In this document: positions 1 to 64,000 of the stretch, one piece after another | How positions within the stretch are numbered: the stretch's first letter is position 1 | Layout: each line of letters opens with the position of its first letter | Assembly (NCBI GenBank): GCA_003598085.1 | Contig: QZKU01000019.1 | Location: 13,394-77,393 of the forward strand | DNA from: Candidatus Abyssobacteria bacterium SURF_5 | GTDB lineage: Bacteria; Abyssobacteria; SURF-5 | Direction: 5' to 3' | Length of the DNA: 64,000 nucleotides | Made by a program: the position numbers and the translations under genes | Notes under the pieces: model-generated | The model's input: the letters and a program-made list of their open reading frames with translations, nothing else | What the model was told of the DNA's origin: nothing | Databases searched by the model: none

Positions 1-566
1 TCGACCTCCGGCAGAACTGCTTTGCTTTTCCAAGAATGCACCAAAATCCTGCCCAGTTCGCGGGCGCGCGCAACAATTTCCTCGGTGAATCGGCCGTCCG
101 GAAGCAGGCCCATAGTTGCCCAGACCGAACCGACCGGCGTAATGCCAGTGGTGATCAGGAAATGATTCATGTAGTTGACAATCGGCTCCTCGTCGCCACC
201 GCCCGACGTTACGACTGAGGCGCCATATTTTCCCTCGAATCCCACGCAATGAATCACGCCGCAGCACCTGTCAATGAATGCCTTAAGTTGAGCGCTCACG
301 CTGTAGATGTAGTTTGGACTGCCGAGGATCAGTCCGTCCGCGTCAAGGATCTTCTGCCTGATCTCTTCAAAATCATCTTTCTGCGGACATTTCCCCACTT
401 TATGACAAGTGTCACAGGCGTTGCACGGATTCACTCTCTTGCCCGGGAGGAAAATCGTTTCGACGCAAGCGCCTTCACCTTCCGCGCCTTCACCCACCAA
501 ATCTGCCAATCGCGCTGTCGCACCCCTCGCTTTATGAGGGCTCCCGATGATAGTGATGATTTTCAT
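1..566 (-). CDS. Flavodoxin-family / iron-sulfur flavoprotein-like oxidoreductase (3' end cut off)
   Basis: Reading leftward from an ATG at 566, the frame stays open to the window edge, so the C-terminus is missing; about 188 residues are visible. The start MKIITIIGSPHKARGAT carries the flavodoxin-like FMN phosphate loop (GSPxxxG). A cysteine cluster follows at about residues 47-61 (NPCNACDTCHKVGKCPQKDD), and SPNYIYSVSAQLKAFIDR is the usual FMN-binding segment of the NADPH-dependent FMN reductase/WrbA group. The CxxC..C arrangement is typical of the iron-sulfur flavoprotein branch, which moves electrons in anaerobes. The start is supported by GGGAGGAAGC just upstream. Family is clear; substrate and any Fe-S content are inference. 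Confidence 0.85.
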   Translation of the reverse strand, partial: MKIITIIGSPHKARGATARLADLVGEGAEGEGACVETIFLPGKRVNPCNACDTCHKVGKCPQKDDFEEIRQKILDADGLILGSPNYIYSVSAQLKAFIDRCCGVIHCVGFEGKYGASVVTSGGGDEEPIVNYMNHFLITTGITPVGSVWATMGLLPDGRFTEEIVARARELGRILVHSWKSKAVLPEV

Positions 567-624
567 GCTTCCTCCCGATCAACTAAACATGACGGTCAAA
601 ATGCCGGTGGCTTGCGTTGGATTC

Positions 625-654
625 ATTATCCCATAAAGTGGGGAGAATTGTCAC
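625..654 (-). promoter_or_regulatory. Candidate sigma-70 promoter for the flavodoxin gene
   Basis: On the minus strand GTGACA (654-649), an 18-bp spacer and GATAAT (630-625) lie about 60 bp upstream of the flavodoxin start. One mismatch in each box makes this a moderate candidate. Confidence 0.4.
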
Positions 655-764
655 GGGAGGAAACAAGGAAAAAAGAGTTTCAGAAGGAGCTAAGGCCTTA
701 GGAAATTCCTGCTGTGAGGAAAAAGTCAGACTATCCGGACAGCACCTGGACCCTGCTGGGCCTA

Positions 765-1982
765 TCATTCCTTCGGCTGTTCCAGTTCGGCCGCTTCCGC
801 CTGTTCCAACAGTTGTACGAGGGGAGGCTTAGCGTTCCCTTCAGCTTTTGCGATGGCGAGCGCTGTCAGTCCGGCCTTGTTTCTGGCGGTTGCGTTGGCG
901 CCTCGATCAAGGAGCATTTTTACAGCTTCAGCGTTTCCGACTGATGCGGCGGCCATTAAGGGAGTCTGCCCATTCTTGTTCCTTGCATTCGGGTCGGCAT
1001 TCGCGTTGAGCAGAAGCCGGGCGATTTCGGTTTTGTCCTCGCCAATGGCCATCAATAATGGCGATGATCCATCCTTTGCGGCGAGATTGGGATCGGCGCC
1101 TTTCTCGAGAAGTAATTTTGCGACGTCAGCGTTTCCGGCAGCAACCGCAGCAAGCAACGGAGTCTGCCCATTCTTATCCCGTATATTCGGGTCCGCATTA
1201 TGATCAAGCAGGAGAAGGGTCAGATCGTTTTTGCCTTCACGAACGGCCGTCAGCAGCAGCGCCGACTCCTCCATATCGCGGGCATTCGGATTCGCGCCGC
1301 CATCGAGCAGGAGACCGGCCATCTCCATCTTGTTATCGCGAACGGCCAGCAACAGCGACGTCCAACCATTTCTCGCCGCCGTATCAGGATCAGCGCCTCT
1401 CTGGAGCAGGATTTCGGCCATGTGGAGGTCGTTGTTGAGAGCGGCGATCATCAGCGCGGTGGCGCCTCCCCTGGTCCTCGTATTGACCTTGGCGCCGCCG
1501 TCCAGAAGAATGTACACGATCGACGTGTTTCGCGCGAGAGCAGCGAGCGTGAGCGCGGTGAAGCCTTGGGTGGTTTTTGCGTTCGGATTTGCTCGCATCC
1601 TCAATAAGCTTCTGACGACATCAGAATTTCCGCCGCTGGTGGCAGCCATTATGGCCGTCATGTTGCTGTCCTTGAATGGCGCCCAGCTCTCATCCTCCCC
1701 CAGAAGAAGGTTGGCGGCCTCTTCTTTATTGAGATACCGCTCGATTAATCTTACCGTTTGAAGATCGATTCCGGTGGCATTGGGATCTACCCCATCGCTC
1801 AGCAGAATACGAACATATTTCGAGTTCCCTTTACTTGCTTCTGTCATCAGTAATGTAGAAGAACTGCTTCGATCGGCTGCGGCGGCATATTTGTTGCCGG
1901 AATATGAACTGCAGCCCGCCGTGCCCATCAAGAGCATGAGCATTAGGAACAGTGTCGTGCGAAAATGTCCATTCGCAGTCAT
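765..1982 (-). CDS. Ankyrin-repeat lipoprotein
   Basis: 405-residue protein with a lipoprotein signal peptide: a hydrophobic stretch at 11-20 followed by LMGTAGC, lipidation at Cys24. The rest is about ten ankyrin repeats of roughly 32 residues, each ending in a hallmark such as LLLEKGADPN. A less regular insert of about 40 residues separates repeats 1 and 2. The last repeat runs into a short charged tail (EQAEAAELEQPKE). Ankyrin stacks bind proteins, so this is probably a periplasmic or outer-membrane-anchored scaffold; no partner gene is evident, as its neighbours are unrelated. Repeats and lipobox are plain; function is unknown. Confidence 0.9.
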   Translation of the reverse strand: MTANGHFRTTLFLMLMLLMGTAGCSSYSGNKYAAAADRSSSSTLLMTEASKGNSKYVRILLSDGVDPNATGIDLQTVRLIERYLNKEEAANLLLGEDESWAPFKDSNMTAIMAATSGGNSDVVRSLLRMRANPNAKTTQGFTALTLAALARNTSIVYILLDGGAKVNTRTRGGATALMIAALNNDLHMAEILLQRGADPDTAARNGWTSLLLAVRDNKMEMAGLLLDGGANPNARDMEESALLLTAVREGKNDLTLLLLDHNADPNIRDKNGQTPLLAAVAAGNADVAKLLLEKGADPNLAAKDGSSPLLMAIGEDKTEIARLLLNANADPNARNKNGQTPLMAAASVGNAEAVKMLLDRGANATARNKAGLTALAIAKAEGNAKPPLVQLLEQAEAAELEQPKE

Positions 1983-2147
1983 CTTGCGACCCCTCTCTTC
2001 ACGTCGGTTGTCCGTTTGTCAGACGCCGGCTGGCCTCGTTCCTGCCATTGTCGGCCTTTTCAATAAATTAAGATTTTATTCAGCCGAAGGAGCAAAAAAC
2101 CTGCCAATGAAAACCGTGCTCAAAGCCCGCTACTGCGCGAGTCCTTC

Positions 2148-2176
2148 TTGACACTGGACGTGCTTTCTGGTAATTT
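2148..2176 (+). promoter_or_regulatory. Sigma-70 promoter for the serine-biosynthesis pair
   Basis: A perfect TTGACA (2148-2153), 17-bp spacer and TAATTT (2171-2176). A perfect TATAAT lies a few bases further on (2179-2184) and may serve as an alternative -10. It sits 60 bp before the aminotransferase start. Confidence 0.6.
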
Positions 2177-2236
2177 AGTATAATTTTAGTTATTGAGTTG
2201 CGAAGGGTGTAGTGTTTCTTGTGACGAAGGATTTCG

Positions 2237-3376
2237 ATGAAGAAGAAGCTGCTTATGACGCCAGGGCCGACCTCGACTCCGTCCGAGGTGTTGCTCGCCA
2301 TGGCAAAACCGATCATCCATCACCGGACGGAGGAATTTAAGGCCATCCTCAAGGAAACAAACGAGGGTCTGCAGTACCTTTTCCAGACGAAAAACCCGGT
2401 CGTAATGTTTTCCGCCTCGGGCACGGGCGCGATGGAGGCGGCAGTAGTCAATCTCCTCTCCCGCAACGATTTGGCGCTGGTTGTTCGCGGAGGCAAGTTC
2501 GGCGAGCGCTGGGGCGAGATCTGCGAGGCTTACGGCATGAAGCCCCTTTATATCGATGTCGAATGGGGGCATGCGGTCGATCCGGTCGCCATCCAGTCTG
2601 CCCTGAAAGAGCATCCTGAGATAAAAGCCGTCTTTACTACATTATGTGAAACAAGCACGTGCGTAAGAAACGATATTGAGGCTATCGGCAAGACTGTGGC
2701 CGACACGGCCGCTGTGCTGGTGGTCGATGCCATCAGCGGCTTGTGCGCGGACGATCTGAAAACCGACGAGTGGTCGGTGGATGTTGCGGTCTCCGGCTCT
2801 CAGAAAGGAATCATGCTGCCGCCGGGCCTGTCATTTGCATCGATCAGTCCGAAGGCGCAACAGCTTATAGTCAATTCAAATTTGCCGAAATTTTACCTGT
2901 CCTTTCAGAAGGCGCTCAAAAGCCTCGCGAAAACAGATACGCCCTTTACCTCTGCCGTCTCGCTTATTTACGGCCTCAGGGAAGCCATCCGAATGATCCG
3001 AGCCGAGGGTATCGCCGAGGTGATCCGGCGTCATTCGCGTCTGGCGCGCGCGACGCGTGAGGCCGCCGAGGCTCTGGATTTGAGCCTCTTCTCAAAAGCG
3101 CCTTCCAACGTCGCTACCGCCGTGCAGATGCCGGGCGGGATCGACGCGGATGTTCTCCGCAAGAAGCTGACCGGCGCGTTCGGCATCTCTTTCGCGGGCG
3201 GCCAAGACAAATTGAAAGGAAATATCATTCGCGTCGCTCATTTGGGATATTGTGCGGAATCGGACGTTCTGACGGCTGTTTCCGCTCTTGAGATAGTGTT
3301 AAACAAGATGGGCTACTCAGCCAAACCGGGCACGGCAGCCGCAGCGGCGGAACGTGTCTTCACACAACAGCTATGA
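2237..3376 (+). CDS. Class V aminotransferase (serine-pyruvate/alanine-glyoxylate type), likely in serine metabolism
   Basis: 379-residue PLP enzyme of fold type I. The N-terminal MTPGPT motif is diagnostic of the alanine-glyoxylate/serine-pyruvate aminotransferase family. ASGTGAMEA (60-68) binds the PLP phosphate, VVDAISG (Asp164) contacts the pyridine nitrogen, and SGSQKGIMLPPG places the Schiff-base lysine at Lys190. The usual ETSTG loop reads CETSTC, so its glycine is replaced. It overlaps serA by 4 bp (ATGA), showing translational coupling. In several anaerobes such an enzyme beside serA is proposed to replace SerC in phosphoserine formation, or to run serine/glyoxylate transamination. 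Family is certain; the choice between these roles is not. Confidence 0.88.
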   Translation: MKKKLLMTPGPTSTPSEVLLAMAKPIIHHRTEEFKAILKETNEGLQYLFQTKNPVVMFSASGTGAMEAAVVNLLSRNDLALVVRGGKFGERWGEICEAYGMKPLYIDVEWGHAVDPVAIQSALKEHPEIKAVFTTLCETSTCVRNDIEAIGKTVADTAAVLVVDAISGLCADDLKTDEWSVDVAVSGSQKGIMLPPGLSFASISPKAQQLIVNSNLPKFYLSFQKALKSLAKTDTPFTSAVSLIYGLREAIRMIRAEGIAEVIRRHSRLARATREAAEALDLSLFSKAPSNVATAVQMPGGIDADVLRKKLTGAFGISFAGGQDKLKGNIIRVAHLGYCAESDVLTAVSALEIVLNKMGYSAKPGTAAAAAERVFTQQL

Positions 3377-4986
3377 ATGAGAACAAAAACAGAAAACAGG
3401 TTCAGGCCAGGATTCTGGTAAGCGATCCGCTGGCCGAGCAGGGGATCACCTTCATCAAGAGCCACAACGGCTTTCACGTAGACGTGAAATCAAAGCTGGA
3501 CGCAACCGAATTGCTCTCGGTTATTCCCGCATATGACGCCCTTATCGTGAGAAGCGAAACCAAGGTGACCGAAAAGGTGCTCGAGGCCGGGAAGAACCTG
3601 AAAGTTGTCGGTCGTGCGGGAGTCGGGCTCGATAACATCGATGTGAATGCGGCTACCAAGCGCGGCGTCGTCGTTCTGAATGCGCCTGGCGGGAACACCA
3701 TATCAACCGCGGAACACGCCGTCTCGATGATGCTTGCTCTTGCTCGAAACATACCGCAGGCGTGCTCGTCCGTAAAATCACGCAAATGGGAGCGCAAGCG
3801 TTTTACCGGCACAGAGGTCTATGCCAAGACGCTCGGAATAATCGGACTCGGACGCATCGGCGGCGAAGTCGCCCGCCGCGCTCACGCGCTCGGCATGAAG
3901 CTGCTCGGATACGACCCGATCATTTCTCCGGAAAAGGCGCGCTCGCTGAACGTTGAACCGGTCGATCTCGATGATCTTATTCGGCGGTCGGACTTCATTA
4001 CCCTGCATGTTCCTTTGACCGACCAGACAAGAAACCTCATTTCCTCGCGCCAATTCGCCATAATGAAGGACGACGTGCGCATCATTAACTGCGCGCGCGG
4101 CGGTATCGTGGACGAAGTTGCTCTCTTACAGGCTCTGGACAGCGGCAAAGTGGCCGGCGCCGCGCTCGACGTTTTCGAGAAGGAGCCGCCGCTCGACAGT
4201 CCGCTGCTCGATCACGATCGCGTCATCGTTACGCCCCACCTCGGGGCGTCTACCGAGGAGGCCCAGGTCAGCGTCGCATGCGAGGTGGCCGACCAGGTGA
4301 TCCGCGCGCTTCGGGGCGAGCCCGTCCCGTTTGCGGTGAATGTGCCCCCGATCGATCCGGAAGCCTATCGCGAACTGAAGCCGTATCTTGATCTGGCGGA
4401 AAAGCTCGGACGCTTTCAGTCGCAGTATCCTCTCGGCAACGTGCGCGAGCTAGTGGTCGAGGTATTCGGCGAAATTGAAAATTATGATCTGCGCCCGATC
4501 CGGACCGCCGTTATCAAAGGGTTTCTGGAAGTCTTCCTGCATGAGAACGTCAATTACGTCAATGCTCCGGTATTATTGGCCGACAGAAAGATCGCCGTTA
4601 CCGAACGCAAGGGAAAGATGCTCCGCGATTATGCAAACCTGATAACGGTTCGCGCAATCACCGACCGCGAAGAAAATTCGGTGGCGGGAACCCTCTTCAG
4701 CCTCACCACGCCCCGCATCGTGCGGCTGAACGAATTCCACGTTGATATCTGGCCGGAAGGGGTGGTCCTCATCTGTCTGAACGAAGACAAACCGGGGATC
4801 ATCGGCGGGCTCGGCACGCTCATGGCAAACAACAACATAAATATCGGAGCGATGACGCTCGGCAGGACAAAACGCGGCGGAAAAGCCGCCACCATTCTCA
4901 ATCTCGATGCCGAGTTGACAGCAGAGATTCTCGATGAAGTAAAAAGCGTAAAGTATGTGAATGATGCAAAAGTCGTGATCCTCTAG
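3373..4986 (+). CDS. serA: D-3-phosphoglycerate dehydrogenase
   Basis: 537-residue long-form SerA, which oxidises 3-phosphoglycerate to 3-phosphohydroxypyruvate in the first step of serine synthesis. The NAD fold (about 105-295) contains LGIIGLGRIGGEVARRA. The catalytic triad is visible: Arg in NCARGGIVDE, Glu in FEKEPPL, His in TPHLGASTEEA. An ASB-type intervening domain follows (about 325-450), then a C-terminal ACT domain (about 460-537) that usually mediates serine feedback inhibition. Start ATG overlaps the aminotransferase stop by 4 bp. Length matches the family. Confidence 0.97.
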   Translation: MNENKNRKQVQARILVSDPLAEQGITFIKSHNGFHVDVKSKLDATELLSVIPAYDALIVRSETKVTEKVLEAGKNLKVVGRAGVGLDNIDVNAATKRGVVVLNAPGGNTISTAEHAVSMMLALARNIPQACSSVKSRKWERKRFTGTEVYAKTLGIIGLGRIGGEVARRAHALGMKLLGYDPIISPEKARSLNVEPVDLDDLIRRSDFITLHVPLTDQTRNLISSRQFAIMKDDVRIINCARGGIVDEVALLQALDSGKVAGAALDVFEKEPPLDSPLLDHDRVIVTPHLGASTEEAQVSVACEVADQVIRALRGEPVPFAVNVPPIDPEAYRELKPYLDLAEKLGRFQSQYPLGNVRELVVEVFGEIENYDLRPIRTAVIKGFLEVFLHENVNYVNAPVLLADRKIAVTERKGKMLRDYANLITVRAITDREENSVAGTLFSLTTPRIVRLNEFHVDIWPEGVVLICLNEDKPGIIGGLGTLMANNNINIGAMTLGRTKRGGKAATILNLDAELTAEILDEVKSVKYVNDAKVVIL

Positions 4987-4996
4987 CTCCGGATAA

Positions 4997-6046
4997 ATGT
5001 TTTGGCATCCCGCGGCAGAAGAATTGAACCTTTCTTTTAAAAAAATCCTGGTGACCGGCGGCGCCGGCTATATTGGCAGCCATACAGTCAAAGAACTGCT
5101 CCGGCAGGGCTGTGACACGGTCACGCTCGACAACCTTTCTACCGGCCACCGCGAATCAATATGCGGAGGCGTGTTCGTCGAGGCCGACCTCCGCAACCTG
5201 CAAGCATTGCGTGATACCCTTTCTTCACATCGCATCGATGCCGTCATCCATTTCGCCGCTTCCTGCTACGTGGGCGAATCGGTGAAGGAGCCGATAAAGT
5301 ACTATGAAAATAATGTGCTGTGCGGAATGAACCTGCTGAGCGCGATGGCCGAACGAAATGTGCGCTACATCATTTTCTCATCATCGGCCGCAGTTTACGG
5401 AAATCCGGTGCAGGTGCCGATCCCGGAGGAGCATCAGCAACTCCCGATAAATCCGTACGGCCAGACGAAGTCGCTCTTCGAGGACATCCTGAAAAGCCAC
5501 GAGCGGCTTTACGGCATTCGATCGGTGAGCTTGCGCTATTTCAATGCGGGCGGCTGCGATCCTGACGGCGACATCGGAGAACACCACGATCCCGAGACGC
5601 ACCTGATCCCGCTGGTGCTCGATACCGCGCTCGGCCGTCTCCCGAAGATTTCCATCTTCGGCGACGACTATCCGACACCGGATGGGACCTGCATCAGGGA
5701 TTTTATCCATGTTACCGATCTGGCCGACGCTCATATCCGGTCTCTGGAATATCTGTCCGGCGGAGGAGCGACCACCGCGCTCAACGTCGGCACCGGCAAA
5801 GGATATTCGGTGAAGGAAGTAATTCGCGCGGCCGAACAGGTATGCGGGCGCTCCATCGCTCACACCGTTTCCTCGCGCCGGCCCGGCGATCCTCCGGTCC
5901 TCGTCGCCGCCGCGGATAGGATCAGGCGCGAGATCGGATGGGAACCACGTCGCTCTTCCCTTGAAGAGATTTTGGAAACAGCATGGAGATGGCAGAAAAA
6001 GCTGCGGAAAAGCAGCGACAGGGCCCGTCCTTCTCACTCCGATTGA
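4997..6046 (+). CDS. galE: UDP-glucose 4-epimerase
   Basis: 349-residue extended SDR that interconverts UDP-glucose and UDP-galactose using bound NAD. TGGAGYIGSH (20-29) is the dinucleotide motif, FSSSAAVYG holds the catalytic serine region, and PYGQTK is the YxxxK catalytic pair. RYFNAGGCDPDGDIGE is typical of GalE rather than of dTDP-glucose dehydratases. The N-terminus is about 14 residues longer than usual; a TTG at 5024 could be an alternative start, but neither start has a strong ribosome site. It begins 10 bp after serA and its end overlaps the next gene, so all may be one transcript supplying surface sugars. Confidence 0.95.
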   Translation: MFWHPAAEELNLSFKKILVTGGAGYIGSHTVKELLRQGCDTVTLDNLSTGHRESICGGVFVEADLRNLQALRDTLSSHRIDAVIHFAASCYVGESVKEPIKYYENNVLCGMNLLSAMAERNVRYIIFSSSAAVYGNPVQVPIPEEHQQLPINPYGQTKSLFEDILKSHERLYGIRSVSLRYFNAGGCDPDGDIGEHHDPETHLIPLVLDTALGRLPKISIFGDDYPTPDGTCIRDFIHVTDLADAHIRSLEYLSGGGATTALNVGTGKGYSVKEVIRAAEQVCGRSIAHTVSSRRPGDPPVLVAAADRIRREIGWEPRRSSLEEILETAWRWQKKLRKSSDRARPSHSD

Positions 6047-7638
6047 CCGCCAAACGGCGTGCATGGGTTTTTGCCGCGGCCGCTATCCTGTCGGTTCTTG
6101 TTTATGCGAATTCGCTGAGAAACGACTTCGTATGGGATGATAACGATCTCATAGTCGATAATCCCGCAGTTCATTCATTGTCGCATGTCCCCTCCTTCTT
6201 CACCGGCCATTTCTGGTCACAATCGAATCAGCCGAGTGCGCGCGGTTACTACCGGCCGGCGGTATTGCTCTCATATGCGCTCGATTACGCGGTCTGGGGA
6301 AAGAATCCGGCCGGCTTCCACCTCACAAACATGCTTCTTCATTCGATCGCGGCGGCACTGGTATCTCTATTGGTTCTGCAACTGACGGAAAAAGTCGCGG
6401 CCGCTCTGGTCGCAGGCGTTTTCTTTGCCGTGCTTCCGGTTCATGTCGAATCGGTTGCCTTCATTTCCGGCCGAACAGACGTCCTCGCCACCGTTTTTGT
6501 TCTCCTATCTCTGTGTCTGTACCTCGCCGAGCGAGAATCCGGTCGTCTCTCCTACAAGCTGCCGCTTGCGCTCCTGCTTTTTGGCGCCGGATTGCTTTCG
6601 AAGGAAGTGGCGGCGGTGTTGCCGCTTTTGCTGTTGGCTGTTGAGACAGCAAAGCCCGCCGCAGTGCCGGCGCGAAGAAAGCTGCTTCTTCACACGCCGT
6701 TCTGGCTGATACTTGCGGGATACCTGGCGTTGCGGTTCGGACTCCTGCACATCAATCCCCGGATAGAAGGCAGGTTATCCGCGATCGAGGTACTGCTGAC
6801 GATGCCGTCGGTCGTGCTCGATTACCTCCGCCTGTTAGTGGCGCCGGTTAACTTGTGCGCCGACTACGTCGTGAGAGTGCAACGCTCGATTACCACAGCA
6901 AATCTCGGTGCACTCGGAATCCTTGTTCTCGGAACAATCGCGGTGTTTTTTCTGTTGATGAAGAAACAGCTTTTCGGGCTGTTCCTTGTCTGGATTCTGC
7001 TGTGCCTGCTGCCAGTGCTCCAGATCGTGCCGATCTCGGTGCTCAAGGCGGAACGGTTCCTGTATCTGCCTTCAGTTGGATATTGCGCAATCGTCGGCCT
7101 GCTAAGCGCTTCTATTCTCGATGACGGCGGCCGCCGGAAAAATCAATTTGCCATGATAGGGCTGTTGATTCTTGTCGTTCTTTTTGCTTCAAAAACGAGG
7201 AGCCGCAATTCGTGCTGGCGGAACAGTCTCACCCTCTACCGGAGCACTGCCGCGTGCGCGCCCGACAATTTTCGCGTGCAATACAATCTGGGAAATATCT
7301 ATTTTCGACTGGGACATGTGGAGCTCGCACTTGCGCACACACGGACAGCCTATTCATTGAAACCGGATTTTTCCCCAATCCCGTACAACCTCGGCGTTAT
7401 GTATGAGGCGGCGGAAAGAAAGGAAGACGCCGAGCAGATGTATCGACAGGCGATCAGGCTCGATCCCGATTATGCGCTTGCGCATAATAATTTGGGGGCT
7501 CTCCTGTTCAGTCGAGGAGAATATCAAGAGGCTGAAGCGGAATGGTTGAAGGCGCTTTCGCTCGAGCCTGACTTGGAGTCGGCGAAACAGGGACTGTTGC
7601 TCTTGCATAGGTACAATTCCGGCGGTCGCGAAAAATGA
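5983..7638 (+). CDS. Polytopic membrane protein with C-terminal TPRs (GT-C/TMTC-like mannosyltransferase type)
   Basis: 551 residues. An N-terminal membrane anchor is followed by FVWDDNDLIVDNP, the acidic DD motif in the first outer loop of GT-C glycosyltransferases of the PMT/TMTC type, and YYRPAVLLSYALDY. About ten hydrophobic helices fill residues 25-400. Three to four TPRs cover about 430-545 (for example AYSLKPDFSPIPYNLGVMY). Such proteins are thought to transfer lipid-linked sugars to exported proteins. The gene overlaps galE by 64 bp; an in-frame ATG at 5989 would shorten this only slightly. Coupling to galE agrees with glycan work, but donor and acceptor are unknown. Confidence 0.8.
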   Translation: MEMAEKAAEKQRQGPSFSLRLTAKRRAWVFAAAAILSVLVYANSLRNDFVWDDNDLIVDNPAVHSLSHVPSFFTGHFWSQSNQPSARGYYRPAVLLSYALDYAVWGKNPAGFHLTNMLLHSIAAALVSLLVLQLTEKVAAALVAGVFFAVLPVHVESVAFISGRTDVLATVFVLLSLCLYLAERESGRLSYKLPLALLLFGAGLLSKEVAAVLPLLLLAVETAKPAAVPARRKLLLHTPFWLILAGYLALRFGLLHINPRIEGRLSAIEVLLTMPSVVLDYLRLLVAPVNLCADYVVRVQRSITTANLGALGILVLGTIAVFFLLMKKQLFGLFLVWILLCLLPVLQIVPISVLKAERFLYLPSVGYCAIVGLLSASILDDGGRRKNQFAMIGLLILVVLFASKTRSRNSCWRNSLTLYRSTAACAPDNFRVQYNLGNIYFRLGHVELALAHTRTAYSLKPDFSPIPYNLGVMYEAAERKEDAEQMYRQAIRLDPDYALAHNNLGALLFSRGEYQEAEAEWLKALSLEPDLESAKQGLLLLHRYNSGGREK

Positions 7639-7759
7639 AGCGTGCGCAAGCATCTCGGAGTTGCCTTATCAGCAAAAACTTTTTTGCAGATGAAACGTTT
7701 TCCGCCCGGCTTCGTGTCGGAAAGTAGAAATACCAAGGAATTCCCCAAGCGCGCTCTCG

Positions 7760-7788
7760 TTGCGTTCAGCGGTTGTTTTCCTTATAAT
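7760..7788 (+). promoter_or_regulatory. Sigma-70 promoter of the SEC-C gene
   Basis: TTGCGT (7760-7765), 17-bp spacer, perfect TATAAT (7783-7788), 42 bp before the start codon at 7831. Confidence 0.65.
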
Positions 7789-7830
7789 TGACTGAAGAAA
7801 TCAATCCACGGGTTAATGGAGAAACAGTAG

Positions 7831-8550
7831 ATGGCAACAGTTGGTCGTAATGAACCCTGCCTGTGTGGCAGCGGCAAGAAGTATAAGAAATGCTGTATGG
7901 CAAAGGACACATCAATTAACTTGCAGGAGTTCAGGTCTGCCAGGGCCGAAGAAAGCCTCAGAAACCAGATTCTCAAATTCGCCATGAGTGCACGGTTTAA
8001 AGATGAAATGGTAGAGGCTTACTCCGTCTATACCAGCGGGAAAGCGCTCCTCCCAAAACAGGACCCGCTCGATAACATTCGTTTTCTCGATTGGTTCATC
8101 CACGAGCACGTGCTTTCGAAGGAGAGCAAACCGGTTATGCAGTTGTTCGGAGAGGTTCGGGGCAGGTATCTTGATGATGATCAGAAAAAACTGCTCGATG
8201 AATGGAAACAATCCAGACTGGGAGCATTCGAGGTCGAGAAGGTTGAAGAGAATGTCGTTTCGCTTATCGATGTTTTCACCGGACAACAGCATTCAATAGA
8301 AGACGAGACCGCGCGCGAAGAAGTGAAACAAGGGGAGGTCATCGTTGCGCGCATGACGAGTTCCTGGGGAAAGCAAAAGCTCGGCGGCGCTCCGATTATC
8401 CTGGCGCCCGAAAAGAAACAGAAATTGATGGACGAAGTAAATGCGGCCTTCGAGAAGCATAAAGAAGAACATCCCGATTCCGATATTTCGCAGTACCTCT
8501 CAACGCATGCGCACGTCCTTTCGACGGCCGCGGCGGACTTGCACGGATGA
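7831..8550 (+). CDS. SEC-C motif protein
   Basis: 239-residue protein whose N-terminus, RNEPCLCGSGKKYKKCC (Cys10, 12, 21, 22), is the zinc-binding SEC-C motif best known from the SecA C-terminus. Here it sits at the N-terminus of an otherwise helical, charged protein. The remainder shows no recognised catalytic motif; VSLIDVFTGQQHSIED in the middle resembles segments of other uncharacterised SEC-C proteins. It has its own promoter and is followed by a strong intrinsic terminator, so it is a single-gene unit. Motif certain, function unknown. Confidence 0.85.
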   Translation: MATVGRNEPCLCGSGKKYKKCCMAKDTSINLQEFRSARAEESLRNQILKFAMSARFKDEMVEAYSVYTSGKALLPKQDPLDNIRFLDWFIHEHVLSKESKPVMQLFGEVRGRYLDDDQKKLLDEWKQSRLGAFEVEKVEENVVSLIDVFTGQQHSIEDETAREEVKQGEVIVARMTSSWGKQKLGGAPIILAPEKKQKLMDEVNAAFEKHKEEHPDSDISQYLSTHAHVLSTAAADLHG

Positions 8551-8571
8551 AATAGGAGATGCTTATACGTT

Positions 8572-8608
8572 TCGGCAGGAGCGAAACCCGCTCCTGCCGA
8601 TTTCTTTT
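8572..8608 (+). terminator. Intrinsic terminator after the SEC-C gene
   Basis: A perfect 12-bp stem (TCGGCAGGAGCG 8572-8583 with its complement at 8589-8600), 5-nt loop, then TTTCTTTT. It lies 22 bp past the SEC-C stop. Confidence 0.85.
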
Positions 8609-8718
8609 ATGCTTTGGGCGTGCGGCGTTTTTGTGCTGTCAGTGCGGAACAGACCGCAGTCAACCCTCATCGCTCGTGCAAGCCCCTCCGCATTCCTTCA
8701 GATAGGAAAATCAAATTT

Positions 8719-8747
8719 TTGCCCCGTCATCCGTTTTCTTATATAAT
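8719..8747 (+). promoter_or_regulatory. Sigma-70 promoter of the ribokinase operon
   Basis: TTGCCC (8719-8724), 17-bp spacer, perfect TATAAT (8742-8747), 45 bp before the TTG start of the ribokinase gene. Confidence 0.65.
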
Positions 8748-8791
8748 CATCTCACCAATCTCAGCCAAAAACCCTTTGTCCGGGGGCGCGC

Positions 8792-9784
8792 TTGAAAACA
8801 AAAGACATCGTCGTCATCGGCAGCATCAATATGGATTTGGTTGTCAAGGCCAGCCGGTTTCCACGGCCGGACGAGACCATGGCCGGTGAAACCTTTTACA
8901 CGAGTTACGGCGGCAAAGGCGCCAATCAGGCGGTAACTGCCGCCCGGCTGGGTGCGCCGGTCAGTTTTGTCGGTTGTGTCGGCGACGATCGCTTTGGCGA
9001 AGAGATGACACAGCACCTTCGCGATGAAGGCGTGAACACGAGTTGCGTGCGCCAGGTGAGTAATTGCTCGAGTGGGACCGCTCTGATCATCGTGGACTCC
9101 GTGGGAAGAAACCAGATCATCGTCGTGCGGGGCGCGAATAAGGAACTCAATGCGGAGGACATCCGGTGCGCGCAGCCGCTTATCGCTTCGGCCGAACTCG
9201 TGGTCATCCAACTGGAAATACCTCGCCCCACCGTTCATTGCGCAGTAGAGACCGCGCGCAAATCGAATGTTCCCGTCATTCTGAATCCGGCGCCGGCGCC
9301 TGCCGGACCGTTCGATCCGGGCCTGCTGGAACAGGTTCACATCCTCGTGCCCAACGAGCTCGAGGCCGAAGCGCTCACCGGTCTCGATCCGCAGTCGCCT
9401 GATTTCCCTGAAAAAGCTCTGCAGGCGCTCCGTAAACAGGGAGCCGAGAAGGTAATCATTACTCTGGGCGATCGCGGAGCCGTTTTCTCCGACGAAGACA
9501 AAATCCAATGCGCAACTGCATATACTGTTCGAGCTGAGGATACCACCGGCGCGGGCGATGCATTCGTCGGTGCGCTTGCCGCGGGCTACTCTTTTTTCCC
9601 GAGTTTCGCCAAATTAATTCGGTTCGCTTCCGCGGTGGCCGCGATTTCCGTGACAAGAAGAGGAGCGCAATCTTCGCTTCCCGCTCGTGCCGAGGTCCAG
9701 ACGTTTCTCGAAAATCATGAGCCTTCCTTGCTTCCCGATTTTTGTGCAATGGAAACCAGAAACATCGAAAGGGAGAAGAAATGA
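8792..9784 (+). CDS. rbsK: Ribokinase-type PfkB sugar kinase
   Basis: 330 residues; phosphorylates ribose, or a related sugar, at the expense of ATP in the cytoplasm. IGSINMDLVVKASRFP at the N-terminus and YGGKGANQAVTAARLG are ribokinase substrate-loop motifs. DTTGAGDAFVGAL near residue 250 is the PfkB signature with the catalytic aspartate. The start is TTG at 8792 behind a weak GGGGG site. The C-terminus is about 20 residues longer than in E. coli RbsK, and the stop overlaps the next start (ATGA). No ribose transporter is nearby, so the substrate could be another pentose or deoxyribose. Confidence 0.88.
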   Translation: MKTKDIVVIGSINMDLVVKASRFPRPDETMAGETFYTSYGGKGANQAVTAARLGAPVSFVGCVGDDRFGEEMTQHLRDEGVNTSCVRQVSNCSSGTALIIVDSVGRNQIIVVRGANKELNAEDIRCAQPLIASAELVVIQLEIPRPTVHCAVETARKSNVPVILNPAPAPAGPFDPGLLEQVHILVPNELEAEALTGLDPQSPDFPEKALQALRKQGAEKVIITLGDRGAVFSDEDKIQCATAYTVRAEDTTGAGDAFVGALAAGYSFFPSFAKLIRFASAVAAISVTRRGAQSSLPARAEVQTFLENHEPSLLPDFCAMETRNIEREKK

Positions 9785-10797
9785 AAGCGGCAGTTATGAA
9801 GGACAGGCGGAAGATGGTCATCGAGGAGACACCCGCCCCAAAGGCCGGCCCCGGTGAAGTCGTCCTGAAAATGAAATACGTTGGAATCTGCGGCTCGGAC
9901 CTGCATCTCTATACCACCGGGCTGGTGCCGCCGGATACGATCATGGGACACGAATGCGCCGGCATCGTCGCCGAAGTGGGAGACGGTGTCGAAGGATGGA
10001 AGATCGGCGACAGGGTCGGTATCCATGGAGGACTTTACTGTGGGAAATGCTTCTGGTGCAGACGAGGCCAAACCAATCTGTGCCGCGAGGTCGGCGGCAT
10101 CGGCCTCGGCGATATGCCGGGCGGATACGCCGAATATCTCAAGGTGTTTCCTTCGATGCTGCTGCCGGTGCCGGAGAAGATGCGCCTCCGCGATGTGGCG
10201 CTGCTCGATCCATTTTCCACTGCGTTCCATGCCGTTCGATTATCCGGATTCCAGATCGCCGACACAGTCCTTATCATGGGCGCCGGACCCATCGGCTTGT
10301 GCGCCTTACAGCAATTGAAACTGGCAGGCGCAAAGGTAGTCTGCGTGACTGAAAGAGTCGAGGCGCGCGCCCGTGCGGCGAAGGCTTTCGGCGCCGATCT
10401 GGTGCTGGACCCGACTGATGACGTATCGGGGAAGCTTGCCGACCTGACCGATGGAGTAGGCGTAGATTTCGTCTTCGAATGTGTCGGTATACCGGACACA
10501 ACCCAGGAGGCGTTCAATCTGGTCAGGCGCGCAGGCAAAGTCGTTCTTGTGGGTGTCTGCATGGACCTGGCAACCGTACATCCTGTCTTGTGGGTGATTA
10601 ATGAAATATCGATGCAGGCAACGATCGGTTTTGTCAGAGAAGACCTCCTCAGCTCAATGAAGCAAATCGAGAAAGGGGTCTTGAGAACAGATGGATTGGT
10701 GACCGAAACGATTTCGATTGAACAGCTTCCCGACGCTTTCGAACGGCTTCTGTCGCCAAATAATGAAATAAAAGTTCTGGTCGAGTTCGCTGATTGA
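9781..10797 (+). CDS. Zinc-containing alcohol/sorbitol dehydrogenase (MDR family)
   Basis: 338 residues from the ATG at 9781, chosen for its GGGAGAAGAA site and 4-bp overlap with the kinase gene. GICGSDLHLY carries the catalytic zinc ligand Cys37, and GHECAGIVAEVG supplies the His/Glu pair. The four cysteines in YCGKCFWCRRGQTNLC form the structural zinc lobe. The cofactor fold begins at VLIMGAGPIGLCALQ. The closest groups are sorbitol, L-threonine and galactitol dehydrogenases. Between two sugar kinases it most likely oxidises a sugar alcohol or aldonate with NAD(P). The exact substrate cannot be read from the sequence. Confidence 0.9.
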   Translation: MKAAVMKDRRKMVIEETPAPKAGPGEVVLKMKYVGICGSDLHLYTTGLVPPDTIMGHECAGIVAEVGDGVEGWKIGDRVGIHGGLYCGKCFWCRRGQTNLCREVGGIGLGDMPGGYAEYLKVFPSMLLPVPEKMRLRDVALLDPFSTAFHAVRLSGFQIADTVLIMGAGPIGLCALQQLKLAGAKVVCVTERVEARARAAKAFGADLVLDPTDDVSGKLADLTDGVGVDFVFECVGIPDTTQEAFNLVRRAGKVVLVGVCMDLATVHPVLWVINEISMQATIGFVREDLLSSMKQIEKGVLRTDGLVTETISIEQLPDAFERLLSPNNEIKVLVEFAD

Positions 10798-10812
10798 TCA
10801 GGAGGACAGAGA

Positions 10813-11775
10813 ATGGCGATTCCGGTCGATGTCGTAACTTTCGGTGAAACGATGATTCGATTTTCACCGCCCGATCATCAGACCTTCGAACAAGCGACCA
10901 CCGCCAATGTTACGATAGGCGGCAGCGAATCGAATGTGGCCGTCGCCTTGTCCCGTCTCGGAGTGAAGACCGCGTGGATTTCCAAGCTGACAGATAACCC
11001 GTTGGGAAAGAAAATCTATACTTCAATTGCCGCCCACGGTGTCGATCTTTCCGGCGTCGTATGGATCTCGAGGGGACGTAACGCAACCTATTTTGTGGAA
11101 CTTGGCAAACCGCCGCGCTCGCATCGCGTCACTTACGATAGAAAGGCGTCGGCCATCAATACACTTCAGCCGTCGGAAATAAATTGGTCGCTGTTCAAAG
11201 GCGCAAAAATCGTTCATCTCACGGGAATAACCGCCGCATTAAGCAGCAACTGCCGCAAGTTGGTCGAAATGATGATAAAGCGAGCCCGTAAAGAAAAAGC
11301 CCTCGTTTCCTTCGATGTTAACTATAGGGCCAAACTCTGGAGCTGCAAACGGGCCGGCGAAATTCTTTCTCCGCTGTGCCTTGGCGTCGATATCCTTTTC
11401 GTCAACTATGAAGATGCAGCGAATGTCTTCGGCGCGCGCGGAGCTCCAGAAGACGTCCTGAAGAATCTGCAGTCGCGCTTCAATGGCGCCGCTGTCGTGC
11501 TCACCGTTGGTAAAGACGGCGCATTCTGCAGACACAAAGGCCAAATATTCCGTTCTCGCACGTTTCTGGCGGTGGAAACGGATCGCGTCGGCGCGGGCGA
11601 TGCCTTTGCAGCGGGATTCCTCTTTGGATTCTTGAATCGCGACGTCCAATACAGCCTTGACTTTGCCTCCGCTCTGTCATCCCTCAAATTCACTATTCCG
11701 GGCGATCTTGCATGGATCTCACGCGCTGATGTTGAAGGAATCCTCCAGAACGATCGACCGGCTATACAGCGCTGA
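10813..11775 (+). CDS. PfkB-family sugar kinase, probably 2-keto-3-deoxygluconate kinase
   Basis: 320 residues. VVTFGETMIRFSPP at the N-terminus, IGGSESNVAVALSRLG, and DRVGAGDAFAAGFL (catalytic Asp near residue 260) identify a PfkB kinase. The GE-M-RFSPP start and overall pattern match KdgK-like enzymes, which make 2-keto-3-deoxy-6-phosphogluconate for aldolase cleavage. A strong AGGAGG precedes the ATG by 8 bp, 15 bp after the dehydrogenase stop. With the ribokinase and dehydrogenase it forms a three-gene catabolic unit for a sugar, sugar acid or polyol. No aldolase or transporter is adjacent. Confidence 0.82.
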   Translation: MAIPVDVVTFGETMIRFSPPDHQTFEQATTANVTIGGSESNVAVALSRLGVKTAWISKLTDNPLGKKIYTSIAAHGVDLSGVVWISRGRNATYFVELGKPPRSHRVTYDRKASAINTLQPSEINWSLFKGAKIVHLTGITAALSSNCRKLVEMMIKRARKEKALVSFDVNYRAKLWSCKRAGEILSPLCLGVDILFVNYEDAANVFGARGAPEDVLKNLQSRFNGAAVVLTVGKDGAFCRHKGQIFRSRTFLAVETDRVGAGDAFAAGFLFGFLNRDVQYSLDFASALSSLKFTIPGDLAWISRADVEGILQNDRPAIQR

Positions 11776-11976
11776 CTGATTGCGGGCTGACTGCAACTGG
11801 TCGGGAAAAACGAGGACTTTAGAAAATATATCGGTTTCTTGACAGGAATATCGAGGGAGAAGATTGAACTGTGGATGTAGCTTCGAAATGAATGACAGCG
11901 ACCCAACTCTTTACATCGAAATTTCCGATTCGTCTGCGCGTGGATTCCGTATGTAGTAATCTTGAGTCCATCTTAT

Positions 11977-12300
11977 TTAAGCGACACTCGTTTTGCTTGC
12001 TCTTTCCGTTACCACCAACAATCTGCCGCAATATTCACACGTGCGAATGAAATTCTTGTACCGCAGCATCTCATGCGAATCCGGATACACCATTTGGCAA
12101 CCGCTGCAAACCCCGTTCTCAAGCACCGCTACGGCCGTCCCTTTCCGCTCCTTCAGTTTTTGATAACGTTTGAGCAGCGTCGGGTCCAAGTGCTTTTCCA
12201 AAGACCGAAAATCCTTCACTTTCCCCACTCCATTGCCGTTCTTCTCCAGCTTATGAAGTTTCAAAAGGATCGTTACCTGCGGATTCATTTTCCCTTTCAT
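11977..12300 (-). CDS. Short C4-type zinc-ribbon protein
   Basis: 107 residues. The C-terminal half has GVCSGCQMVYP and CEYCGRLL, two CxxC knuckles about 22 residues apart. This is the zf-RING_7 ribbon that normally ends longer coiled-coil proteins of about 240 residues. Here most of the coiled coil is missing; only a charged helix (about 8-55, KVKDFRSLEKHLDPTLLKR) precedes the ribbon. It is a single-gene unit with a strong promoter about 160 bp upstream. A nucleic-acid or protein-binding role is likely but unproven. Confidence 0.75.
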   Translation of the reverse strand: MKGKMNPQVTILLKLHKLEKNGNGVGKVKDFRSLEKHLDPTLLKRYQKLKERKGTAVAVLENGVCSGCQMVYPDSHEMLRYKNFIRTCEYCGRLLVVTERASKTSVA

Positions 12301-12444
12301 TTTTGTATTTCCCTCACTCGATGATAATATGCGTTATGAAATTATTCTGTACCGAAACCTTCTCTAAAAATAACACATTTATTTTTTCTTGCTCACCTGC
12401 CGTGCGAAATGTCTCCGGCGAACTTCAAGTTGCTCATCCTGTTT

Positions 12445-12461
12445 ATTGTTTACTAAACAAT
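12445..12461. promoter_or_regulatory. 17-bp perfect dyad, candidate operator
   Basis: ATTGTTTACTAAACAAT is symmetric about base 12453 and overlaps the -10 box and start region of the minus-strand promoter. A repressor bound here would block that promoter. Its identity is unknown. Confidence 0.45.
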
Positions 12462-12488
12462 TATAGTCCCCAGTTTTGCCTTTGTCAA
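12460..12488 (-). promoter_or_regulatory. Strong sigma-70 promoter of the zinc-ribbon gene
   Basis: On the minus strand, perfect TTGACA (12488-12483), 17-bp spacer and perfect TATAAT (12465-12460). The start codon at 12300 leaves a leader of about 150 nt. The 12301-12624 gap otherwise holds only the kinase promoter facing the other way. Confidence 0.75.
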
Positions 12489-12552
12489 GAGGATTCTGAA
12501 GAAATATCATACCAACTTTACCCCATATTTCAAGCCGTTGCCTTGGCTAAAC

Positions 12553-12582
12553 TTGCAAAGTCGCCCGTGCTTCCGGTAGAAT
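12553..12582 (+). promoter_or_regulatory. Sigma-70 promoter of the kinase/regulator pair
   Basis: TTGCAA (12553-12558), 18-bp spacer, TAGAAT (12577-12582), 42 bp before the kinase start. Confidence 0.5.
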
Positions 12583-12624
12583 AAACTGTATGATAATGTA
12601 CAATACTTTCGGTGGTGGTATCCG

Positions 12625-13767
12625 TTGGAACCAGTGTCGACATCGGCGATGAGAGACATAACCAGGCTATCCATTATCCTTGTTATCACCGCAGCGATAA
12701 CAGCGCAACATTACCTTGTAGGCGTGAGCCACGAAAACATGGAACTACACAATATACATTACTTGTTGTACTTCCTGCCCGTGCTGATGGCCGCCATCTG
12801 GTATGGTTTGATCGGAGGAATTTCTGCCGCCGTTGCGGTCAGCATATTGTATGCTCCTGTTGTGCTCGGACCGATGGGAAGACATGTCTTCACCTCGAAC
12901 ACCCATAAGGTGCTGGAACTGGTCATCTATAACGTGGTCGGGCTTGTGACAGGATTGCTTTCCGAACGGGAACGGCGCGAGCGAGAAAGCTATCGCCGAA
13001 CGGCTGAAAAGCTTCGGGCCGCATACGAGCAGCTTCATGAACAGACAAATATCATGATCGAGACCGAGGAGCAACTGCGGAAGGCGGAGCGGCTAAGCAC
13101 TTTGGGGGAATTGGCTGCAGGAATCAGCCACGAGATTCGAAATCCGCTTGCATCAATAAGGGGGACCGCTGAAATTCTGCAGGATATCACAACTCCTCAG
13201 GAGAAGCGGCAGGAGTTCGCGAAATTAATGTTGCACGAGGTTGATCGACTGACTCGTGTTGTGGAGAACTACCTTCGCCTTGCACGGTTTCAGCGATTGA
13301 ACCGGGAAAAAGCAAATATGAAGGAAATCCTCTCACGCATGCTTCAGATTGTCGAATCGCAGATGAAACGAAAGAATATCACAATCAGTACTGAGTTCGC
13401 TCCCGATCTGCCGGAACTCGATCTTGATGTCTCACAAATCGAACAGGCGCTCCTGAATCTTTTGCTGAATTCTGCGGCGGCAATGCCTGATGGAGGCACA
13501 TTGAGTCTTGCGAGCTACCTGAGAAAATCCGATGGCGCCGGAGGTGTTGTCGTTGAAGTAAAAGACACAGGGGCGGGAATCGCGCCGGAGCATCTCTCAC
13601 GTGTTTTCGAACCTTTCTTCACCACCAGGCAGGACGGAACCGGACTGGGACTTTCCATGGTGAAGCGCATCGTGAAAGCTCACGGAGGTTCAGTCGAGGT
13701 TTCAAGTGAAGTGGGGCATGGAACTTGTGTCACCTTGTTTCTGCCTGACTCGGAGGACAGCCGATGA
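12625..13767 (+). CDS. Membrane histidine kinase (ZraS/PilS-like)
   Basis: 380 residues. Three or four hydrophobic helices at about 13-33, 46-80 and 97-113 resemble the DUF4118-type membrane region, with no periplasmic sensor domain. A coiled linker leads to the HisKA domain, ELAAGISHEIRNPLASIRG, phosphorylated on His169. The ATPase domain has an N box around LLLNSAAAMPDGG, DTGAGIAPEHL and GTGLGLSMVKRI. The start is TTG at 12625 behind GGTGGTGG; the next ATG is at 12649. It overlaps the regulator gene by 4 bp (ATGA), so the two form a cognate pair. The signal is unknown; sensing through the membrane domain is likely. Confidence 0.9.
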   Translation: MEPVSTSAMRDITRLSIILVITAAITAQHYLVGVSHENMELHNIHYLLYFLPVLMAAIWYGLIGGISAAVAVSILYAPVVLGPMGRHVFTSNTHKVLELVIYNVVGLVTGLLSERERRERESYRRTAEKLRAAYEQLHEQTNIMIETEEQLRKAERLSTLGELAAGISHEIRNPLASIRGTAEILQDITTPQEKRQEFAKLMLHEVDRLTRVVENYLRLARFQRLNREKANMKEILSRMLQIVESQMKRKNITISTEFAPDLPELDLDVSQIEQALLNLLLNSAAAMPDGGTLSLASYLRKSDGAGGVVVEVKDTGAGIAPEHLSRVFEPFFTTRQDGTGLGLSMVKRIVKAHGGSVEVSSEVGHGTCVTLFLPDSEDSR

Positions 13768-15146
13768 GACCAGAAAAGATTCTGCTGGTCGATGACGACG
13801 AGAGCCTTCGCAAGGTGCTGCATTATAATCTGGAACAGCAAGGTTTCATCGTGTTTCCCGCATCAGACGGCAGCGAAGCATTGCGTCTGTACGACGAGCA
13901 CGAGCCAGATCTGGTTATCACCGACATAAAGATGCCGGGCCTCGATGGAATCGACCTGCTGAAGGAGATCAAGCGGCGCGATTTGGAGAAGCTGGTAATC
14001 GTGGTCACCGCCTTCGGCACTATCGATAATGCGATCGAAGCGATGAAATTGGGCGCCTACGACTATATAACCAAGCCTTTCAATCGAGATGAATTGAAGC
14101 TGGTCATCCAAAAGGCCCTTGATCTGAAGCGATTGCGCTCGCGCACCTCACTTTTGCAGGCGCAACTGGTGGAAAAATTCAGTTTTGAGAACATCATCGG
14201 CGGAAGTTCGAGGATGGCGCAGGTTTTTGAGATGATCAGGCGGGTAGCCCCCAGTGACGCAACCATCCTGATAAAGGGGGAAAGCGGAACGGGCAAAGAG
14301 TTGATCGCGCGCGCGATCCATTATAACAGTCCCCGGGCCGGCGGCAATTTCGTCGCAGTCAACTGCTCGAGCATTCCTGAGAATCTCCTTGAGAGCGAGC
14401 TTTTCGGCCATAAAAAGGGGGCTTTCACAGGGGCCGTAAGCGATAAGGTGGGAAAATTCGAGCTGTCAAGCGGTGGAACCATTTTCCTGGATGAGGTGGC
14501 CGATTTGCGCTTTGATCTTCAGGCGAAACTGCTGCGCGTACTTCAGGAAAAGGAGATCGAGCGCGTCGGCGATCCAAAACCTATCAAGGTCGATATTCGA
14601 GTGGTTGCCGCTACCAATAAGGATCTCGATGAAATGCTCAAGAACGGCGATTTCCGGGAAGACTTGTACCACCGGATACACGTTGTTCCCATTGTGCTCC
14701 CGCCGCTCAGGGAGCGTAAGGATGACATCCCTCTCCTCGTTCACCACTTCAAGAACAAGTTCAGCGCAGCGGAATGCAAGATCGAGCCCGACGTGATGAT
14801 CGCCTTTAGTCGCTACTCCTGGCCCGGCAATGTGCGCGAACTGGAAAATGTGCTTCAGCGCTCGATTTTGCTGCGGAAACACCCGGACCGCCTGACCGTT
14901 AAAGATCTTCCCGATAATATTCTCAATGCTGAACAGCGACTCGACTTCCTGCTGAATGTACCGGAACAAGGTTTGAACCTGGATGATGTGGAGAAAGAAC
15001 TCCTGCTCTATAGCCTTCGCAAACACAACTGGAACCAGACGCGTTCGGCCAAGTTTCTGGGGATCACGCGCCAGGCATTGATCTACCGCATGGAAAAATA
15101 TGCGCTGAGGGTGGAGAAACCGGAGCAAACAGAAGAAAAAGAATAA
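13764..15146 (+). CDS. Sigma-54-dependent response regulator (NtrC/AtoC family)
   Basis: 460 residues in three domains: receiver (1-120) with phosphoacceptor Asp54 in DLVITDIKMPG, AAA+ domain (about 140-380), and Fis-type HTH at the C-terminus (NWNQTRSAKFLGITRQALIY). The ATPase domain has Walker A GESGTGKE and the sigma-54 contact loop GAFTGA, so it should activate sigma-54 promoters. It is coupled to the kinase by a 4-bp overlap. No target operon can be named from the sequence. Confidence 0.95.
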   Translation: MRPEKILLVDDDESLRKVLHYNLEQQGFIVFPASDGSEALRLYDEHEPDLVITDIKMPGLDGIDLLKEIKRRDLEKLVIVVTAFGTIDNAIEAMKLGAYDYITKPFNRDELKLVIQKALDLKRLRSRTSLLQAQLVEKFSFENIIGGSSRMAQVFEMIRRVAPSDATILIKGESGTGKELIARAIHYNSPRAGGNFVAVNCSSIPENLLESELFGHKKGAFTGAVSDKVGKFELSSGGTIFLDEVADLRFDLQAKLLRVLQEKEIERVGDPKPIKVDIRVVAATNKDLDEMLKNGDFREDLYHRIHVVPIVLPPLRERKDDIPLLVHHFKNKFSAAECKIEPDVMIAFSRYSWPGNVRELENVLQRSILLRKHPDRLTVKDLPDNILNAEQRLDFLLNVPEQGLNLDDVEKELLLYSLRKHNWNQTRSAKFLGITRQALIYRMEKYALRVEKPEQTEEKE

Positions 15147-15187
15147 TCGAATTCCGGATATCTCCCGCTAATTGGGAAAAAATTTTA

Positions 15188-15217
15188 TTGAAAACGTAAA
15201 TTAGGACGTGATATAAT
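15188..15217 (+). promoter_or_regulatory. Sigma-70 promoter of the punA-yacL-isp-gltX operon
   Basis: TTGAAA (15188-15193), 18-bp spacer, perfect TATAAT (15212-15217), about 70 bp before the DUF167 gene. Confidence 0.65.
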
Positions 15218-15287
15218 CGCGCGACCACAAGAAAATTCGGATGGCGCAAAAGCTCTTGCGACTTGCCTCGAACAGAATCAGGGGGGT

Positions 15288-15560
15288 GTGGTTCTTTCAG
15301 TTTGCGTTCAGCCGAAATCGGCAAGAAATGAGCTGATTGGGCCGGTGGAAGGCTATCTGAAGATAAAGGTAACCGCGCCACCCGTTGAAGGCGCCGCAAA
15401 CGAAGCGTGCCGAAAGTTGCTCTCAGATGTTTTCGGTATTGCGAAGGGGCGCGTCCAGGTTATTTCCGGCTCCAAATCGAGGGGGAAAAGGATTCTCCTT
15501 CAAGGACTGGATGCCGCCGCTGTTGTAAAGCGATTGGAAGACCTGCTGCGGTTGGCATAG
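15288..15560 (+). CDS. DUF167 (YggU) family protein
   Basis: 90 residues, GTG start. [33 protein letters not shown] and [12 protein letters not shown] are the three conserved blocks of the small alpha/beta DUF167 family. Its biochemical role is not established. It is the first gene of the operon, 31 bp before the nucleoside phosphorylase. Length and motifs match the family throughout. Confidence 0.9.
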
Positions 15561-15591
15561 CTTACTACTCACGAAAGAGGAGAAGAATCAA

Positions 15592-16416
15592 GTGGTTGAT
15601 CTGGTTCAGAAGATACAAGAAACGACCGCTTCAATTAGGAAAAGGACCGACATAAAACCAGAGATCGGAATTATTCTCGGCACCGGGCTGGGCTCGCTGG
15701 TCAAAACCATAAAAGGGAAAAAGGCGCTTCCGTACGACGAGCTCCCGAACTTTCCGGTTTCGACAGTGATGAGTCACGAAAATCAAATGGTGTTCGGAAG
15801 AATCGGCGAACACCCCGTTGCAGCCATGCAGGGCCGCTTTCATTACTACGAAGGCTATACGATGCAGGAGGTTACCTTCCCGGTGCGCGTCATGAAGGCG
15901 CTCGGTATCAAGACGCTCGTGGTTTCCAATGCCGCCGGCGGCATGAATCCTCAATTCAAGTCCGGAGATTTGATGGTAATCAGCGACCACATCAACCTGA
16001 TGAACGATAACCCGTTGCGCGGCCGAAACGACGATCGGCTCGGCCCGAGATTTCCCGACATGTGCGAACCCTATGATAGCGGCCTCATCGACCTGCTGGA
16101 GAAAGTCGCGCTCGATGAGAAAATTCCTCTGAAGCGCGGCGTCTATGTCGCAGTGCCCGGCCCGAACCTCGAAACAAGGGCCGAATACCGATTCCTGCGA
16201 TCCATTGGCGCCGACGCCGTGGGAATGTCCACCGTCCCGGAGGTCATTGTCGCCGTGCATGCCGGACTCAAGGTCCTCGGCATAAGCGTCATCACCGACG
16301 AATGCTTTCCCGATGCCTTGAAACCGGCTAACATCGATATAATACTAAAGGTTGCGGCCGAGGCTGAACCCAAGCTCGGCCGACTCATCAGTAAAACCAT
16401 TACGTCCATGAAATGA
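15592..16416 (+). CDS. punA: Purine-nucleoside phosphorylase (trimeric PNP-I/MTAP family)
   Basis: 274 residues, GTG start behind AAAGAGGAGAAG. Cleaves purine nucleosides with phosphate for salvage. Visible motifs are [11 protein letters not shown] (phosphate loop), [20 protein letters not shown] and [14 protein letters not shown], whose glutamate binds purine N1. The residue equal to human Asn243, which contacts N7/O6 of 6-oxopurines, lies in [10 protein letters not shown] and is Asp here. MTAP-type, adenine-handling enzymes also have Asp in this region, so 6-aminopurine substrates are possible. Family certain; base preference is inference. Confidence 0.93.
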
Positions 16417-16448
16417 GAAATATGTCTGAAAAAGGGAAAGGAGGTGAA

Positions 16449-17453
16449 ATGATGGTTACATTTGTAGCAAGAGTGCTTCTGATCGTTTTCAGTGCTTCCA
16501 TTGGATATGTCATCGGAAACACGTTCGGAGTACTTCAACCCTGGCATTCGCTGCTCGGAATGCTCCTCGGTGGTGCGGTGGGATTCTTTATCATCGGCAT
16601 CGAGTTCGTCATCAAGAACTTTTCTTTTGAAGGGTTAGTCGCGCCAACAGTAGGACTCATCCTTGGAATGGTTACTGCAAGCTTCATCGTCGGATGGCTC
16701 GACCTCGTGCTTCCAAGCTCGTTTGTTGTGTTCAGCAATATCAAGCACTTCTTAACGATAGTGCTCATGCTCTTCCTCGGATATCTCGGCTTCACCGTCG
16801 GACTCAAGCAGAAGGGCGACCTGAGGATTCTGCCCGCCCCAACGTTCGGCCGTAATTCCCTGACCTCGCCGAAAGTGCTTGATACGAGCGTTATTATTGA
16901 CGGACGCGTGGCCGATATCTGCAAACTTGGCTTTATCGAGGGCTCACTCGTTATTCCGCGGTTCGTCCTTGCGGAATTGCAGAATATCGCCGATTCGCCC
17001 GAGCCGCTTCGCCGTACCCGGGGAAGACGCGGACTCGATATCCTGAACGAGATACAAAAACAGGTGGCCATCGACGTTCGCATCAGCGAAGTCGATTATC
17101 CCGAGGTGCGCGAGGTAGACTCGAAGCTCGTCAAACTCGCGAAACAGCTCCGGGGAAAAATCGTCACCAACGACTTCAACCTGAACAAGGTCGCACAGTT
17201 CCAGGGAATCGAAGTGCTGAACGTCAACGACCTGGCGAACGCGCTGAAGCCGATCGTACTGCCGGACGAGGATTTTATCATCAAGATCATCAAAGAAGGC
17301 AAAGAATCCGGACAGGGTGTCGGTTATCTTGATGACGGAACGATGGTGGTCGTTGAAAACGGCTCCAAATTGATCGGCAGAGAAGTAAAGGTGACTGTTA
17401 CCAGCGTCCTCCAGACGTCGGCTGGTCAGATGATCTTCACCAAGATCAAATGA
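16449..17453 (+). CDS. PIN/TRAM domain membrane protein (YacL family)
   Basis: 334 residues from ATG 16449. A GGAGGTGA site at 16440-16447 lies just before a double ATG, so initiation is at 16449 or 16452; an upstream ATG at 16413 has no such site. Four hydrophobic helices fill the first 125 residues. A PIN nuclease domain follows ([14 protein letters not shown], later [14 protein letters not shown] with conserved acidic residues), then a C-terminal TRAM domain. YacL-like proteins are predicted membrane-bound RNases. The stop overlaps ispD by 4 bp; the yacL-ispD-ispF-gltX order is widely conserved. Confidence 0.92.
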
Positions 17454-18199
17454 ACCCGTTGAAGGCGCCCTCCGCCCAGCAAACTGCGGCTTCCCCAGAC
17501 GCAAGTGAGGCAACCCTTTATTTTCGGGCCGCCGCAATCGTGCCGGCCGCCGGACAGGGTATTCGTATGCGCCTGGGAAAACCAAAGGCGTTGCTGCCTC
17601 TGCTCGGTCGCCCGATGCTCGGATGGACCCTCGATCCTATCCAACAGGTGGGACTGTTCTCGAGCATCCTCGTTGCATGCCCGCCCGGAGAAGAAACCGC
17701 CTTTCACGATTCGCTTGCGCCAGTTTTCGGTTCCGTCCGCTTTGTCGCCGGAGGTAGGACCCGTCAGGAGTCGGTCCAGAATTGCCTCGAACAGATTCCG
17801 GTCGACTACGATCTTGTTGCCATTCACGATGGCGCACGCCCCCTGGTAACCCGGGCGCTTCTTCGAGATACCCTAACCAAGGCCGCCCAAGTAGGGGCTG
17901 CGGTCGCGGCAGTCAGAAGTAAAGATACAGTAAAGGAATGCAACGAGCGGGGTGTCATCGAACGAACGTTTGTTCGAGAAAACCTGCGCCTCGTGCAGAC
18001 GCCGCAATGCTTCAGGCTCGAGTTGATCCTGCAGGCTTATGAAAAAGCCAGATTCGATCTCTTCTCCGCTACCGATGATTCGGCTATCGTCGAACGACTC
18101 GGCGTCGATGTGCATGTGGTCGAGGGATCATACGAAAATATCAAGGTAACTACTCCGGAAGACATCATTGTCTGTGAAGAGTTGCTCAGAAGGAGATAA
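17450..18199 (+). CDS. ispD: 2-C-methyl-D-erythritol 4-phosphate cytidylyltransferase
   Basis: 249 residues. Transfers CMP from CTP to MEP in the non-mevalonate isoprenoid pathway. The nucleotide loop [24 protein letters not shown] starts at about residue 25, after an N-terminal extension that is longer than usual. [11 protein letters not shown] contains the metal-binding aspartate, and [10 protein letters not shown] is the family's second signature. It is translationally coupled to yacL (ATGA) and 5 bp from ispF, the enzyme two steps later. The intervening ispE is not in the window. Confidence 0.95.
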
Positions 18200-18204
18200 C
18201 TATC

Positions 18205-18684
18205 GTGAGGATCGGCTTGGGCTACGATATCCATCGTTTGGCGCCATCGGAAACCGGGATCATACTCGGCGGCGTACAGATACCGCTGAACAGGCGTTTG
18301 GTCGGGCATTCCGACGGTGATGCACTATGCCATGCAATCATCGACGCACTGCTCGGAGCCGCGAATCTCGGAGATATCGGCCAAAAATTCCCGGACACCG
18401 ATTTGACATACAAGGACATCTCGAGTCTTGAACTTCTGAAACGGACGGCTGCATGGCTGCGTTCCGCTGGTTTTGCCGTCATAAATATCGATGCCGTCGT
18501 CGTGGCCGAGGTTCCGCGCGTGGCGCCCCATAAGGAGGAGATGGCGCGAAATATCGCCGCCATACTGGGCATCGACCCTTCTCGGGTAAGTATCAAGGGA
18601 AAGACAGCGGAAGGTCTGGGGGCCATTGGCGCGGGTGAGGCCCTCTGCGTTCACGCCGTCGCCTTGGTAGAAGAGGAAAAATGA
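18205..18684 (+). CDS. ispF: 2-C-methyl-D-erythritol 2,4-cyclodiphosphate synthase
   Basis: 159 residues, GTG start, full family length. Cyclises CDP-ME 2-phosphate with release of CMP. Zinc ligands are Asp8 and His10 in GYDIHRL and the His in VGHSDGDAL; the C-terminal SIKGKTAEGLG binds the cytidine moiety. It follows ispD after 5 bp and overlaps gltX by 4 bp. Confidence 0.97.
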   Translation: MRIGLGYDIHRLAPSETGIILGGVQIPLNRRLVGHSDGDALCHAIIDALLGAANLGDIGQKFPDTDLTYKDISSLELLKRTAAWLRSAGFAVINIDAVVVAEVPRVAPHKEEMARNIAAILGIDPSRVSIKGKTAEGLGAIGAGEALCVHAVALVEEEK

Positions 18685-20132
18685 GCGAAGTGCGCGTCAG
18701 ATTTGCGCCGAGTCCGACAGGCTACCTGCACATTGGCGGTGCGAGGACGGCGTTGATCAACTGGGCGTTCGCCAGGCGTCATGGCGGCATCTTCATATTG
18801 CGCATTGAGGATACGGACGTGGTGCGTTCGACCATGGCGTCGTTTGAATCGATCATTGCTTCCTTGAAATGGCTGGGGCTGGAGTGGGATGAGGGCGCCG
18901 AGAAAGGCGGTCCGTATGGTCCATATCATCAATCGGAGAATTTCGCCAACTACAAACAGAAGGCGGATGAGCTGCTGAAATCGGGTCACGCTTATCATTG
19001 TTATTGTCTGCCGGACGAACTGGACGAAAGACGTAAGCTGGCGCTGAAGGAGGGGGGGCCGTCCGGATACGACAAGCGGTGCCGAAGTCTTTCGGCGGCG
19101 CAGGTGGCTGAGTTCGCGAGCAAAGGAAGACAGCCGGTAGTGAGGTTCAAGGTGCCCGACGACCGGTCCATTATCGTTGACGACATCGTCCGCGGACGCG
19201 TCACGTTCGCACGCGGCATCATCAGCGACTTTGTCATTTTGCGAGCCGATCAGACGCCGACTTTCCATTTTGCCAACGTGATCGACGATTTGCGGATGCG
19301 GATTACACATGTGATCCGGGGAGAAGACCACCTCTCGAACACTCCGCGCCACGTGCTGCTCTTCGAGGCCTTTGGCGCGCGCCCGCCGAAGTTCGCCCAT
19401 CTCTCGCTGATACTCGGCCCCGATGGCGCGCGTCTGAGCAAACGACACGGCGCGACGGCGGTCGAGGAGTTTCGTGATGCCGGCTACCTTCCTGAGGCGC
19501 TCGTCAACTGGCTTGCGCTCCTCGGTTTTGCGCCGCCGGACGGCAACGAAGTTTTCGGCATGAATGAATTTGCTCAGGAATTCGATCTGAACGTTCTGGG
19601 CAAAAGCGCGGCGATCTTCGACCGCGCCAAGCTCGACTGGCTCAACGGCACGTACATTCGCAAGATGCCGCCCGAGCGGCTCGGACAGCTCTGCAGGCCG
19701 TACCTCGAGCGGGCGGGCTACGATATGTCCGCATATAGCGATGCCGCTCTCGGCGAAATCGCCGTCTCTATCAGAGGAAACATGGCAGTGCTTTCCGATA
19801 GCGTCGAGCAGGCGGCGCCGTATTTCAAGACCATCGAAGATCTCCTCGAAGCGGACGCACGCGAATATCTGAAAGCCAATGCTGTCTCGAGGGGTGTTCT
19901 GACTGCGTTCGCGGAGGAGTTGAGGAATCGGCAGAAAATTGAATTGACCGATGTATCGGCAATTGGAAAATCCATTCAGAAGACCACAGGCGTGAAAGGC
20001 AAAGAGCTGTATATGCCCATCCGCGCCGCCGTCACTGGCAGACTTCACGGCCCCGAATTGGCGAAGGCGATTCCACTGCTGGGCAAAGAGAAATGCCTGC
20101 AACGCGTCGAGCGGGTGCTGGAACTGCTTTGA
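18681..20132 (+). CDS. gltX: Glutamyl-tRNA synthetase
   Basis: 483-residue class I synthetase, cytoplasmic. RFAPSPTGYLHIGGARTAL contains the HIGH motif (17-20); GARLSKRHGA is the KMSKS-type loop near residue 250. The C-terminal helical domain (about 330-483) reads the anticodon. Whether it is discriminating (Glu only) cannot be decided here. The start ATG overlaps ispF by 4 bp, making it the last gene of the coupled run. Confidence 0.97.
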   Translation: MSEVRVRFAPSPTGYLHIGGARTALINWAFARRHGGIFILRIEDTDVVRSTMASFESIIASLKWLGLEWDEGAEKGGPYGPYHQSENFANYKQKADELLKSGHAYHCYCLPDELDERRKLALKEGGPSGYDKRCRSLSAAQVAEFASKGRQPVVRFKVPDDRSIIVDDIVRGRVTFARGIISDFVILRADQTPTFHFANVIDDLRMRITHVIRGEDHLSNTPRHVLLFEAFGARPPKFAHLSLILGPDGARLSKRHGATAVEEFRDAGYLPEALVNWLALLGFAPPDGNEVFGMNEFAQEFDLNVLGKSAAIFDRAKLDWLNGTYIRKMPPERLGQLCRPYLERAGYDMSAYSDAALGEIAVSIRGNMAVLSDSVEQAAPYFKTIEDLLEADAREYLKANAVSRGVLTAFAEELRNRQKIELTDVSAIGKSIQKTTGVKGKELYMPIRAAVTGRLHGPELAKAIPLLGKEKCLQRVERVLELL

Positions 20133-20154
20133 TGCTGTAACCTGCAGAAAAAAC

Positions 20155-20183
20155 TTGCATTCAACAAAAGGCTCTGGTAGAAT
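20155..20183 (+). promoter_or_regulatory. Sigma-70 promoter of the HU/IHF gene
   Basis: TTGCAT (20155-20160), 17-bp spacer, TAGAAT (20178-20183), leaving a leader of about 95 nt before the GTG start. Confidence 0.55.
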
Positions 20184-20283
20184 TACGCCCGATTCAGTGA
20201 TCGCAAGAAGTTGCCTCAAAATATTGGTTCGAGTTCCACGAGGGCGAATCTCAGGGGAAAGGATAACAGGGGGTGACGTCGAA

Positions 20284-20556
20284 GTGACTAAACAAGAACT
20301 TGTCGACATCGTGTCAGAAAAGAGCGGCCTCACCAAGAAGGAAACTGGAACGGTCGTTGACATAATCCTGAATACCATAACCGAAACCATGAAGCGCGGC
20401 GAGAAAGTGTCGCTCGTCGGTTTCGGTACGTTCGACATAAAACGGCGCAAAGCCCGTGAAGGCCGCAATCCCGCCACGGGCGAAACAATTCAGATAGAAT
20501 CGCGAGTCGTGCCCTCGTTCAAAGCCGGCCGCCAGCTCAAGGAAGCGCTGTCCTAA
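20284..20556 (+). CDS. HU/IHF-family DNA-bending protein
   Basis: 90 residues from GTG 20284 behind a GGGGGTGA site; this gives the exact family length with VTKQELVDIVSEKSGLTKKE at the N-terminus. VSLVGFGTFDIKRRKAREGR is the bacterial histone-like signature, followed by NPATGETIQI, whose proline intercalates between DNA bases. A MerR gene next door is the arrangement seen for ihfA in many proteobacteria, so it may be an IHF alpha-like subunit. Confidence 0.93.
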   Translation: MTKQELVDIVSEKSGLTKKETGTVVDIILNTITETMKRGEKVSLVGFGTFDIKRRKAREGRNPATGETIQIESRVVPSFKAGRQLKEALS

Positions 20557-20653
20557 CGCCTTCTGAATCGCGGCTGCTCTTTTCTTCATTCGGAAAGCTT
20601 CTCAGTCGGGGTATGCCCCGGGAAGGCCTGTTATCGGGGGCGCTTCGGGTGAT

Positions 20654-21013
20654 GTGGTGACCATGGATGGAAAAGCACCCAGGAAGATCTACTTCTCCAT
20701 CGGAGAAGTCAGCGCGATGACCGACATTCCTCAGCACGTGCTCCGCTATTGGGAAGACGTATTCCCCACGCTCAACCCGCCGAAACGGCGCAATGGCAGC
20801 CGGGCCTATCGCCAGCAGGACATCGAAAAGGTGCGCCTGATCAAGCGCCTGCTCTATAGCGAAGGCTACACCATCCGGGGCGCGCGCAAGAAGCTGCGCG
20901 ATGAAAAAATCGAGACCGAAAAAGCGGAGAAGGCGCACACGTTTTCCGATGCGCTTTCCGATGTCGAGAGACGGCTGCAGAATATCATCGAGATGCTCGA
21001 CTCGGGCGTCTGA
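20654..21013 (+). CDS. MerR-family regulator
   Basis: 119 residues. IYFSIGEVSAMTDIPQHVLRYWEDVFP is the winged-helix recognition region, and NGSRAYRQQDIEKVRLIKRLL the wing. A short coiled coil (about 85-115) replaces any ligand domain. Three starts are possible (GTG 20654, GTG 20657, ATG 20663). MerR proteins of this short type commonly follow ihfA, with unknown targets. There is no cysteine cluster, so metal sensing is unlikely. Confidence 0.9.
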   Translation: MVTMDGKAPRKIYFSIGEVSAMTDIPQHVLRYWEDVFPTLNPPKRRNGSRAYRQQDIEKVRLIKRLLYSEGYTIRGARKKLRDEKIETEKAEKAHTFSDALSDVERRLQNIIEMLDSGV

Positions 21014-21226
21014 CAATCTTCAACCTGCCCTTTTCCTGATGCGGCGCCGAATCTCATTTTGCATTTCAAAATACCGCCTTCGGTTCATCTTGGACGGGAG
21101 TGGTTCAAGTTGAAATGCAAAATGGATGATAGGGGAGTGGAAAGAACGCAGAGTTGAGCATCTTGCCTTTGGACAGAAGAACAATCTGAAGGTTCAGGAA
21201 GGCTACCGGTTCTTTTCGCCTTCAGC

Positions 21227-21255
21227 TTGAGTTTTGCCTCAACGTGCGATACAAT
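21227..21255 (+). promoter_or_regulatory. Promoter of the tRNA-Pro gene
   Basis: TTGAGT (21227-21232), 17-bp spacer, TACAAT (21250-21255), 18 bp before the mature tRNA 5' end. Confidence 0.55.
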
Positions 21256-21273
21256 AAGCTTGAAAGACACCAT

Positions 21274-21347
21274 CGGGGCGTGGCGCAGTTGGTTAGCGTG
21301 CTTGACTGGGGGTCAAGAGGTCGCTGGTTCAAATCCAGTCGCCCCGA
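21274..21347 (+). tRNA. tRNA-Pro (anticodon GGG)
   Basis: A full cloverleaf: acceptor CGGGGCG pairs with CGCCCCG, anticodon stem CTTGA/TCAAG with loop CTGGGGG giving anticodon GGG, T arm CTGGTTCAAATCCAG, discriminator A. The next bases are CCC, so the CCA end is not encoded and must be added after processing. The 5' C is typical of proline tRNAs. No integrase or duplicated 3' end is seen nearby. Confidence 0.93.
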
Positions 21348-21368
21348 CCCAGGCAGATCGTTGATCTG

Positions 21369-21403
21369 AGGCCACTTGGGAAGCAGCCCGAGTGGCCTTA
21401 ATC
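21369..21403 (+). terminator. Hairpin terminator after tRNA-Pro
   Basis: AGGCCACTTGGG (21369-21380) pairs with CCCGAGTGGCCT (21387-21398), 12 bp with one G-U, 6-nt loop, followed by a weak T-rich stretch. It may also end the opposing DUF362 transcript. Confidence 0.6.
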
Positions 21404-21532
21404 CTTTCCAGTAAGAGATATGACCCATCTCCTTCTTTACGTCATCGACCGACTCGTGAAAGGTTCCGACGGCGATGCACCTGATAATGTAAACTACGAT
21501 ATATAAAATATCCGGAACCCGAGAACAACTGG

Positions 21533-22855
21533 TTATGTGAGCCTGAAGTGCTTTATCTGGTAATCCGGGTTATTCTTGTAAACTTGAAACCGCGGCAGCG
21601 GAAGCAGCCCGATTCCAAAGGAAACCTTCAAGAGATAGAGCGCCGTCCGGCCATAGAACGCGATTTTGCCGGGCAAGCTCTGCATCTGTCCCGTTAAGAA
21701 AAAGAAGGACGTCCAGAATTTTGGGGGACATCCCTCGAGTTGCATGGCTTTATCAAGATGCTTGTTGTACTTGATGGCGCAGTTGCCGAACAAGAGTGTG
21801 CGCGGCGAGTTGCGTTCCTCCTTATAGCTTTTCCCAAAGATTATCCTCAGATCGTTAAAATCCTGGTTGCGGCTCAAGGCGGCGAGAAGCAGCGACGGCC
21901 CCGACAGGTTGGCGAAACATTGCGAGCATGCGGCGTCGGTAAAAGCCAGCACCTCGTAACCGGTGTGTCCTGAAGCCGGCATATCCTCGGCCGCTATCGA
22001 GCGCCATTCGAGATATTTAGTATGATCCTCGACTCGCTCCCCCCTGACTTCGATCGCATCCGGCTTCTCGAGAACGTCCATTCTTTTGTGACGCTCGGCA
22101 TAAATCCTGAGATGTTCTGATTCAGTCGGTTTCGCTCCCAGCAGGCGAGCGCCCACGGCGTCGGCAGCCAGGAAATCGGTTGAGGCCACAAGTATCCCGC
22201 GGGCGCGGCCTGTGCCGATGGTGGCGTCGGGACCCTTCTCCATCGCGTAGATGCCGTCAATGATGACCAGGTGCTGCGGCACGGCTTCCACCAGACGGGA
22301 GATACGGTAATGAATGGTGCCGTGTTCCCCATGGAAATATCTCTTCGAGGCCAGGCTCATGCAGCCTTTGAGGTTCTTGCTCGAGAGGGAAACCCTCGTG
22401 TCCTGGTGCGTCTTGAGGACAGGCAAATTAATGAAAAAGTCGGTGTCAAGGGCCGCCTCCGCAATGTTCATGGGGACGTCCTCAACCATGATCTTTTTGT
22501 GAGGTCCCGCGTTGAAATCGATCAGCTTGACTCCGTACTTCCTGGCCAGCCGATCGAAATGAATCCATTTGTAGCCCTTCATGGTATTCGTGCCGAGTTC
22601 GTCGGTGACGGTGCCTTCTCCGATGCTGATGTCTCTGACGCCGAAATCCTTCAACGCGCGCACCGTCCCCTCCACAACTGCCGTCGTGGTGACGGTTCCG
22701 TATGGCGGGATGAAGCCGCCTCCCGCCGTGCAGATGTTGGGCTTGAGCAGGACCCTGTCGCTCGCCTTGAGAGCCTTGAAGCCCTCGCACATTTGAATCG
22801 CGTTCGCCACCGAACCAACGTCCGTGTACCGTACGATAGAAACGATCGGTTTCAT
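21533..22855 (-). CDS. DUF362-family protein
   Basis: 440 residues from ATG 22855, chosen over an upstream in-frame GTG because GGGGAGG lies 9 bp before it. LLKPNICTAGGG, INLPVLKTHQDTRVSLSSKN and LKGCMSL are the conserved DUF362 blocks. The usual ferredoxin tail is absent; the last 120 residues instead contain two hydrophobic stretches (around TSFFFLTGQM and LYLLKVSFGIGLLPL). DUF362 proteins are often linked to Fe-S or cell-envelope enzymes, but the reaction is unknown. It is the last gene of the TetR-headed minus-strand cluster. Confidence 0.85.
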   Translation of the reverse strand: MKPIVSIVRYTDVGSVANAIQMCEGFKALKASDRVLLKPNICTAGGGFIPPYGTVTTTAVVEGTVRALKDFGVRDISIGEGTVTDELGTNTMKGYKWIHFDRLARKYGVKLIDFNAGPHKKIMVEDVPMNIAEAALDTDFFINLPVLKTHQDTRVSLSSKNLKGCMSLASKRYFHGEHGTIHYRISRLVEAVPQHLVIIDGIYAMEKGPDATIGTGRARGILVASTDFLAADAVGARLLGAKPTESEHLRIYAERHKRMDVLEKPDAIEVRGERVEDHTKYLEWRSIAAEDMPASGHTGYEVLAFTDAACSQCFANLSGPSLLLAALSRNQDFNDLRIIFGKSYKEERNSPRTLLFGNCAIKYNKHLDKAMQLEGCPPKFWTSFFFLTGQMQSLPGKIAFYGRTALYLLKVSFGIGLLPLPRFQVYKNNPDYQIKHFRLT

Positions 22856-22899
22856 TATGCCGTACCTCCCCACTGATAAATAATGCGAAATACTCGCTT

Positions 22900-24216
22900 C
22901 TACTTTCCCATATCCAGCATCAAGTCCAATATTCTGAAATACGACTTGTAGGCATTGATTCCGAGATACATGACGGATGCGGAAGGAACGCCGAAGACGG
23001 CCTTGTTTATCAACATGTGGTCGGTTAATTCGGTCTTCTCACCGGCCATCAACTCGGCAAGCATCTTGCCGGCAAGTTGACTGAATGTAACTCCATGTCC
23101 GTTGTAGCCCATGCTGTAATATATGTTCCGGTGTTTGCCCGTCCTGCCTATTGACGGCAGGAAGTCGAGTGTGATGCCGATCCGCCCTCCCCACTGGTGA
23201 GTCACCTCGATGCCCTTCAGGAAGGGGAACGTTTTGATCAAGAGTCGGAAGTGACTCCGATACTCGCTGGGACGGTGGCTGTAGTCCCGATCCACACGGT
23301 AAAAGTATAACGCATCGTTATCGATAAAAAGGAGTCGGTTGTCGGCCGTGAGGCGCCCCATCCAGAACAGGTTCTTTTGGTTGAAAACGGCGAATTTCCC
23401 TGCCCAGCGGAATTCATCCATCTGTCCCTTCGTCAGCGGTTCAGTAACAATATTATATACGTAAAAGGGCAGCACCTTGTACCGGAATAATCCGAGAGGA
23501 TTTTCATAAGCATTTGTCGCCATGACGATGGTCGCCGCTCTCACGTGGGCTAACGGCGTGTATAATGATATTGTGGATCCGGGCTCCATGTGGGCGCAGT
23601 GGGAATATTCATAGACCTCGACACCGAGGGATTCCACTACTTTTCTCATCCCGCGCACGAATTTCGCAGGGTTAAGCTTTCCCTCGTCCGGCGAATAAAG
23701 GCCCGCGAAGGCATCGAGCGCTCCAAGACGGCTGTGAACCTCCTGTCTTTCAAGCCATGTCACCGGCGCGCCTGTTTCTTCGCAGGCCCGGGCTTCTTGC
23801 TCGAGCAGCTTCATGGCTTTACCATTCTCGGCAATGACCAAGCGCCCGCTCCTCTCGTAATCACAATCGATGCCATGTTCTTTAACCAGTTCTTCAAAAA
23901 GCAGGAAACCCTGAGCCGCAAGCTGTTGGAGCCTCGCCGCTTTTTCTCTTCCATGCGTCTTTTTCAGGAGGAGGGCGCTGTTGCCTAGCATTCCGGTTGC
24001 AATGCCCGAGTTGCGGCCGGAGGACCCGAATCCTATGAATTTGCTCTCAAGCACGATGACCCGTTTCTCGGGAAATCGTTTCTTGATAAAGTAAGCAGAG
24101 GCCAGGCCCGTGAGCCCCCCGCCGACAATGGCGACGTCAGTCTTAAGGTCTCCCGTCAAAGAAGGCCCTGGCTCATAGGGTGCATCCAACCAAAGGTTAT
24201 CTCGTGCGGTTCGCAT
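22900..24216 (-). CDS. FAD-dependent oxidoreductase, DAO family
   Basis: 438 residues. The N-terminal VAIVGGGLTGLASAYFIKKR binds FAD, and GFGSSGRNSGIATG is the motif seen in PuuB/OrdL-type amine oxidases. The C-terminal MGYNGHGVTFSQLAGKMLAE is the second FAD-contact block. Such enzymes oxidise secondary amines or amino acids such as gamma-glutamylputrescine, sarcosine or glycine. The substrate here is unknown. No cysteine-linked flavin motif is evident. It lies 84 bp from the next FAD enzyme in the same direction. Confidence 0.88.
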   Translation of the reverse strand: MRTARDNLWLDAPYEPGPSLTGDLKTDVAIVGGGLTGLASAYFIKKRFPEKRVIVLESKFIGFGSSGRNSGIATGMLGNSALLLKKTHGREKAARLQQLAAQGFLLFEELVKEHGIDCDYERSGRLVIAENGKAMKLLEQEARACEETGAPVTWLERQEVHSRLGALDAFAGLYSPDEGKLNPAKFVRGMRKVVESLGVEVYEYSHCAHMEPGSTISLYTPLAHVRAATIVMATNAYENPLGLFRYKVLPFYVYNIVTEPLTKGQMDEFRWAGKFAVFNQKNLFWMGRLTADNRLLFIDNDALYFYRVDRDYSHRPSEYRSHFRLLIKTFPFLKGIEVTHQWGGRIGITLDFLPSIGRTGKHRNIYYSMGYNGHGVTFSQLAGKMLAELMAGEKTELTDHMLINKAVFGVPSASVMYLGINAYKSYFRILDLMLDMGK

Positions 24217-24300
24217 TGACCGATTTCCTCTCTTGCATCAGGGTATGGAAAGAGTAAATGGCGATGCCCTTATCTCCCCTGGGAAGAGCAATTGATTTGA

Positions 24301-25617
24301 TTATGCCGTCCCTCCCCATTGGCAGACGCGGCTGACGGCTTCCGCTGCGCTCGCCATCGCTCCTTCCATGGCGGAACCGCCGAAGACGTCACTTACAAAC
24401 GAAACCCCCTTCAATTGCTCGGCCTTCTTTTTGAAATCCAAAATTCGACGATGAGAGCCGACAGGGTATCGCGCCGTCGCATATGGATGACGAAATACTG
24501 TAGCTTCCTCGACCCATTTGGAAAAGCCCGGAACCATAACCTCGATGTCTTCCTGCGCTTTCTTTAGGATTTCATCATCCGGTTGGTCAATGAGGTTCAA
24601 CGACAGCGGATGGCCGGACCATCCGGTCAGTATGCTCTTACCGCTCGGCACCATCTCGGGAACCTTGGCCCACGCATCGATTGCAAACCAGAACGTCTTC
24701 TTCAGACCCGGGTCATTGAAATAGTTCCAGACATCCTTGCGGAGCGGGCGGTCAAGATAAAAGACCGGCATCGGGAGCGGCGCGTAAACGATCGAGTCAA
24801 AAAACTCTTTCTGTTCTTCAAGCTCTTCAGGCATGAGACGAGACGCCGAAGGCGGCGCTACCGCCACAATCACGTGCCCGGCCTTCTTGATCGTTCCTTG
24901 TTTCTCCATCTGGACTCCGACAATCCTGCCTTTTTCCGCTACCAGTTGCCGCACGGGCGATTCATATTGTACCGGCAATTGCCTGGCAAGTTCCTCGGTG
25001 AGAGAGCTCACGCCGCGCGTCAGACTAAGAAAATCGGTCAACATGGTCATGCGAAATTGATGGAGGTAATGGTACAGGTTGATCCATTCCGGCATCCCCG
25101 TATTCTCGCCCTGGCTTACGACGGTGACGATGTAATCCCTTATCGGCTGGTCCTTGCGGTTCGGGTACAGGTCGAGCGGCATCACGTTATCATACTCAGG
25201 GATGTCTCTCGCTATTCGATACATCGGGAAGCGCTTGCCCAACAGAAAATACTTGATGAGAAAGCAGTAGAGCTGCAGGTTGCCTCGCACACCGAGCATC
25301 TTCATCCAGGGGTCTCGATGGCCGAAAAGTTGAGTCGAGCCGTCTCTGAGAGAGAATTGGGTTTTTCCTTTGATGGGGCGCCATGAATGGCTTAGATTGG
25401 CCGCATCCGCCAGCTCGAATGCGTATCGGTAGTTGGAATGATAAAATTGGGCGCCGACGTCCACGCGGTCTCCCTTGCGCTCCAGGAATACCATGCGTCC
25501 GCCCGGCCGATCGGAACCTTCGAGGATCTTTACTTCATAGCCTCTCTGGCAGAGCCAATAACCGGCGGCAAGGCCGCCGATGCCAGCCCCGATGATAATC
25601 ACTTTTCCGCTTGCCAT
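24301..25617 (-). CDS. FAD-dependent amine-oxidase/phytoene-desaturase-like enzyme
   Basis: 438 residues. VIIIGAGIGGLAAGYWLCQR, then ILEGSDRPGGRM, give the GxGxxG fold and the second GGR motif of the flavin-containing amine oxidase/protoporphyrinogen oxidase superfamily. The C-terminal FVSDVFGGSAMEGAMASA closes the FAD site. The middle is lipid-enzyme-like and hydrophobic, as in carotenoid or sterol desaturases. The ATG lies 117 bp downstream of the small membrane gene. Family confident; substrate unknown. Confidence 0.85.
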   Translation of the reverse strand: MASGKVIIIGAGIGGLAAGYWLCQRGYEVKILEGSDRPGGRMVFLERKGDRVDVGAQFYHSNYRYAFELADAANLSHSWRPIKGKTQFSLRDGSTQLFGHRDPWMKMLGVRGNLQLYCFLIKYFLLGKRFPMYRIARDIPEYDNVMPLDLYPNRKDQPIRDYIVTVVSQGENTGMPEWINLYHYLHQFRMTMLTDFLSLTRGVSSLTEELARQLPVQYESPVRQLVAEKGRIVGVQMEKQGTIKKAGHVIVAVAPPSASRLMPEELEEQKEFFDSIVYAPLPMPVFYLDRPLRKDVWNYFNDPGLKKTFWFAIDAWAKVPEMVPSGKSILTGWSGHPLSLNLIDQPDDEILKKAQEDIEVMVPGFSKWVEEATVFRHPYATARYPVGSHRRILDFKKKAEQLKGVSFVSDVFGGSAMEGAMASAAEAVSRVCQWGGTA

Positions 25618-25734
25618 TCTTGTTTCTCCTGAAGTGTCAGAGCGAGATACAATATAATGGTTGTAGTACCAATGCCGCGCCCGCCCAACTCAAAAGTTGA
25701 AAAGCCACAATGTCGATCACTCCTTTTCCCGGAA

Positions 25735-26085
25735 TCAGATCCAGATGCAGTACAGGAGCAAAACGATCGCCCCGATGGTTCCCCAATACTTGAACAGCTT
25801 GTCCCCCATGTTCTTGAACATCGCGAGGCTGACAAGGTAATTGCACAGATACATCCCCGTGATGAGGAGCGCCAGCGACTTCGGCCACGACGAGCCTGAC
25901 AGCAGTCCATACAAAACAACGGCCCAGCAAGCAGCCATTATTATCTCGCTGACGCCGAACATCCAGAGCACATTCTGCGAGATACCCATCTTCTCCGGAT
26001 TCAGTATTCCCGTAAAGACGCTGAAGGCCGCGACGGCGAAACCTATGATGCCCAGAATGGGGATCCCATATGAAATCAGCGACAT
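25735..26085 (-). CDS. Small four-helix membrane protein, unknown
   Basis: 116 residues with four predicted transmembrane helices (about 5-25, 40-63, 69-89 and 96-116), and almost nothing outside the membrane. I recognise no family motif. It starts 26 bp after the TetR gene and is therefore probably co-transcribed and TetR-controlled. It could be a quinone- or lipid-associated accessory protein for the two flavoenzymes, but that is a guess from position only. Confidence 0.65.
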   Translation of the reverse strand: MSLISYGIPILGIIGFAVAAFSVFTGILNPEKMGISQNVLWMFGVSEIIMAACWAVVLYGLLSGSSWPKSLALLITGMYLCNYLVSLAMFKNMGDKLFKYWGTIGAIVLLLYCIWI

Positions 26086-26111
26086 TTATCTTCTTCTGTT
26101 CCCATGGTTTC

Positions 26112-26717
26112 TCAATTCTCTTGCCCGGGCTTGAGATGATTGAGAAATAATTCTGCGATCTTGTCGTTAATTGCTTCGACGGGTGTCGCCATGGGATTGA
26201 CTACCCAGAGCATGGTTGTTCCTTCAAGGCTTGCGAGCATCGTATTGGCCGTAACCAGGGGATCGACTTTGGCGAAGTCTCCCGACTCGATCCCCTTGCG
26301 TATGATTCCGGCAAGCCTGCCGATAATCTGTCCGTAGCAGTCCCTTAGAGCCTCAGCGATGGACTCGTTGGTCTTGGACAGAACCCAAAACTCCACCCAC
26401 GCACGCGAGAATTCCATGTTGAAACGATTGAGATCCAGAAACCACGACCAGAAGAATTCCATCTGTTCGGTGGGCGACTCGCGCTTTTCGAGGCCTTCGG
26501 TGAACTCTGCCAGGTAGGTTTCGAGCACGTGGCCCAAGACACCCAGAACCATTGCCTCTTTGTCAATGAAATAGTGATGTAGGACCCCCTTGCTGACGCC
26601 AGCGGCCTCGGTTATTTCACGTGTCGAGGCATTTGCGAAGCCTTTCTTTGCCACGACTTTGAAAAATCCGTTGATGATCTGCTCTCGTCTGATATGCGCA
26701 ATGCTCTTTCTACCCAT
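26112..26717 (-). CDS. TetR-family repressor
   Basis: 201 residues. RREQIINGFFKVVAKKGFAN and TREITEAAGVSKGVLHHYF form the TetR helix-turn-helix; the C-terminal half is a helical ligand-binding domain without recognisable family. An AAGGAGATGAA site precedes ATG 26717. It heads a minus-strand cluster of a membrane protein, two flavoenzymes and DUF362, and a perfect palindrome lies directly behind its promoter, so autoregulation and control of the cluster are likely. The ligand is presumably a lipophilic substrate of the cluster. Confidence 0.9.
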   Translation of the reverse strand: MGRKSIAHIRREQIINGFFKVVAKKGFANASTREITEAAGVSKGVLHHYFIDKEAMVLGVLGHVLETYLAEFTEGLEKRESPTEQMEFFWSWFLDLNRFNMEFSRAWVEFWVLSKTNESIAEALRDCYGQIIGRLAGIIRKGIESGDFAKVDPLVTANTMLASLEGTTMLWVVNPMATPVEAINDKIAELFLNHLKPGQEN

Positions 26718-26744
26718 TTCATCTCCTTGGAAAGGCGATTAATA

Positions 26745-26760
26745 TATAGGGCGCCCTATA
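26745..26760. promoter_or_regulatory. 16-bp perfect palindrome, probable TetR operator
   Basis: TATAGGGCGCCCTATA is fully self-complementary. It begins 2 bp downstream of the -10 box and ends 27 bp before the tetR start codon, the classic place for a TetR-family autorepressor. Confidence 0.7.
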
Positions 26761-26762
26761 AA

Positions 26763-26791
26763 TATATATCACATCCCTCGCCTCCTGTCAA
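26763..26791 (-). promoter_or_regulatory. Sigma-70 promoter of the TetR cluster
   Basis: Minus-strand TTGACA (26791-26786), 17-bp spacer, TATATA (26768-26763), immediately followed by the palindromic operator. Confidence 0.7.
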
Positions 26792-26874
26792 GTACTGATA
26801 GGCTATTTCCAGCCCTATCAAACTCGATATTGAGGTCATGTATCCATCCATGATTCCACTGCAGAACCCCCTTT

Positions 26875-26930
26875 GGTAGGGCCGAATTCATTCGGCCAGT
26901 CTTGAATGTGCGAATAAATTCGCACCTACC
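26875..26930. repeat. Palindromic intergenic repeat, copy 1
   Basis: Two hairpins, GGCCGAAT/ATTCGGCC (26880-26897) and GTGCGAAT/ATTCGCAC (26908-26925), are enclosed by GGTAGG and CCTACC, which can pair as an outer stem. The first hairpin with its left flank (26875-26898) recurs exactly at 62231-62254, and the second recurs nearby with one extra base. This looks like a REP/BIME-type dispersed element. Confidence 0.75.
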
Positions 26931-27469
26931 ATAGCGCGGTTGAACCCGAGAGTGGGAGTTTTGCAGCAGAATCCAGCCATGATTCATGCAACTGCTTGAC
27001 AATCGAAGCCGCAACACAAGTTCAAATCTTCAGCAAATCTTCAAATAGTCATCGACCGATTCCTGCGCGAAGAGTTCGTCATAAAATCTTCACCATTTCG
27101 AATTCCAGGAAGATGTCCTTAACGGAGGACACACTTGAAGTATAGCTTTGCAGCAGGTAGGCGATCATTACGGGCGCAGGATTTCAATTTGTGAGCAGTC
27201 AATCCTCGCTGCGTACTCAGCAGGAAGCAGCAAGCGAATGAGAAATTTTCGTTCCGGCCCAAACTGTGGCCCAAGCCGACGAGTTTTGGGTTTTTTTGTG
27301 CTATTTGTTGCGAATGCTCTGAACCTCTCGTACTGAATTCCGGAGAAAGTTACTCCTCTCGGTGAGCTAGTTTTCATTGGCGACAAACCGGTACTTTCTG
27401 ATATGCTATTTTCTTATAGGATATCCATTCCTGTGGTCTGCCCAATTCACATGGTTCATGGACCAATGT
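26931..27469. other. Long intergenic stretch without a recognisable gene
   Basis: I see no convincing coding region. A weak terminator-like hairpin, CCCAA...TTGGG followed by T7, lies around 27271-27299. The segment CCATGATTC occurs at about 26848 and again at about 26972, either side of the palindromic repeat, hinting at local duplication. Short reading frames across the palindromes follow the hairpins and are not supported. Confidence 0.5.
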
Positions 27470-27499
27470 TTGACTATTATATGGGAACTGGATTTATAA
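27470..27499 (+). promoter_or_regulatory. Candidate promoter of the enolase-superfamily gene
   Basis: TTGACT (27470-27475) with TTTATA at a 17-bp or TTATAA at an 18-bp spacing (27493-27499), only about 23 bp before the ATG at 27522, giving a very short leader. Confidence 0.4.
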
Positions 27500-27521
27500 G
27501 GCATGGTAAGGGGGCGCGCTG

Positions 27522-28727
27522 ATGAAACTGACCGACGTAAAGACCTACGTGATAAGAACCGACCCTCCCAATTGGGGGGGACCACTGTGGTTTTTCACAA
27601 AGCTTGAAACCGATGAAGGGATCGAAGGTTGGGGTGAAACCGCAATACTGAGTTGCCTGCACGGCCTTGAAAAAAATTATGAAGTCACGGTCAAGGCAAT
27701 ATTTGACCGGCTGCTGAAGGGCCAGGATCCCATCAACAGGGAGCCGCTCTATCACATGCTCTATACATCACTGACGTCGCAGCATCCCGATTATGTCGCC
27801 TTGGGACTCATCAGCGCGTTTGATGTCGCCCTTTGGGACATTTGCGGCAAATACTATAATGCACCGGTCTACAATCTGATTGGCGGCAAGTGCAGGGATC
27901 GAATTAGAACATATACCTACATCTATGATCTGGAAGCAACGGATAGCCTGTTTAACGCAGTCAAGGACTGGTTCAGCAATCCGGCCAGATTGGGCGAACA
28001 CGCGGCCAGACTGGCGGATGAAGGTTTCACCGGCGTGAAGTTCGATCCTTTGTGGCAGGCTGGATCGGGTCAATTCAAGAATCCTCCCTGGGAAATTTCC
28101 CAATTGGAATATGATCACGCCGAAAAGGCCGTTGCCGCTGTTCGCGAAGCGGTGGGCAATAGAGCCGATATATGCATCGGCACGCATGGGCAGATCACGC
28201 CTGCTGCGGCGCGCCGTCTGGCCAGAAGAGTGGAAAAATATGATCCGTTGTGGCTGGAAGAGCCTTGCCCGCCCGAAAATTACGCGGAGATGGGAAGGAT
28301 TGCCCAGAGCACTTCGATTCCGATAGCGACGGGCGAGCGTCTGGTTACGGTCTATGAATTTCAAAATCTCATAAGAGAGAACGCGTGCGCTATCGTGCAG
28401 CCCGATCTCGGCAGTTGCGGCGGAATAACCGCCTGCAAGAAAATCGCCTCACTTGCGGAAGCGAACTATGTGCTCATGGCGCCCCACGTGTGGGGAGGAC
28501 CCATAATCACGGCGGCTGCGATTCAGATAGCCGCCAATATTCCGAATTTCCTTATTTTGGAGAGCATCTACAAGTCCCGGAACTTTTTTGATGTGATTGT
28601 CAAAGAACCGTTTGACTGGGAAAACGGCTATCTCAACTTGGCCGACAGACCGGGCATCGGCATTGAACTCAATGAAGAAAGCCTGGAAGCCCACCGCGGA
28701 GCGCTCGAAGAGGGAGAGTGGTTGTAG
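27522..28727 (+). CDS. Mandelate racemase/muconate lactonizing-family dehydratase-like enzyme
   Basis: 401 residues, enolase superfamily, closest to the D-galactonate dehydratase pattern. The N-terminal capping domain covers about 1-120; YVALGLISAFDVALWDICGK opens the barrel. Expected Mg ligands and catalytic groups: WLEEPCPPEN (Glu), IATGER (Glu) and APHVWGG (His, general acid) are present. The first ligand position, normally Asp in a DxHG-type motif, reads IGTHGQ, so the carboxylate is lacking while the His remains. A sugar-acid dehydratase role would be usual for the family; with this change the activity is uncertain. No sugar transporter or aldolase is adjacent. Confidence 0.85.
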   Translation: MKLTDVKTYVIRTDPPNWGGPLWFFTKLETDEGIEGWGETAILSCLHGLEKNYEVTVKAIFDRLLKGQDPINREPLYHMLYTSLTSQHPDYVALGLISAFDVALWDICGKYYNAPVYNLIGGKCRDRIRTYTYIYDLEATDSLFNAVKDWFSNPARLGEHAARLADEGFTGVKFDPLWQAGSGQFKNPPWEISQLEYDHAEKAVAAVREAVGNRADICIGTHGQITPAAARRLARRVEKYDPLWLEEPCPPENYAEMGRIAQSTSIPIATGERLVTVYEFQNLIRENACAIVQPDLGSCGGITACKKIASLAEANYVLMAPHVWGGPIITAAAIQIAANIPNFLILESIYKSRNFFDVIVKEPFDWENGYLNLADRPGIGIELNEESLEAHRGALEEGEWL

Positions 28728-28915
28728 CTTTCGGTTCTTGCCAAGGGCCTGGCTGATCCACTGATGATCAAAACGAACTGTGCGGGATTGCCATAATGCA
28801 GTATGAGCCTGCTCATTCATCCTCGAAACGTGCATTTTGTCATGCAGGGGAAAGACGAAATAAGGATAATTCCGCTCTTCCTTTTGGATAACACCCGATA
28901 TTCAGGGAGAAAACG

Positions 28916-29797
28916 ATGAACCATTTGCTGCAGGATAATCCGGAGATGTTTATCACGGAAGAGATAGAACGATTTGTCGCAGAGAATGAGGCCAATCGTT
29001 TCACCACGTTGGATAACTCGAGGATGTTCGATAAGCCGCTGGTCGGCTTCGCGGACGGCGATGACGAGATATTCGACAAATACCAGGGAGTAGTCGGCGA
29101 TTTTCACTGGAGGCCCAGGGACCTCATGCAGCAGCTTGCTACCGATGAGAAGTATGAGGGAAGCCTGGAGAACTTAAGCGTTATCGCCTGGGTTCTGCCG
29201 ATCATGAAGGAAACAGTTGAAGACAACGCGAAGGAAGAGAAGCGGCCCTCCCGCCGATGGGCGTTGACCCGTGAGATGGGCGAGAAGCACAACAAGCTGC
29301 TGCGGCGGCATGTCGCAGACGTTCTCAGAAGGGAGGGTCTCCTCGCGACCGCGCCGATACTCACAAGCTATTGGCAATTCCTGGTGGATGACCGCGTCGG
29401 CCTTGCGTCTAACTGGTCCGAGCGCCATGCGGCCTTTGCGGCAGGCCTCGGCACCTTCAGCCTCAATGACGGATTGATCACCCCCAGGGGAATCGCTCAC
29501 AGAGTCGGCAGCGTCATCGTGAACATGAAGCTCGAGGCTAGCCCCCGCGCCTACCAAAACCACATGGCAAACTGCCTCTTTCACAACAGCGGAACTTGCG
29601 GCGAGTGCATAAAGCGATGTCCGGCCGGAGCGCTCTCGGAATCCGGCCATGATAAGATGAAATGCGGCATGTATGTAATGCAGTGCACCGAGGAATGGCG
29701 CAAGGAGTTCGAAATCGACGAAGAGGCGGGATGCGGCCTCTGCCAGTCGGGCGTGCCCTGCTCAACAAGAATCCCGAAGAGACCTGCAAAAAAATGA
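28916..29797 (+). CDS. QueG-like 4Fe-4S protein
   Basis: 293 residues. FAAGLGTFSLNDGLITPRG matches the segment before the clusters in epoxyqueuosine reductase. Cysteines follow in CLFHNSGTCGECIKRCPAGAL and again in CGLCQSGVPC, enough for two 4Fe-4S clusters. It lacks a recognisable HEAT-repeat tail and has an unusual acidic N-terminus, so it is probably one of the QueG-like reductases of unknown substrate rather than QueG itself. AGGGAGAAAACG precedes the ATG. Stands 64 bp upstream of the GNAT-like gene. Confidence 0.75.
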   Translation: MNHLLQDNPEMFITEEIERFVAENEANRFTTLDNSRMFDKPLVGFADGDDEIFDKYQGVVGDFHWRPRDLMQQLATDEKYEGSLENLSVIAWVLPIMKETVEDNAKEEKRPSRRWALTREMGEKHNKLLRRHVADVLRREGLLATAPILTSYWQFLVDDRVGLASNWSERHAAFAAGLGTFSLNDGLITPRGIAHRVGSVIVNMKLEASPRAYQNHMANCLFHNSGTCGECIKRCPAGALSESGHDKMKCGMYVMQCTEEWRKEFEIDEEAGCGLCQSGVPCSTRIPKRPAKK

Positions 29798-29860
29798 AGA
29801 AACGGCGGAGCAGGACGGCTCTGGCGCTCATCGCGCGGCCTTACCTGTCCGAGCAATTGC

Positions 29861-31015
29861 GTGAACGTGAATATGAATAATATCCGCTGCGGAAAAGCTA
29901 CTACGCTGACCGAGCGGGAGAAGGACCTATTCGCAAAGCATCTCAGACAGCAGGGACTGTCCAATAACGTCTGGGATCTTTTCGATGAATGGGTTGCCAG
30001 ATCAACTCGCCGAGTAAGCTTTTTCTATTTGAAACTGTTCACGGATGATGAATTGACAGGGCTTGGGCTTTTTGTGAAGATCAAGCCGTTTGATCTTCGC
30101 ACTTCCTATGCAGCTCTGAGAAAAAACTCCTTTCTCGGGCTATTGGGCGGCGGACTGTCGGCGCTTACAAACAACTGCGCCTACTTATCCTTTCGTAACC
30201 TGATTACCTCTAATCTTAGCAGGCCCTTCTTTTATCGGGAGCCGGAAATGGCCGATGAAATGATGAAGGCCATCCTGACATGTTTGAGGAATGAAAAAGA
30301 AGCTGATATGGTTACGATCGTTGATACAGCTGTTCACGATGATGTCTATCAAACTGAAGGCTTTGCAAAATATCCCTCTCCCTCAGAAGCGTGGCTTGAT
30401 GCGACAAGGTACAAGGACATATCCGAATACCTCGGGGAACACCGGAGCCTGAAGAAAAATTTGTCCAGAAGAAAGCAGTCCATAGTTTCCGAGGCGCGGC
30501 AGGGCCCGCTATCGGATAAAGATAAAGAGCAGGTAAAGGCGTGCGTTGAATGTTCAGTCGAATATAGCAGAGTCAACACTCCCTGCCAAAAATTCTTTGA
30601 GGACAATATATTTGAAACGGAGGTCTTCAACTCCGACAAATATCTCCACATTCTTGTCCGTGTCAATGAGACAATCTCCGGTTTCCATACTTTTCAAATC
30701 AGCGGCTCAAACATGGGTGGAGTTCTGGGAGGCTTCAACCGCGACCATTCCCGGAAGAGTTTTGCCTACGAGCGTGTGATAGTCACTTCGCTTGATTATG
30801 CGATCAAGAATAACATCAACCGAATTCACTACAGCCTGATCGACAACCAAACAAAGCTTCGCCTTGTTGAATGCCTTGAGCCGTGCGGCCTTTATTTCTA
30901 TTCGAGAAATCCGTTAAATCGAACAGTGTTTAAGTTCACAAATAGATTCGGCGATCTATACCAACTGCAGCTATTAGAGAAGAAGGAAGCAAATAAAGAA
31001 AAGCAGCGCGAATGA
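29861..31015 (+). CDS. GNAT-fold acyltransferase-like protein (FemAB/BioF2-like)
   Basis: 384 residues, soluble. EYLGEHRSLKKNLSRRKQSI resembles the linker of FemAB/CelD-type two-GNAT-domain proteins. ILVRVNETISGFHTFQISG and SFAYERVIVTSLDYAIKNNINRI fit the acyl-CoA-binding core and following helix of the second domain. No strict motif decides the substrate; aminoacyl or acyl transfer to a surface glycan or lipid are options. Start is GTG 29861, with an in-frame ATG at 29873; neither has a clear ribosome site. Downstream is a decayed sensor gene. Confidence 0.6.
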   Translation: MNVNMNNIRCGKATTLTEREKDLFAKHLRQQGLSNNVWDLFDEWVARSTRRVSFFYLKLFTDDELTGLGLFVKIKPFDLRTSYAALRKNSFLGLLGGGLSALTNNCAYLSFRNLITSNLSRPFFYREPEMADEMMKAILTCLRNEKEADMVTIVDTAVHDDVYQTEGFAKYPSPSEAWLDATRYKDISEYLGEHRSLKKNLSRRKQSIVSEARQGPLSDKDKEQVKACVECSVEYSRVNTPCQKFFEDNIFETEVFNSDKYLHILVRVNETISGFHTFQISGSNMGGVLGGFNRDHSRKSFAYERVIVTSLDYAIKNNINRIHYSLIDNQTKLRLVECLEPCGLYFYSRNPLNRTVFKFTNRFGDLYQLQLLEKKEANKEKQRE

Positions 31016-31019
31016 TATG

Positions 31020-31262
31020 TCACATTCTCAGGCGCTCGAATCGCGCCGTTCAATCCGTTGGTCTTTGTCCTGAATTCCGCCTTGCTTCCCTATGCGCTGG
31101 CTATTGCCCGCTTTCGCATTTTCGATGTCGCGCCGGTGGCGCGCGACACCGTTATCGATCAGATTGGGTGACGGACTGATCGCTCTGGACCGCGTAGCAG
31201 ATGTGAATGAAGCGGCGCAGTCGCTCCGGGGTCTCGGCCGGTCGCAGGTGACCGGATCATCC
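31020..31262 (+). pseudogene. Remnant of a 7TM-sensor PAS signalling protein
   Basis: Translating from 31034, the frame reads PLVFVLNSALLPYALAIARF, then RIFDVAPVARDTVIDQIG and a stop. This is the last helix and exit segment of the N-terminal 7TM region of histidine kinases and diguanylate cyclases. A -1 shift at about 31167 continues with GDGLIALDRVADVNEAA, the beginning of the PAS domain that normally follows. Both ends are missing and no kinase domain is found, so this is a decayed gene. The rest of the gap to 31549 holds nothing I can support. Confidence 0.75.
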
Positions 31263-31549
31263 CGCCTGTACTTTTTCCCTTCCTGGACTATCCCAAAACT
31301 GTCTCCAAAGTCCCGTTGTCTCCCAGAAAAAGGCCCGATATAGTCCGGTCGTTGGATACGCGCGCATGGCGATTTGCGGGGGGATCACATGAAAATAAAG
31401 CGGACGGTCGTCCTCTGCGGGAAGCACCTGTGTGAAAACGGCAAAGTTCTAATTCCCGCTCAACCCAGACACCTTGACCATGTAAGATATTGAAAAGAGA
31501 TCAGCGAAACATTCTCCGGGTGGCCTCTTTGCCTTTTCTTTAGAATTCC

Positions 31550-31996
31550 TCATACGTATGGAGGTCTGCCTTTTGGCCACTGCGTATCGACCTGTTGAGA
31601 ATACAGTTCGGACATGATTTTGACGAGTTCGGCGTTCTTCATGAAGATGCGCATATCGCCGCGTATCCTGATTGCTCCGCGCAAGCCGGCTTCGATGAAA
31701 TCACGCATGCCGGCAGCTATTTCTTCGAAAACGGTGGCCGGACCGCTGAAACGGAAGTCAAGTCCCTTGCCGTCCATTGTCTCGGAAAGTTCTTTGTATT
31801 CCTGGCATTTTCCCTTATCGAACAGGATAAAGAAATATTTCGCCTGTCCGTTGCCGATATACGGTGATTTTCCGTCCCCCGCAATTTCAACGCAAATGCG
31901 CCACTGGCCCTGAGGCGCGCGAGCGGAGATGTCTTCGCGGCTGTTCACCAGCGCCTTCAGCGTGTCGTACCAGTCTATTGAATAGATATCAGCCAT
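31550..31996 (-). CDS. SCP2 sterol-carrier-domain protein
   Basis: 148 residues from ATG 31996 (MADIYSIDWYDTLKALVN), preceded by a G-rich site; an in-frame upstream extension would run into the neighbouring gene and is rejected. A single SCP2 fold covers about 20-135: WRICVEIAGDGKSPYIGNG, LDFRFSGPATVFEEIAAG and GAIRIRGDMRIFMKNA give the typical lipid-tunnel pattern ending in the swap helix. SCP2 proteins bind lipids, sterols or acyl-CoA. Begins 19 bp after the FAD enzyme; last gene of the GntR-headed operon. Confidence 0.8.
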   Translation of the reverse strand: MADIYSIDWYDTLKALVNSREDISARAPQGQWRICVEIAGDGKSPYIGNGQAKYFFILFDKGKCQEYKELSETMDGKGLDFRFSGPATVFEEIAAGMRDFIEAGLRGAIRIRGDMRIFMKNAELVKIMSELYSQQVDTQWPKGRPPYV

Positions 31997-32015
31997 ATTC
32001 CCCCCCGCCAATTTT

Positions 32016-33632
32016 TCAGTATCCTCTGTCCGCTTGTTCCCAGAGCCTCGGAAGTCCGAAGTCCTGCGCGATAGACTTGAAGGCATTGTATCCGCATGCC
32101 GCAAACACGCCGCCGGACGGATGCGTATATGGCCCACAAAGATACAGCCCGTCTATCTCGGTTCGATATTGTGACGCCTCGGGAAACGGCCTCATCCAGC
32201 CCGCCTGATCGGCTGCAAGCGAGCCGTTTGAAAAGCAGCCTTCACGCATCAGCATTGTCTGCTCCATGTCGAGGGGTGTATAGAGTGTGTGGGCGAGCAC
32301 ATTAGCGCACGTCATATTGGGCGCATATTTTTCCCAATGATTGCGAAATTTGTCGTTGTAGGTGGATCGGACTTTATCCCATTCCGCGGGCGTCAGTTCG
32401 CTTGCCTTCGGGAAGAAAAACCATCCGCTCATTGAGTGCCTGCCGGGTGGCGCCTGTGTCGGGTCCCAAAGTGAATTTACCCAGGTGCCGGCGCCGGGCG
32501 TGCCGGGTATCTTGCCCTGTGTCGCTTCCCTGATATAGTTAATCATCTCCTCGGGTGTTTCGAAGCCGACGATCGTGTAAAACGTCTTGTTGATATTCGG
32601 ATCCCATTTCGCCGACTTGTAATCCGGTGCCTCCTTCAGGGCAAATGAGGTCGTGCCCAGGCAATGGTCGGGTCCTATTCTGAAATTCTTGACCCGTTTG
32701 ATCCACAGCTCGCTAAGGTTTTGCTTGCCCACAAGATCGAACAGCGTTTGCTTGAGGTCGGCATTGCTGGCAATCAGTTTCTTCGCTTCAAACTGTGTTC
32801 CGTCCTCCAGCCTGACGCCGGCGGCGCGACCGTTCTTGATAATGATCTCGCGCACGAGCGAGTTCTCGCGCATGGCGACTCCTTCCCGCCTGCACGCGCT
32901 CTCCATGGCGTGGCTGAGCGTGTGGGTCCCGCCGACACACATCTTCCAGATGCCGATGAGCCACAGGATACAGGCGATGAAAGAAAAGCCGGTCGCGGTC
33001 CACTCCGGCGGGGTGCCCCACTCTAACACTTGGCGATAAAGCATCGTCCTGAGTTCAGGGGTTTCAAACGTTTCGTCAATAATCACCCTGACTGATTTAT
33101 TCAGCATTTCCTTGCCGAGGCCGAGATGCTCGAGCAAAGCGATCGTGATGTCCTCCGGGCCGTGAAGCGAATCGTCGGGAGGCATAACAGGAGGATTCCA
33201 GTACAGCATGCAGAATAGATGATCGACTTCCATGGTCTTGCGTTTCAACTCGCAAAACGTCTCGGCATCCTGCTTCGAGTATTGCGCGATGCTCTTATAG
33301 GTGAGGTCAAGGTGCTGCGGATTGTGAACGATTATCGGCGGCCGCCCATCGGCGAAAGTGATGCCGCATTGATTGACTGGATAAATCATCTTTGCGCCCA
33401 GTTTCTCAAGCCCGAAGTCGTGATAGAAGGGCATGTAATCGATGAATTCCATGTACTGCGCGTGGGTGTTGTGCAGAAAACCGGGAAGCGTCACTTCCTC
33501 CGTCGCAAGACCGCTTCCCCATTCATGTCGCCGCTCGAGCACCAGCGTTTGCATCCCCGCGCGCTGCAGATACGCGGCCAGCGTCAGCCCGTTATGACCG
33601 CCGCCTATCACTATCGCGTCATACGCTTTCAT
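32016..33632 (-). CDS. Phytoene-dehydrogenase-like FAD oxidoreductase (COG1233), paralogue B
   Basis: 538 residues. AIVIGGGHNGLTLAAYLQRA, then VLERRHEWGSGLATEE, give the FAD fold of the carotenoid desaturase/retinol saturase group. The C-terminal GLYLCGPYTHPSGGVFAACG closes the flavin site. It is clearly a paralogue of the gene at 34183-35775: both contain the GHNG..L motif, PGFLHN and a shared C-terminal block. These enzymes desaturate, saturate or isomerise long hydrophobic chains. It lies between two SCP2-domain genes, which suggests a lipid substrate delivered by a carrier. Confidence 0.87.
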   Translation of the reverse strand: MKAYDAIVIGGGHNGLTLAAYLQRAGMQTLVLERRHEWGSGLATEEVTLPGFLHNTHAQYMEFIDYMPFYHDFGLEKLGAKMIYPVNQCGITFADGRPPIIVHNPQHLDLTYKSIAQYSKQDAETFCELKRKTMEVDHLFCMLYWNPPVMPPDDSLHGPEDITIALLEHLGLGKEMLNKSVRVIIDETFETPELRTMLYRQVLEWGTPPEWTATGFSFIACILWLIGIWKMCVGGTHTLSHAMESACRREGVAMRENSLVREIIIKNGRAAGVRLEDGTQFEAKKLIASNADLKQTLFDLVGKQNLSELWIKRVKNFRIGPDHCLGTTSFALKEAPDYKSAKWDPNINKTFYTIVGFETPEEMINYIREATQGKIPGTPGAGTWVNSLWDPTQAPPGRHSMSGWFFFPKASELTPAEWDKVRSTYNDKFRNHWEKYAPNMTCANVLAHTLYTPLDMEQTMLMREGCFSNGSLAADQAGWMRPFPEASQYRTEIDGLYLCGPYTHPSGGVFAACGYNAFKSIAQDFGLPRLWEQADRGY

Positions 33633-33672
33633 TGTTCAGGTATCCTCCCTGCTCATCTCCGGGGAGCCAAGG

Positions 33673-34161
33673 TCATCTTAGCGCGAGAAGCGCCGCCATC
33701 CCCAATATTACTGCGGCCCCCGCTGCCGCGAGCATCCATCCGACGGGCCATGTCGCAGGCTTGTCGTCAGCCCTCATTTCTGCGGGCAGGCTCATGAATC
33801 TGGCCACGCGAAACGCAAAAAGCGGGTGTCTCCATGCGGATTCGATTTTGAGCTTCCCGCTCATTATCTTTTCAATTGCTTTTCCTGATCCGCTTGAGGC
33901 GGCTTCGGCAATATCAAAAATGCCTCCCCGCATGGACAAGTCCGCATTCGGAAAGCATCCGCTGGATATCTCTATGCTGTCGCCCTTGAATTGAACAGTC
34001 ACACCGATGTTGCCTTCCGATGCTTCAATAGCCATCTTTCCTCGTATTCTGCAGGCTTGCCTGCGCTTGTATTCACAATCGCCCAGGTTCTGCTCAAAGT
34101 ACTGGAACAACATCATCGCCAGCCCGCTTGGCTCGCCATTTCCTTCAAGACTCACCTTCAC
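33673..34161 (-). CDS. SCP2-like protein with C-terminal membrane anchor
   Basis: 162 residues. The first 120 form an SCP2-like domain (GKMAIEASEGNIGVTVQFKG, CFPNADLSMRGGIFDIAEAA, then IMSGKLKIESAWRHP). A single hydrophobic helix ends the protein (WMLAAAGAAVILGMAALLAL), so the carrier domain is tethered to the membrane. It starts 21 bp after paralogue A and ends 40 bp before paralogue B. Together with the soluble SCP2 gene at 31550 it makes a carrier for each oxidoreductase. Confidence 0.78.
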   Translation of the reverse strand: MKVSLEGNGEPSGLAMMLFQYFEQNLGDCEYKRRQACRIRGKMAIEASEGNIGVTVQFKGDSIEISSGCFPNADLSMRGGIFDIAEAASSGSGKAIEKIMSGKLKIESAWRHPLFAFRVARFMSLPAEMRADDKPATWPVGWMLAAAGAAVILGMAALLALR

Positions 34162-34182
34162 GCCATCGACCTCTACAGGGAG

Positions 34183-35775
34183 TTAGACCTTCTTCCACCA
34201 TTTTTCCAGGCCATAATCGTCGGCTATCACCTGGAGTGCATTATATGCGGGAGCGAAAGTGATATACCCGTGCGGATGCTGGGTGGAGCCGCACATGTAC
34301 AATCCCTTGATCGGGGTTCTGTATTGGGAAAGGGCAGGGAAGGGGCGCTGTGAAAGCAGGTTGTCGGGCGCAATGGCGCCAAGCATCCAGTCGCCGCGAA
34401 CCATGTTCACCAGCCTGTCTGAGATCTCCTTGGGCGTATAGGGAACATATTCGATGATCGCGTTGCGATCCAGATTCGGCGCATATGCGCGCCACTTCGC
34501 TATGCACCGCTCGGCGTAATCCGTTTTCACTTCGTCCCAGGCATTCTCATTCCCGTCAATCTGAAACGGAGCGAACTGCCTGATGAGACCGGTGTACTTT
34601 CCGGTAGGCGCGTCGGTGGGATCAAAAAGTGAATTGACGGCGCAGTTGAGCTTTGGGTCCGCCAGCTTTCCATTCCTGACCAGCGCGAAGTCCTTATTCA
34701 GATCCGACAGCGATTCATATCCCACATTCATTACCCATGCCTGGTTGATGTCGGGATCGAAGGCGGCGGCCGTATACTGTGGCGGCTCGTTCATTGCAAG
34801 GTGGACGCTGAACAGCGACCAGTCCTTGTGCCTGCAATTCTTCACCTTCTCGATGAAGAGTTTGTCCGTGATTTCGCTGTCGAGAAATTTCAGAAACGTC
34901 TGCTCGAGATCCACGTTACTCGCGACCAGCTTTTTCGCTTCGATTTGCGAGCCATCCAGCAACTTCACGCCGGCAGCCCGGCCGTCCCTGGTCAGAATCT
35001 TTTCGACAGGTGCGGCCGGATGCACGATGCCGCCATCCGCAAGCAGGGTCCACCAGAGGGCGTGCGCCAGTTTATGAGATCCACCGATGCAACATTGCCA
35101 ATTGTCGATCTTGCCGGCGAGCAAAGGAAAAGAAATCGCGAGTCCGCGCACGTCGTTACTGTATGCGCATACGGCCGCATGAAATGCCAGCATGGTCTTG
35201 ATCTTTTCGTTTTCGAAATGCTGGTTCAGGAAATCATTGATGCTCAGGCTGCGCAGGCGCGCCCGCAGGAACTCGGATTTATCTTCGACTCCCCAGACAG
35301 TGAGCGCATTTGTAATTTCGTTCAGGTCGATGGGCGGCGCGAACATGAGGGTGCCGACCAGGAGGTCGAGGAATCCTTTCACTTCCCCGTAAAGCCGGAG
35401 CCAGGTGTCGGCGTCCTGTTCCGAAAAGCGAGCCATTGACTGGTACGTCTTGTTCATATCCGTATGGATAGTAAGTGAGGTTCCGTCCCGAAAGACGCTT
35501 CCCATTTGGACCGGGGGGTGGGCATAGGTGAGGCCATGCTCGAAGAGTCTCAGGTCGTCATACACCGGCGAAACACCGACAAGCGTATGATAATTTGAAT
35601 GGACATTATGCAGAAAGCCGGGCCGCGTGAGCTCCTCTGTACAGAGGCCCCCGCCTTCCTCGTGCCTCCTCTCAAAGATGCCGACGCTCCATCCGCACTT
35701 CGCGAGATAACACCCGAGCGCCATGCCATTATGGCCCGCTCCGATGATCACCGCGTCAAAACTTGCATCAGCCAT
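34183..35775 (-). CDS. Phytoene-dehydrogenase-like FAD oxidoreductase (COG1233), paralogue A
   Basis: 530 residues. VIIGAGHNGMALGCYLAKCG, FERRHEEGGGLCTEE and PGFLHNVHSNYHTL match the COG1233 family; the C-terminal GLYMCGSTQHPHGYITFAPA is the second FAD block. Paralogous over its whole length to 32016-33632. The first enzyme gene after the regulator at 35855, 79 bp away. Hydrophobic long-chain substrates are expected for the family; a carotenoid role is not supported by any neighbouring crtB or crtE. Confidence 0.87.
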   Translation of the reverse strand: MADASFDAVIIGAGHNGMALGCYLAKCGWSVGIFERRHEEGGGLCTEELTRPGFLHNVHSNYHTLVGVSPVYDDLRLFEHGLTYAHPPVQMGSVFRDGTSLTIHTDMNKTYQSMARFSEQDADTWLRLYGEVKGFLDLLVGTLMFAPPIDLNEITNALTVWGVEDKSEFLRARLRSLSINDFLNQHFENEKIKTMLAFHAAVCAYSNDVRGLAISFPLLAGKIDNWQCCIGGSHKLAHALWWTLLADGGIVHPAAPVEKILTRDGRAAGVKLLDGSQIEAKKLVASNVDLEQTFLKFLDSEITDKLFIEKVKNCRHKDWSLFSVHLAMNEPPQYTAAAFDPDINQAWVMNVGYESLSDLNKDFALVRNGKLADPKLNCAVNSLFDPTDAPTGKYTGLIRQFAPFQIDGNENAWDEVKTDYAERCIAKWRAYAPNLDRNAIIEYVPYTPKEISDRLVNMVRGDWMLGAIAPDNLLSQRPFPALSQYRTPIKGLYMCGSTQHPHGYITFAPAYNALQVIADDYGLEKWWKKV

Positions 35776-35854
35776 CAGTCATCCCCCTCCCGCCTGACTT
35801 CTGGACAAATATTTGTCGCGTTATTTGGACTGCCCCGGCATGCTCGAGGGGGAG

Positions 35855-36604
35855 TCATTTTCCAAGAGCCACGCTTTCCATGCAGTCGTAGTGTTCTTTC
35901 ATGCATCTCCTGGCGGAGATGGGATTATGCGATTCGATAGCCTTGAGAATTTTTTTGTGGCCGTCGAAGATTTCTCTGGCGACCTTCTCCAACTTCTTCT
36001 CATCCATGTTCTGGTATGTCAGGACGAGCGAGCGCGATTGTGCAACCAGTGCGATGAGCATGCTGTAGATCTGGGAGAGGACCGGATTCTGAGCGGCGGC
36101 CGCGAGGGCCCGGTGATAAGATAAATGGATAGCGGCCGGATTCTGCGTGTCTTCCGATTCCTTCACTTTCTGAGCCATCTTCCGAATATGCGCAGGCTTC
36201 GCGCGTTCGGCGGCCAACCCGGCCGTCTCGATGCCCACGATTCTGGCCGATTCAAGCGCCTGTTCGAGAGACGCTGCACCCGTGGTAAGCGACAGGCCGA
36301 GATACCGGTTTTCTTCCGGCCTGCAAATGGTCGTGCCGGGAACATCCCGTCTGATAATTCCGAGGATCTCCAGCGCCTTCATCGCCTCTCGGACCGATCC
36401 GCGTCCGACTTTGAACGATTCGCAGAGCTCTCTTTCAGGCGGCAGTCTGTCTCCCGCCTTCAGTTTTCCCGTCACGATCATGGAGAGAATCTGGTCGACG
36501 ATCTCTCCTGAAAGAGTCGTTTTTTCAACGGGACGGAAATGTAAAGCGCCGTCTTGCGGCGCGGAATCCGCAGACTTGGACGCATTCAGGGTTGCCATGA
36601 TCAT
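35855..36604 (-). CDS. FadR/GntR-type (FCD) regulator
   Basis: 249 residues from ATG 36604 (an ATG at 36598 is equally possible; AGGAGAGGA precedes both). GEIVDQILSMIVTGKLKAGD and ERELCESFKVGRGSVREAMKA are the GntR winged helix. The helical FCD domain (about 95-240) has HLSYHRALAAAAQN and carboxylate-ligand-type histidines. FCD regulators usually sense organic acids. A 21-bp palindrome with a TGGT/ACCA core, the half-site form used by the FadR subfamily, lies in its promoter, indicating autoregulation and probably control of the genes behind it. Confidence 0.9.
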   Translation of the reverse strand: MIMATLNASKSADSAPQDGALHFRPVEKTTLSGEIVDQILSMIVTGKLKAGDRLPPERELCESFKVGRGSVREAMKALEILGIIRRDVPGTTICRPEENRYLGLSLTTGAASLEQALESARIVGIETAGLAAERAKPAHIRKMAQKVKESEDTQNPAAIHLSYHRALAAAAQNPVLSQIYSMLIALVAQSRSLVLTYQNMDEKKLEKVAREIFDGHKKILKAIESHNPISARRCMKEHYDCMESVALGK

Positions 36605-36691
36605 TCCTCTCCTGTTCTGATTTCCACTTGCCGGCAAAGTGAAGAGGGCCGGTATTGCGCCGCACCCCCTGAACCGGATTTGCCGCTATTA

Positions 36692-36712
36692 TCACATGGT
36701 ATGACCATGTGA
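36692..36712. promoter_or_regulatory. 21-bp palindrome, probable FCD/GntR operator
   Basis: TCACATGGT-atg-ACCATGTGA, perfect 9-bp arms around a 3-bp centre. The inner TGGTnnnACCA fits the FadR-subfamily operator pattern. It lies about 90 bp upstream of the regulator start and abuts its likely -10. Confidence 0.65.
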
Positions 36713-36741
36713 CTTTATTATATTTCTTTGGGATGTGTCAA
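36712..36741 (-). promoter_or_regulatory. Candidate promoter of the GntR operon
   Basis: Minus-strand TTGACA (36741-36736) with an 18-bp spacer to TAAAGT (36717-36712), directly followed by the palindrome. The -10 is weak, so repression or activation could matter. Confidence 0.4.
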
Positions 36742-36834
36742 GCTGACGCCGGGCTGGAGGCTCATAAATACAAGTTCGGGGAATTGCATCCTATACTGAA
36801 TGGTTTCGCAGAATCGCCAAGTCTCAACGCATAG

Positions 36835-38022
36835 TCAGCCGCTCTTGATGCCGAGGATATCCATTACGTCGAGTTCTGAGAGCGGTACGGGCGAAAACAT
36901 CATACCTGGTTCGATGACGCACGCAGACACTAATTCCGAAGGCTTTCCTTCGAATTGTCCCATAACATCCTCAAGTCTTGGCAGGCCGATGGTGGATATC
37001 ATATTTTCTATTGCATCAATTGCTGCATCGGCAACTGCCTCCTCGCCGGCATAGTCTTCGGGCGCCAGCCCAAAGATGCAAGCGATCTTTCGGAACTTGC
37101 CTGATTGAGCGCTTTTCAGCTTCCTCAGCCCCTGCGGGAGAACTGCGCTGCAGGCGGCGCCATGCGGCACATGACACCTTGCGCCAAGAACATGTCCGAT
37201 CGCATGAGCGAAATGAGGCATCGCATGGCTGATTGCCATGCCCGCCATGGTTGCGGCCACGCTCATGCCGGCTCGGGCCTCGTCGTCCTCTCCGTCTTTC
37301 ACGGCTCTCGGGAGGAATTTGGCCGCTAATTCCATTGCATAGAGAGAGAGGGAGTCGCTGATAGGACTGGATAGGGTTGACAGATAGGCTTCAATTGAAT
37401 GACAGAATGCATCTATCCCCGTGACAGCGGTCAGATCCGGCGGCATCGAGTAGGTGAGCAGGGGATCGACGAGCGCGACGTTTGGACACATGTTGGCGCT
37501 TATCACCACCCGTTTGGAGGAGTCATCGCCATGGGTGAATACCGCCATAGAGGTTACCTCGCTGCCAGTGCCGGCCGTGGTGGGAATACATAGAAGCGGC
37601 GGAAGATTCGGTGGCGCTTGGCGCTCCTGCGTCAAATCGTATTCCCGGATTGACCCGCCTCCCCCGATGATGCAACCGGCCATCTTGGCGGTATCGATCG
37701 AGCTGCCTCCGCCAATGGCAATAATGCCATTACATTCATTCTCCCGGTAAGCATTGACGCATGCGCTCACTGTTCTTTCGGGCACTTCCGGCTCGACATT
37801 GGCCCACACCGCGTGTTTGATCTTCGCGCCCTCCAGGGTTTCTACGGCTGTGGCCAATCCTTCTGATTCCGCCGTGATCGGGCCAGTGACAATCAAAGCT
37901 TTCTCTATCTCAAGATCGCGCGCGGCGGCGCCCGTTGAGGTTACGACACCGTTGTTCAAAAATAGTTTTGTTTGCATCACAAAATTTAATTCATACCGTG
38001 CATCACCCGCAAAGTAAGACAT
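36835..38022 (-). CDS. Iron-containing alcohol dehydrogenase
   Basis: 395 residues from ATG 38022, placed by AAGGAGG 10 bp upstream and by family length; the open frame before it is non-coding. IIAIGGGSSIDTAKM binds the dinucleotide, and CIPTTAGTGSEVTSMAVF is the family signature. Metal ligands are the Asp in ALVDP and His in DAFCHSIEAY, HAIGHVLGARCHVPHG. Such enzymes interconvert alcohols and aldehydes with NAD(P). It ends beyond the palindrome of the GntR regulator and is divergent from the cytochrome operon, so it could act on a product of either cluster. Confidence 0.92.
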   Translation of the reverse strand: MSYFAGDARYELNFVMQTKLFLNNGVVTSTGAAARDLEIEKALIVTGPITAESEGLATAVETLEGAKIKHAVWANVEPEVPERTVSACVNAYRENECNGIIAIGGGSSIDTAKMAGCIIGGGGSIREYDLTQERQAPPNLPPLLCIPTTAGTGSEVTSMAVFTHGDDSSKRVVISANMCPNVALVDPLLTYSMPPDLTAVTGIDAFCHSIEAYLSTLSSPISDSLSLYAMELAAKFLPRAVKDGEDDEARAGMSVAATMAGMAISHAMPHFAHAIGHVLGARCHVPHGAACSAVLPQGLRKLKSAQSGKFRKIACIFGLAPEDYAGEEAVADAAIDAIENMISTIGLPRLEDVMGQFEGKPSELVSACVIEPGMMFSPVPLSELDVMDILGIKSG

Positions 38023-38292
38023 GAGGCAATCCTCCTTCGGTTTGGAAAACCAGGAAATTTTGATTCGTATATCGCAGGGTGTCTCCCAGCTTCTCAGACC
38101 CGGGCAGAGTTGCGGGCTCTTTGTAGGATTTTCATTTGACGACCATATAAATTTTACACAGCGGGACATAGGCTTTACCCTTTCCTCCGAGCCCGGCATC
38201 ATCCAAAGCCCTTGGTTCCAAGTAGTTTCCTGACGATGCCGCGCCTGCGTGCTCTTGATGGCATACATATTGAATATCAAGAATGAAGCCAT

Positions 38293-39330
38293 ATGCAAAG
38301 ACGAACCCAAAGAGAGTCTTTATTGAGGGAATCAGCATACCCGGGAAGAGCGACTCTGGCTTTATTGCTCTCATTCGGCGTCTTTCTCATTGGGGGATGC
38401 GCCTCCGAACATTTCCGGATGCTGACCAGGGTGGAGCAGCATTATCCCTCCGCTTCCCAATGCGGCGAGTGTCACATCGAGATCTACAAAGAGTGGACGG
38501 AGTCGCTCCATTCCAAGAGTTACTCCAGTGACAGCTTCCGTCTCGCGACGAATGATCATTCCTTTGAGGACTGTCTTGGTTGTCATACGCCCGTTTCCAT
38601 TCATGCCGCGGGCGTACCAGCCGCAAGAAATGCCATCCGCGAAGAGGGCGTGACCTGTATTTCATGCCATTTCAATCAGGGAACACTTATCGGTCCCATC
38701 GAACCTACGGCCACGGTCGTGCCGCACGAGGTCGGCGTCGAAAAAGAATTCTTCACGACCAGTTCGCTCTGCGGGACATGCCATCAGGGAACATATGAAG
38801 AGTGGCGCAACGCTGCAATCGAGAACAAGAAAAATTGTCAGGACTGTCACATGCCGAAGGTGAAGAGAAAGGTCACCCAGGCTGACAGCTTAACATCGAA
38901 GATCTTGGTGAGCATGGAGGAGGAGCACATGCTCAGGCGGCACACGTTCAGTTTCGAAAAAATGGAAGCGCCCGAAGAAGCCGTTTCTTTGGATGTCAGG
39001 TGGGAATGCGAAGAGCAGGGGGGCTTCGCCGAAGTGAACGTGATCAATCTTCTTCCCCACTTCATCCCGACCGGCGATTTCGGCTTTCGGAAAGCGACAT
39101 TGTCCTTAACAGTGAAGTCGGACGACGGGAAGACGCTGCTCGAGCAGGCGGTGGACATTTATAAGGAAACGCAGACTGCTCTGAGGCCTCTGGAGCGACG
39201 CGCATTCCGATTTTCACTACCTCTTGAGGCAAGCCGGCTGGAAATTGTATTGAAGAGAGAAGGTCAAGATGGAGCACATCGATTTATCATCGATCAGCAC
39301 CTGTTCGTCAAGGGCGAGACGAACTGGTAA
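38293..39330 (+). CDS. Pentaheme c-type cytochrome lipoprotein
   Basis: 345 residues. A signal peptide ends in the lipobox LIGGC. Five CxxCH haem sites: CGECH, CLGCH, CISCH, CGTCH and CQDCH, all within the first 200 residues, in a spacing like cytochrome c554/NrfA-type proteins. The C-terminal 140 residues lack haem motifs and look like a beta-sandwich (VRWECEEQGGFAEVNVINLL). It should sit outside the inner membrane, lipid-anchored, and pass electrons. It opens a nine-gene run and overlaps the next gene by 62 bp. No strong ribosome site is visible at ATG 38293. Confidence 0.88.
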   Translation: MQRRTQRESLLRESAYPGRATLALLLSFGVFLIGGCASEHFRMLTRVEQHYPSASQCGECHIEIYKEWTESLHSKSYSSDSFRLATNDHSFEDCLGCHTPVSIHAAGVPAARNAIREEGVTCISCHFNQGTLIGPIEPTATVVPHEVGVEKEFFTTSSLCGTCHQGTYEEWRNAAIENKKNCQDCHMPKVKRKVTQADSLTSKILVSMEEEHMLRRHTFSFEKMEAPEEAVSLDVRWECEEQGGFAEVNVINLLPHFIPTGDFGFRKATLSLTVKSDDGKTLLEQAVDIYKETQTALRPLERRAFRFSLPLEASRLEIVLKREGQDGAHRFIIDQHLFVKGETNW

Positions 39331-39967
39331 AATTCGCCGTTTTTCTGCGACCGAACGCCTGTTGCACTGGTCGTTCGCCCTCCCGCAAATCGTCCTGATG
39401 GTGACAGGGGGGTTGCTGCTATTCTCCGCCTCACGCTCGGGTGAAAGCGCATCCAAATTGAACCTGACGACGCTCCACAGGATCGCGGCCGTATGTTATA
39501 TCCTCGCGCCTTTCCTGGTCTTCATGAGTGGGGACGCGAAAATCCTCCTCAGAAACATCAAGCTGGCATTCAGTTGGGACCGCAACGATTTCAGGTGGTT
39601 CTATGGCTCGTTCATGAAACTCTTCATCCCTTCTACAACCATGCCCGCCGTTGCAAAATTTAACGCCGGACAGAAGCTCAACATGTTGATTGTAATGAGC
39701 ATGGGCGTTGGTTTTGTTGTTTCGGGACTTATCATGTGGTTATCCGACGGCCTGTTGCTGGCGTGGTTCATCCATGCCTCGTTGTTCCCGTTTGCGGTTC
39801 TCACGGTATTGGGTCACATGTACATGGCTGTTCTGCATCGATCCACGCGCCCCTCGTTTTGGGCAATCATTCATGGGGACGTCGACAGAGAATGGGCTGA
39901 TCATCATCATCCTCGATGGGCAGGAACAGTGGAAGAACCTTGCACAGATGAAGATCCTCAATCATAA
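39269..39967 (+). CDS. Membrane cytochrome b (FdnI/b561-type)
   Basis: 232 residues with four transmembrane helices (about 33-53, 65-85, 128-150 and 155-178). Histidines suited to haem b ligation occur in RLLHWSFALP, TTLHRIA, FIHASLF and VLGHMYMAVLH, the arrangement of formate dehydrogenase gamma and Ni/Fe-hydrogenase b subunits. The histidine-rich tail WADHHHPRW is normal for the family. It should exchange electrons between the quinone pool and the flanking cytochromes. ATG 39269 is preceded by GAGAAGG; no later start would keep helix 1, so the 62-bp overlap is real. Confidence 0.9.
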   Translation: MEHIDLSSISTCSSRARRTGKIRRFSATERLLHWSFALPQIVLMVTGGLLLFSASRSGESASKLNLTTLHRIAAVCYILAPFLVFMSGDAKILLRNIKLAFSWDRNDFRWFYGSFMKLFIPSTTMPAVAKFNAGQKLNMLIVMSMGVGFVVSGLIMWLSDGLLLAWFIHASLFPFAVLTVLGHMYMAVLHRSTRPSFWAIIHGDVDREWADHHHPRWAGTVEEPCTDEDPQS

Positions 39968-41573
39968 AAATCTCGCCGCTGTGGCGCGTGCAATCATGCT
40001 GGTTGTTCCGCTTGTCCTCGGGACGGAGGCAAAGGCGGATTTGCCTTCCTTCGCCAGGTTTCTCTCTCCCGGACAGCTCACAAAATCCCACGCTCATGAA
40101 AAGAAGTTAACGGATTGTTACGCGTGCCATACGCTCACCCGCGGAATAGACGACTCTCGGTGCCTGGATTGCCACAAGGACGTCAAGGAGAGGCTTTCGA
40201 GAAGGGACGGCTATCACGGCAAACTCCAGGGAAGCTGCACAGAATGCCATACCGATCACAAAGGGTTGGAGTCGGATATCATCAATGACTTTGACCCACA
40301 AGCTTTCAACCACAGGCTGTCGAATTATCCTTTAACAGGCAAACACGCCGAAATCCATTGTGATAAATGTCACGCCAAACAGCACCCGCACGACGAACCG
40401 CACATTCATTATATCGGACTCAAAGCAACCAAATGCACGAGCTGTCATAAGAATCCACACCCGCAAGCGATTAGTATCGATTGTGAAAAATGTCATTCAA
40501 CCGACGGCTGGTCCGGGCCGGCGCTGAAGTACACACACAGCCGCGATTCCCAATATAAATTACTGGGAAAACATCAGGAGGCATCATGCGAAAAATGCCA
40601 TCGTGGTCCCGAGCCGGCAACTCAATTCATTGTTCCGAACACCGCTTGTGTGGATTGTCACGCGGACAAACATAACGACCAGCTCTCAAAAAGCTGCGAA
40701 AAATGTCACGACGAAACGGGGTGGACCGGCAGAAGCACGAATTACTCCCATGCACTCGACTCCAATTATAAGCTGGTGGGAAAACATCAGGAATTGAGTT
40801 GCGACAAGTGCCACAAACCCGGCGAACCAATCGCAAAACTTGCGGCCGCTAAATTCAAGGATATTGGGACCGATTGTATTAACTGTCATACGGACGAGCA
40901 CCAGGGACAACTGTCAACACAATGCCGGAACTGTCACGGCGAATTCGGATGGAAGGGCGCTTTCCTCACATTCAACCATGACGAGCAATCAAATTTCAAG
41001 TTGGACGCCATCCACAACTCCGTTGGCTGCGCGGATTGTCATGAACACGAGACATACAAGCCTCTCAAAGCCGCTTGTGTCGATTGCCACGCCGAGTATG
41101 CGGAAATAATGGCCGGCTCCTCCGGCATGACTGCCGGCAAGGCCCTGCCGGACCCACATTGGAAACGCATTCGCTGTGACCAGTGTCATGACAGTCGCGA
41201 AGAAGGACAGCGAATCGTCAGCTATCAGGATAGGTGCGTCCAATGTCACAACCCTCGATATGGGCTTTTACTGCTCGACTGGATGAAGGCTTGGTTTGAT
41301 AGCCGGGTTGAGACACACGCGCTTTTTCAACAAATCCAGGAACAAGGATTAACAATGCCCGCAGAGTTTCAACAATTTCCCGAGAGGATCAAGCAAGTGG
41401 AAAAAATTGGGGCTCACAATTTCCTGTTGGCGCCGCTCGAATGGAAAGCTTTAAAAGACGACCTTGAGCGTGAAGCCTCAAAAAGCCTGACGAGTAAAGC
41501 GAACAACAGTGACGCCCGGCAGTTGCTGGAAACGGCGTCAGAGAATTCAGCGGCGGAAGGATCGAAAAAATGA
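39948..41573 (+). CDS. 16-haem c-type cytochrome
   Basis: 541 residues from ATG 39948, which gives a clean signal peptide (LAAVARAIMLVVPLVLGTEA). I count 16 CxxCH motifs between about residues 40 and 430. Four imperfect modules repeat the pattern [FY]xH-x4-[YF]xLxGKH-x4-CxxCH, as in YKLLGKHQEASCEKCH and YKLVGKHQELSCDKCH, showing growth by duplication. The last 110 residues are haem-free and helical. It overlaps the cytochrome b gene by 20 bp and the next gene by 4 bp. Probably a periplasmic electron wire or store; direction of flow is unknown. Confidence 0.93.
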   Translation: MKILNHKNLAAVARAIMLVVPLVLGTEAKADLPSFARFLSPGQLTKSHAHEKKLTDCYACHTLTRGIDDSRCLDCHKDVKERLSRRDGYHGKLQGSCTECHTDHKGLESDIINDFDPQAFNHRLSNYPLTGKHAEIHCDKCHAKQHPHDEPHIHYIGLKATKCTSCHKNPHPQAISIDCEKCHSTDGWSGPALKYTHSRDSQYKLLGKHQEASCEKCHRGPEPATQFIVPNTACVDCHADKHNDQLSKSCEKCHDETGWTGRSTNYSHALDSNYKLVGKHQELSCDKCHKPGEPIAKLAAAKFKDIGTDCINCHTDEHQGQLSTQCRNCHGEFGWKGAFLTFNHDEQSNFKLDAIHNSVGCADCHEHETYKPLKAACVDCHAEYAEIMAGSSGMTAGKALPDPHWKRIRCDQCHDSREEGQRIVSYQDRCVQCHNPRYGLLLLDWMKAWFDSRVETHALFQQIQEQGLTMPAEFQQFPERIKQVEKIGAHNFLLAPLEWKALKDDLEREASKSLTSKANNSDARQLLETASENSAAEGSKK

Positions 41574-42709
41574 GAGGAATGTCCATGCTCCAAAGGACCT
41601 CAGACAAAGTTGTGGGAAACATCTTGGATGGCATGCAGACTCATCTGAGAAATATACTCTCGCTGCATTTTCATCCCGAACATGGGAGCCCGTACTGGCT
41701 CAGACGACAGACAGAACTCGGGATTGATGTTGCAAGTGAAGTGAAAGAAGTGGACGATCTTTGGAAGCTGGGGTTGATGGATGACGAGTCACTGCGAGGC
41801 CTGTCAGTGGAAGAGTTTGTTCCTCGGGCATTACTAAAGGAAAAGCAAACGTTTGTTCTTGGTGACAGCGCAGGCTCAACCGGCGCGCCTAAGCTTACCG
41901 CCTACTCAGAAGAGGAGTTCAGCGGCGCGTTTATAGAGCCTTTTTCCCGTGCCGCGAATGCGATGCGATTTCCACGCGAGGAAAACTGGCTGTATATAGG
42001 TCCTTCCGGCCCACACATAATCGGAAAGGCCGCGCGCGCCTGCGCCAATCGACTGAAAAGCATGGACCCATTTTCGGTGGATTTCGATGCGCGATGGGCT
42101 AAGAAAATGAAATCCGGCTCAATGGGGAGTCGGAGATACCTTGAGCACGTAATCGAGCAGGCTCTGGGAATCCTGGACAGCCAGGACGTTGGAGTGCTTT
42201 TTACAACACCTTCCGTCTTGGCGGCTCTGAGCGAGGGGATGACCAAATCTCAGCGCCTGAAAATCAGAGGCGTGCATTATGGAGGAGTCGCTCTGACCCA
42301 TGAGAGGTACGATGCTTTTCGGCAAGACATGTTCCCCAACGCGGTTCATATTTCAGGCTACGGCAATACCCTGTTTGGAATGTGTCCGGAACTGTTTCCC
42401 GTCGAGCCTCGGCCAATCGACTACTATCCACACGGCAATCGACTTGTCATTCGCCTGATCCCCCTGTGCGAGGGAGCCATCCCTGACGAGCGAGTGCTCC
42501 AAACAAGGGTCGCCTACGGCGAGCGAGGAAGGATCATGTTTCACCGACTGGATTCCAGCGGACTGATCGTCAACATGTGCGAACGCGATAGCGCCGAGCG
42601 CATCCCGCCCCCTGAGAGAGTTGAACATCTGGGTTTTGTGCAAGACGGGTTCCGTTGCCCGGAGCCGTTGCCGGTCATGAGGAATCGGTTGAAGACCGGA
42701 CTGTATTGA
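41570..42709 (+). CDS. Adenylate-forming protein, PaaK/LuxE-like
   Basis: 379 residues. DSAGSTGAPKLTAYSEEEF is the nucleotide loop of the ANL superfamily, phenylacetate-CoA ligase/LuxE branch. IRGVHYGGVALTHERYDAF and ISGYGNTLFGM correspond to the adenine-binding and YGxTE-type motifs. It is shorter than true PaaK (about 430) and similar in length to LuxE acyl-protein synthetase, so it may activate a fatty or aryl acid as acyl-AMP and pass it to a protein or CoA. Coupled to the 16-haem gene by ATGA, an unusual partner for such an enzyme. Confidence 0.8.
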   Translation: MRGMSMLQRTSDKVVGNILDGMQTHLRNILSLHFHPEHGSPYWLRRQTELGIDVASEVKEVDDLWKLGLMDDESLRGLSVEEFVPRALLKEKQTFVLGDSAGSTGAPKLTAYSEEEFSGAFIEPFSRAANAMRFPREENWLYIGPSGPHIIGKAARACANRLKSMDPFSVDFDARWAKKMKSGSMGSRRYLEHVIEQALGILDSQDVGVLFTTPSVLAALSEGMTKSQRLKIRGVHYGGVALTHERYDAFRQDMFPNAVHISGYGNTLFGMCPELFPVEPRPIDYYPHGNRLVIRLIPLCEGAIPDERVLQTRVAYGERGRIMFHRLDSSGLIVNMCERDSAERIPPPERVEHLGFVQDGFRCPEPLPVMRNRLKTGLY

Positions 42710-42743
42710 GGGATATTTGCGGTAAGGAAAGCAGGTGCTCTTG

Positions 42744-44777
42744 ATGAATCGAAGAATGACAAAGCCGGAACTGCTTGCTCCTGCAGGTACGTTGCAGACC
42801 TTGAAAGAGGTAACAAGCGCGGGGGCGGACGCCGTGTATTGCGGCGGCAAGAATTTCAACATGCGTCTTCACCGCTCTGACTTCAACCTCTCAGCAGAGG
42901 AACTGGCTGAAGCAGTCAAGTGGTGTCACGAGCGCGACAAACGGATATATGTAACCGTCAACAGTCTTCTCGGGGACGAGGAACTGAGCCGGCTTTCCCG
43001 CTACCTCGAATTTCTTGAAAGCATCGGCGTCGACGCAATCATTTTGCAGGACCTCGGGGTTCTCCATCTGTCCCGCGAATTAGGTTTGAAGCTCGAAAAG
43101 CATGCCAGCACGATGATGAACGTGCATAGCAGCGCCATGGCGACTTCCCTGGGCGAATTGGGGATTACGCGCATCATCACGTCGCGGGATATCACGCTTG
43201 CTCAAGTGCAGTCGATGTGGCGGGAAACCGGCCTCGAATTCGAATACTTTATCCATGGCGATATGTGCACGTCTCAGAGCGGGCAGTGTTTCACCAGCGG
43301 CATCCTCTTCGGAGAAAGCAGCAACAGGGGGCGGTGCCTCAAGCCTTGTCGCTGGCCATATGACCTTGTCGACGCGCAGAACGGCGACTCTGTCAAAAAC
43401 GGCCGCCCGGGACCATATCTGCTCGCTCGAAACGACATGTGCATGTTTCAAAATATACCGGAGATGGTGAATGCCGGAATATGCTCATTCAAAATCGAGG
43501 GCAGGATGCGTCCGTCTGAATTTCTGAAACCGATTGTGCAAGCCTATCGCGAGGAGATTGACAGGTATTGGGAAGCTCCCTGTTCATACCGCAAGAACGG
43601 AGACGCGTACAGCGACCTTCAAAACAACCGGGTCCGCGATTTTTCGTCCTGTTATGCATTTGGCAATCCCGGATCGTCTTCCATCGGATTTTCCGGCAAG
43701 CGGGAGCCGCGCCTCTTCAGCCATGCTCCCGGGATTCGGTTCCAGAACGCAAAGGGAATGGCCGACCTTGCAGCATCGGCTTCCCGCAATAGTGATCAAC
43801 AGCACGCCTGCAATCCGGTTCCTCGCCTGGCAGTGCGGGCAGGCTCTCCCGAGGCTGCGTATGGCGCGCTGGAAGCGGGTGCGGACCTCGTTTATGTCGC
43901 AGGAGAAGTCTTCTTCGAGGAGGGAACGCGATGGACCGGCGGCTCGATCGCGGAATTCGCCTCGTTCGCCCGGGCATCGGGAAGGAACGCCGGAATCGCC
44001 ACGCCGAGAATCAGCACGGAGCGAGAATTGTGGGAACTCGAGCGCCTGTTCCAGGGTCTACCAATTGATCTAATCGATTCCGTCCTGGCCACAAACCTGG
44101 GAGCGCTTCGGCTCGCCAATACATATTTTCCGGGGCAGGTTGTCGCCGATTTCAATTTTTCGATTCTTAATATCGGAAGCATCAAGCTCATGAGGAGCTT
44201 GAACGTACAACGGTTCACTCCTGCGGCGGAAGCCTCCCTCGAGGAAGCTCTGTCTCTCAGTCGGCAGCGCATTCTGCCCGAAGAGCTTGTTGTTCACGGA
44301 CCGGTATTGGGAGCCGTTCTGGAGCATTGCCTGGCTGCTGCGAACATCGATTATGTTCCCCCAAACGGCAATTGCCCCATGCCCTGTCGCAGTAGACAGC
44401 AGTATGCGTTGAAAGACGAGCAGGGACAGATATATCCACTGATGATCGACCAGTATTGCCGAAATCACCTGCTGCTTCCTTTTGATATCTGTCTGCTTCC
44501 CCTCTTGAGGAGTGTTCTAAAGGCAGGAGTTCATGTTCTTAGAATTGAGGGGCAATATTACGAGGCGGGGCATCTCAAGAGCATCGTTGAACTGTATCGA
44601 CGGGAAGTAGACCGGATTGCCGGAAGCAACGACTGTCCTTCGCTCCGCGAGAACGATTACGAAAAGTTGATCCGGATCAGCCCGCGACCGTTCAGCATGG
44701 GGGCTTATATGCACGGAGTGTTGGGGAGTCTTGGCCACTTGATGAAGGAGGAAATATCGTGCACAGAGATACGATAG
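42744..44777 (+). CDS. U32-family peptidase/collagenase-like protein
   Basis: 677 residues from ATG 42744 (AGGTG site; in-frame GTG 42735 is weaker). KPELLAPAGTLQTLKEVTSA opens the U32 barrel. IHGDMCTSQSGQCFTSG and GRCLKPCRWPYDL carry the cysteines usual in U32 proteins such as RlhA. A second half from about 365 repeats the barrel theme (LAVRAGSPEAAYGALEAGAD) and has another cysteine set (NCPMPCRSRQQY). U32 members act in RNA hydroxylation, ubiquinone synthesis or proteolysis, often with an Fe-S cluster; which applies here is open. Overlaps the aminotransferase gene by 19 bp. Confidence 0.87.
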   Translation: MNRRMTKPELLAPAGTLQTLKEVTSAGADAVYCGGKNFNMRLHRSDFNLSAEELAEAVKWCHERDKRIYVTVNSLLGDEELSRLSRYLEFLESIGVDAIILQDLGVLHLSRELGLKLEKHASTMMNVHSSAMATSLGELGITRIITSRDITLAQVQSMWRETGLEFEYFIHGDMCTSQSGQCFTSGILFGESSNRGRCLKPCRWPYDLVDAQNGDSVKNGRPGPYLLARNDMCMFQNIPEMVNAGICSFKIEGRMRPSEFLKPIVQAYREEIDRYWEAPCSYRKNGDAYSDLQNNRVRDFSSCYAFGNPGSSSIGFSGKREPRLFSHAPGIRFQNAKGMADLAASASRNSDQQHACNPVPRLAVRAGSPEAAYGALEAGADLVYVAGEVFFEEGTRWTGGSIAEFASFARASGRNAGIATPRISTERELWELERLFQGLPIDLIDSVLATNLGALRLANTYFPGQVVADFNFSILNIGSIKLMRSLNVQRFTPAAEASLEEALSLSRQRILPEELVVHGPVLGAVLEHCLAAANIDYVPPNGNCPMPCRSRQQYALKDEQGQIYPLMIDQYCRNHLLLPFDICLLPLLRSVLKAGVHVLRIEGQYYEAGHLKSIVELYRREVDRIAGSNDCPSLRENDYEKLIRISPRPFSMGAYMHGVLGSLGHLMKEEISCTEIR

Positions 44778-46066
44778 TCGCCGGTATCGGTCCGAGTGAA
44801 ATAGTTCGAAAGAAGAAAGAGTATCTCATCCCCTGCGTCTATCATTTCTACAAGGAGCCAATGCAACTTGTCCGGGGCAAGGGTCAGTACCTGTTCGACC
44901 ACACGGGAAAGCAGTATCTCGACTGCTATTCGGGTGTGTCAGTCGTCAACGCCGGCCACTGCCATCCCTATATTGTGGACCGCATCTGCGAACAGGTGAG
45001 GACGCTGCAGCACACCACAACGATCTATCTTACGCAGCCGATCGTAGACCTCGCGGAACGGCTGGCTGCGATCATGCCGGGTGACATCAAGAAGAGTTTC
45101 TTTTGCGCAAGCGGCTCGGAAGCCAATGAAGGCGCCGCGTTGTTGGCGCAGATTTATACCGGTCGGAGCGAAATGCTGGCGTTGCGCCACGGCCTCCACG
45201 GGCGGACGAAGCTCACGATGAGCCTCACCGGCCTGTCATTCTGGCGTACGGATCCTGCGCCGGTAGGCGGCATTACTCATGTGGCCGGCCCGTACTGTTA
45301 TCGCTGTCCGCTGGGTCTTTCGGTTGAATCATGCGAGATCGAGTGTGCGCTGGAGGTCAAGGCGGCCATAACGACGAGCACTTCCGGCCGCGTGGCGGCA
45401 TTCTTTGCTGAGCCTATTCAAGGCAACGGCGGCATAATCACTCCTCCGCCGGGTTATTTCGAGCGAGTGAGGGAAATACTCGATCATTATGAAATCCTTT
45501 TTGTTTCCGACGAGGTGCAAACCGGTTATGGTCGAACGGGTAAGATGTTCGGCTGCCAGCATTACGATATCATGCCCGACATCGTCACCTCCGCGAAGGC
45601 GTTGGCTAATGGAACCCCCATCGGCGCGTTTTCGACGACCGATTCCATAGCGGCTTGCTTTACACGTCCCAGCGCATCAACCCTTGGCGGAAATCCCGTC
45701 TCCAGCACTGCAGCCCTCGCCACGCTGGACGTAATTGAGGACGAAGGATTGGTATCAAGAGCGGAATTTCTGGGAGGGGTACTGAAACAAAGGTTCCTGG
45801 AACTGCAGGACCGGCACCGCTTGATAGGCGATGTCCGAGGCAAGGGATTAATGCTCGGGATCGAGCTTGTTGGGGAGGAAAAGGCTCCGGCCGCTGAAGA
45901 TACCGATCATATTCTGGAATTACTGAAAAACGCCGGTGTGCTTGCCGGCAAAACAGGCGCCGCAAGAAACGTGCTCACTTTCCAACCTCCGCTCGTGATC
46001 GAGGAAGAAGACATCGATCGGTTGACTGAGGCACTGGAAAGCGTCTTCTCGTTTGTGGAACCTTGA
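44759..46066 (+). CDS. Class III aminotransferase
   Basis: 435 residues, GTG start behind AAGGAGG. GSEANEGAALLA is the PLP phosphate region, VSDEVQTGYGRTG contains Asp251, and TSAKALANG holds the Schiff-base Lys280. The pattern is close to alanine-glyoxylate aminotransferase 2 and 4-aminobutyrate types, which move an omega-amino or alanine amine to a keto acid. A Cys-rich insert (CYRCPLGLSVESCEIEC, about 180-196) is unusual and could bind metal. Placement between a U32 protein and an SCP2 protein gives no direct substrate hint. Confidence 0.9.
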   Translation: MHRDTIVAGIGPSEIVRKKKEYLIPCVYHFYKEPMQLVRGKGQYLFDHTGKQYLDCYSGVSVVNAGHCHPYIVDRICEQVRTLQHTTTIYLTQPIVDLAERLAAIMPGDIKKSFFCASGSEANEGAALLAQIYTGRSEMLALRHGLHGRTKLTMSLTGLSFWRTDPAPVGGITHVAGPYCYRCPLGLSVESCEIECALEVKAAITTSTSGRVAAFFAEPIQGNGGIITPPPGYFERVREILDHYEILFVSDEVQTGYGRTGKMFGCQHYDIMPDIVTSAKALANGTPIGAFSTTDSIAACFTRPSASTLGGNPVSSTAALATLDVIEDEGLVSRAEFLGGVLKQRFLELQDRHRLIGDVRGKGLMLGIELVGEEKAPAAEDTDHILELLKNAGVLAGKTGAARNVLTFQPPLVIEEEDIDRLTEALESVFSFVEP

Positions 46067-46080
46067 AAGGAGAGATCGAA

Positions 46081-46509
46081 ATGGATTCTGTACACGAAAG
46101 GACTTCATCCGACACAATCTCAGCCGGGCTGCCCGATACGGTTACCGACAGCCGCGAATACTTCAATGAATTCCTGCCGCAATTGATCCGGCAAAAGGAG
46201 GACATCACGATCGGCAATACGAACTTTACATGCATGTTCCGCATCGAGGGAGAGAAGGGAGGCAACTGGCTCTTCGAAATCAAGAAAGGCAAGATCAAGC
46301 CCCCGGTTCCCTGCGGCGAAGTCGAAGCGCCCTGTGTCATCACGATGGACAACGCCACGCTGATGCAGATCATAACCGCAAAGGTGCAGCCCGCTCATGC
46401 ATTCTTCCGGGGGCACGTCAAGGTCAAGGGCGGAATGCAAATGCTGATAAAGTTGTCCACTCTCCTTCCGATTTATTTTCGCAAACATACTTTACGGCCC
46501 AAAAGGTAG
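46081..46509 (+). CDS. SCP2 sterol-carrier-domain protein (third in window)
   Basis: 142 residues from ATG 46081 (AAAGGAGAGATCGAA upstream; the TTG 18 bp earlier is rejected). Residues about 35-140 form an SCP2 domain: FMCMFR-type start TNFTCMFRIEGEKGGNWLFE, APCVITMDNATLMQIITAK, HAFFRGHVKVKGGMQMLIKL. It lies 14 bp from the aminotransferase and 15 bp from the RND gene, so it is likely to carry a lipid for the exporter or the adjacent enzymes. It shares its domain with the two SCP2 genes at 31550 and 33673. Confidence 0.85.
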   Translation: MDSVHERTSSDTISAGLPDTVTDSREYFNEFLPQLIRQKEDITIGNTNFTCMFRIEGEKGGNWLFEIKKGKIKPPVPCGEVEAPCVITMDNATLMQIITAKVQPAHAFFRGHVKVKGGMQMLIKLSTLLPIYFRKHTLRPKR

Positions 46510-46524
46510 GAACGGTCTCCGCTC

Positions 46525-48771
46525 ATGTTCGTTCTTTACAGCCGCCTCATTACTTGTCACTCCCGCAAAATCCTTCGGGCGCTGACATGCATTACCATTG
46601 TCATGGGAATTTTCGTTTTCAGGCTTGAGACGAATAATTCGATTGAGACGTGGTTGCTCGATGACGACCCGCGGCGGCTTTCCTACGAGAAATTTGTGGA
46701 GATGTTTGGTACCGAAGAGTTCGTGCTGGTGGTCTACTCGGATACCGACCTGTTTTCGAGAGAATCGTTCCAGTTGAATTATCAGATTTCCGAGAAAGTC
46801 GAAAGCATCGAAGGGGTTGCTCGGGTTTGGAGTCTCTCCGAAGTTTATCGGAACATCGTATCGCGGCTGCCCGTCGGGGCAGCGCTGCCGCTGCATCGAT
46901 TCAAAGAGGGAGTCCTGGGACATCCGCTGTTTACGGGAAACTTGATCTCCGACGACGGCGTGACAACCGCGATCGTGGCGGTGCTGACGCCCGACGGGAC
47001 GAAGGACCGAAACGGGACGGTGCGCGCGATACGACAAGCGGCGGCAGAGGTTTGTCCGGACAAGGATCTGCGGTTTGCCGGGCCGCCCGTCATGAGCGCC
47101 GAACTCGACCGCATTGCGCGACGCGACCCGCGTGTCTTCACTCCATTGGTGGTGATCATGGCGGCGGGTATCCTGCTCGCCATGTTTCATCGCCCGGCAG
47201 GCGTCAGGATCCCTCTTGCGGTCGCGGGCATGAGCATTGTCTGGTCGCTCGGAATCTTTTCGCTGATAAGCGGCACAATGAACATGGTGCTCGCCGTCAT
47301 GCCGCCGTTGGTTCTCGTGGCCGCCGTCGGAGATTCCATTCACCTGCTTTGCCGCTACCGGCATCATATCCGAAGCAAACCGCCCGAAAGAGCAGTGGTT
47401 GAGGCGGTAAGAGATGTATGGAGGCCGTGCCTGATGACAAGCCTCACAACTGCGGTCGGCTTCGGGTCGCTTGCTGTAAGCCATTTCTCGCCGGTCAGAA
47501 GCTTTGGCCTGGTTTCGATGCTCGGGATCGCATTCGCCTTTGTCATAACTATGTTGCTGGCTCCCGCTTCAATAGCGTTTAAGCGCGGGGCCGGGTTATC
47601 CGCCGCCTCCGAGGATGTTAGTCCTCTGAATAAGATTCTGTCCTTTATAAAGACGGTAAACGCCAGGCGGCCGGTATGGATTCTGTCCGCTTTCGCCTTG
47701 TTGAGCATCGTCGGCCTCCTGGGTATAATTCGGCTGAATGTGGAGGCAAATACTCTAAAGTTTTTTCCCGCCGACGGCGAAATCAGGCGGACATACAAGT
47801 TCATTGAAGAAAACCTGACGGGACTCAGTCCATTCGAGATATTGTTGCGGGGGGACGAACTGGGGGAACCCGCAACGCTGGCTGCGATCGATCGCATCCA
47901 AGCCTATCTTGCCGAACAACCTCACATCACCCATTCCTTTTCCGTCCGCTCCTTGCAGGCTGGTTTTGCGACCCCTCACGCACTTGCTCCCGCATCGGAA
48001 GGTCTGCGGATCGCGGCGCTCTTTAAAGACCTTGAGGATTCTTTCATCAATCGGGAGCGCAGCGCGACTCACATCTCAGGCCGCGGCCTCACAATGAATT
48101 CCATCCTTTACGAGCGCGCCATGGACGACATTCAGTCGTTCGTGAACGCGGTCTTGCCCGAGGGGATCACCGCAGAGTTGACAGGGGTCGTCCCGCTGAT
48201 CGCTTCAATGGACAGATACCTCCTCGTGACCTTCATGAAGAGTTTTGCAATGGCCTTGCTGATTATCGGCGTGATCATGTCATTAAACTTCCGGTCGATC
48301 CGCTTCGGACTGCTCAGCATGATACCGAATGCGATCCCCATCGTTGCCGTTCTCGGCCTCATGGGGTTCTTGGCGATCGACCTCAGTCCGGCGACGGTGA
48401 CAGTCGCCTCCGTTTCCCTCGGCCTTGTTGTGGACGACACTATTCATTACATGCATCGATACTTCCGTTATCTGGAGAACGGAAGTGCGCCTTCGGCGGC
48501 AGCCGCCATGGCCACAGCCACGGTGGGCGCCCCCGCGATTTACACTACATTGGTATTGGGGGCCGGCTTCATTGTGATGGTTGTTTCCGACTTTGGGCCG
48601 ACCAGGCTTTTCGGGCTTCTTTCGGTTTTCAGCATAATGCTCGCCCTGCTATGCGATCTGTTTCTGCTGCCCGTACTGCTGGTGAGGTTTACGCCGGTGA
48701 CGCCTCTGGAGCCGAAACCCGCTCTGGTAGTCAGCACGCATGCGTTGGAGGAATATCAGGATGCTTCTTGA
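46525..48771 (+). CDS. RND-superfamily (MMPL/HAE3-type) lipid exporter
   Basis: 748 residues with about 12 transmembrane helices in two six-helix halves. Each half has a large outer loop (about 40-200 and 410-540) after the first helix. LVAAVGDSIHLLCRYRHH and LGLVVDDTIHYMHRYFRYLE are the paired helix-4 signatures with the acidic residue used for proton relay. The size and domain plan match HAE3/MMPL/HpnN proteins, which move hopanoids, sterols or other lipids to the outer membrane. The downstream start lies inside its 3' end (11-bp overlap). Confidence 0.9.
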   Translation: MFVLYSRLITCHSRKILRALTCITIVMGIFVFRLETNNSIETWLLDDDPRRLSYEKFVEMFGTEEFVLVVYSDTDLFSRESFQLNYQISEKVESIEGVARVWSLSEVYRNIVSRLPVGAALPLHRFKEGVLGHPLFTGNLISDDGVTTAIVAVLTPDGTKDRNGTVRAIRQAAAEVCPDKDLRFAGPPVMSAELDRIARRDPRVFTPLVVIMAAGILLAMFHRPAGVRIPLAVAGMSIVWSLGIFSLISGTMNMVLAVMPPLVLVAAVGDSIHLLCRYRHHIRSKPPERAVVEAVRDVWRPCLMTSLTTAVGFGSLAVSHFSPVRSFGLVSMLGIAFAFVITMLLAPASIAFKRGAGLSAASEDVSPLNKILSFIKTVNARRPVWILSAFALLSIVGLLGIIRLNVEANTLKFFPADGEIRRTYKFIEENLTGLSPFEILLRGDELGEPATLAAIDRIQAYLAEQPHITHSFSVRSLQAGFATPHALAPASEGLRIAALFKDLEDSFINRERSATHISGRGLTMNSILYERAMDDIQSFVNAVLPEGITAELTGVVPLIASMDRYLLVTFMKSFAMALLIIGVIMSLNFRSIRFGLLSMIPNAIPIVAVLGLMGFLAIDLSPATVTVASVSLGLVVDDTIHYMHRYFRYLENGSAPSAAAAMATATVGAPAIYTTLVLGAGFIVMVVSDFGPTRLFGLLSVFSIMLALLCDLFLLPVLLVRFTPVTPLEPKPALVVSTHALEEYQDAS

Positions 48772-49459
48772 GGAAGGCGTTACTTTCATGAGGGATTGGT
48801 TTCATTTGCGAGGCAGACTTTATTACGATGAGAGCCTCATTCCCACACGGGCCGTACTCCTCTGTTCTCCGCACCCCCATCTGGGAGGGGACATGGAGAA
48901 CAACGTGATTGTCCATATTGCGCGCACCCTCAGTGCGCACGGATGCGCAGTCATGACTTTCGATTATGCGGGAGTCGGCAACAGCGACGGCCCCTGGACA
49001 GATGAAATGGAGCAATTTGAGTTCTGGGAGTCGATCATGGATTCCGAGGACTACGGAATTGTGGTCCCCGATGCCGAGGCGGCCTTCGATCACCTGCTGA
49101 AGTGTCTGCCGTCACAGCCGCACGTTGTTTTGGTCGGCGGATATTCGTTCGGGGCTGTCACGGCTCTCCGCGTTGCCTGTTCACGAAAGGTGGACGGAGC
49201 CTTCGGGATATCGCCGCCGGTCGGCGAGTATGACCTGAGTTTCGTTGAGTCAATCGAGTGCCCGAAATACTTCATTTCATCCGATCAGGACCTTGCGTGC
49301 GATATAGGTGAAATAAAAGCGTTCTGCGAGCGGATCAATTCGAGCGAGAGGCTTTCGATCATACCCGGTGGGGATCATTTCTTCGTGGGACAGGAATTCC
49401 GCCTCTGTTCGGTTCTCATGGATCATCTGAAGCCGCATTTTGGCCTCAGCCCCGCTTAG
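48761..49459 (+). CDS. Alpha/beta hydrolase
   Basis: 232 residues from ATG 48761, placed by GGAGG 9 bp upstream. LLCSPHPHLGGDMENNV is the oxyanion region, VLVGGYSFGAVTAL the nucleophile elbow (GxSxG). FISSDQDLAC provides the acid and IPGGDHFFVGQE the histidine, completing the triad. The HPHxGG opening is typical of small YsgA/DLH-like hydrolases acting on esters. Last gene of the nine-gene run; probably cleaves an acyl ester or lipid related to the upstream enzymes. Its end faces the convergent regulator gene 20 bp away. Confidence 0.87.
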   Translation: MLLEEGVTFMRDWFHLRGRLYYDESLIPTRAVLLCSPHPHLGGDMENNVIVHIARTLSAHGCAVMTFDYAGVGNSDGPWTDEMEQFEFWESIMDSEDYGIVVPDAEAAFDHLLKCLPSQPHVVLVGGYSFGAVTALRVACSRKVDGAFGISPPVGEYDLSFVESIECPKYFISSDQDLACDIGEIKAFCERINSSERLSIIPGGDHFFVGQEFRLCSVLMDHLKPHFGLSPA

Positions 49460-49479
49460 ATGCCGGAATCGACCGGGAT

Positions 49480-50829
49480 TCACACCCTCAGATTCAGCGA
49501 CTCGATCTTGTTATACATGGTCTTGAGGCTGATGCCCAAAGTCTTGGCGGCCTGGCTCTTGTTGCCGCCGTGGTGGCGGAGGACGCGAAGAATGTGCCGC
49601 CTCTCGATCTCGCTGAGCGGCAGCGTTTCCAGTTCCCCGTCATCTTCACCCGATTGCTCCGGGGTCAAGGCCAGGTCTTCAGGCCTTATCTGAGGGCCGT
49701 CCGATAACAGGCACGCCCTCTCGATCACGTTCTTCAATTCACGGACGTTTCCCGGCCAATGATGACGTTTGAGCACCTGAATCGTTTCGGGGAGCAACGT
49801 TTTCTTTTCAGCTTGATAGGCCGTCTGATTCAGGAAATGTTCGGCGAGGAGGGGGATGTCGGCGGGCCGCTCCCTCAGCGGCGGCATCTCGATAGTCACT
49901 ACGTTCAGTCTGAATAGAAGGTCTTCGCGAAATCGATTCTGCTGCACTCTTTCCGTCAGGTTCTGGTTTGTGGCCGAAATGACGCGGACATTCACCCTGT
50001 GAACAGTATTGCTTCCAACCCGCCGGATTTCGCCCGATTGCAGCACTCTCAACAGGCTTACTTGCACTGATGAGCTTGTTTCAGAAACCTCATCCAGCAT
50101 AAGAGTACCGCCGTCGGCGGCCTCGAAGAGACCGGGCTTGCTTTGCACCGCCCCGGTAAAAGCCCCCTTCTCATGGCCGAACAGCTCGCTCGCCAGCAGT
50201 TGCTCCTGCAGCAACCCGCAGTTGACGGCCAAAAAGGCCTGGTCATGCCGGCGACTTCTGGTATGGATCATCCTGGCGATCAGCTCCTTCCCCGTACCGC
50301 TCTCTCCTTGAAGCAATACCGGTGCGTCCGACGGCGCGATCTTATCGACCACGCTCAGCACATCGTTAATTGCTTTCGATTTCCCAATGAACGTCTCGGA
50401 CCAGCGGGGGGACACAAGATCGCGAAGCACAATGTTCTGCGTGTGCATGACCTTTTTTTCATACGCTTTTTGCAGGACGATTTCAAGCTTCTTGAGCTTA
50501 CAGGGCTTCGTGAGGAAATCGTAAGCTCCCAGTTTCATCGCCTCGGTGGCGCGGTCGATCGTGCCGTGCCCGGTCAGCATGATTATCTCTGAAAGGCTTC
50601 CCATTTTCTTGACAGCTTCAAGAACCTGCATGCCGTCCATTTCGTTCATCTTGATGTCGAGGAGTATGACATCAAACTCTCTGTTTCGCAGCTCGGCCAG
50701 GGCACCGCTGCCGCTCATCCGCGTGACGACCCGATGGCCGATCCGTTCGAGTTCACCCCCCAGCAAATTGCAGATTTGTGGATCGTCGTCGACGAGAAGA
50801 ATTTCTATGGGCGTTTTTGCATTTTCCAT
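49480..50829 (-). CDS. Sigma-54-dependent response regulator (NtrC family)
   Basis: 449 residues. Receiver (1-120) with Asp58 in DVILLDIKMNEMDG. AAA+ domain with GESGTGKE and GAFTGA; a Fis HTH ends the protein (GGNKSQAAKTLGISLKTMYN). It should activate sigma-54 promoters once phosphorylated. It lies 9 bp after the kinase gene on the same strand and convergent to the nine-gene operon, which makes that operon a candidate target. Confidence 0.95.
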   Translation of the reverse strand: MENAKTPIEILLVDDDPQICNLLGGELERIGHRVVTRMSGSGALAELRNREFDVILLDIKMNEMDGMQVLEAVKKMGSLSEIIMLTGHGTIDRATEAMKLGAYDFLTKPCKLKKLEIVLQKAYEKKVMHTQNIVLRDLVSPRWSETFIGKSKAINDVLSVVDKIAPSDAPVLLQGESGTGKELIARMIHTRSRRHDQAFLAVNCGLLQEQLLASELFGHEKGAFTGAVQSKPGLFEAADGGTLMLDEVSETSSSVQVSLLRVLQSGEIRRVGSNTVHRVNVRVISATNQNLTERVQQNRFREDLLFRLNVVTIEMPPLRERPADIPLLAEHFLNQTAYQAEKKTLLPETIQVLKRHHWPGNVRELKNVIERACLLSDGPQIRPEDLALTPEQSGEDDGELETLPLSEIERRHILRVLRHHGGNKSQAAKTLGISLKTMYNKIESLNLRV

Positions 50830-50838
50830 GGTCGTCCG

Positions 50839-52734
50839 TTATCTGTCCGGCAGCCTGATCGACACGCTTGTCCCTCGGTCCTTCCCCGGGCTGCTGACCC
50901 TTATTTCCCCTTTGTGTTTTTGTATGATTCCATAGCAGACGGCCAGGCCGAGGCCAGTGCCGCGCCCGACGGGTTTCGTCGTATAGAACGGTTCAAAAAT
51001 ATTATTCAGATTCTCGGGCAGTATTCCTTTTCCGTTATCAACTATTTCTGTCACAACCGAATCCCTTTCCTTGAGAACAGACACCTCGATCCTGCCTCCG
51101 TCGGGAACGGCGTCCAGCGAGTTACACAGGACATTGAAGACGACCTGTTTCAGGCGAATCGCATCGCCGATCAGATATGCCTTATCTCGGTGCAGGTTTT
51201 TCTGTATGACCACTCTTTTCTTCTTCAGTCTGAAGTCGAGCAGTTCCAGCGTAGAGGTGACGACTTCGTTCATGTCGCATAATTCCCTGTCGGTATCGCT
51301 CTCCCGCGAGAAATCGAGCAGTCCTTGTGTGATGGCCTTGCAACGGTACACTTCGGCCAGAATTGTCTTGAGATAGCGGCATACTTCATCCTTCTGAGCA
51401 TATGAGTTCAACTGATTGGCGGCAGCCTCCGCAGCGTACGCTACGCCGGAAAGGGGATTGTTGATCTCGTGCGCAATGCCGGCCGCCAGCGTGCCGATGG
51501 CCGCCAGCTTGCTCGATTGAAGGAGTTGTTGCTCCATTATCCTTTTTTCCGTTACATCTTTGATGTATTCAATCACCATTTCCGGAGGTCGGCCATTCTG
51601 GGAAAGGGGAAATGTACGGATTTCCACTTGCAGCTTTTGCCCGTGGATGTGCCATATCATTTCAGCGGCGCTGCTCTGTCCTGTATTGAAGGTTTGCGCC
51701 GCCGGGCATCGCTCGCAGATCGTATCGCGCCCGGCGCATGTCTTATAGCAGTGGGATTGCGGCGCGTCTTCCGAAAGACGGATCAAATTTCGCAGGCCTG
51801 AATTTGTGTTTACAACCTTGAACTGCCGGTCGATTACTGATATGCCGTCCGTTATTCCATTGAAAAGCTGCTGCAAATGTTCGTTTGCCTTCTTCAGTTC
51901 CTCGGTCCGCTCCTGAACAAGGTCTTCCAGTTTCTCATACAGTTCCTTTAGATTCATCGCCATCGTCTGAAGCGACCGATCCAGGTCTCCGATCTCATCC
52001 CTTGAAGAGACGGTTTTGGGATAATCAAAATTTCCCTTTCCTATCTGAGCAGAGCGATTTCTCAAATCGATTATGGGAGTTGCAATCGATTTCGAGAACA
52101 CGATGCTGCAGGCAAGCCCGACCAGCAACATACCCGCGACACTGAACATCAGGATGCGATCTGAAAGTTGTTCTTCTCTGCGCGCGATTCCGATCGATCG
52201 CTCAAGTTCGTCCTGGGCGGTTGAGCGAAATTGCTTCAGGTCCTCTATCACTGTTTGAGACTGCTCCGTCAGTTCCTGAAAAAGGTGAATGGCCCGCTCA
52301 TTGGCCCTCAAATCTTCCAGTGTCAATATCTCCTCCAAAACCGATTCGATTTCGGAGAAGTCCTTCTTGAAAGAATTAATCCAGGCAAGTTCTTGCTCCC
52401 GATGCAACTTTTCCTCACGGATTTCCTCTTCCCTCACCACCTGAAGCTGCTCCAGCTGTTCCACCTGCTGAACGGTCGAACGTACTTTGCGGAGAAGCAT
52501 GCCTCTCTCATTGTCATCACCTGAAATGAAATATCCAGCCAGATCCTTGACGCAACCGTCAATGGAAAGTTGGATCTCATTAACCAGCCTTATCTCAGTC
52601 CATTCCTCGCGGATTTTCGCGTTGGCCCGTTTGACCTTGTCGAGACGATATTCGGCGACTACGTACCCGGCCACCAGCAGGAGCATGAGGATCAAAAAAC
52701 CAAGAAGAAGTTTCGTGCGTATTGTCAATTTCAT
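50839..52734 (-). CDS. Sensor histidine kinase with HAMP and Cys-rich PAS
   Basis: 631 residues: TM1 (8-28), a periplasmic helical domain of about 165 residues, TM2 (about 194-214), HAMP (to about 268), PAS (about 285-395), HisKA with His422 in AAGIAHEINNPLSGVAYA, and ATPase with VDNGKGILPENL and GTGLGLAVCYG. The PAS domain contains CYKTCAGRDTICERCP (Cys330-area to Cys343), a spacing seen in PAS domains suspected of binding metal or reacting to redox state. With the regulator 9 bp downstream it forms a cognate pair beside the multihaem operon, so a redox or envelope signal is likely. Confidence 0.92.
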   Translation of the reverse strand: MKLTIRTKLLLGFLILMLLLVAGYVVAEYRLDKVKRANAKIREEWTEIRLVNEIQLSIDGCVKDLAGYFISGDDNERGMLLRKVRSTVQQVEQLEQLQVVREEEIREEKLHREQELAWINSFKKDFSEIESVLEEILTLEDLRANERAIHLFQELTEQSQTVIEDLKQFRSTAQDELERSIGIARREEQLSDRILMFSVAGMLLVGLACSIVFSKSIATPIIDLRNRSAQIGKGNFDYPKTVSSRDEIGDLDRSLQTMAMNLKELYEKLEDLVQERTEELKKANEHLQQLFNGITDGISVIDRQFKVVNTNSGLRNLIRLSEDAPQSHCYKTCAGRDTICERCPAAQTFNTGQSSAAEMIWHIHGQKLQVEIRTFPLSQNGRPPEMVIEYIKDVTEKRIMEQQLLQSSKLAAIGTLAAGIAHEINNPLSGVAYAAEAAANQLNSYAQKDEVCRYLKTILAEVYRCKAITQGLLDFSRESDTDRELCDMNEVVTSTLELLDFRLKKKRVVIQKNLHRDKAYLIGDAIRLKQVVFNVLCNSLDAVPDGGRIEVSVLKERDSVVTEIVDNGKGILPENLNNIFEPFYTTKPVGRGTGLGLAVCYGIIQKHKGEIRVSSPGKDRGTSVSIRLPDR

Positions 52735-52760
52735 TGCTGTGCCATGTTCAATCCCAAAAT

Positions 52761-52789
52761 TCTATAAGTGCTTACTTAAAATCATACAA
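52761..52789 (-). promoter_or_regulatory. Promoter of the kinase/regulator pair
   Basis: Minus-strand TTGTAT (52789-52784), 17-bp spacer, TATAGA (52766-52761), 27 bp before the kinase start. The rest of the 52735-53033 gap shows nothing else I can support. Confidence 0.5.
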
Positions 52790-53033
52790 CCCGCGGAGTC
52801 GGTATGGCAAGTGCTGCATATTTGCAGAAAGTTGCGGTATGCCTCTGATGGATTTTTGGGTTGGAAATGCTTACCTCTTGACGCTGGAGTGGAAACCGAT
52901 GGATGCAGAGCCCGGATTCTTGACTGCCAAAGGAATTACCTATTCTCCTCGAAAATTGCCAAAAGCATTCTTTTCCCTTTGCAATCGGCTAATCTGCCGG
53001 AACTAGTGCATTCGCAAATCAAAATTCCAATAC

Positions 53034-53459
53034 TCAGGGTCTCAGACTCAGGTGCGCCACCATATCCTGAACTGAATTCAACTCAAAAACCTCCGTATCC
53101 TGGCCGAATTTAACTTCGCACCCCGTCTCTTTCTTGATGATCCCTTCGATATCGGACAGGCTGCTATGCTCCGGATCGAACCTCACCTGTCGTACATTGT
53201 CCATTTCCGGCGCCTCCCAAGACCCTCTCGCCGTTCCCGGCAGATAAATCGCCCCGGTCGAGAAGTCGATGGCAAAGGCGATGAGGCCCGGAATGACAAA
53301 AAGCAATAATCCGACGCCGTCCAAAATCGCTACCCCGGGATCTATCCGCCCGCTTCTTTGCCCCCTTCGCTCCGGATACAGAAGCGTTCCGCAACCGAAC
53401 TGAAAAATTAATGCGACCGTGATCAAAAAATAGAGATTTTTCCAGAGACCTTTTAACAT
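53034..53459 (-). CDS. Small predicted lipoprotein, unknown
   Basis: 141 residues from ATG 53459 (GGGAGAAG site). A signal segment ends LIFQFGCGT with a lipobox Cys near residue 23. The conserved-looking stretch YPERRGQRSGRIDPGVAILD leads to a hydrophobic helix (GVGLLLFVIPGLIAFAIDF), so the protein crosses or lies in a membrane after the lipid anchor. It resembles the small YceK/RGQ-type lipoproteins, whose role is unknown. The C-terminal 60 residues are soluble. An in-frame upstream extension to 53729 is not supported by codon pattern or ribosome site. Confidence 0.72.
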   Translation of the reverse strand: MLKGLWKNLYFLITVALIFQFGCGTLLYPERRGQRSGRIDPGVAILDGVGLLLFVIPGLIAFAIDFSTGAIYLPGTARGSWEAPEMDNVRQVRFDPEHSSLSDIEGIIKKETGCEVKFGQDTEVFELNSVQDMVAHLSLRP

Positions 53460-53575
53460 GGCATTTCTTCTCCCGTTCCTCTCCCCTGGCTGCTCAAAAA
53501 CACCTTTGCCCATATGATCTTGCGACACCGGGAATCCTTGCCAATTCTGCATGCAATTTCGCTGCCATTCCAACA

Positions 53576-53605
53576 ATTGTAATATAGCGCTGCCGCGAAG
53601 TTCAA
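53576..53605 (-). promoter_or_regulatory. Candidate promoter of the small lipoprotein gene
   Basis: Minus-strand TTGAAC (53605-53600), 18-bp spacer, TACAAT (53581-53576), about 115 bp upstream of the start. Confidence 0.45.
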
Positions 53606-53708
53606 TCCCTTCGCCTTCTCCGTTGCTACAAAAGAAAATTATTTCCTCAGGAGAAAGAACGAATGCCGGAGGCTCATGAGCCCGGGCCGTTGTATACTTG
53701 CGGGAAAC

Positions 53709-53737
53709 TTGACAAAGCCGTTCAGGCATGATATAGT
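53709..53737 (+). promoter_or_regulatory. Strong sigma-70 promoter of the cold-shock gene
   Basis: Perfect TTGACA (53709-53714), 17-bp spacer, TATAGT (53732-53737). Transcription would start near 53744 and run about 135 nt before the cold-shock start codon. Confidence 0.75.
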
Positions 53738-53742
53738 TCTGG

Positions 53743-53828
53743 AAGAGTAAGACTCTTGGAAGCGAAAACGAGTTAGAAAAATTCGGTTTGATCCGTAAGA
53801 GTTTTGGTGACTCTTGCGGGTTTTTTTT
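53743..53828 (+). promoter_or_regulatory. Attenuator-like leader with intrinsic terminator upstream of the cold-shock gene
   Basis: Four short arms alternate: AAGAGT (53743), ACTCTT (53752), AAGAGT (53797), ACTCTT (53810). Arms 1-2 form a small hairpin; arms 3-4 extend to a 10-bp stem CCGTAAGAGT/ACTCTTGCGG (53793-53819) followed by T8, an intrinsic terminator. Pairing of arms 2 and 3 would instead prevent it. The placement between a strong promoter and the cold-shock ribosome site suggests conditional termination, or a short leader RNA. Confidence 0.65.
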
Positions 53829-53878
53829 ATTTGCGATCAGGAGACGCTGCTCAATATTTGATGAAGGAGGTGAATCGA

Positions 53879-54079
53879 TTGGCAGAAGGAACAGTAAAAT
53901 GGTTTAGCGACCAGAAAGGTTTTGGGTTTATCACCCAGGACAACGGACCAGATGTGTTCGTGCATCATGAGTCAATAAACGGAAGCGGGTTCAAAACCCT
54001 GTCCGAGAATGACCGCGTCCGTTTTGATACGGTCCAGGGCCCGAAGGGTCTGAAGGCAGTAAACGTGGAGAAACTGTAA
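53879..54079 (+). CDS. Cold-shock protein (CspA family)
   Basis: 66 residues from TTG 53879, chosen because AAGGAGGTGA lies 5 bp upstream and the product has the standard Csp length. [19 protein letters not shown] and [10 protein letters not shown] contain the RNP1 and RNP2 nucleic-acid-binding motifs. It binds single-stranded RNA or DNA as a chaperone. An upstream in-frame start would place the terminator of the leader inside the reading frame and is rejected. A terminator follows at 54105. Confidence 0.93.
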
Positions 54080-54104
54080 GAGTCTTCATCTTATCTGCGC
54101 AAAT

Positions 54105-54135
54105 CCCGCATCGATTCGTTTCGATGCGGGGTTTT
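54105..54135 (+). terminator. Intrinsic terminator after the cold-shock gene
   Basis: Perfect 10-bp stem CCCGCATCGA (54105-54114) with TCGATGCGGG (54121-54130), 6-nt loop, followed by GTTTT. Confidence 0.8.
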
Positions 54136-54227
54136 CACTTTATCCCGCAGCCGAAGGGCCTAAAACCGCATCGCGCGGGAAAATTACATCCCCACAACCC
54201 GGAAATGTCTCCCGGCAAGAAGAGATC

Positions 54228-56057
54228 ATGAAGCGCAACGACATAAGAAACATAGCGATCATAGCGCATGTCGACCACGGCAAGACAACCCTTGTTGACG
54301 GCATGCTGCGGCAGGCGGGTCATTTTCGCGAAAACGAAACCATAGCGGAACGCGTGATGGACAACCTGGACCTCGAGCGCGAAAAAGGCATCACCATCAT
54401 GGCTAAGAACACCGCGGTCGAATACAACGGCGTGAAAATAAACATCGTCGATACGCCCGGCCACGCCGATTTCGGAGGCGAAGTCGAGAGGACAATGAAG
54501 ATGGTGGACGGCGTGTTGTTGCTGGTGGACGCATCTGAGGGTCCTCTGCCGCAAACCAGGTTTGTTCTTAAAAAGGCTCTCGAACTGAATCTGCCCTCGA
54601 TTGTTGTCATCAACAAGATAGACAGGTCCGACGCCAGAATCAAAGAAGTGATCGACGAAATCTATGATCTGTACATCGATCTTGACGCCACCGACGAACA
54701 ACTCGGCTTTCCGATTATCTATACAAACGCAAAAGCCGGCGCCGCGACCTTGGAGATCGGGCGGAACTCGGCCGACTTGAAATCCCTCTTCGAACTCCTG
54801 CTCGAGGCAATTCCTGCACCGGTCGGAGATAAGGAAGATGTTCTGCAGATGCTGGTCGCAAATATCGATTATAACGATTACATCGGCAGGCTTGCCGTCG
54901 GGCGTATCTTCTCCGGAACAGTCACCGTCGGCGATCAGGTCGCCATGATCAACAACGCCGGCGATATCATAAAAACGAAGATAACCTCCATCTATACGTT
55001 CTCGGATCTGAAAAAGGTGAAAACCGACTCTGCCTCGGCCGGTGAAATCGTTGCGCTGGCGGGACTCGAAGGCATAAACATCGGCGATACCGTTACCGAC
55101 AAGGAGCAACCGAAGCCGTTAGCCAGGATCAAGGTGGATGAGCCGACCATCTCGATGATCTTCTCCGTCAACAACTCGCCGCTCGGCGGAAGAGAGGGCA
55201 GGTTCGTTACGTCCCGCAACATCAGAGAGCGGCTCGAAAAGGAATTACTCTACAACGTCTCGATAACCGTGGACTTTTCCAATCCCGATGCCTTCAGGTT
55301 GAGCGGGCGCGGAGAATTGCAGTTGGCCATCCTGGTCGAGATGATGCGCCGCGAAGGGTATGAACTCTCGGTGTCGATGCCGGAAACAATAACCAGGACG
55401 ATCAATGGCGTCCTGCACGAACCGATGGAATTGCTGCTCGTTGATATTCCGGAAGAGTACGTTGGCCTGGTGACACAGCAGCTCGGCCTGAAAAAGGGAC
55501 GAATGCAAAAGATGCGCTATGGCGACAATGGACGCGCCAGGCTTGAATTCAGAATCCCATCGAGAGGGTTGATCGGCTTCCGTTCGCAGTTCCTCACCGA
55601 CACCCGCGGCACCGGATTGTTGAATCACTTGTTCGACGGGCATGAACCGTGGCACGGCCCGATATCCAGACGGCAGACCGGTTCCCTGGTGGCCGACCGT
55701 GAGGGCAAGGCAACAACCTACTCATTATTCCGACTGCAATCGAGGGGCACCCTCTTTATCCGCGAGAACACGCCCGTCTATGAAGGCATGATCGTCGGCG
55801 AAAATTCGAGAAGTGACGACATCGATGTCAATGTCATCAGAGAAAAAAAGCTGACCAATATGCGGGCCGCCGGCTCGGACGAGGCCCTGCAACTGGTGCC
55901 GGCAAGAATACTGAGCCTCGAGGAGTCTCTCGAATTTATCAAAGAAGACGAACTGGTCGAGATCACCCCCCAATCCATCCGCCTGCGCAAAAGAATCCTC
56001 CAGGCCAACAAAAGACCCAGAACGAAAACCAAACCAACCAACGGCACTCTCGACTGA
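54228..56057 (+). CDS. typA: Ribosome-binding translational GTPase TypA/BipA
   Basis: 609 residues. G1 [15 protein letters not shown], switch [17 protein letters not shown] and NKIDRSDA form the GTPase site; EF-G-like domains II, III and V follow, and the TypA-specific C-terminal domain contains [19 protein letters not shown]. It binds 70S ribosomes and assists 50S assembly or stress adaptation. AAGAAGAGATC precedes the ATG. It follows the cold-shock terminator, though no clear promoter of its own is visible. Both neighbours are stress-linked. Confidence 0.97.
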
Positions 56058-56269
56058 GGGCTGAATCAGGGATCATCGTGAGGCCATCCAGCTGATCCAC
56101 ATTCCCTTTCAGTCTGCGTGTATCCTTTCAAAAAGAGTCTTCTCGATTTGGCGACGACTCTTGAAATTCCACCAAGCGCGGGGATCGGTGTTCCGCGGCA
56201 CTTCGAACCTTAGAATGCCAGATTGGCCGGTTTGCGGAATTGCCCCGCATTTTTGCAAACAAATTTCCA

Positions 56270-56297
56270 TTGACACAACGAATATTTATGATAAAAT
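56270..56297 (+). promoter_or_regulatory. Promoter of the three-repeat secreted protein
   Basis: Perfect TTGACA (56270-56275), 16-bp spacer, TAAAAT (56292-56297), giving a leader of about 140 nt. The earlier part of the 56058-56444 gap holds only a weak AAGAGTC/GACTCTT inverted repeat near 56140. Confidence 0.55.
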
Positions 56298-56444
56298 TAT
56301 TTTCTAATCTCTTCCGTTCGGCAATTGGCGCGACTCACACTTTCCGCGAAAGGAGGAACCGGCCCTTTCACGTCACGTTGTTTCACGGCTTTTTCTGATC
56401 CCCTTTCACTATGGCCGCAGGAATCTGAAAAGGGAGATACTGCC

Positions 56445-58517
56445 ATGACTAAGATATTCTTTCTCCAGCTGCGCGCTCTCGTCCTTCACTCATCACTATC
56501 AACTGTTGTCGCTGTCTTTTTGATGTTCTGCGGCGGGTCTGCCGTAGCCGAGACCCAGAGTTATGATTTTGTTATTGCCGCATTTGAGGATGACACCTAT
56601 AGCAGCAGAGGGATCACTCCTCAAAACAAGGTCTACAGCTATGAGCAATGTATTGGCACGTGGGGCGGTTTTAAATTCAGTTCCTACTGGAGATGGGATT
56701 TGGGCAGCGCATTTCCAAGCGCAATCCCCAAAAATGCGGTTATCAGAAAAGCCTATCTGGAACTTACCGGCTGCTTCAATTCAACGGTTCCTGTGAAGAG
56801 CACTTTCCGGGCGCTCGTGCCGGATGGCAAGTGGGAAAAGAACGGCACGTATCCCGGGTTCCATGAAAATAATTATTCGGCCTATGGGCTTGATAGTATC
56901 CCCGTTATGGGGACACAGATGGACTGGTACCTGGCCGATGATTGGACGTGGTTGTCCGTTCACCGCAGCCCCGACATTTCGAATCTGGTCCAGCGATTTG
57001 TCAGCGACGAGAGATACGATCCGGCCGTTCCGGATAAAAGCTACTTTGGCCTGAGGTGTTATTTTATAGAAAGTTATGGGGCCAGTTCAGCGTATCGCAG
57101 AGCATATGCACAACTGGATCCTGATTATTATGATCCTCCTCTTGCTCCTATTGCCGACTATCTCTTGCCCAGATTGCATGTCGAATGGGATGATGAGGAG
57201 GCGCGGGAAAATCCAGAAGGAGACGAGTCAACTGACGTTTTTCAAGTCGCTGACATACATGACGATACTTTCCTGATCTGGGGGCCGTGGGATGGCAACG
57301 GCAACTACTACAATGATAACGGGTACTATTACACGGGTTGTACTCAGTATGATTATGAGCACCAGATTAACGGCCGCCTTGATTTGAACTGCGCCCGCTG
57401 GAGATGGATACTTGATCCAATAACGCGTGGAGCTGTTATCAAGTCCGCAACTTTGAAGGTAACGGGATGGCATGAACAGCCGCCTTACCCAGCAGGAAGC
57501 TTTCCTCCCGGCCCGGGGTATCTTGATCTTTCAGTTTCTCACCTTGTTCCGGACGGGATTTGGGACAACAAAACCGGCGACGGTTTCGAAGATTACGGCA
57601 TGTGCCTGCTGCCCAACGGTATACCCGGATTCGGAAATGTTACGGAGGAGATTCTCCCGATAATACCCGAGTGGACCGAATACACACTACCCCACAATTT
57701 AGGCAGCTTGGTGCAGAATTTTGTGAACAGCACGTGGGACGACTCTTATAATTTCTTTAATCTTCTTGAAGATCGCCATTATGAATACGCAAAAGGCGAT
57801 TATTTTGGGTTGGCTTGCGGGACAGGCGGATGGAAAGACAACGTTTTTCAAGGTCTTACCAGACTCTCTGTCACTTGGGCTCCTCGTGAGTTCTTCAGCG
57901 CAACATACTATATGAAAAACGAGACCGAGGGAGATCTGGTGGATCAAGAGGATAGAGATGATTATGAAGATACTTTTTCGGACGGCATCAACAATAATGT
58001 GTATTCAGAAACAGTGCAAATCGGGAACGGAAAAAAGGGGTACTGGAGGTTCGGTTTGAGCGTTCCCAAGTACGCCGTTATTCAGAAGGCGTCTCTAATA
58101 TACACGATCCCCGAGGGATCGTTCCAACTCGAAAACCCGGTTTTTAATACTCTTTATGCCCATTGTTGGGGCTGGCACGAGAACACTGGATGTACCACTT
58201 GGCACGGAAGCGCCGGCTTCAGGAAAGAATTTTTAACGGGCACCGGCACAAATGTGAGCTGTTATCCGACGGCAGCTTATCTTGAAGCAATTTGTCGCAA
58301 TACCCGCTCGACGACGGAATACGAAAGTTGCACCATCACAGATGATCCTCATAACAGCGTGGACATTACGAAGTTGGTGCAGGCCTGTGTCGACCACGGC
58401 CACTATGAGCCGGGTGAATATTTTGCCATAGCGCTCGACAATGCCACGAATAGTGTCGAAATACCCGAAAATTCGCTGGCCGTTTATGTTGAGTGGCTGA
58501 TGCTGTTCAAACATTGA
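56445..58517 (+). CDS. Secreted protein of three DNRLRE-like modules
   Basis: 690 residues from ATG 56445 (AGGGAGA site). A signal peptide ends near AVAETQS (about residue 34). Three similar modules follow (about 35-235, 250-460 and 475-690), each opening with an aromatic/acidic DDTY-type strand and containing RWDLGSAFPSAIPKNAVIRK, RWILDPITRGAVIKS or RFGLSVPKYAVIQK. These match the DNRLRE/TGF-propeptide-like beta-sandwich found in bacterial surface proteins and carbohydrate-binding proteins. No catalytic motif. Probably extracellular; ligand unknown. Tyr and Trp content is very high. Confidence 0.75.
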   Translation: MTKIFFLQLRALVLHSSLSTVVAVFLMFCGGSAVAETQSYDFVIAAFEDDTYSSRGITPQNKVYSYEQCIGTWGGFKFSSYWRWDLGSAFPSAIPKNAVIRKAYLELTGCFNSTVPVKSTFRALVPDGKWEKNGTYPGFHENNYSAYGLDSIPVMGTQMDWYLADDWTWLSVHRSPDISNLVQRFVSDERYDPAVPDKSYFGLRCYFIESYGASSAYRRAYAQLDPDYYDPPLAPIADYLLPRLHVEWDDEEARENPEGDESTDVFQVADIHDDTFLIWGPWDGNGNYYNDNGYYYTGCTQYDYEHQINGRLDLNCARWRWILDPITRGAVIKSATLKVTGWHEQPPYPAGSFPPGPGYLDLSVSHLVPDGIWDNKTGDGFEDYGMCLLPNGIPGFGNVTEEILPIIPEWTEYTLPHNLGSLVQNFVNSTWDDSYNFFNLLEDRHYEYAKGDYFGLACGTGGWKDNVFQGLTRLSVTWAPREFFSATYYMKNETEGDLVDQEDRDDYEDTFSDGINNNVYSETVQIGNGKKGYWRFGLSVPKYAVIQKASLIYTIPEGSFQLENPVFNTLYAHCWGWHENTGCTTWHGSAGFRKEFLTGTGTNVSCYPTAAYLEAICRNTRSTTEYESCTITDDPHNSVDITKLVQACVDHGHYEPGEYFAIALDNATNSVEIPENSLAVYVEWLMLFKH

Positions 58518-58561
58518 TAATCATTCCTGAATTCTTTAACCGCCTCATTGTCGTTAGGCAT

Positions 58562-58598
58562 GGCATCGCGACTGATTTGTCAGTCGCGATGCCTTTTT
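58562..58598 (+). terminator. Intrinsic terminator after the secreted protein
   Basis: Perfect 14-bp stem GGCATCGCGACTGA (58562-58575) with its complement (58580-58593), 4-nt loop, then TTTTT. Confidence 0.9.
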
Positions 58599-58789
58599 AC
58601 CGATCGTTTCGAACATCACTGGCCAAGCCCGCCTCTTGCGTCAAGTGCAGTTGATCTTTCCCTCCGTTTCCGCTAAATTAAAGGCTGCGTTAGTGACCAA
58701 CTCCAGAACAAGCTTGTATCGTTAACGGCATTTTCGGCTTCTCGTTTGGATCGTCCTTTCTTTGGTACTAAAAAGAGGAATGAATCGAA

Positions 58790-59977
58790 ATGGTTGGAAG
58801 ATGTTATCTCGCACTTGCTGTAGTTTTGGTTTTAATTGCGCCTCTGTTCTCTGTCGCCGCTTACGGACAGGAGCAGGCGCCTGTTTGGGCGGTCGAGCGG
58901 GCGCGGGAGTGGGACATTTTATTCGACGGCACTTCCGGCTGGACCGGCGCCGACGGAATTTATTCGATTCCGCTGTCAGGCGTGGAAGCCCATGGGAGCG
59001 CCGCCGAAACTCACACTATTTTTGTATTCAGCGATACCTTTATTGGGGACGTCGGCACGGATGGCAGGCGGCTGCGGGGGACCACCATTGTCAACAATAC
59101 CGGTGCGCTTCTCCGGAGCGGCGAGCCGGAACCTGACAAAATCAATTTCATCTGGGAAGAAGATGAAGAGGGAAAGGCCGCTGCCTTGTTCGTGCCGAAT
59201 ACTCCCGCCGCTCAGCCGGGCGATTGGTACTGGCTGTGCGATGGCGCGTCGATCGGCGGCAAAATATATCTTTTTGCAATGCGCATGAGGGAAGGCGACG
59301 GCGGCGCGTTCAATTTCGCGGTCGATGGAGTTGCGCTTTTGACATTTTCGCCCGATGCGCCCGACCCGCTCTCTGAATATACAGAAGTTGACACGCCCCT
59401 GTTTTATGTTCCTTCAGACGGTAGAGGCGATATCATCTTCGGGAATGCAATCATGCCGAACACGGTTGAGGCCGAAGCGCCTGCTCCGGACGGATATGTT
59501 TACATTTACGGCCATCAGAATGATCCCTATAGCAAGAGACTGGTCGCTGCGCGCGTTCTGCCGGAACATTTCGACGATTTTTCGATGTGGCGCTTCTGGG
59601 ATGGGTTTGCCTGGTCGCCGGATATCGGCACCGTTGCTCCTCTGGCCGGACGGATCTCCTCCGAGTTCAGCATGAGCCCGTTGCCTGACGGACGCTTCGT
59701 TCTCGTGTTTCAGTTCGACACCTTAAGCGATTATGTCGCCATTCGTGTCGGTTCCACGCCTATCGGGCCGTTCGGACCTATCATAAAGATATGGCTTTGT
59801 CCCGAGCCGGCCCTCGATCCGGACATTTATACGTATAACGCCAAGGCGCACCCTCACCTGTCGCGGCCGGGCGAACTGCTGATCAGTTACAACGTCAACA
59901 CGCTCGACTTCTGGGACCATTTCGCGTATGCCGACATCTATCGGCCGCGGTTCATCCGCATCCGTCTTGGTCTGTAA
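58790..59977 (+). CDS. Secreted beta-propeller-like protein (DUF4185/DUF5005-like)
   Basis: 395 residues with a signal peptide (about 1-26, ending AAYGQEQ). WDILFDGTSGWTGADGIYSI, THTIFVFSDTFIGDV and WYWLCDGASIGGKIYLFAMR recur at blade-like intervals and resemble the five-bladed propeller proteins (DUF4185/DUF5005) related to glycoside hydrolase clans F/J. Acidic residues in DGIYS and SDTF could be catalytic, but I cannot confirm a triad. It follows the strong terminator of the repeat protein and may act with it on polysaccharides outside the cell. Confidence 0.65.
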   Translation: MVGRCYLALAVVLVLIAPLFSVAAYGQEQAPVWAVERAREWDILFDGTSGWTGADGIYSIPLSGVEAHGSAAETHTIFVFSDTFIGDVGTDGRRLRGTTIVNNTGALLRSGEPEPDKINFIWEEDEEGKAAALFVPNTPAAQPGDWYWLCDGASIGGKIYLFAMRMREGDGGAFNFAVDGVALLTFSPDAPDPLSEYTEVDTPLFYVPSDGRGDIIFGNAIMPNTVEAEAPAPDGYVYIYGHQNDPYSKRLVAARVLPEHFDDFSMWRFWDGFAWSPDIGTVAPLAGRISSEFSMSPLPDGRFVLVFQFDTLSDYVAIRVGSTPIGPFGPIIKIWLCPEPALDPDIYTYNAKAHPHLSRPGELLISYNVNTLDFWDHFAYADIYRPRFIRIRLGL

Positions 59978-60016
59978 TCCATTTCGCCGGCGTACCGAAA
60001 ATGATTGGAGGAAAAT

Positions 60017-60781
60017 ATGGACCTCAAGCTGATGGAAGAATTCCTCAATAAATGGAAGAAGTATTTCAAAAACGCAGATCTGCCCTTTGTCTTTTACTAC
60101 TCGAATGATGAAGCATATGCCGAAAACCTGCGCCCGGTCGAGGGGCACGTCTGCATGATCGGCCAGCTCGGCCCTGTCACGAAAGGGAAAATTCTCTCGT
60201 TCTCACAAGAGACCATCGGCTGTTTCGGCGGAGTGCGCTATTCCGGATTTCCCGCCCCGGAATTTCCAAACTTCAAATATTTCCTCTCATACGGGATTCC
60301 GGGCGAGCTCGAAGGCGAACGCTATAAAAAGACGCCAGAACTGGTCGAGCAATATGTGACAGACATGCCGATTGTGCCTGCGGAAGGCAAATATCTTGTA
60401 TTCAAGCGCTGGGACAAACTGACCGAGAACGATGACCCGCAGGCGGTCGTCTTTTTCGCGGCCCCGGACGTTCTTTCCGGCCTCTTTACGCTCGCCAATT
60501 TCCGCACACTCGACCCGCAGGGCGTCATCGCTCCATTCTGTTCCGGCTGCGGCAGCATCATTAGCTATCCGCTGGCCGAGCGAAGCCGGGAAAACCCGCG
60601 GGCGGTCGTCGGGATGCTCGATGTCTCGGCGAGACCGTTCGTTAAAGAGAACATTCTTTCATTCGCAGCGCCGATGAAAAAATTCCTCCAGATGATGAAA
60701 GATATGGACGAGAGCTTCCTGATCACCGGCTCGTGGGATAAGGTTCGCAGGCGTATCGGAAGAGCTAAAACGGGCAAATAA
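60017..60781 (+). CDS. DUF169-family protein
   Basis: 254 residues from ATG 60017, which has GGAGG 7 bp upstream; a TTG at 60005 is part of that site and not used. PFVFYYSNDEAYAE opens the family, and CFGGVRYSGFPAPEF plus FCSGCGSIISYPLAERSREN carry the conserved glycine and cysteine blocks. DUF169 genes are common in anaerobes and archaea; function is not established, though a redox role has been suggested by the cysteines. Confidence 0.82.
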   Translation: MDLKLMEEFLNKWKKYFKNADLPFVFYYSNDEAYAENLRPVEGHVCMIGQLGPVTKGKILSFSQETIGCFGGVRYSGFPAPEFPNFKYFLSYGIPGELEGERYKKTPELVEQYVTDMPIVPAEGKYLVFKRWDKLTENDDPQAVVFFAAPDVLSGLFTLANFRTLDPQGVIAPFCSGCGSIISYPLAERSRENPRAVVGMLDVSARPFVKENILSFAAPMKKFLQMMKDMDESFLITGSWDKVRRRIGRAKTGK

Positions 60782-60821
60782 AGAAGGTCTTGTGCGGGCA
60801 TCGAAGGAAGGAGGGGATCTT

Positions 60822-62078
60822 CTAACTTCTTACAAAGCTGCAAACGGATTCGACGTGCGCCGTGTGCGGAAACATGTCCAGCGGCTTGGCTGTCTCGAGA
60901 CGGTATCCGCCGGCGACAAACATTTTGGCATCGCGCGCCAGCGTGGCCGGATCGCACGAGATATAGACTACTTGACGCGGCGCCATCTGCAAAAGCTTAC
61001 GACGCGCGGCGGTTGATAAGCCTTCGCGGGGCGGGTCCAGCAACACCAATTCAGGTTTGGCGCCCTTTCTTGTCAATAAATCCAGAGCGTCCTCAGCAGA
61101 TACAGGCATTATTTCGACGTTTTTGCGATCAATCAAATTGTGCGCAGCGTCTTCCGCCGCAGACCGATTTGCCTCGACCGCCACAAGTTTTCTCACCTTT
61201 TCCGAAAGAAAGAGCGAAAAAACTCCCACTCCGGCATAGAGTTCAACTGCATAACTGATCTCGGTTCGGCTAATTGCTTTCATTGCCTCGTGGACAAGAG
61301 CGGGCAGCAGGAGTGTATTAGCCTGAAAGAAGGAGTCGGGACCGACGCGAAAGTTTTTACCTTCAACTGAATGATTCGAATACTGCTCCCCCCACAAAGG
61401 GATTATTCGGGAACCCGCTTTGGCGACCGCTCCCGCCACATCCAGACTTTTCTGAAATCTTTCAATCACGTTTGCTTCCGGCGCGACGTTCACATTCAGT
61501 GTCAGAATCACGCGCGCATCCGCATCCTCCGTTATCTGAATTTCCGAAAGCCCGGGTAGAGGATAATCCGAAACAAAAGAGCCGAACTGTTCCAGACACC
61601 GGTTAATTCCATCCGTCAGCATCGGGCAGCTTTTCAGAGGGATAACCTCGTGGCTGCGAGACGTAAAGAAGCCAACCCTGCCTTTGTCATAGTGAAACCG
61701 CACCCTGCTGCGATATCCGGTGTGGGCCGGCGAGGCCGAACAGGAGAATGCCTCCATAGAGCAGATGCCGGCGATGCGTCTCAGCGCCTCTTCCAAGAAC
61801 TGCCGCTTACATTCCAACTGGTGAGGATATGAGAGATGCTGAATCTGACAGCCACCGCAACGCCCATAGTGTGCGCAGAATGGATCGACTCGCGAGGGGG
61901 CAGCATCGATCATTTGACTGATAGTGCCCCATAAAACCCCTTTGCGAGCCGGCGCGACTTCAATCAGCGCTTCATCTCCGGGCGCGCCGTAAGGCACGAG
62001 CACCACCCGGCCATCGAGCCGACCCAGGCCATAACCTCCCGAGACGATTTTCTCTATTTTTATTTTATGTATTTGCAT
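60822..62078 (-). CDS. rlmD: 23S rRNA (uracil-C5)-methyltransferase, RlmD/TrmA family
   Basis: 418 residues. TRAM domain (1-58) is followed by Cys68, 74 and 77 in DPFCAHYGRCGGCQIQH and Cys151, four ligands for a 4Fe-4S cluster. The SAM fold has VELYAGVGVFSLFLSEKV, then LDPPREGLSTAARR, with the catalytic nucleophile in ISCDPATLARD. It methylates uracil at C5 of rRNA (RlmD) or tRNA; RlmD or RlmC cannot be separated by eye. Convergent to DUF169, 40 bp apart. TTGATC and TATAAT at 17-bp spacing precede it. Confidence 0.92.
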   Translation of the reverse strand: MQIHKIKIEKIVSGGYGLGRLDGRVVLVPYGAPGDEALIEVAPARKGVLWGTISQMIDAAPSRVDPFCAHYGRCGGCQIQHLSYPHQLECKRQFLEEALRRIAGICSMEAFSCSASPAHTGYRSRVRFHYDKGRVGFFTSRSHEVIPLKSCPMLTDGINRCLEQFGSFVSDYPLPGLSEIQITEDADARVILTLNVNVAPEANVIERFQKSLDVAGAVAKAGSRIIPLWGEQYSNHSVEGKNFRVGPDSFFQANTLLLPALVHEAMKAISRTEISYAVELYAGVGVFSLFLSEKVRKLVAVEANRSAAEDAAHNLIDRKNVEIMPVSAEDALDLLTRKGAKPELVLLDPPREGLSTAARRKLLQMAPRQVVYISCDPATLARDAKMFVAGGYRLETAKPLDMFPHTAHVESVCSFVRS

Positions 62079-62150
62079 GCTTCCCGGCGATCCGGTAGTG
62101 CGGAATTTGCGCGAATGCGGGGATCGGAAGCGAATGAAATCCTCAAGTAA

Positions 62151-62179
62151 ATTATAAGCTTTCCTTTGTTCTCGATCAA
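62151..62179 (-). promoter_or_regulatory. Sigma-70 promoter of the rlmD gene
   Basis: Minus-strand TTGATC (62179-62174), 17-bp spacer, perfect TATAAT (62156-62151), 73 bp before the start. Confidence 0.65.
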
Positions 62180-62190
62180 TGGGCAGAGCT

Positions 62191-62254
62191 GTGCGAATAA
62201 AATTCGCACCAACCGATGGCGAGCCGGCACGGTAGGGCCGAATTCATTCGGCCA
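62191..62254. repeat. Palindromic intergenic repeat, copy 2
   Basis: GTGCGAAT-AAA-ATTCGCAC (62191-62209) and GGTAGGGCCGAATTCATTCG (62231) continuing to GGCCA at 62254. The latter is identical over 24 bp to 26875-26898. The two modules are in the opposite order to copy 1, with 21 bp between. The surrounding 62079-62382 gap holds no supported gene apart from the promoter. Confidence 0.75.
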
Positions 62255-62382
62255 ATCTCTCGAGATGTCGTCGGTGGTGGCCAGCGCAGTCGCCAGGTAA
62301 AAGAGAAGTCGGGCGGGTCCGACTTTTCGGTCCGACGTGTTTTGCCTGTCAGACCTGCCTTTGGCACGCTGAATAGGCGCGC

Positions 62383-63174
62383 CTAGCGGGGGGAAACTTC
62401 GGGTGGCGCGGCGAGTGACTTTATCAAATTTCTTTTGGCGAAGGGGAAAGCCCAAAAGAGGACGCGAAGCAGATTGAGCCTTGCCGTCATGTGCCAGTGC
62501 AGGCGGCGGCTATGGGCGGCTCTCCATACTGTTTCGGCTACCTCGACCGCCTCGACCCGCACGCCCATCCGTTCGACGCTGAATGCTTTCGTGGCGGCAT
62601 CAGTGATAAGGGGAGTTCTGACATACGGAACGAGGATGTCGCTGACTGTGATCCCGTACTTCCCAAGCTCGATTTCGAGCGCCTCGGTGAGCGCTTTCAC
62701 GGCGTGTTTTGTCGCTGAGTAAACGGCCAATTCGGGAATACCGTAAATTGCGGACGCCGAGCACATGCTTATGATGCGGCTGCCGGGCGTCTGCTTGAGG
62801 TGCGGCAGGCTCGCATGTATACAACTGAGTATCCCTTTGAAGTTGATGTCGACGGTCAAGTGCTGGTCTTCAAGAGTGATATATTCATTTGGGCCCATTT
62901 TTGCGATCCCGGCATTGTTGAAGAGAACGTCCATCCTGCCGCCGGTAGCCTCGGCAAAGGAATGCACCGCCGCCTTCACGCTCGCGGGGTTCGCCACATC
63001 CATCGTTTCTGTGCAACAATTGGTTTCACCTACCTCGGCCTGGAGCGACAGGAGGCCCCCTTCGTTCAGGTCGAAGATGCCGGCGAACCAGTTGCGCTTC
63101 GCAAAGAGAAGAGCCGTTTGCCGCCCGATGCCCGAGGCCGCGCCGGTAATAAAGATGGTCGGTTTTGAAATCAT
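62383..63174 (-). CDS. Short-chain dehydrogenase/reductase
   Basis: 263 residues, excellent AGGAGG site. IFITGAASGIGRQTALLF is the TGxxxGIG cofactor motif, LFNNAGIAKMG the NAG motif, Ser in IISMCSASAIYG and YSATKHAVKALTEA (YxxxK) complete the active site. The C-terminal WHMTARLNLLRVLFWAFPFA is hydrophobic, so the enzyme may associate with the membrane and act on a lipid-like ketone or alcohol. Cofactor preference is not obvious; ASP in FDLNEG favours NAD. Confidence 0.9.
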   Translation of the reverse strand: MISKPTIFITGAASGIGRQTALLFAKRNWFAGIFDLNEGGLLSLQAEVGETNCCTETMDVANPASVKAAVHSFAEATGGRMDVLFNNAGIAKMGPNEYITLEDQHLTVDINFKGILSCIHASLPHLKQTPGSRIISMCSASAIYGIPELAVYSATKHAVKALTEALEIELGKYGITVSDILVPYVRTPLITDAATKAFSVERMGVRVEAVEVAETVWRAAHSRRLHWHMTARLNLLRVLFWAFPFAKRNLIKSLAAPPEVSPR

Positions 63175-63258
63175 TGTGGTTTCCTCCTGGATTCTTTATA
63201 GCAGGTTGCTCTTGTCCAAAAGATCATTCTGGTACGGTCAAGGGTCACAGTGCGTCTC

Positions 63259-63951
63259 TTATTCGCATCCCACCACGGCCGGCAGTTCACCAAGATCATG
63301 GATGAAGCCGTATGCCGGATAATTTACAAACCGTTCTTTCGGGGTCTCGCCGGAAAGGACAGCGACAAATGGAACATTTGCGCGCATCGCGGTCTCCGCG
63401 TCGATGATACTGTCCCCGACGTACAGCGAGTGCGCCCTGTTGCTCCTCAACTGCCGGATCGCGCCCAGCAAGCCTTCAGGATTGGGCTTGTACGCCGAAA
63501 CATCTTCTCCTCCGACGATCACTTGAAAGTACTGCAGGATTTTTTCGCGCTCGAGTATCGGGCGTATCCTGAAGCGGCCTTTCGTCGAAACGATGCCCAG
63601 AACGATTCCGCATTTGCTCAATTTCTCGAGCGTCTCCGGGACGGAAGCAAAGAGGATTGTCTTGGACTCCATTACTTCATCAGCGCGTCTTCTGTAGAGG
63701 TGAACGAATTCCTCCAGCTTCTCCACATGATCCGCTCCGACCAGGCGCAGAAACATTTCATGAAGAGGCAGCCCTATAATCTGCGGCGCCTTCCCGGCCG
63801 AAGCTTCCGGCAGGCCAAGCTCGCGAAACGCGAAGCCGATGCATTCGGTAATCGCGGCCGATGAATCAACAAGCGTGTAGTCGAAATCAAAGAGAATCGC
63901 CTCAAACTCATTTTGGACACTTTGGGCTTGGGTTTGGTCAAAAATCTGCAA
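63259..63951 (-). CDS. HAD-family phosphatase (phosphoglycolate phosphatase/PpaX-like)
   Basis: 230 residues from a TTG at 63951 with an AAGGGG site. The frame stays open to the window end, so a start beyond the window cannot be excluded, though the product already has near-full family length. ILFDFDYTLVDSS holds the nucleophile DxDxT, VLGIVSTKGRF the motif II Ser/Thr, KPNPEGLL the lysine and YVGDSIIDAETA the metal-binding aspartates. The cap (about 30-95) is the C1 type of phosphoglycolate phosphatase and pyrophosphatase PpaX. Substrate unknown. Confidence 0.85.
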   Translation of the reverse strand: MQIFDQTQAQSVQNEFEAILFDFDYTLVDSSAAITECIGFAFRELGLPEASAGKAPQIIGLPLHEMFLRLVGADHVEKLEEFVHLYRRRADEVMESKTILFASVPETLEKLSKCGIVLGIVSTKGRFRIRPILEREKILQYFQVIVGGEDVSAYKPNPEGLLGAIRQLRSNRAHSLYVGDSIIDAETAMRANVPFVAVLSGETPKERFVNYPAYGFIHDLGELPAVVGCE

Positions 63952-64000
63952 AAACCCCTTATTTTTTGGGGGTTCGATTTTCCGGAAGTCGAAATGTAGT

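Follow-up and report, generated by a model that had tools for sequence, protein, structure and literature searches.

The U32-family protein and the class III aminotransferase (AT3) encoded by adjoining genes in an operon of Candidatus Abyssobacteria bacterium SURF_5 make up a conserved module of two genes, found alongside either quinone genes or electron-transfer cytochromes. The operon lies in the 64,000-nucleotide stretch of contig QZKU01000019.1 analysed here (the window), and the window and the 'Ca. Scalindua' (anammox) order share it in nearly complete form. We found no description of the U32–AT3 pair in the literature, in a search that reached few subscription journals. The operon is likely to serve quinone biosynthesis or tailoring, and we lean slightly towards a reading in which it makes a modified quinone without O2 and also supplies the cytochromes that draw its electrons.

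A nine-gene operon shared with the anammox order

All nine predicted same-strand genes were recovered by ORF check and Pfam as tightly packed, co-directional reading frames on the + strand at 38293-49459 (Table 1). With the preferred starts, the eight junctions measure −62, −20, −4, +25, −19, −4, +15, and −32 bp; thus, the tight packing of the original prediction stands, whereas its largest gap of 34 bp becomes 25 bp. This packing, and the retention of the set in the Scalindua order, support the predicted single operon.

Table 1. Genes of the operon, with positions in the window
Product	Position	Strand	Features
Pentahaem c-type lipoprotein	38293..39330	+	345 aa, 5 CXXCH, lipobox at residue 36; Cytochrome_C554 5e-10
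FdhI/b561-type cytochrome b	39269..39967	+	Pfam Ni_hydr_CYTB 4.5e-15; proposed quinol oxidase/quinone reductase membrane subunit
16-haem c-type cytochrome	39948..41573	+	541 aa from MKILNHK; 16 CXXCH; Cytochrome_C7 1e-15
EhpF-like aryl-carboxylate adenylating enzyme (ANL superfamily), predicted	41570..42709	+	phmmer to PDB EhpF 3l2k/3hgu 8e-29
Double-domain U32 protein (UbiU-UbiV-like arrangement)	42735..44777	+	Pfam U32 2e-97, two stretches; proposed O2-independent hydroxylase
Class III PLP aminotransferase (AT3)	44759..46066	+	Aminotran_3 1e-100
SCP2 lipid-carrier protein, UbiT-like in type	46063..46509	+	Pfam SCP2 6.6e-14
MMPL/HAE3-type RND permease	46525..48771	+	Pfam MMPL 7e-31
Alpha/beta-hydrolase	48740..49459	+	Hydrolase_4 1e-10

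The haem-binding motifs, which lie downstream of a lipobox (LIGGC) in gene 1 and number exactly 16 in gene 3, bear out the predicted 5-haem lipoprotein and 16-haem cytochrome; for gene 3, the preferred start gives the signal-peptide-like MKILNHK.... Pfam assigns both proteins to the C554/C7 cytochrome families, and its matches agree with the predicted cytochrome b, U32 protein, class III aminotransferase, SCP2 protein, RND/MMPL permease, and hydrolase. For the cytochrome b, the nearest NCBIfam model is FdhI, the formate dehydrogenase gamma subunit (4e-23, below its cut-off). Judged from their sequences, the three cytochromes would form a plausible quinol-to-periplasm path, as originally proposed. 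The supposed PaaK/LuxE-like enzyme matches Pfam AMP-binding weakly and resembles EhpF over its full length (residues 25–373), and it is better called an EhpF-like adenylase, with aryl-carboxylate adenylation as its predicted activity. The MMPL permease matches its Pfam family at 107.9 bits (cut-off 20.5) and TIGR00921 at 1e-63 and 215.1 bits, below the cut-off of 351.9; assignment as the hopanoid transporter HpnN was rejected (TIGR03480, 84.2 bits against a cut-off of 751.85). The SCP2 protein, which has no NCBIfam match, aligns with the E. coli UbiT profile at a probability of 86% over 46 columns (hhalign).

AT3 is present in 36 of the 62 genomes of the Scalindua order. Among 30 neighbourhoods of this order, U32 was found in 29/30, the adenylase in 27/30 (42–54% identical), the MMPL permease in 25/30, SCP2 in 20/30, and the hydrolase in 17/30 (34–39% identical). 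A homologue of the pentahaem lipoprotein (30–38% identical) lies at most 9.5 kb away on the same strand in 24/30; the cytochromes and the 'lipid-type' genes thus occur together in another phylum, where their never co-occurring had been named as the refuting outcome. Recurrence of most of the set, co-directional, in 30 neighbourhoods of another phylum exceeds chance, and the nine genes almost certainly constitute an operon of shared ancestry with the Scalindua-order set.

Most of the linkage counts given here stem, however, from related genomes and do not represent independent events. The membrane and multihaem components vary. In the Scalindua order, cytochrome b6 and a petD-type subunit replace the FdhI-type cytochrome b and stand with 5-, 10- (NapC-like), and 11-haem proteins, and the 16-haem cytochrome is matched at 21–32% by multihaem proteins of that operon; no Rieske gene was recognised there. 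The gene after AT3 in this order was tried as a PAP2 phosphatase, which was rejected, as it encodes the cytochrome b6. Because the cytochrome b family differs and the rest is common to both, selection has apparently acted on quinone-linked electron transfer. Some anammox-order loci (L238, L245, and L249) are without the multihaem cytochromes, indicating that coupling to these is not obligatory. The window's phylum is represented by only three genomes in the collection; the other two have neither the adenylase nor a full-length pair-type U32 protein, and the adenylase alone as query found no relative in the scan of genome contigs.

The U32–AT3 pair and its gene neighbours

The U32 protein carries its two Pfam U32 stretches in a single 680-aa chain, modelled as two TIM-like halves (AlphaFold pLDDT 82). 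A fold search with this model returned general TIM-barrel matches and the U32 protein Mk0906 (Z 16.8); the modelled fold fits, and its substrate information is nil. Cysteines 178/185/201/205 (CX6CX15CX3C) are invariant in all 66 aligned U32 sequences, and the cysteines fit the U32 pattern CX6CX15CX3/4C. The second set (Cys 532/547/551/575) is all-or-none: it is present in the window and in 27/27 anammox-order sequences, and occurs in only 20 of the 38 others. Its loss, always of all four residues, in Paenibacillus, Selenomonas, and Enterococcus suggests that the two U32 halves are unequally needed. Pair-type U32 proteins form their own clade (SH-aLRT 100), in which the window groups with the Scalindua order (SH-aLRT 90). 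Neither named quinone subfamily of NCBIfam was reached (UbiU, 159.9 bits against a cut-off of 440; UbiV, 40 against 275), and membership among the RNA hydroxylases RlhA and TrhP was rejected, given the separate clade (SH-aLRT 100) and a TrhP score of 177 bits against a cut-off of 534.

AT3 scores 337.6 bits against Pfam Aminotran_3 (cut-off 30.5), and its AKAL lysine, K280, is invariant in the alignment. Its best NCBIfam match is PRK08117 (363.9 bits against a cut-off of 574), and among the best 25 models listed no named subfamily or equivalog cut-off was reached. It is 61–68% identical to Scalindua-order proteins and 47–66% to those of Firmicutes, and in the AT3 tree the window again groups with the Scalindua order (SH-aLRT 97). 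Class III aminotransferases below about 48% identity (L133, and L136 onward) were treated as the outgroup, and U32 was not detected alongside them in the loci checked; conversely, the U32 proteins of three genomes (G215, G271, and G146) have no adjoining AT3.

Wherever a Firmicutes neighbourhood could be checked (one contig ends early), U32 directly adjoins AT3, and adjoining pairs occur in genomes of Sporomusa, Selenomonas, Enterococcus, Haloplasma, Paenibacillus, and Hydrogenedentota. One genome (G595) has UbiD (above the TIGR03701 cut-off), UbiA, UbiX, U32, and AT3 as a single gene run; UbiD and UbiA lie near the pair in Enterococcus, as do UbiD, UbiA, and UbiX in Haloplasma, and family f249 has an MqnP-like UbiA followed by U32 and AT3. 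In Paenibacillus and Saccharibacillus the order is EetA-EetB-Ecf-U32-AT3-UbiA, with a polyprenyl synthase, Ndh2, and a PplA-like protein. Among the genomes checked, UbiA was found in 37/37 with the pair and 4/7 without it.

In the window's host genome (98.5% complete), mqnE and mqnC, both above cut-off, flank the gene of a PF02621 protein (MqnA), and an mqnP-like ubiA and ubiX lie elsewhere. That protein is the genome's only PF02621 match; Sporomusa likewise has a single PF02621 protein, adjoining MqnC/MqnE, suggesting that MqnD is absent from both. Two PF02621 proteins are encoded in Paenibacillus and in several genomes of the anammox order, which defeats a simple rule that U32–AT3 replaces MqnD. 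Sporomusa, which has been reported to contain 'ubiquinone' and no menaquinone, has both the pair and futalosine genes but lacks a recognised ubiquinone pathway.

Proposed quinone chemistry and its alternatives

From gene linkage and common origin, both observed, we infer the following chemistry. The futalosine route would supply the host with a menaquinone-type ring. The double U32 protein, which has two [4Fe-4S]-type cysteine sets, would hydroxylate the ring without O2, as UbiU-UbiV do, a step that we consider marginally more probable than its absence, and the SCP2 protein would carry the lipid, as UbiT does. AT3 might then exchange the new oxygen for an amino group via a keto tautomer, or might aminate an aldehyde that the EhpF-like enzyme and a thioester reductase had produced from a carboxylate on the ring; quinone amination by AT3 is possible and somewhat doubtful. 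In its favour, transamination at a quinone carbonyl was once considered for rhodoquinone (PMC9814641). The operon's product could be an aminoquinone like rhodoquinone, but naphthoquinone-based and of lower potential. The MMPL permease and hydrolase would move or process the lipid, and the cytochrome b, 5-haem lipoprotein, and 16-haem protein would oxidise the quinol and send its electrons outward. In its fullest form, which we put forward tentatively and hold to be less likely than not, the proposal is that U32 and AT3 together yield a respiratory quinone not described before, a naphthoquinone hydroxylated without O2 and aminated ('amino-menaquinone'). It would serve the anammox order, Sporomusa, Paenibacillus, and the window's lineage as a dedicated carrier of lower potential that delivers electrons to cytochrome- or flavin-based export.

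Several observations count against quinone tailoring. UbiA is absent from the window operon, no NAD_binding_4 reductase lies beside it, and the Selenomonadaceae pair lacks quinone-gene neighbours. UbiU-UbiV-UbiT works without an aminotransferase, and no PLP enzyme is known to aminate a respiratory quinone. The most abundant quinone reported for Kuenenia is MK-7 (PMC12954380).

The original prediction of an envelope (fatty-acid-type) lipid, made and exported with its redox state linked to the cytochromes, drew on SCP2, MMPL, adenylase, and hydrolase genes that suit acyl activation, carriage, and export. The adenylase, however, is EhpF-like and not a fatty-acyl ligase, genes for an acyltransferase, ketoacyl synthase, or glycosyltransferase are lacking from the window operon, and the core pair is shared with Firmicutes quinone-gene loci and Paenibacillus extracellular-electron-transfer loci in which neither MMPL nor adenylase was found next to it. 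Linkage of the pair to MqnP-like UbiA, the menaquinone decarboxylase UbiD, UbiX, and those electron-transfer loci suggests that the 'lipid' is a respiratory quinone and the MMPL permease an accessory; the exported lipid is the less likely product, and quite improbable. In another reading, the EhpF-like enzyme, U32, and AT3 would turn a quinone precursor into a small, soluble aromatic electron shuttle (e.g., an ACNQ-type amino-naphthoquinone) that MMPL exports and the cytochromes reduce outside. Plasmid-borne relatives of the adenylase carry phenazine-biosynthesis or 'arylcarboxylate reductase' annotations, MMPL is frequent in the Scalindua-order loci, the Paenibacillus pair sits within an extracellular-electron-transfer locus, and exogenous quinones and a small electron shuttle are known from other bacteria (PMC10746273, PMC6687433). 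We nevertheless regard a shuttle as unlikely, since the SCP2 carrier and the prenyltransferase, UbiD, and UbiX neighbours suggest a prenylated, membrane-bound product and a search next to the Firmicutes pairs revealed no exporter.

The same UbiD-UbiA-UbiX neighbours would suit a pair that supplies a missing step of ordinary menaquinone synthesis, such as MqnD replacement, rather than tailoring. The lone PF02621 protein of the host and of Sporomusa fits this idea, as does the reported absence of mqnD from Mitsuokella and Megamonas (PMC4746308). It is nonetheless improbable: the pair coexists with two PF02621 proteins in the genomes named above, and 12 of 29 pair-bearing Firmicutes lack PF02621, with MenD above cut-off in none. 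The MqnD reaction, moreover, is not known to require hydroxylation or amination. That the pair serves RNA or amino-acid metabolism, with incidental quinone and cytochrome neighbours, is very improbable. Other U32 proteins, RlhA and TrhP, do hydroxylate rRNA or tRNA, some pairs lack quinone genes, and that of family f247 lies near methionyl-tRNA synthetase; yet the pair clade is separate from both enzymes, and linkage recurs to quinone genes (Paenibacillaceae, Enterococcus, Haloplasma, G595, and f249) and to cytochromes (anammox order and window).

Under the quinone-tailoring reading, the largely shared gene set in the anammox order and the core pair in many Firmicutes suggest that a single carrier might connect several kinds of anaerobic respiration. 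The potential of a quinone determines which reactions are energetically worthwhile, and a new or modified one would therefore alter redox-chain schemes for the anammox order, for acetogens (e.g., Sporomusa), and for those Paenibacillus that have the flavin-based export locus. 'Amino-menaquinone' would also explain the reported 'ubiquinone' of Sporomusa. Ubiquinone's potential is too positive for methylene-THF reduction in Sporomusa (PMC9430772), and undiscovered quinones may exist in Bacillota seemingly without quinone pathways (PMC13386864); both become testable questions. A likely role is thereby given to one U32 clade and one aminotransferase clade outside the named NCBIfam models.

Relation to known systems

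To our knowledge, neither a U32 protein nor an aminotransferase is a component of the described futalosine pathway, and Listeria is not known to carry the U32–AT3 pair. Neither protein is among the pathway's parts in the sections of PMC4746308 and PMC13386864 consulted; its menaquinone tail genes (MqnP, UbiD/MqnL, and UbiX) lie beside the pair in some Firmicutes, and the window's host has mqnE-A-C, ubiA, and ubiX. The Listeria-type flavin-based locus (eetA, eetB, ecf, dmkA, ndh2, and pplA) houses the pair, by a quinone prenyltransferase, in Paenibacillus and Saccharibacillus, whereas the window uses multihaem cytochromes rather than flavoproteins.

Rhodoquinone synthesis by RquA resembles our proposal in predicted product type, a lower-potential aminoquinone, but RquA is a PLP-free, SAM-dependent methyltransferase homologue that acts on ubiquinone (PMC9814641); its use of SAM and not PLP was counted against amination by AT3. 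The anammox Rieske/cytochrome b complexes (Kuste4569-4574 and Kustd1480-1485; PMC12954380) likewise combine cytochrome b6/petD-type subunits with multihaem cytochromes, whereas the Scalindua-order operon has U32–AT3 and no recognised Rieske protein, and the window uses another cytochrome b family.

UbiU and UbiV each bind a [4Fe-4S] cluster and act with UbiT, an SCP2 protein, in O2-independent ubiquinone hydroxylation in E. coli (PMC6747719). The likeness lies in linkage to quinone genes, in paired U32 units with four-cysteine [4Fe-4S] motifs, and in an SCP2 protein of lipid-binding type. The window system differs in that its two U32 domains share one chain and belong to their own clade, its constant partner is a class III aminotransferase, and its operon includes cytochromes; the pair occurs in other phyla, in futalosine-type or precursor-salvaging organisms.

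Genes of the window operon and its host

All nine ORFs of the original prediction were present, with junctions of −62 to +25 bp (overlaps to gaps) and families assigned using Pfam and NCBIfam. The predicted 5-haem lipoprotein and 16-haem cytochrome agreed with the CXXCH counts: gene 1 contains five such motifs preceded by a lipobox, and gene 3 contains exactly 16. The label PaaK/LuxE-like for the adenylase had to be replaced, as its nearest relative was the phenazine-biosynthesis enzyme EhpF (8e-29 to PDB 3l2k); plasmid homologues of this EhpF-like protein are annotated as arylcarboxylate reductases or phenazine biosynthesis proteins. The host mqn and ubi clusters are given in the table; the PF02621 (MqnA/MqnD) protein of the mqn cluster had no second counterpart in the host genome, and thus MqnD seems to be missing. 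The Sporomusa genome examined likewise has one PF02621 protein, with MqnD seemingly missing.

Coordinates and side observations (window positions unless a locus is named)
Feature	Position	Strand	Remark
Nine-gene operon	38293-49459	+	
Iron-containing alcohol dehydrogenase	36835-38310	−	divergent from operon; nearest models choline dehydrogenase GbsB and ErcA, below both cut-offs
Two FAD/NAD(P)-binding oxidoreductase genes of similar type, plus a weak additional SCP2 match (23 bits) close to where one of them ends	32016-35775 and 31619-31846	−	
Host mqnE-mqnA-mqnC	L254:338-3355		elsewhere in genome (G000:C140)
Host ubiA-ubiX	L180:9884-11358		elsewhere in genome (G000:C144)
Scalindua U32, C-terminal half only	L098:7662-8414		fused to metallophosphoesterase start; probably a misassembly
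UbiX/TrpX-like substrate-binding protein fusion	L083:12345-13862		505 aa; directly upstream of U32-AT3
TrpX-like protein	L100:6883-7752		example of those repeated beside the pair, with no obvious signal peptide
Importer loci (G333, G314, G429)	L297, L298, L303		Firmicutes; no Mqn/Men head genes; UbiA, UbiD and/or UbiX beside SBP/ABC/permease importer

Distribution of the operon and of the U32-AT3 pair

Among named matches was a 'Ca. Scalindua' contig on which the class III aminotransferase (AT3) and the hydrolase occur together with the 5-haem lipoprotein and a multihaem protein. AT3 occurred in 36 of 62 genomes of this order, 60-91% identical to the Scalindua protein; we use the label 'anammox' because the Scalindua record belongs to this order, but some genomes in it, for example the 7.6-Mb G642, may come from other kinds of bacteria. 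The gene order in 30 neighbourhoods was NAD_binding_4 reductase (19), SCP2 (20), MMPL (25), EhpF-like (27), U32 (29), AT3, cytochrome b6 (24), petD-type subunit, 5-haem lipoprotein (24), 10-haem NapC-like, 11-/5-haem protein and hydrolase (17), with some counts lowered by contig ends. Cytochrome b is FdhI-type in the window, whereas the anammox order has a b6/petD pair; the putative quinol-oxidising membrane subunit thus differs, and the remainder is common to both. In trees, the window grouped with the anammox order for U32 (support 90) and AT3 (support 97).

A U32 search of 290 genomes gave one other full-length relative adjoining an AT3 homologue, in the Paenibacillus-type genome G053. There EcfT and a UbiA prenyltransferase flank the pair. 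The surrounding genes encode EetA (NusG_II) and EetB, Ecf components, a polyprenyl synthase, Ndh2 and a PplA-like protein, which identifies the flavin-based extracellular-electron-transfer locus. With the G053 AT3 as query, we found 29 carriers among 348 genomes of its phylum, with a double U32 gene directly upstream wherever contig extent permitted. Further carriers in a named-genome scan were Sporomusa acidovorans, Selenomonas ruminantium, Enterococcus sp., Haloplasma and Ca. Hydrogenedentota, along with numerous strains of Paenibacillus and Saccharibacillus. The literature searched, mostly outside subscription journals, contained no description of the pair; an earlier one may exist.

Linkage to quinone genes

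Directly before U32, family f249 has a gene for an MqnP-like UbiA. Genome G595 has the order UbiD, UbiA, UbiX, U32, AT3, its UbiD scoring above cut-off for TIGR03701 (menaquinone decarboxylase); Enterococcus has UbiD and UbiA upstream of the pair, and Haloplasma has UbiD, UbiA and UbiX downstream on the opposite strand. At least one UbiA was present in 37/37 pair-bearing genomes tested and in 4/7 pair-lacking genomes of the same phylum. Linkage counts given here are not independent events. Among the 29 pair-bearing Firmicutes, PF02621 was absent from 12 and MenD above cut-off from all; several lacking both keep UbiA, UbiD and/or UbiX next to an ABC importer, and may therefore take up a quinone precursor for salvage.

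Sporomusa reportedly has ubiquinone and lacks menaquinone (PMC9430772, PMC8578096). This conflicts with a genome survey that does not support ubiquinone beyond Pseudomonadota, one Desulfobacterota class excepted (PMC13386864), and the Sporomusa genome searched has both mqnE-A-C and the pair; we conjecture that a modified naphthoquinone misidentified as ubiquinone would fit.

Candidate chemistry and comparison with UbiU-UbiV

Because a PLP aminotransferase is the constant partner of U32, we suggest that oxygen put in by U32 would be replaced, via the keto tautomer, by an amino group through AT3. For rhodoquinone, transamination of a quinone carbonyl was under consideration until RquA proved to be SAM-dependent (PMC9814641). 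A quinone bearing an amino group has a lower potential (UQ +110 vs RQ −63 mV; PMC9814641). Instead or in addition, in the window and the anammox order, the EhpF-like enzyme may supply AT3 with an aldehyde by reducing a ring carboxylate, in the latter acting with the thioester-reductase-like NAD_binding_4 protein. The most abundant quinone reported in Kuenenia, MK-7 (PMC12954380), limits the modified-quinone reading.

In U32 proteins of the pair, the first cysteine set is invariant, with the published spacing CX6CX15CX3C, and the second is retained or lost en bloc. An AlphaFold model of the window protein (pLDDT 82, pTM 0.86) consists of two halves, each TIM-like, and the U32 protein Mk0906 is among its structural matches (Z 16.8, rmsd 3.4, 213 residues). 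E. coli U32 proteins hydroxylate ubiquinone precursors (UbiU-UbiV) or RNA (RlhA, TrhP). UbiT is an SCP2 protein, and UbiU-UbiV is a heterodimer of two proteins with one [4Fe-4S] each (PMC6747719), whereas the window protein carries both U32 halves in a single chain.
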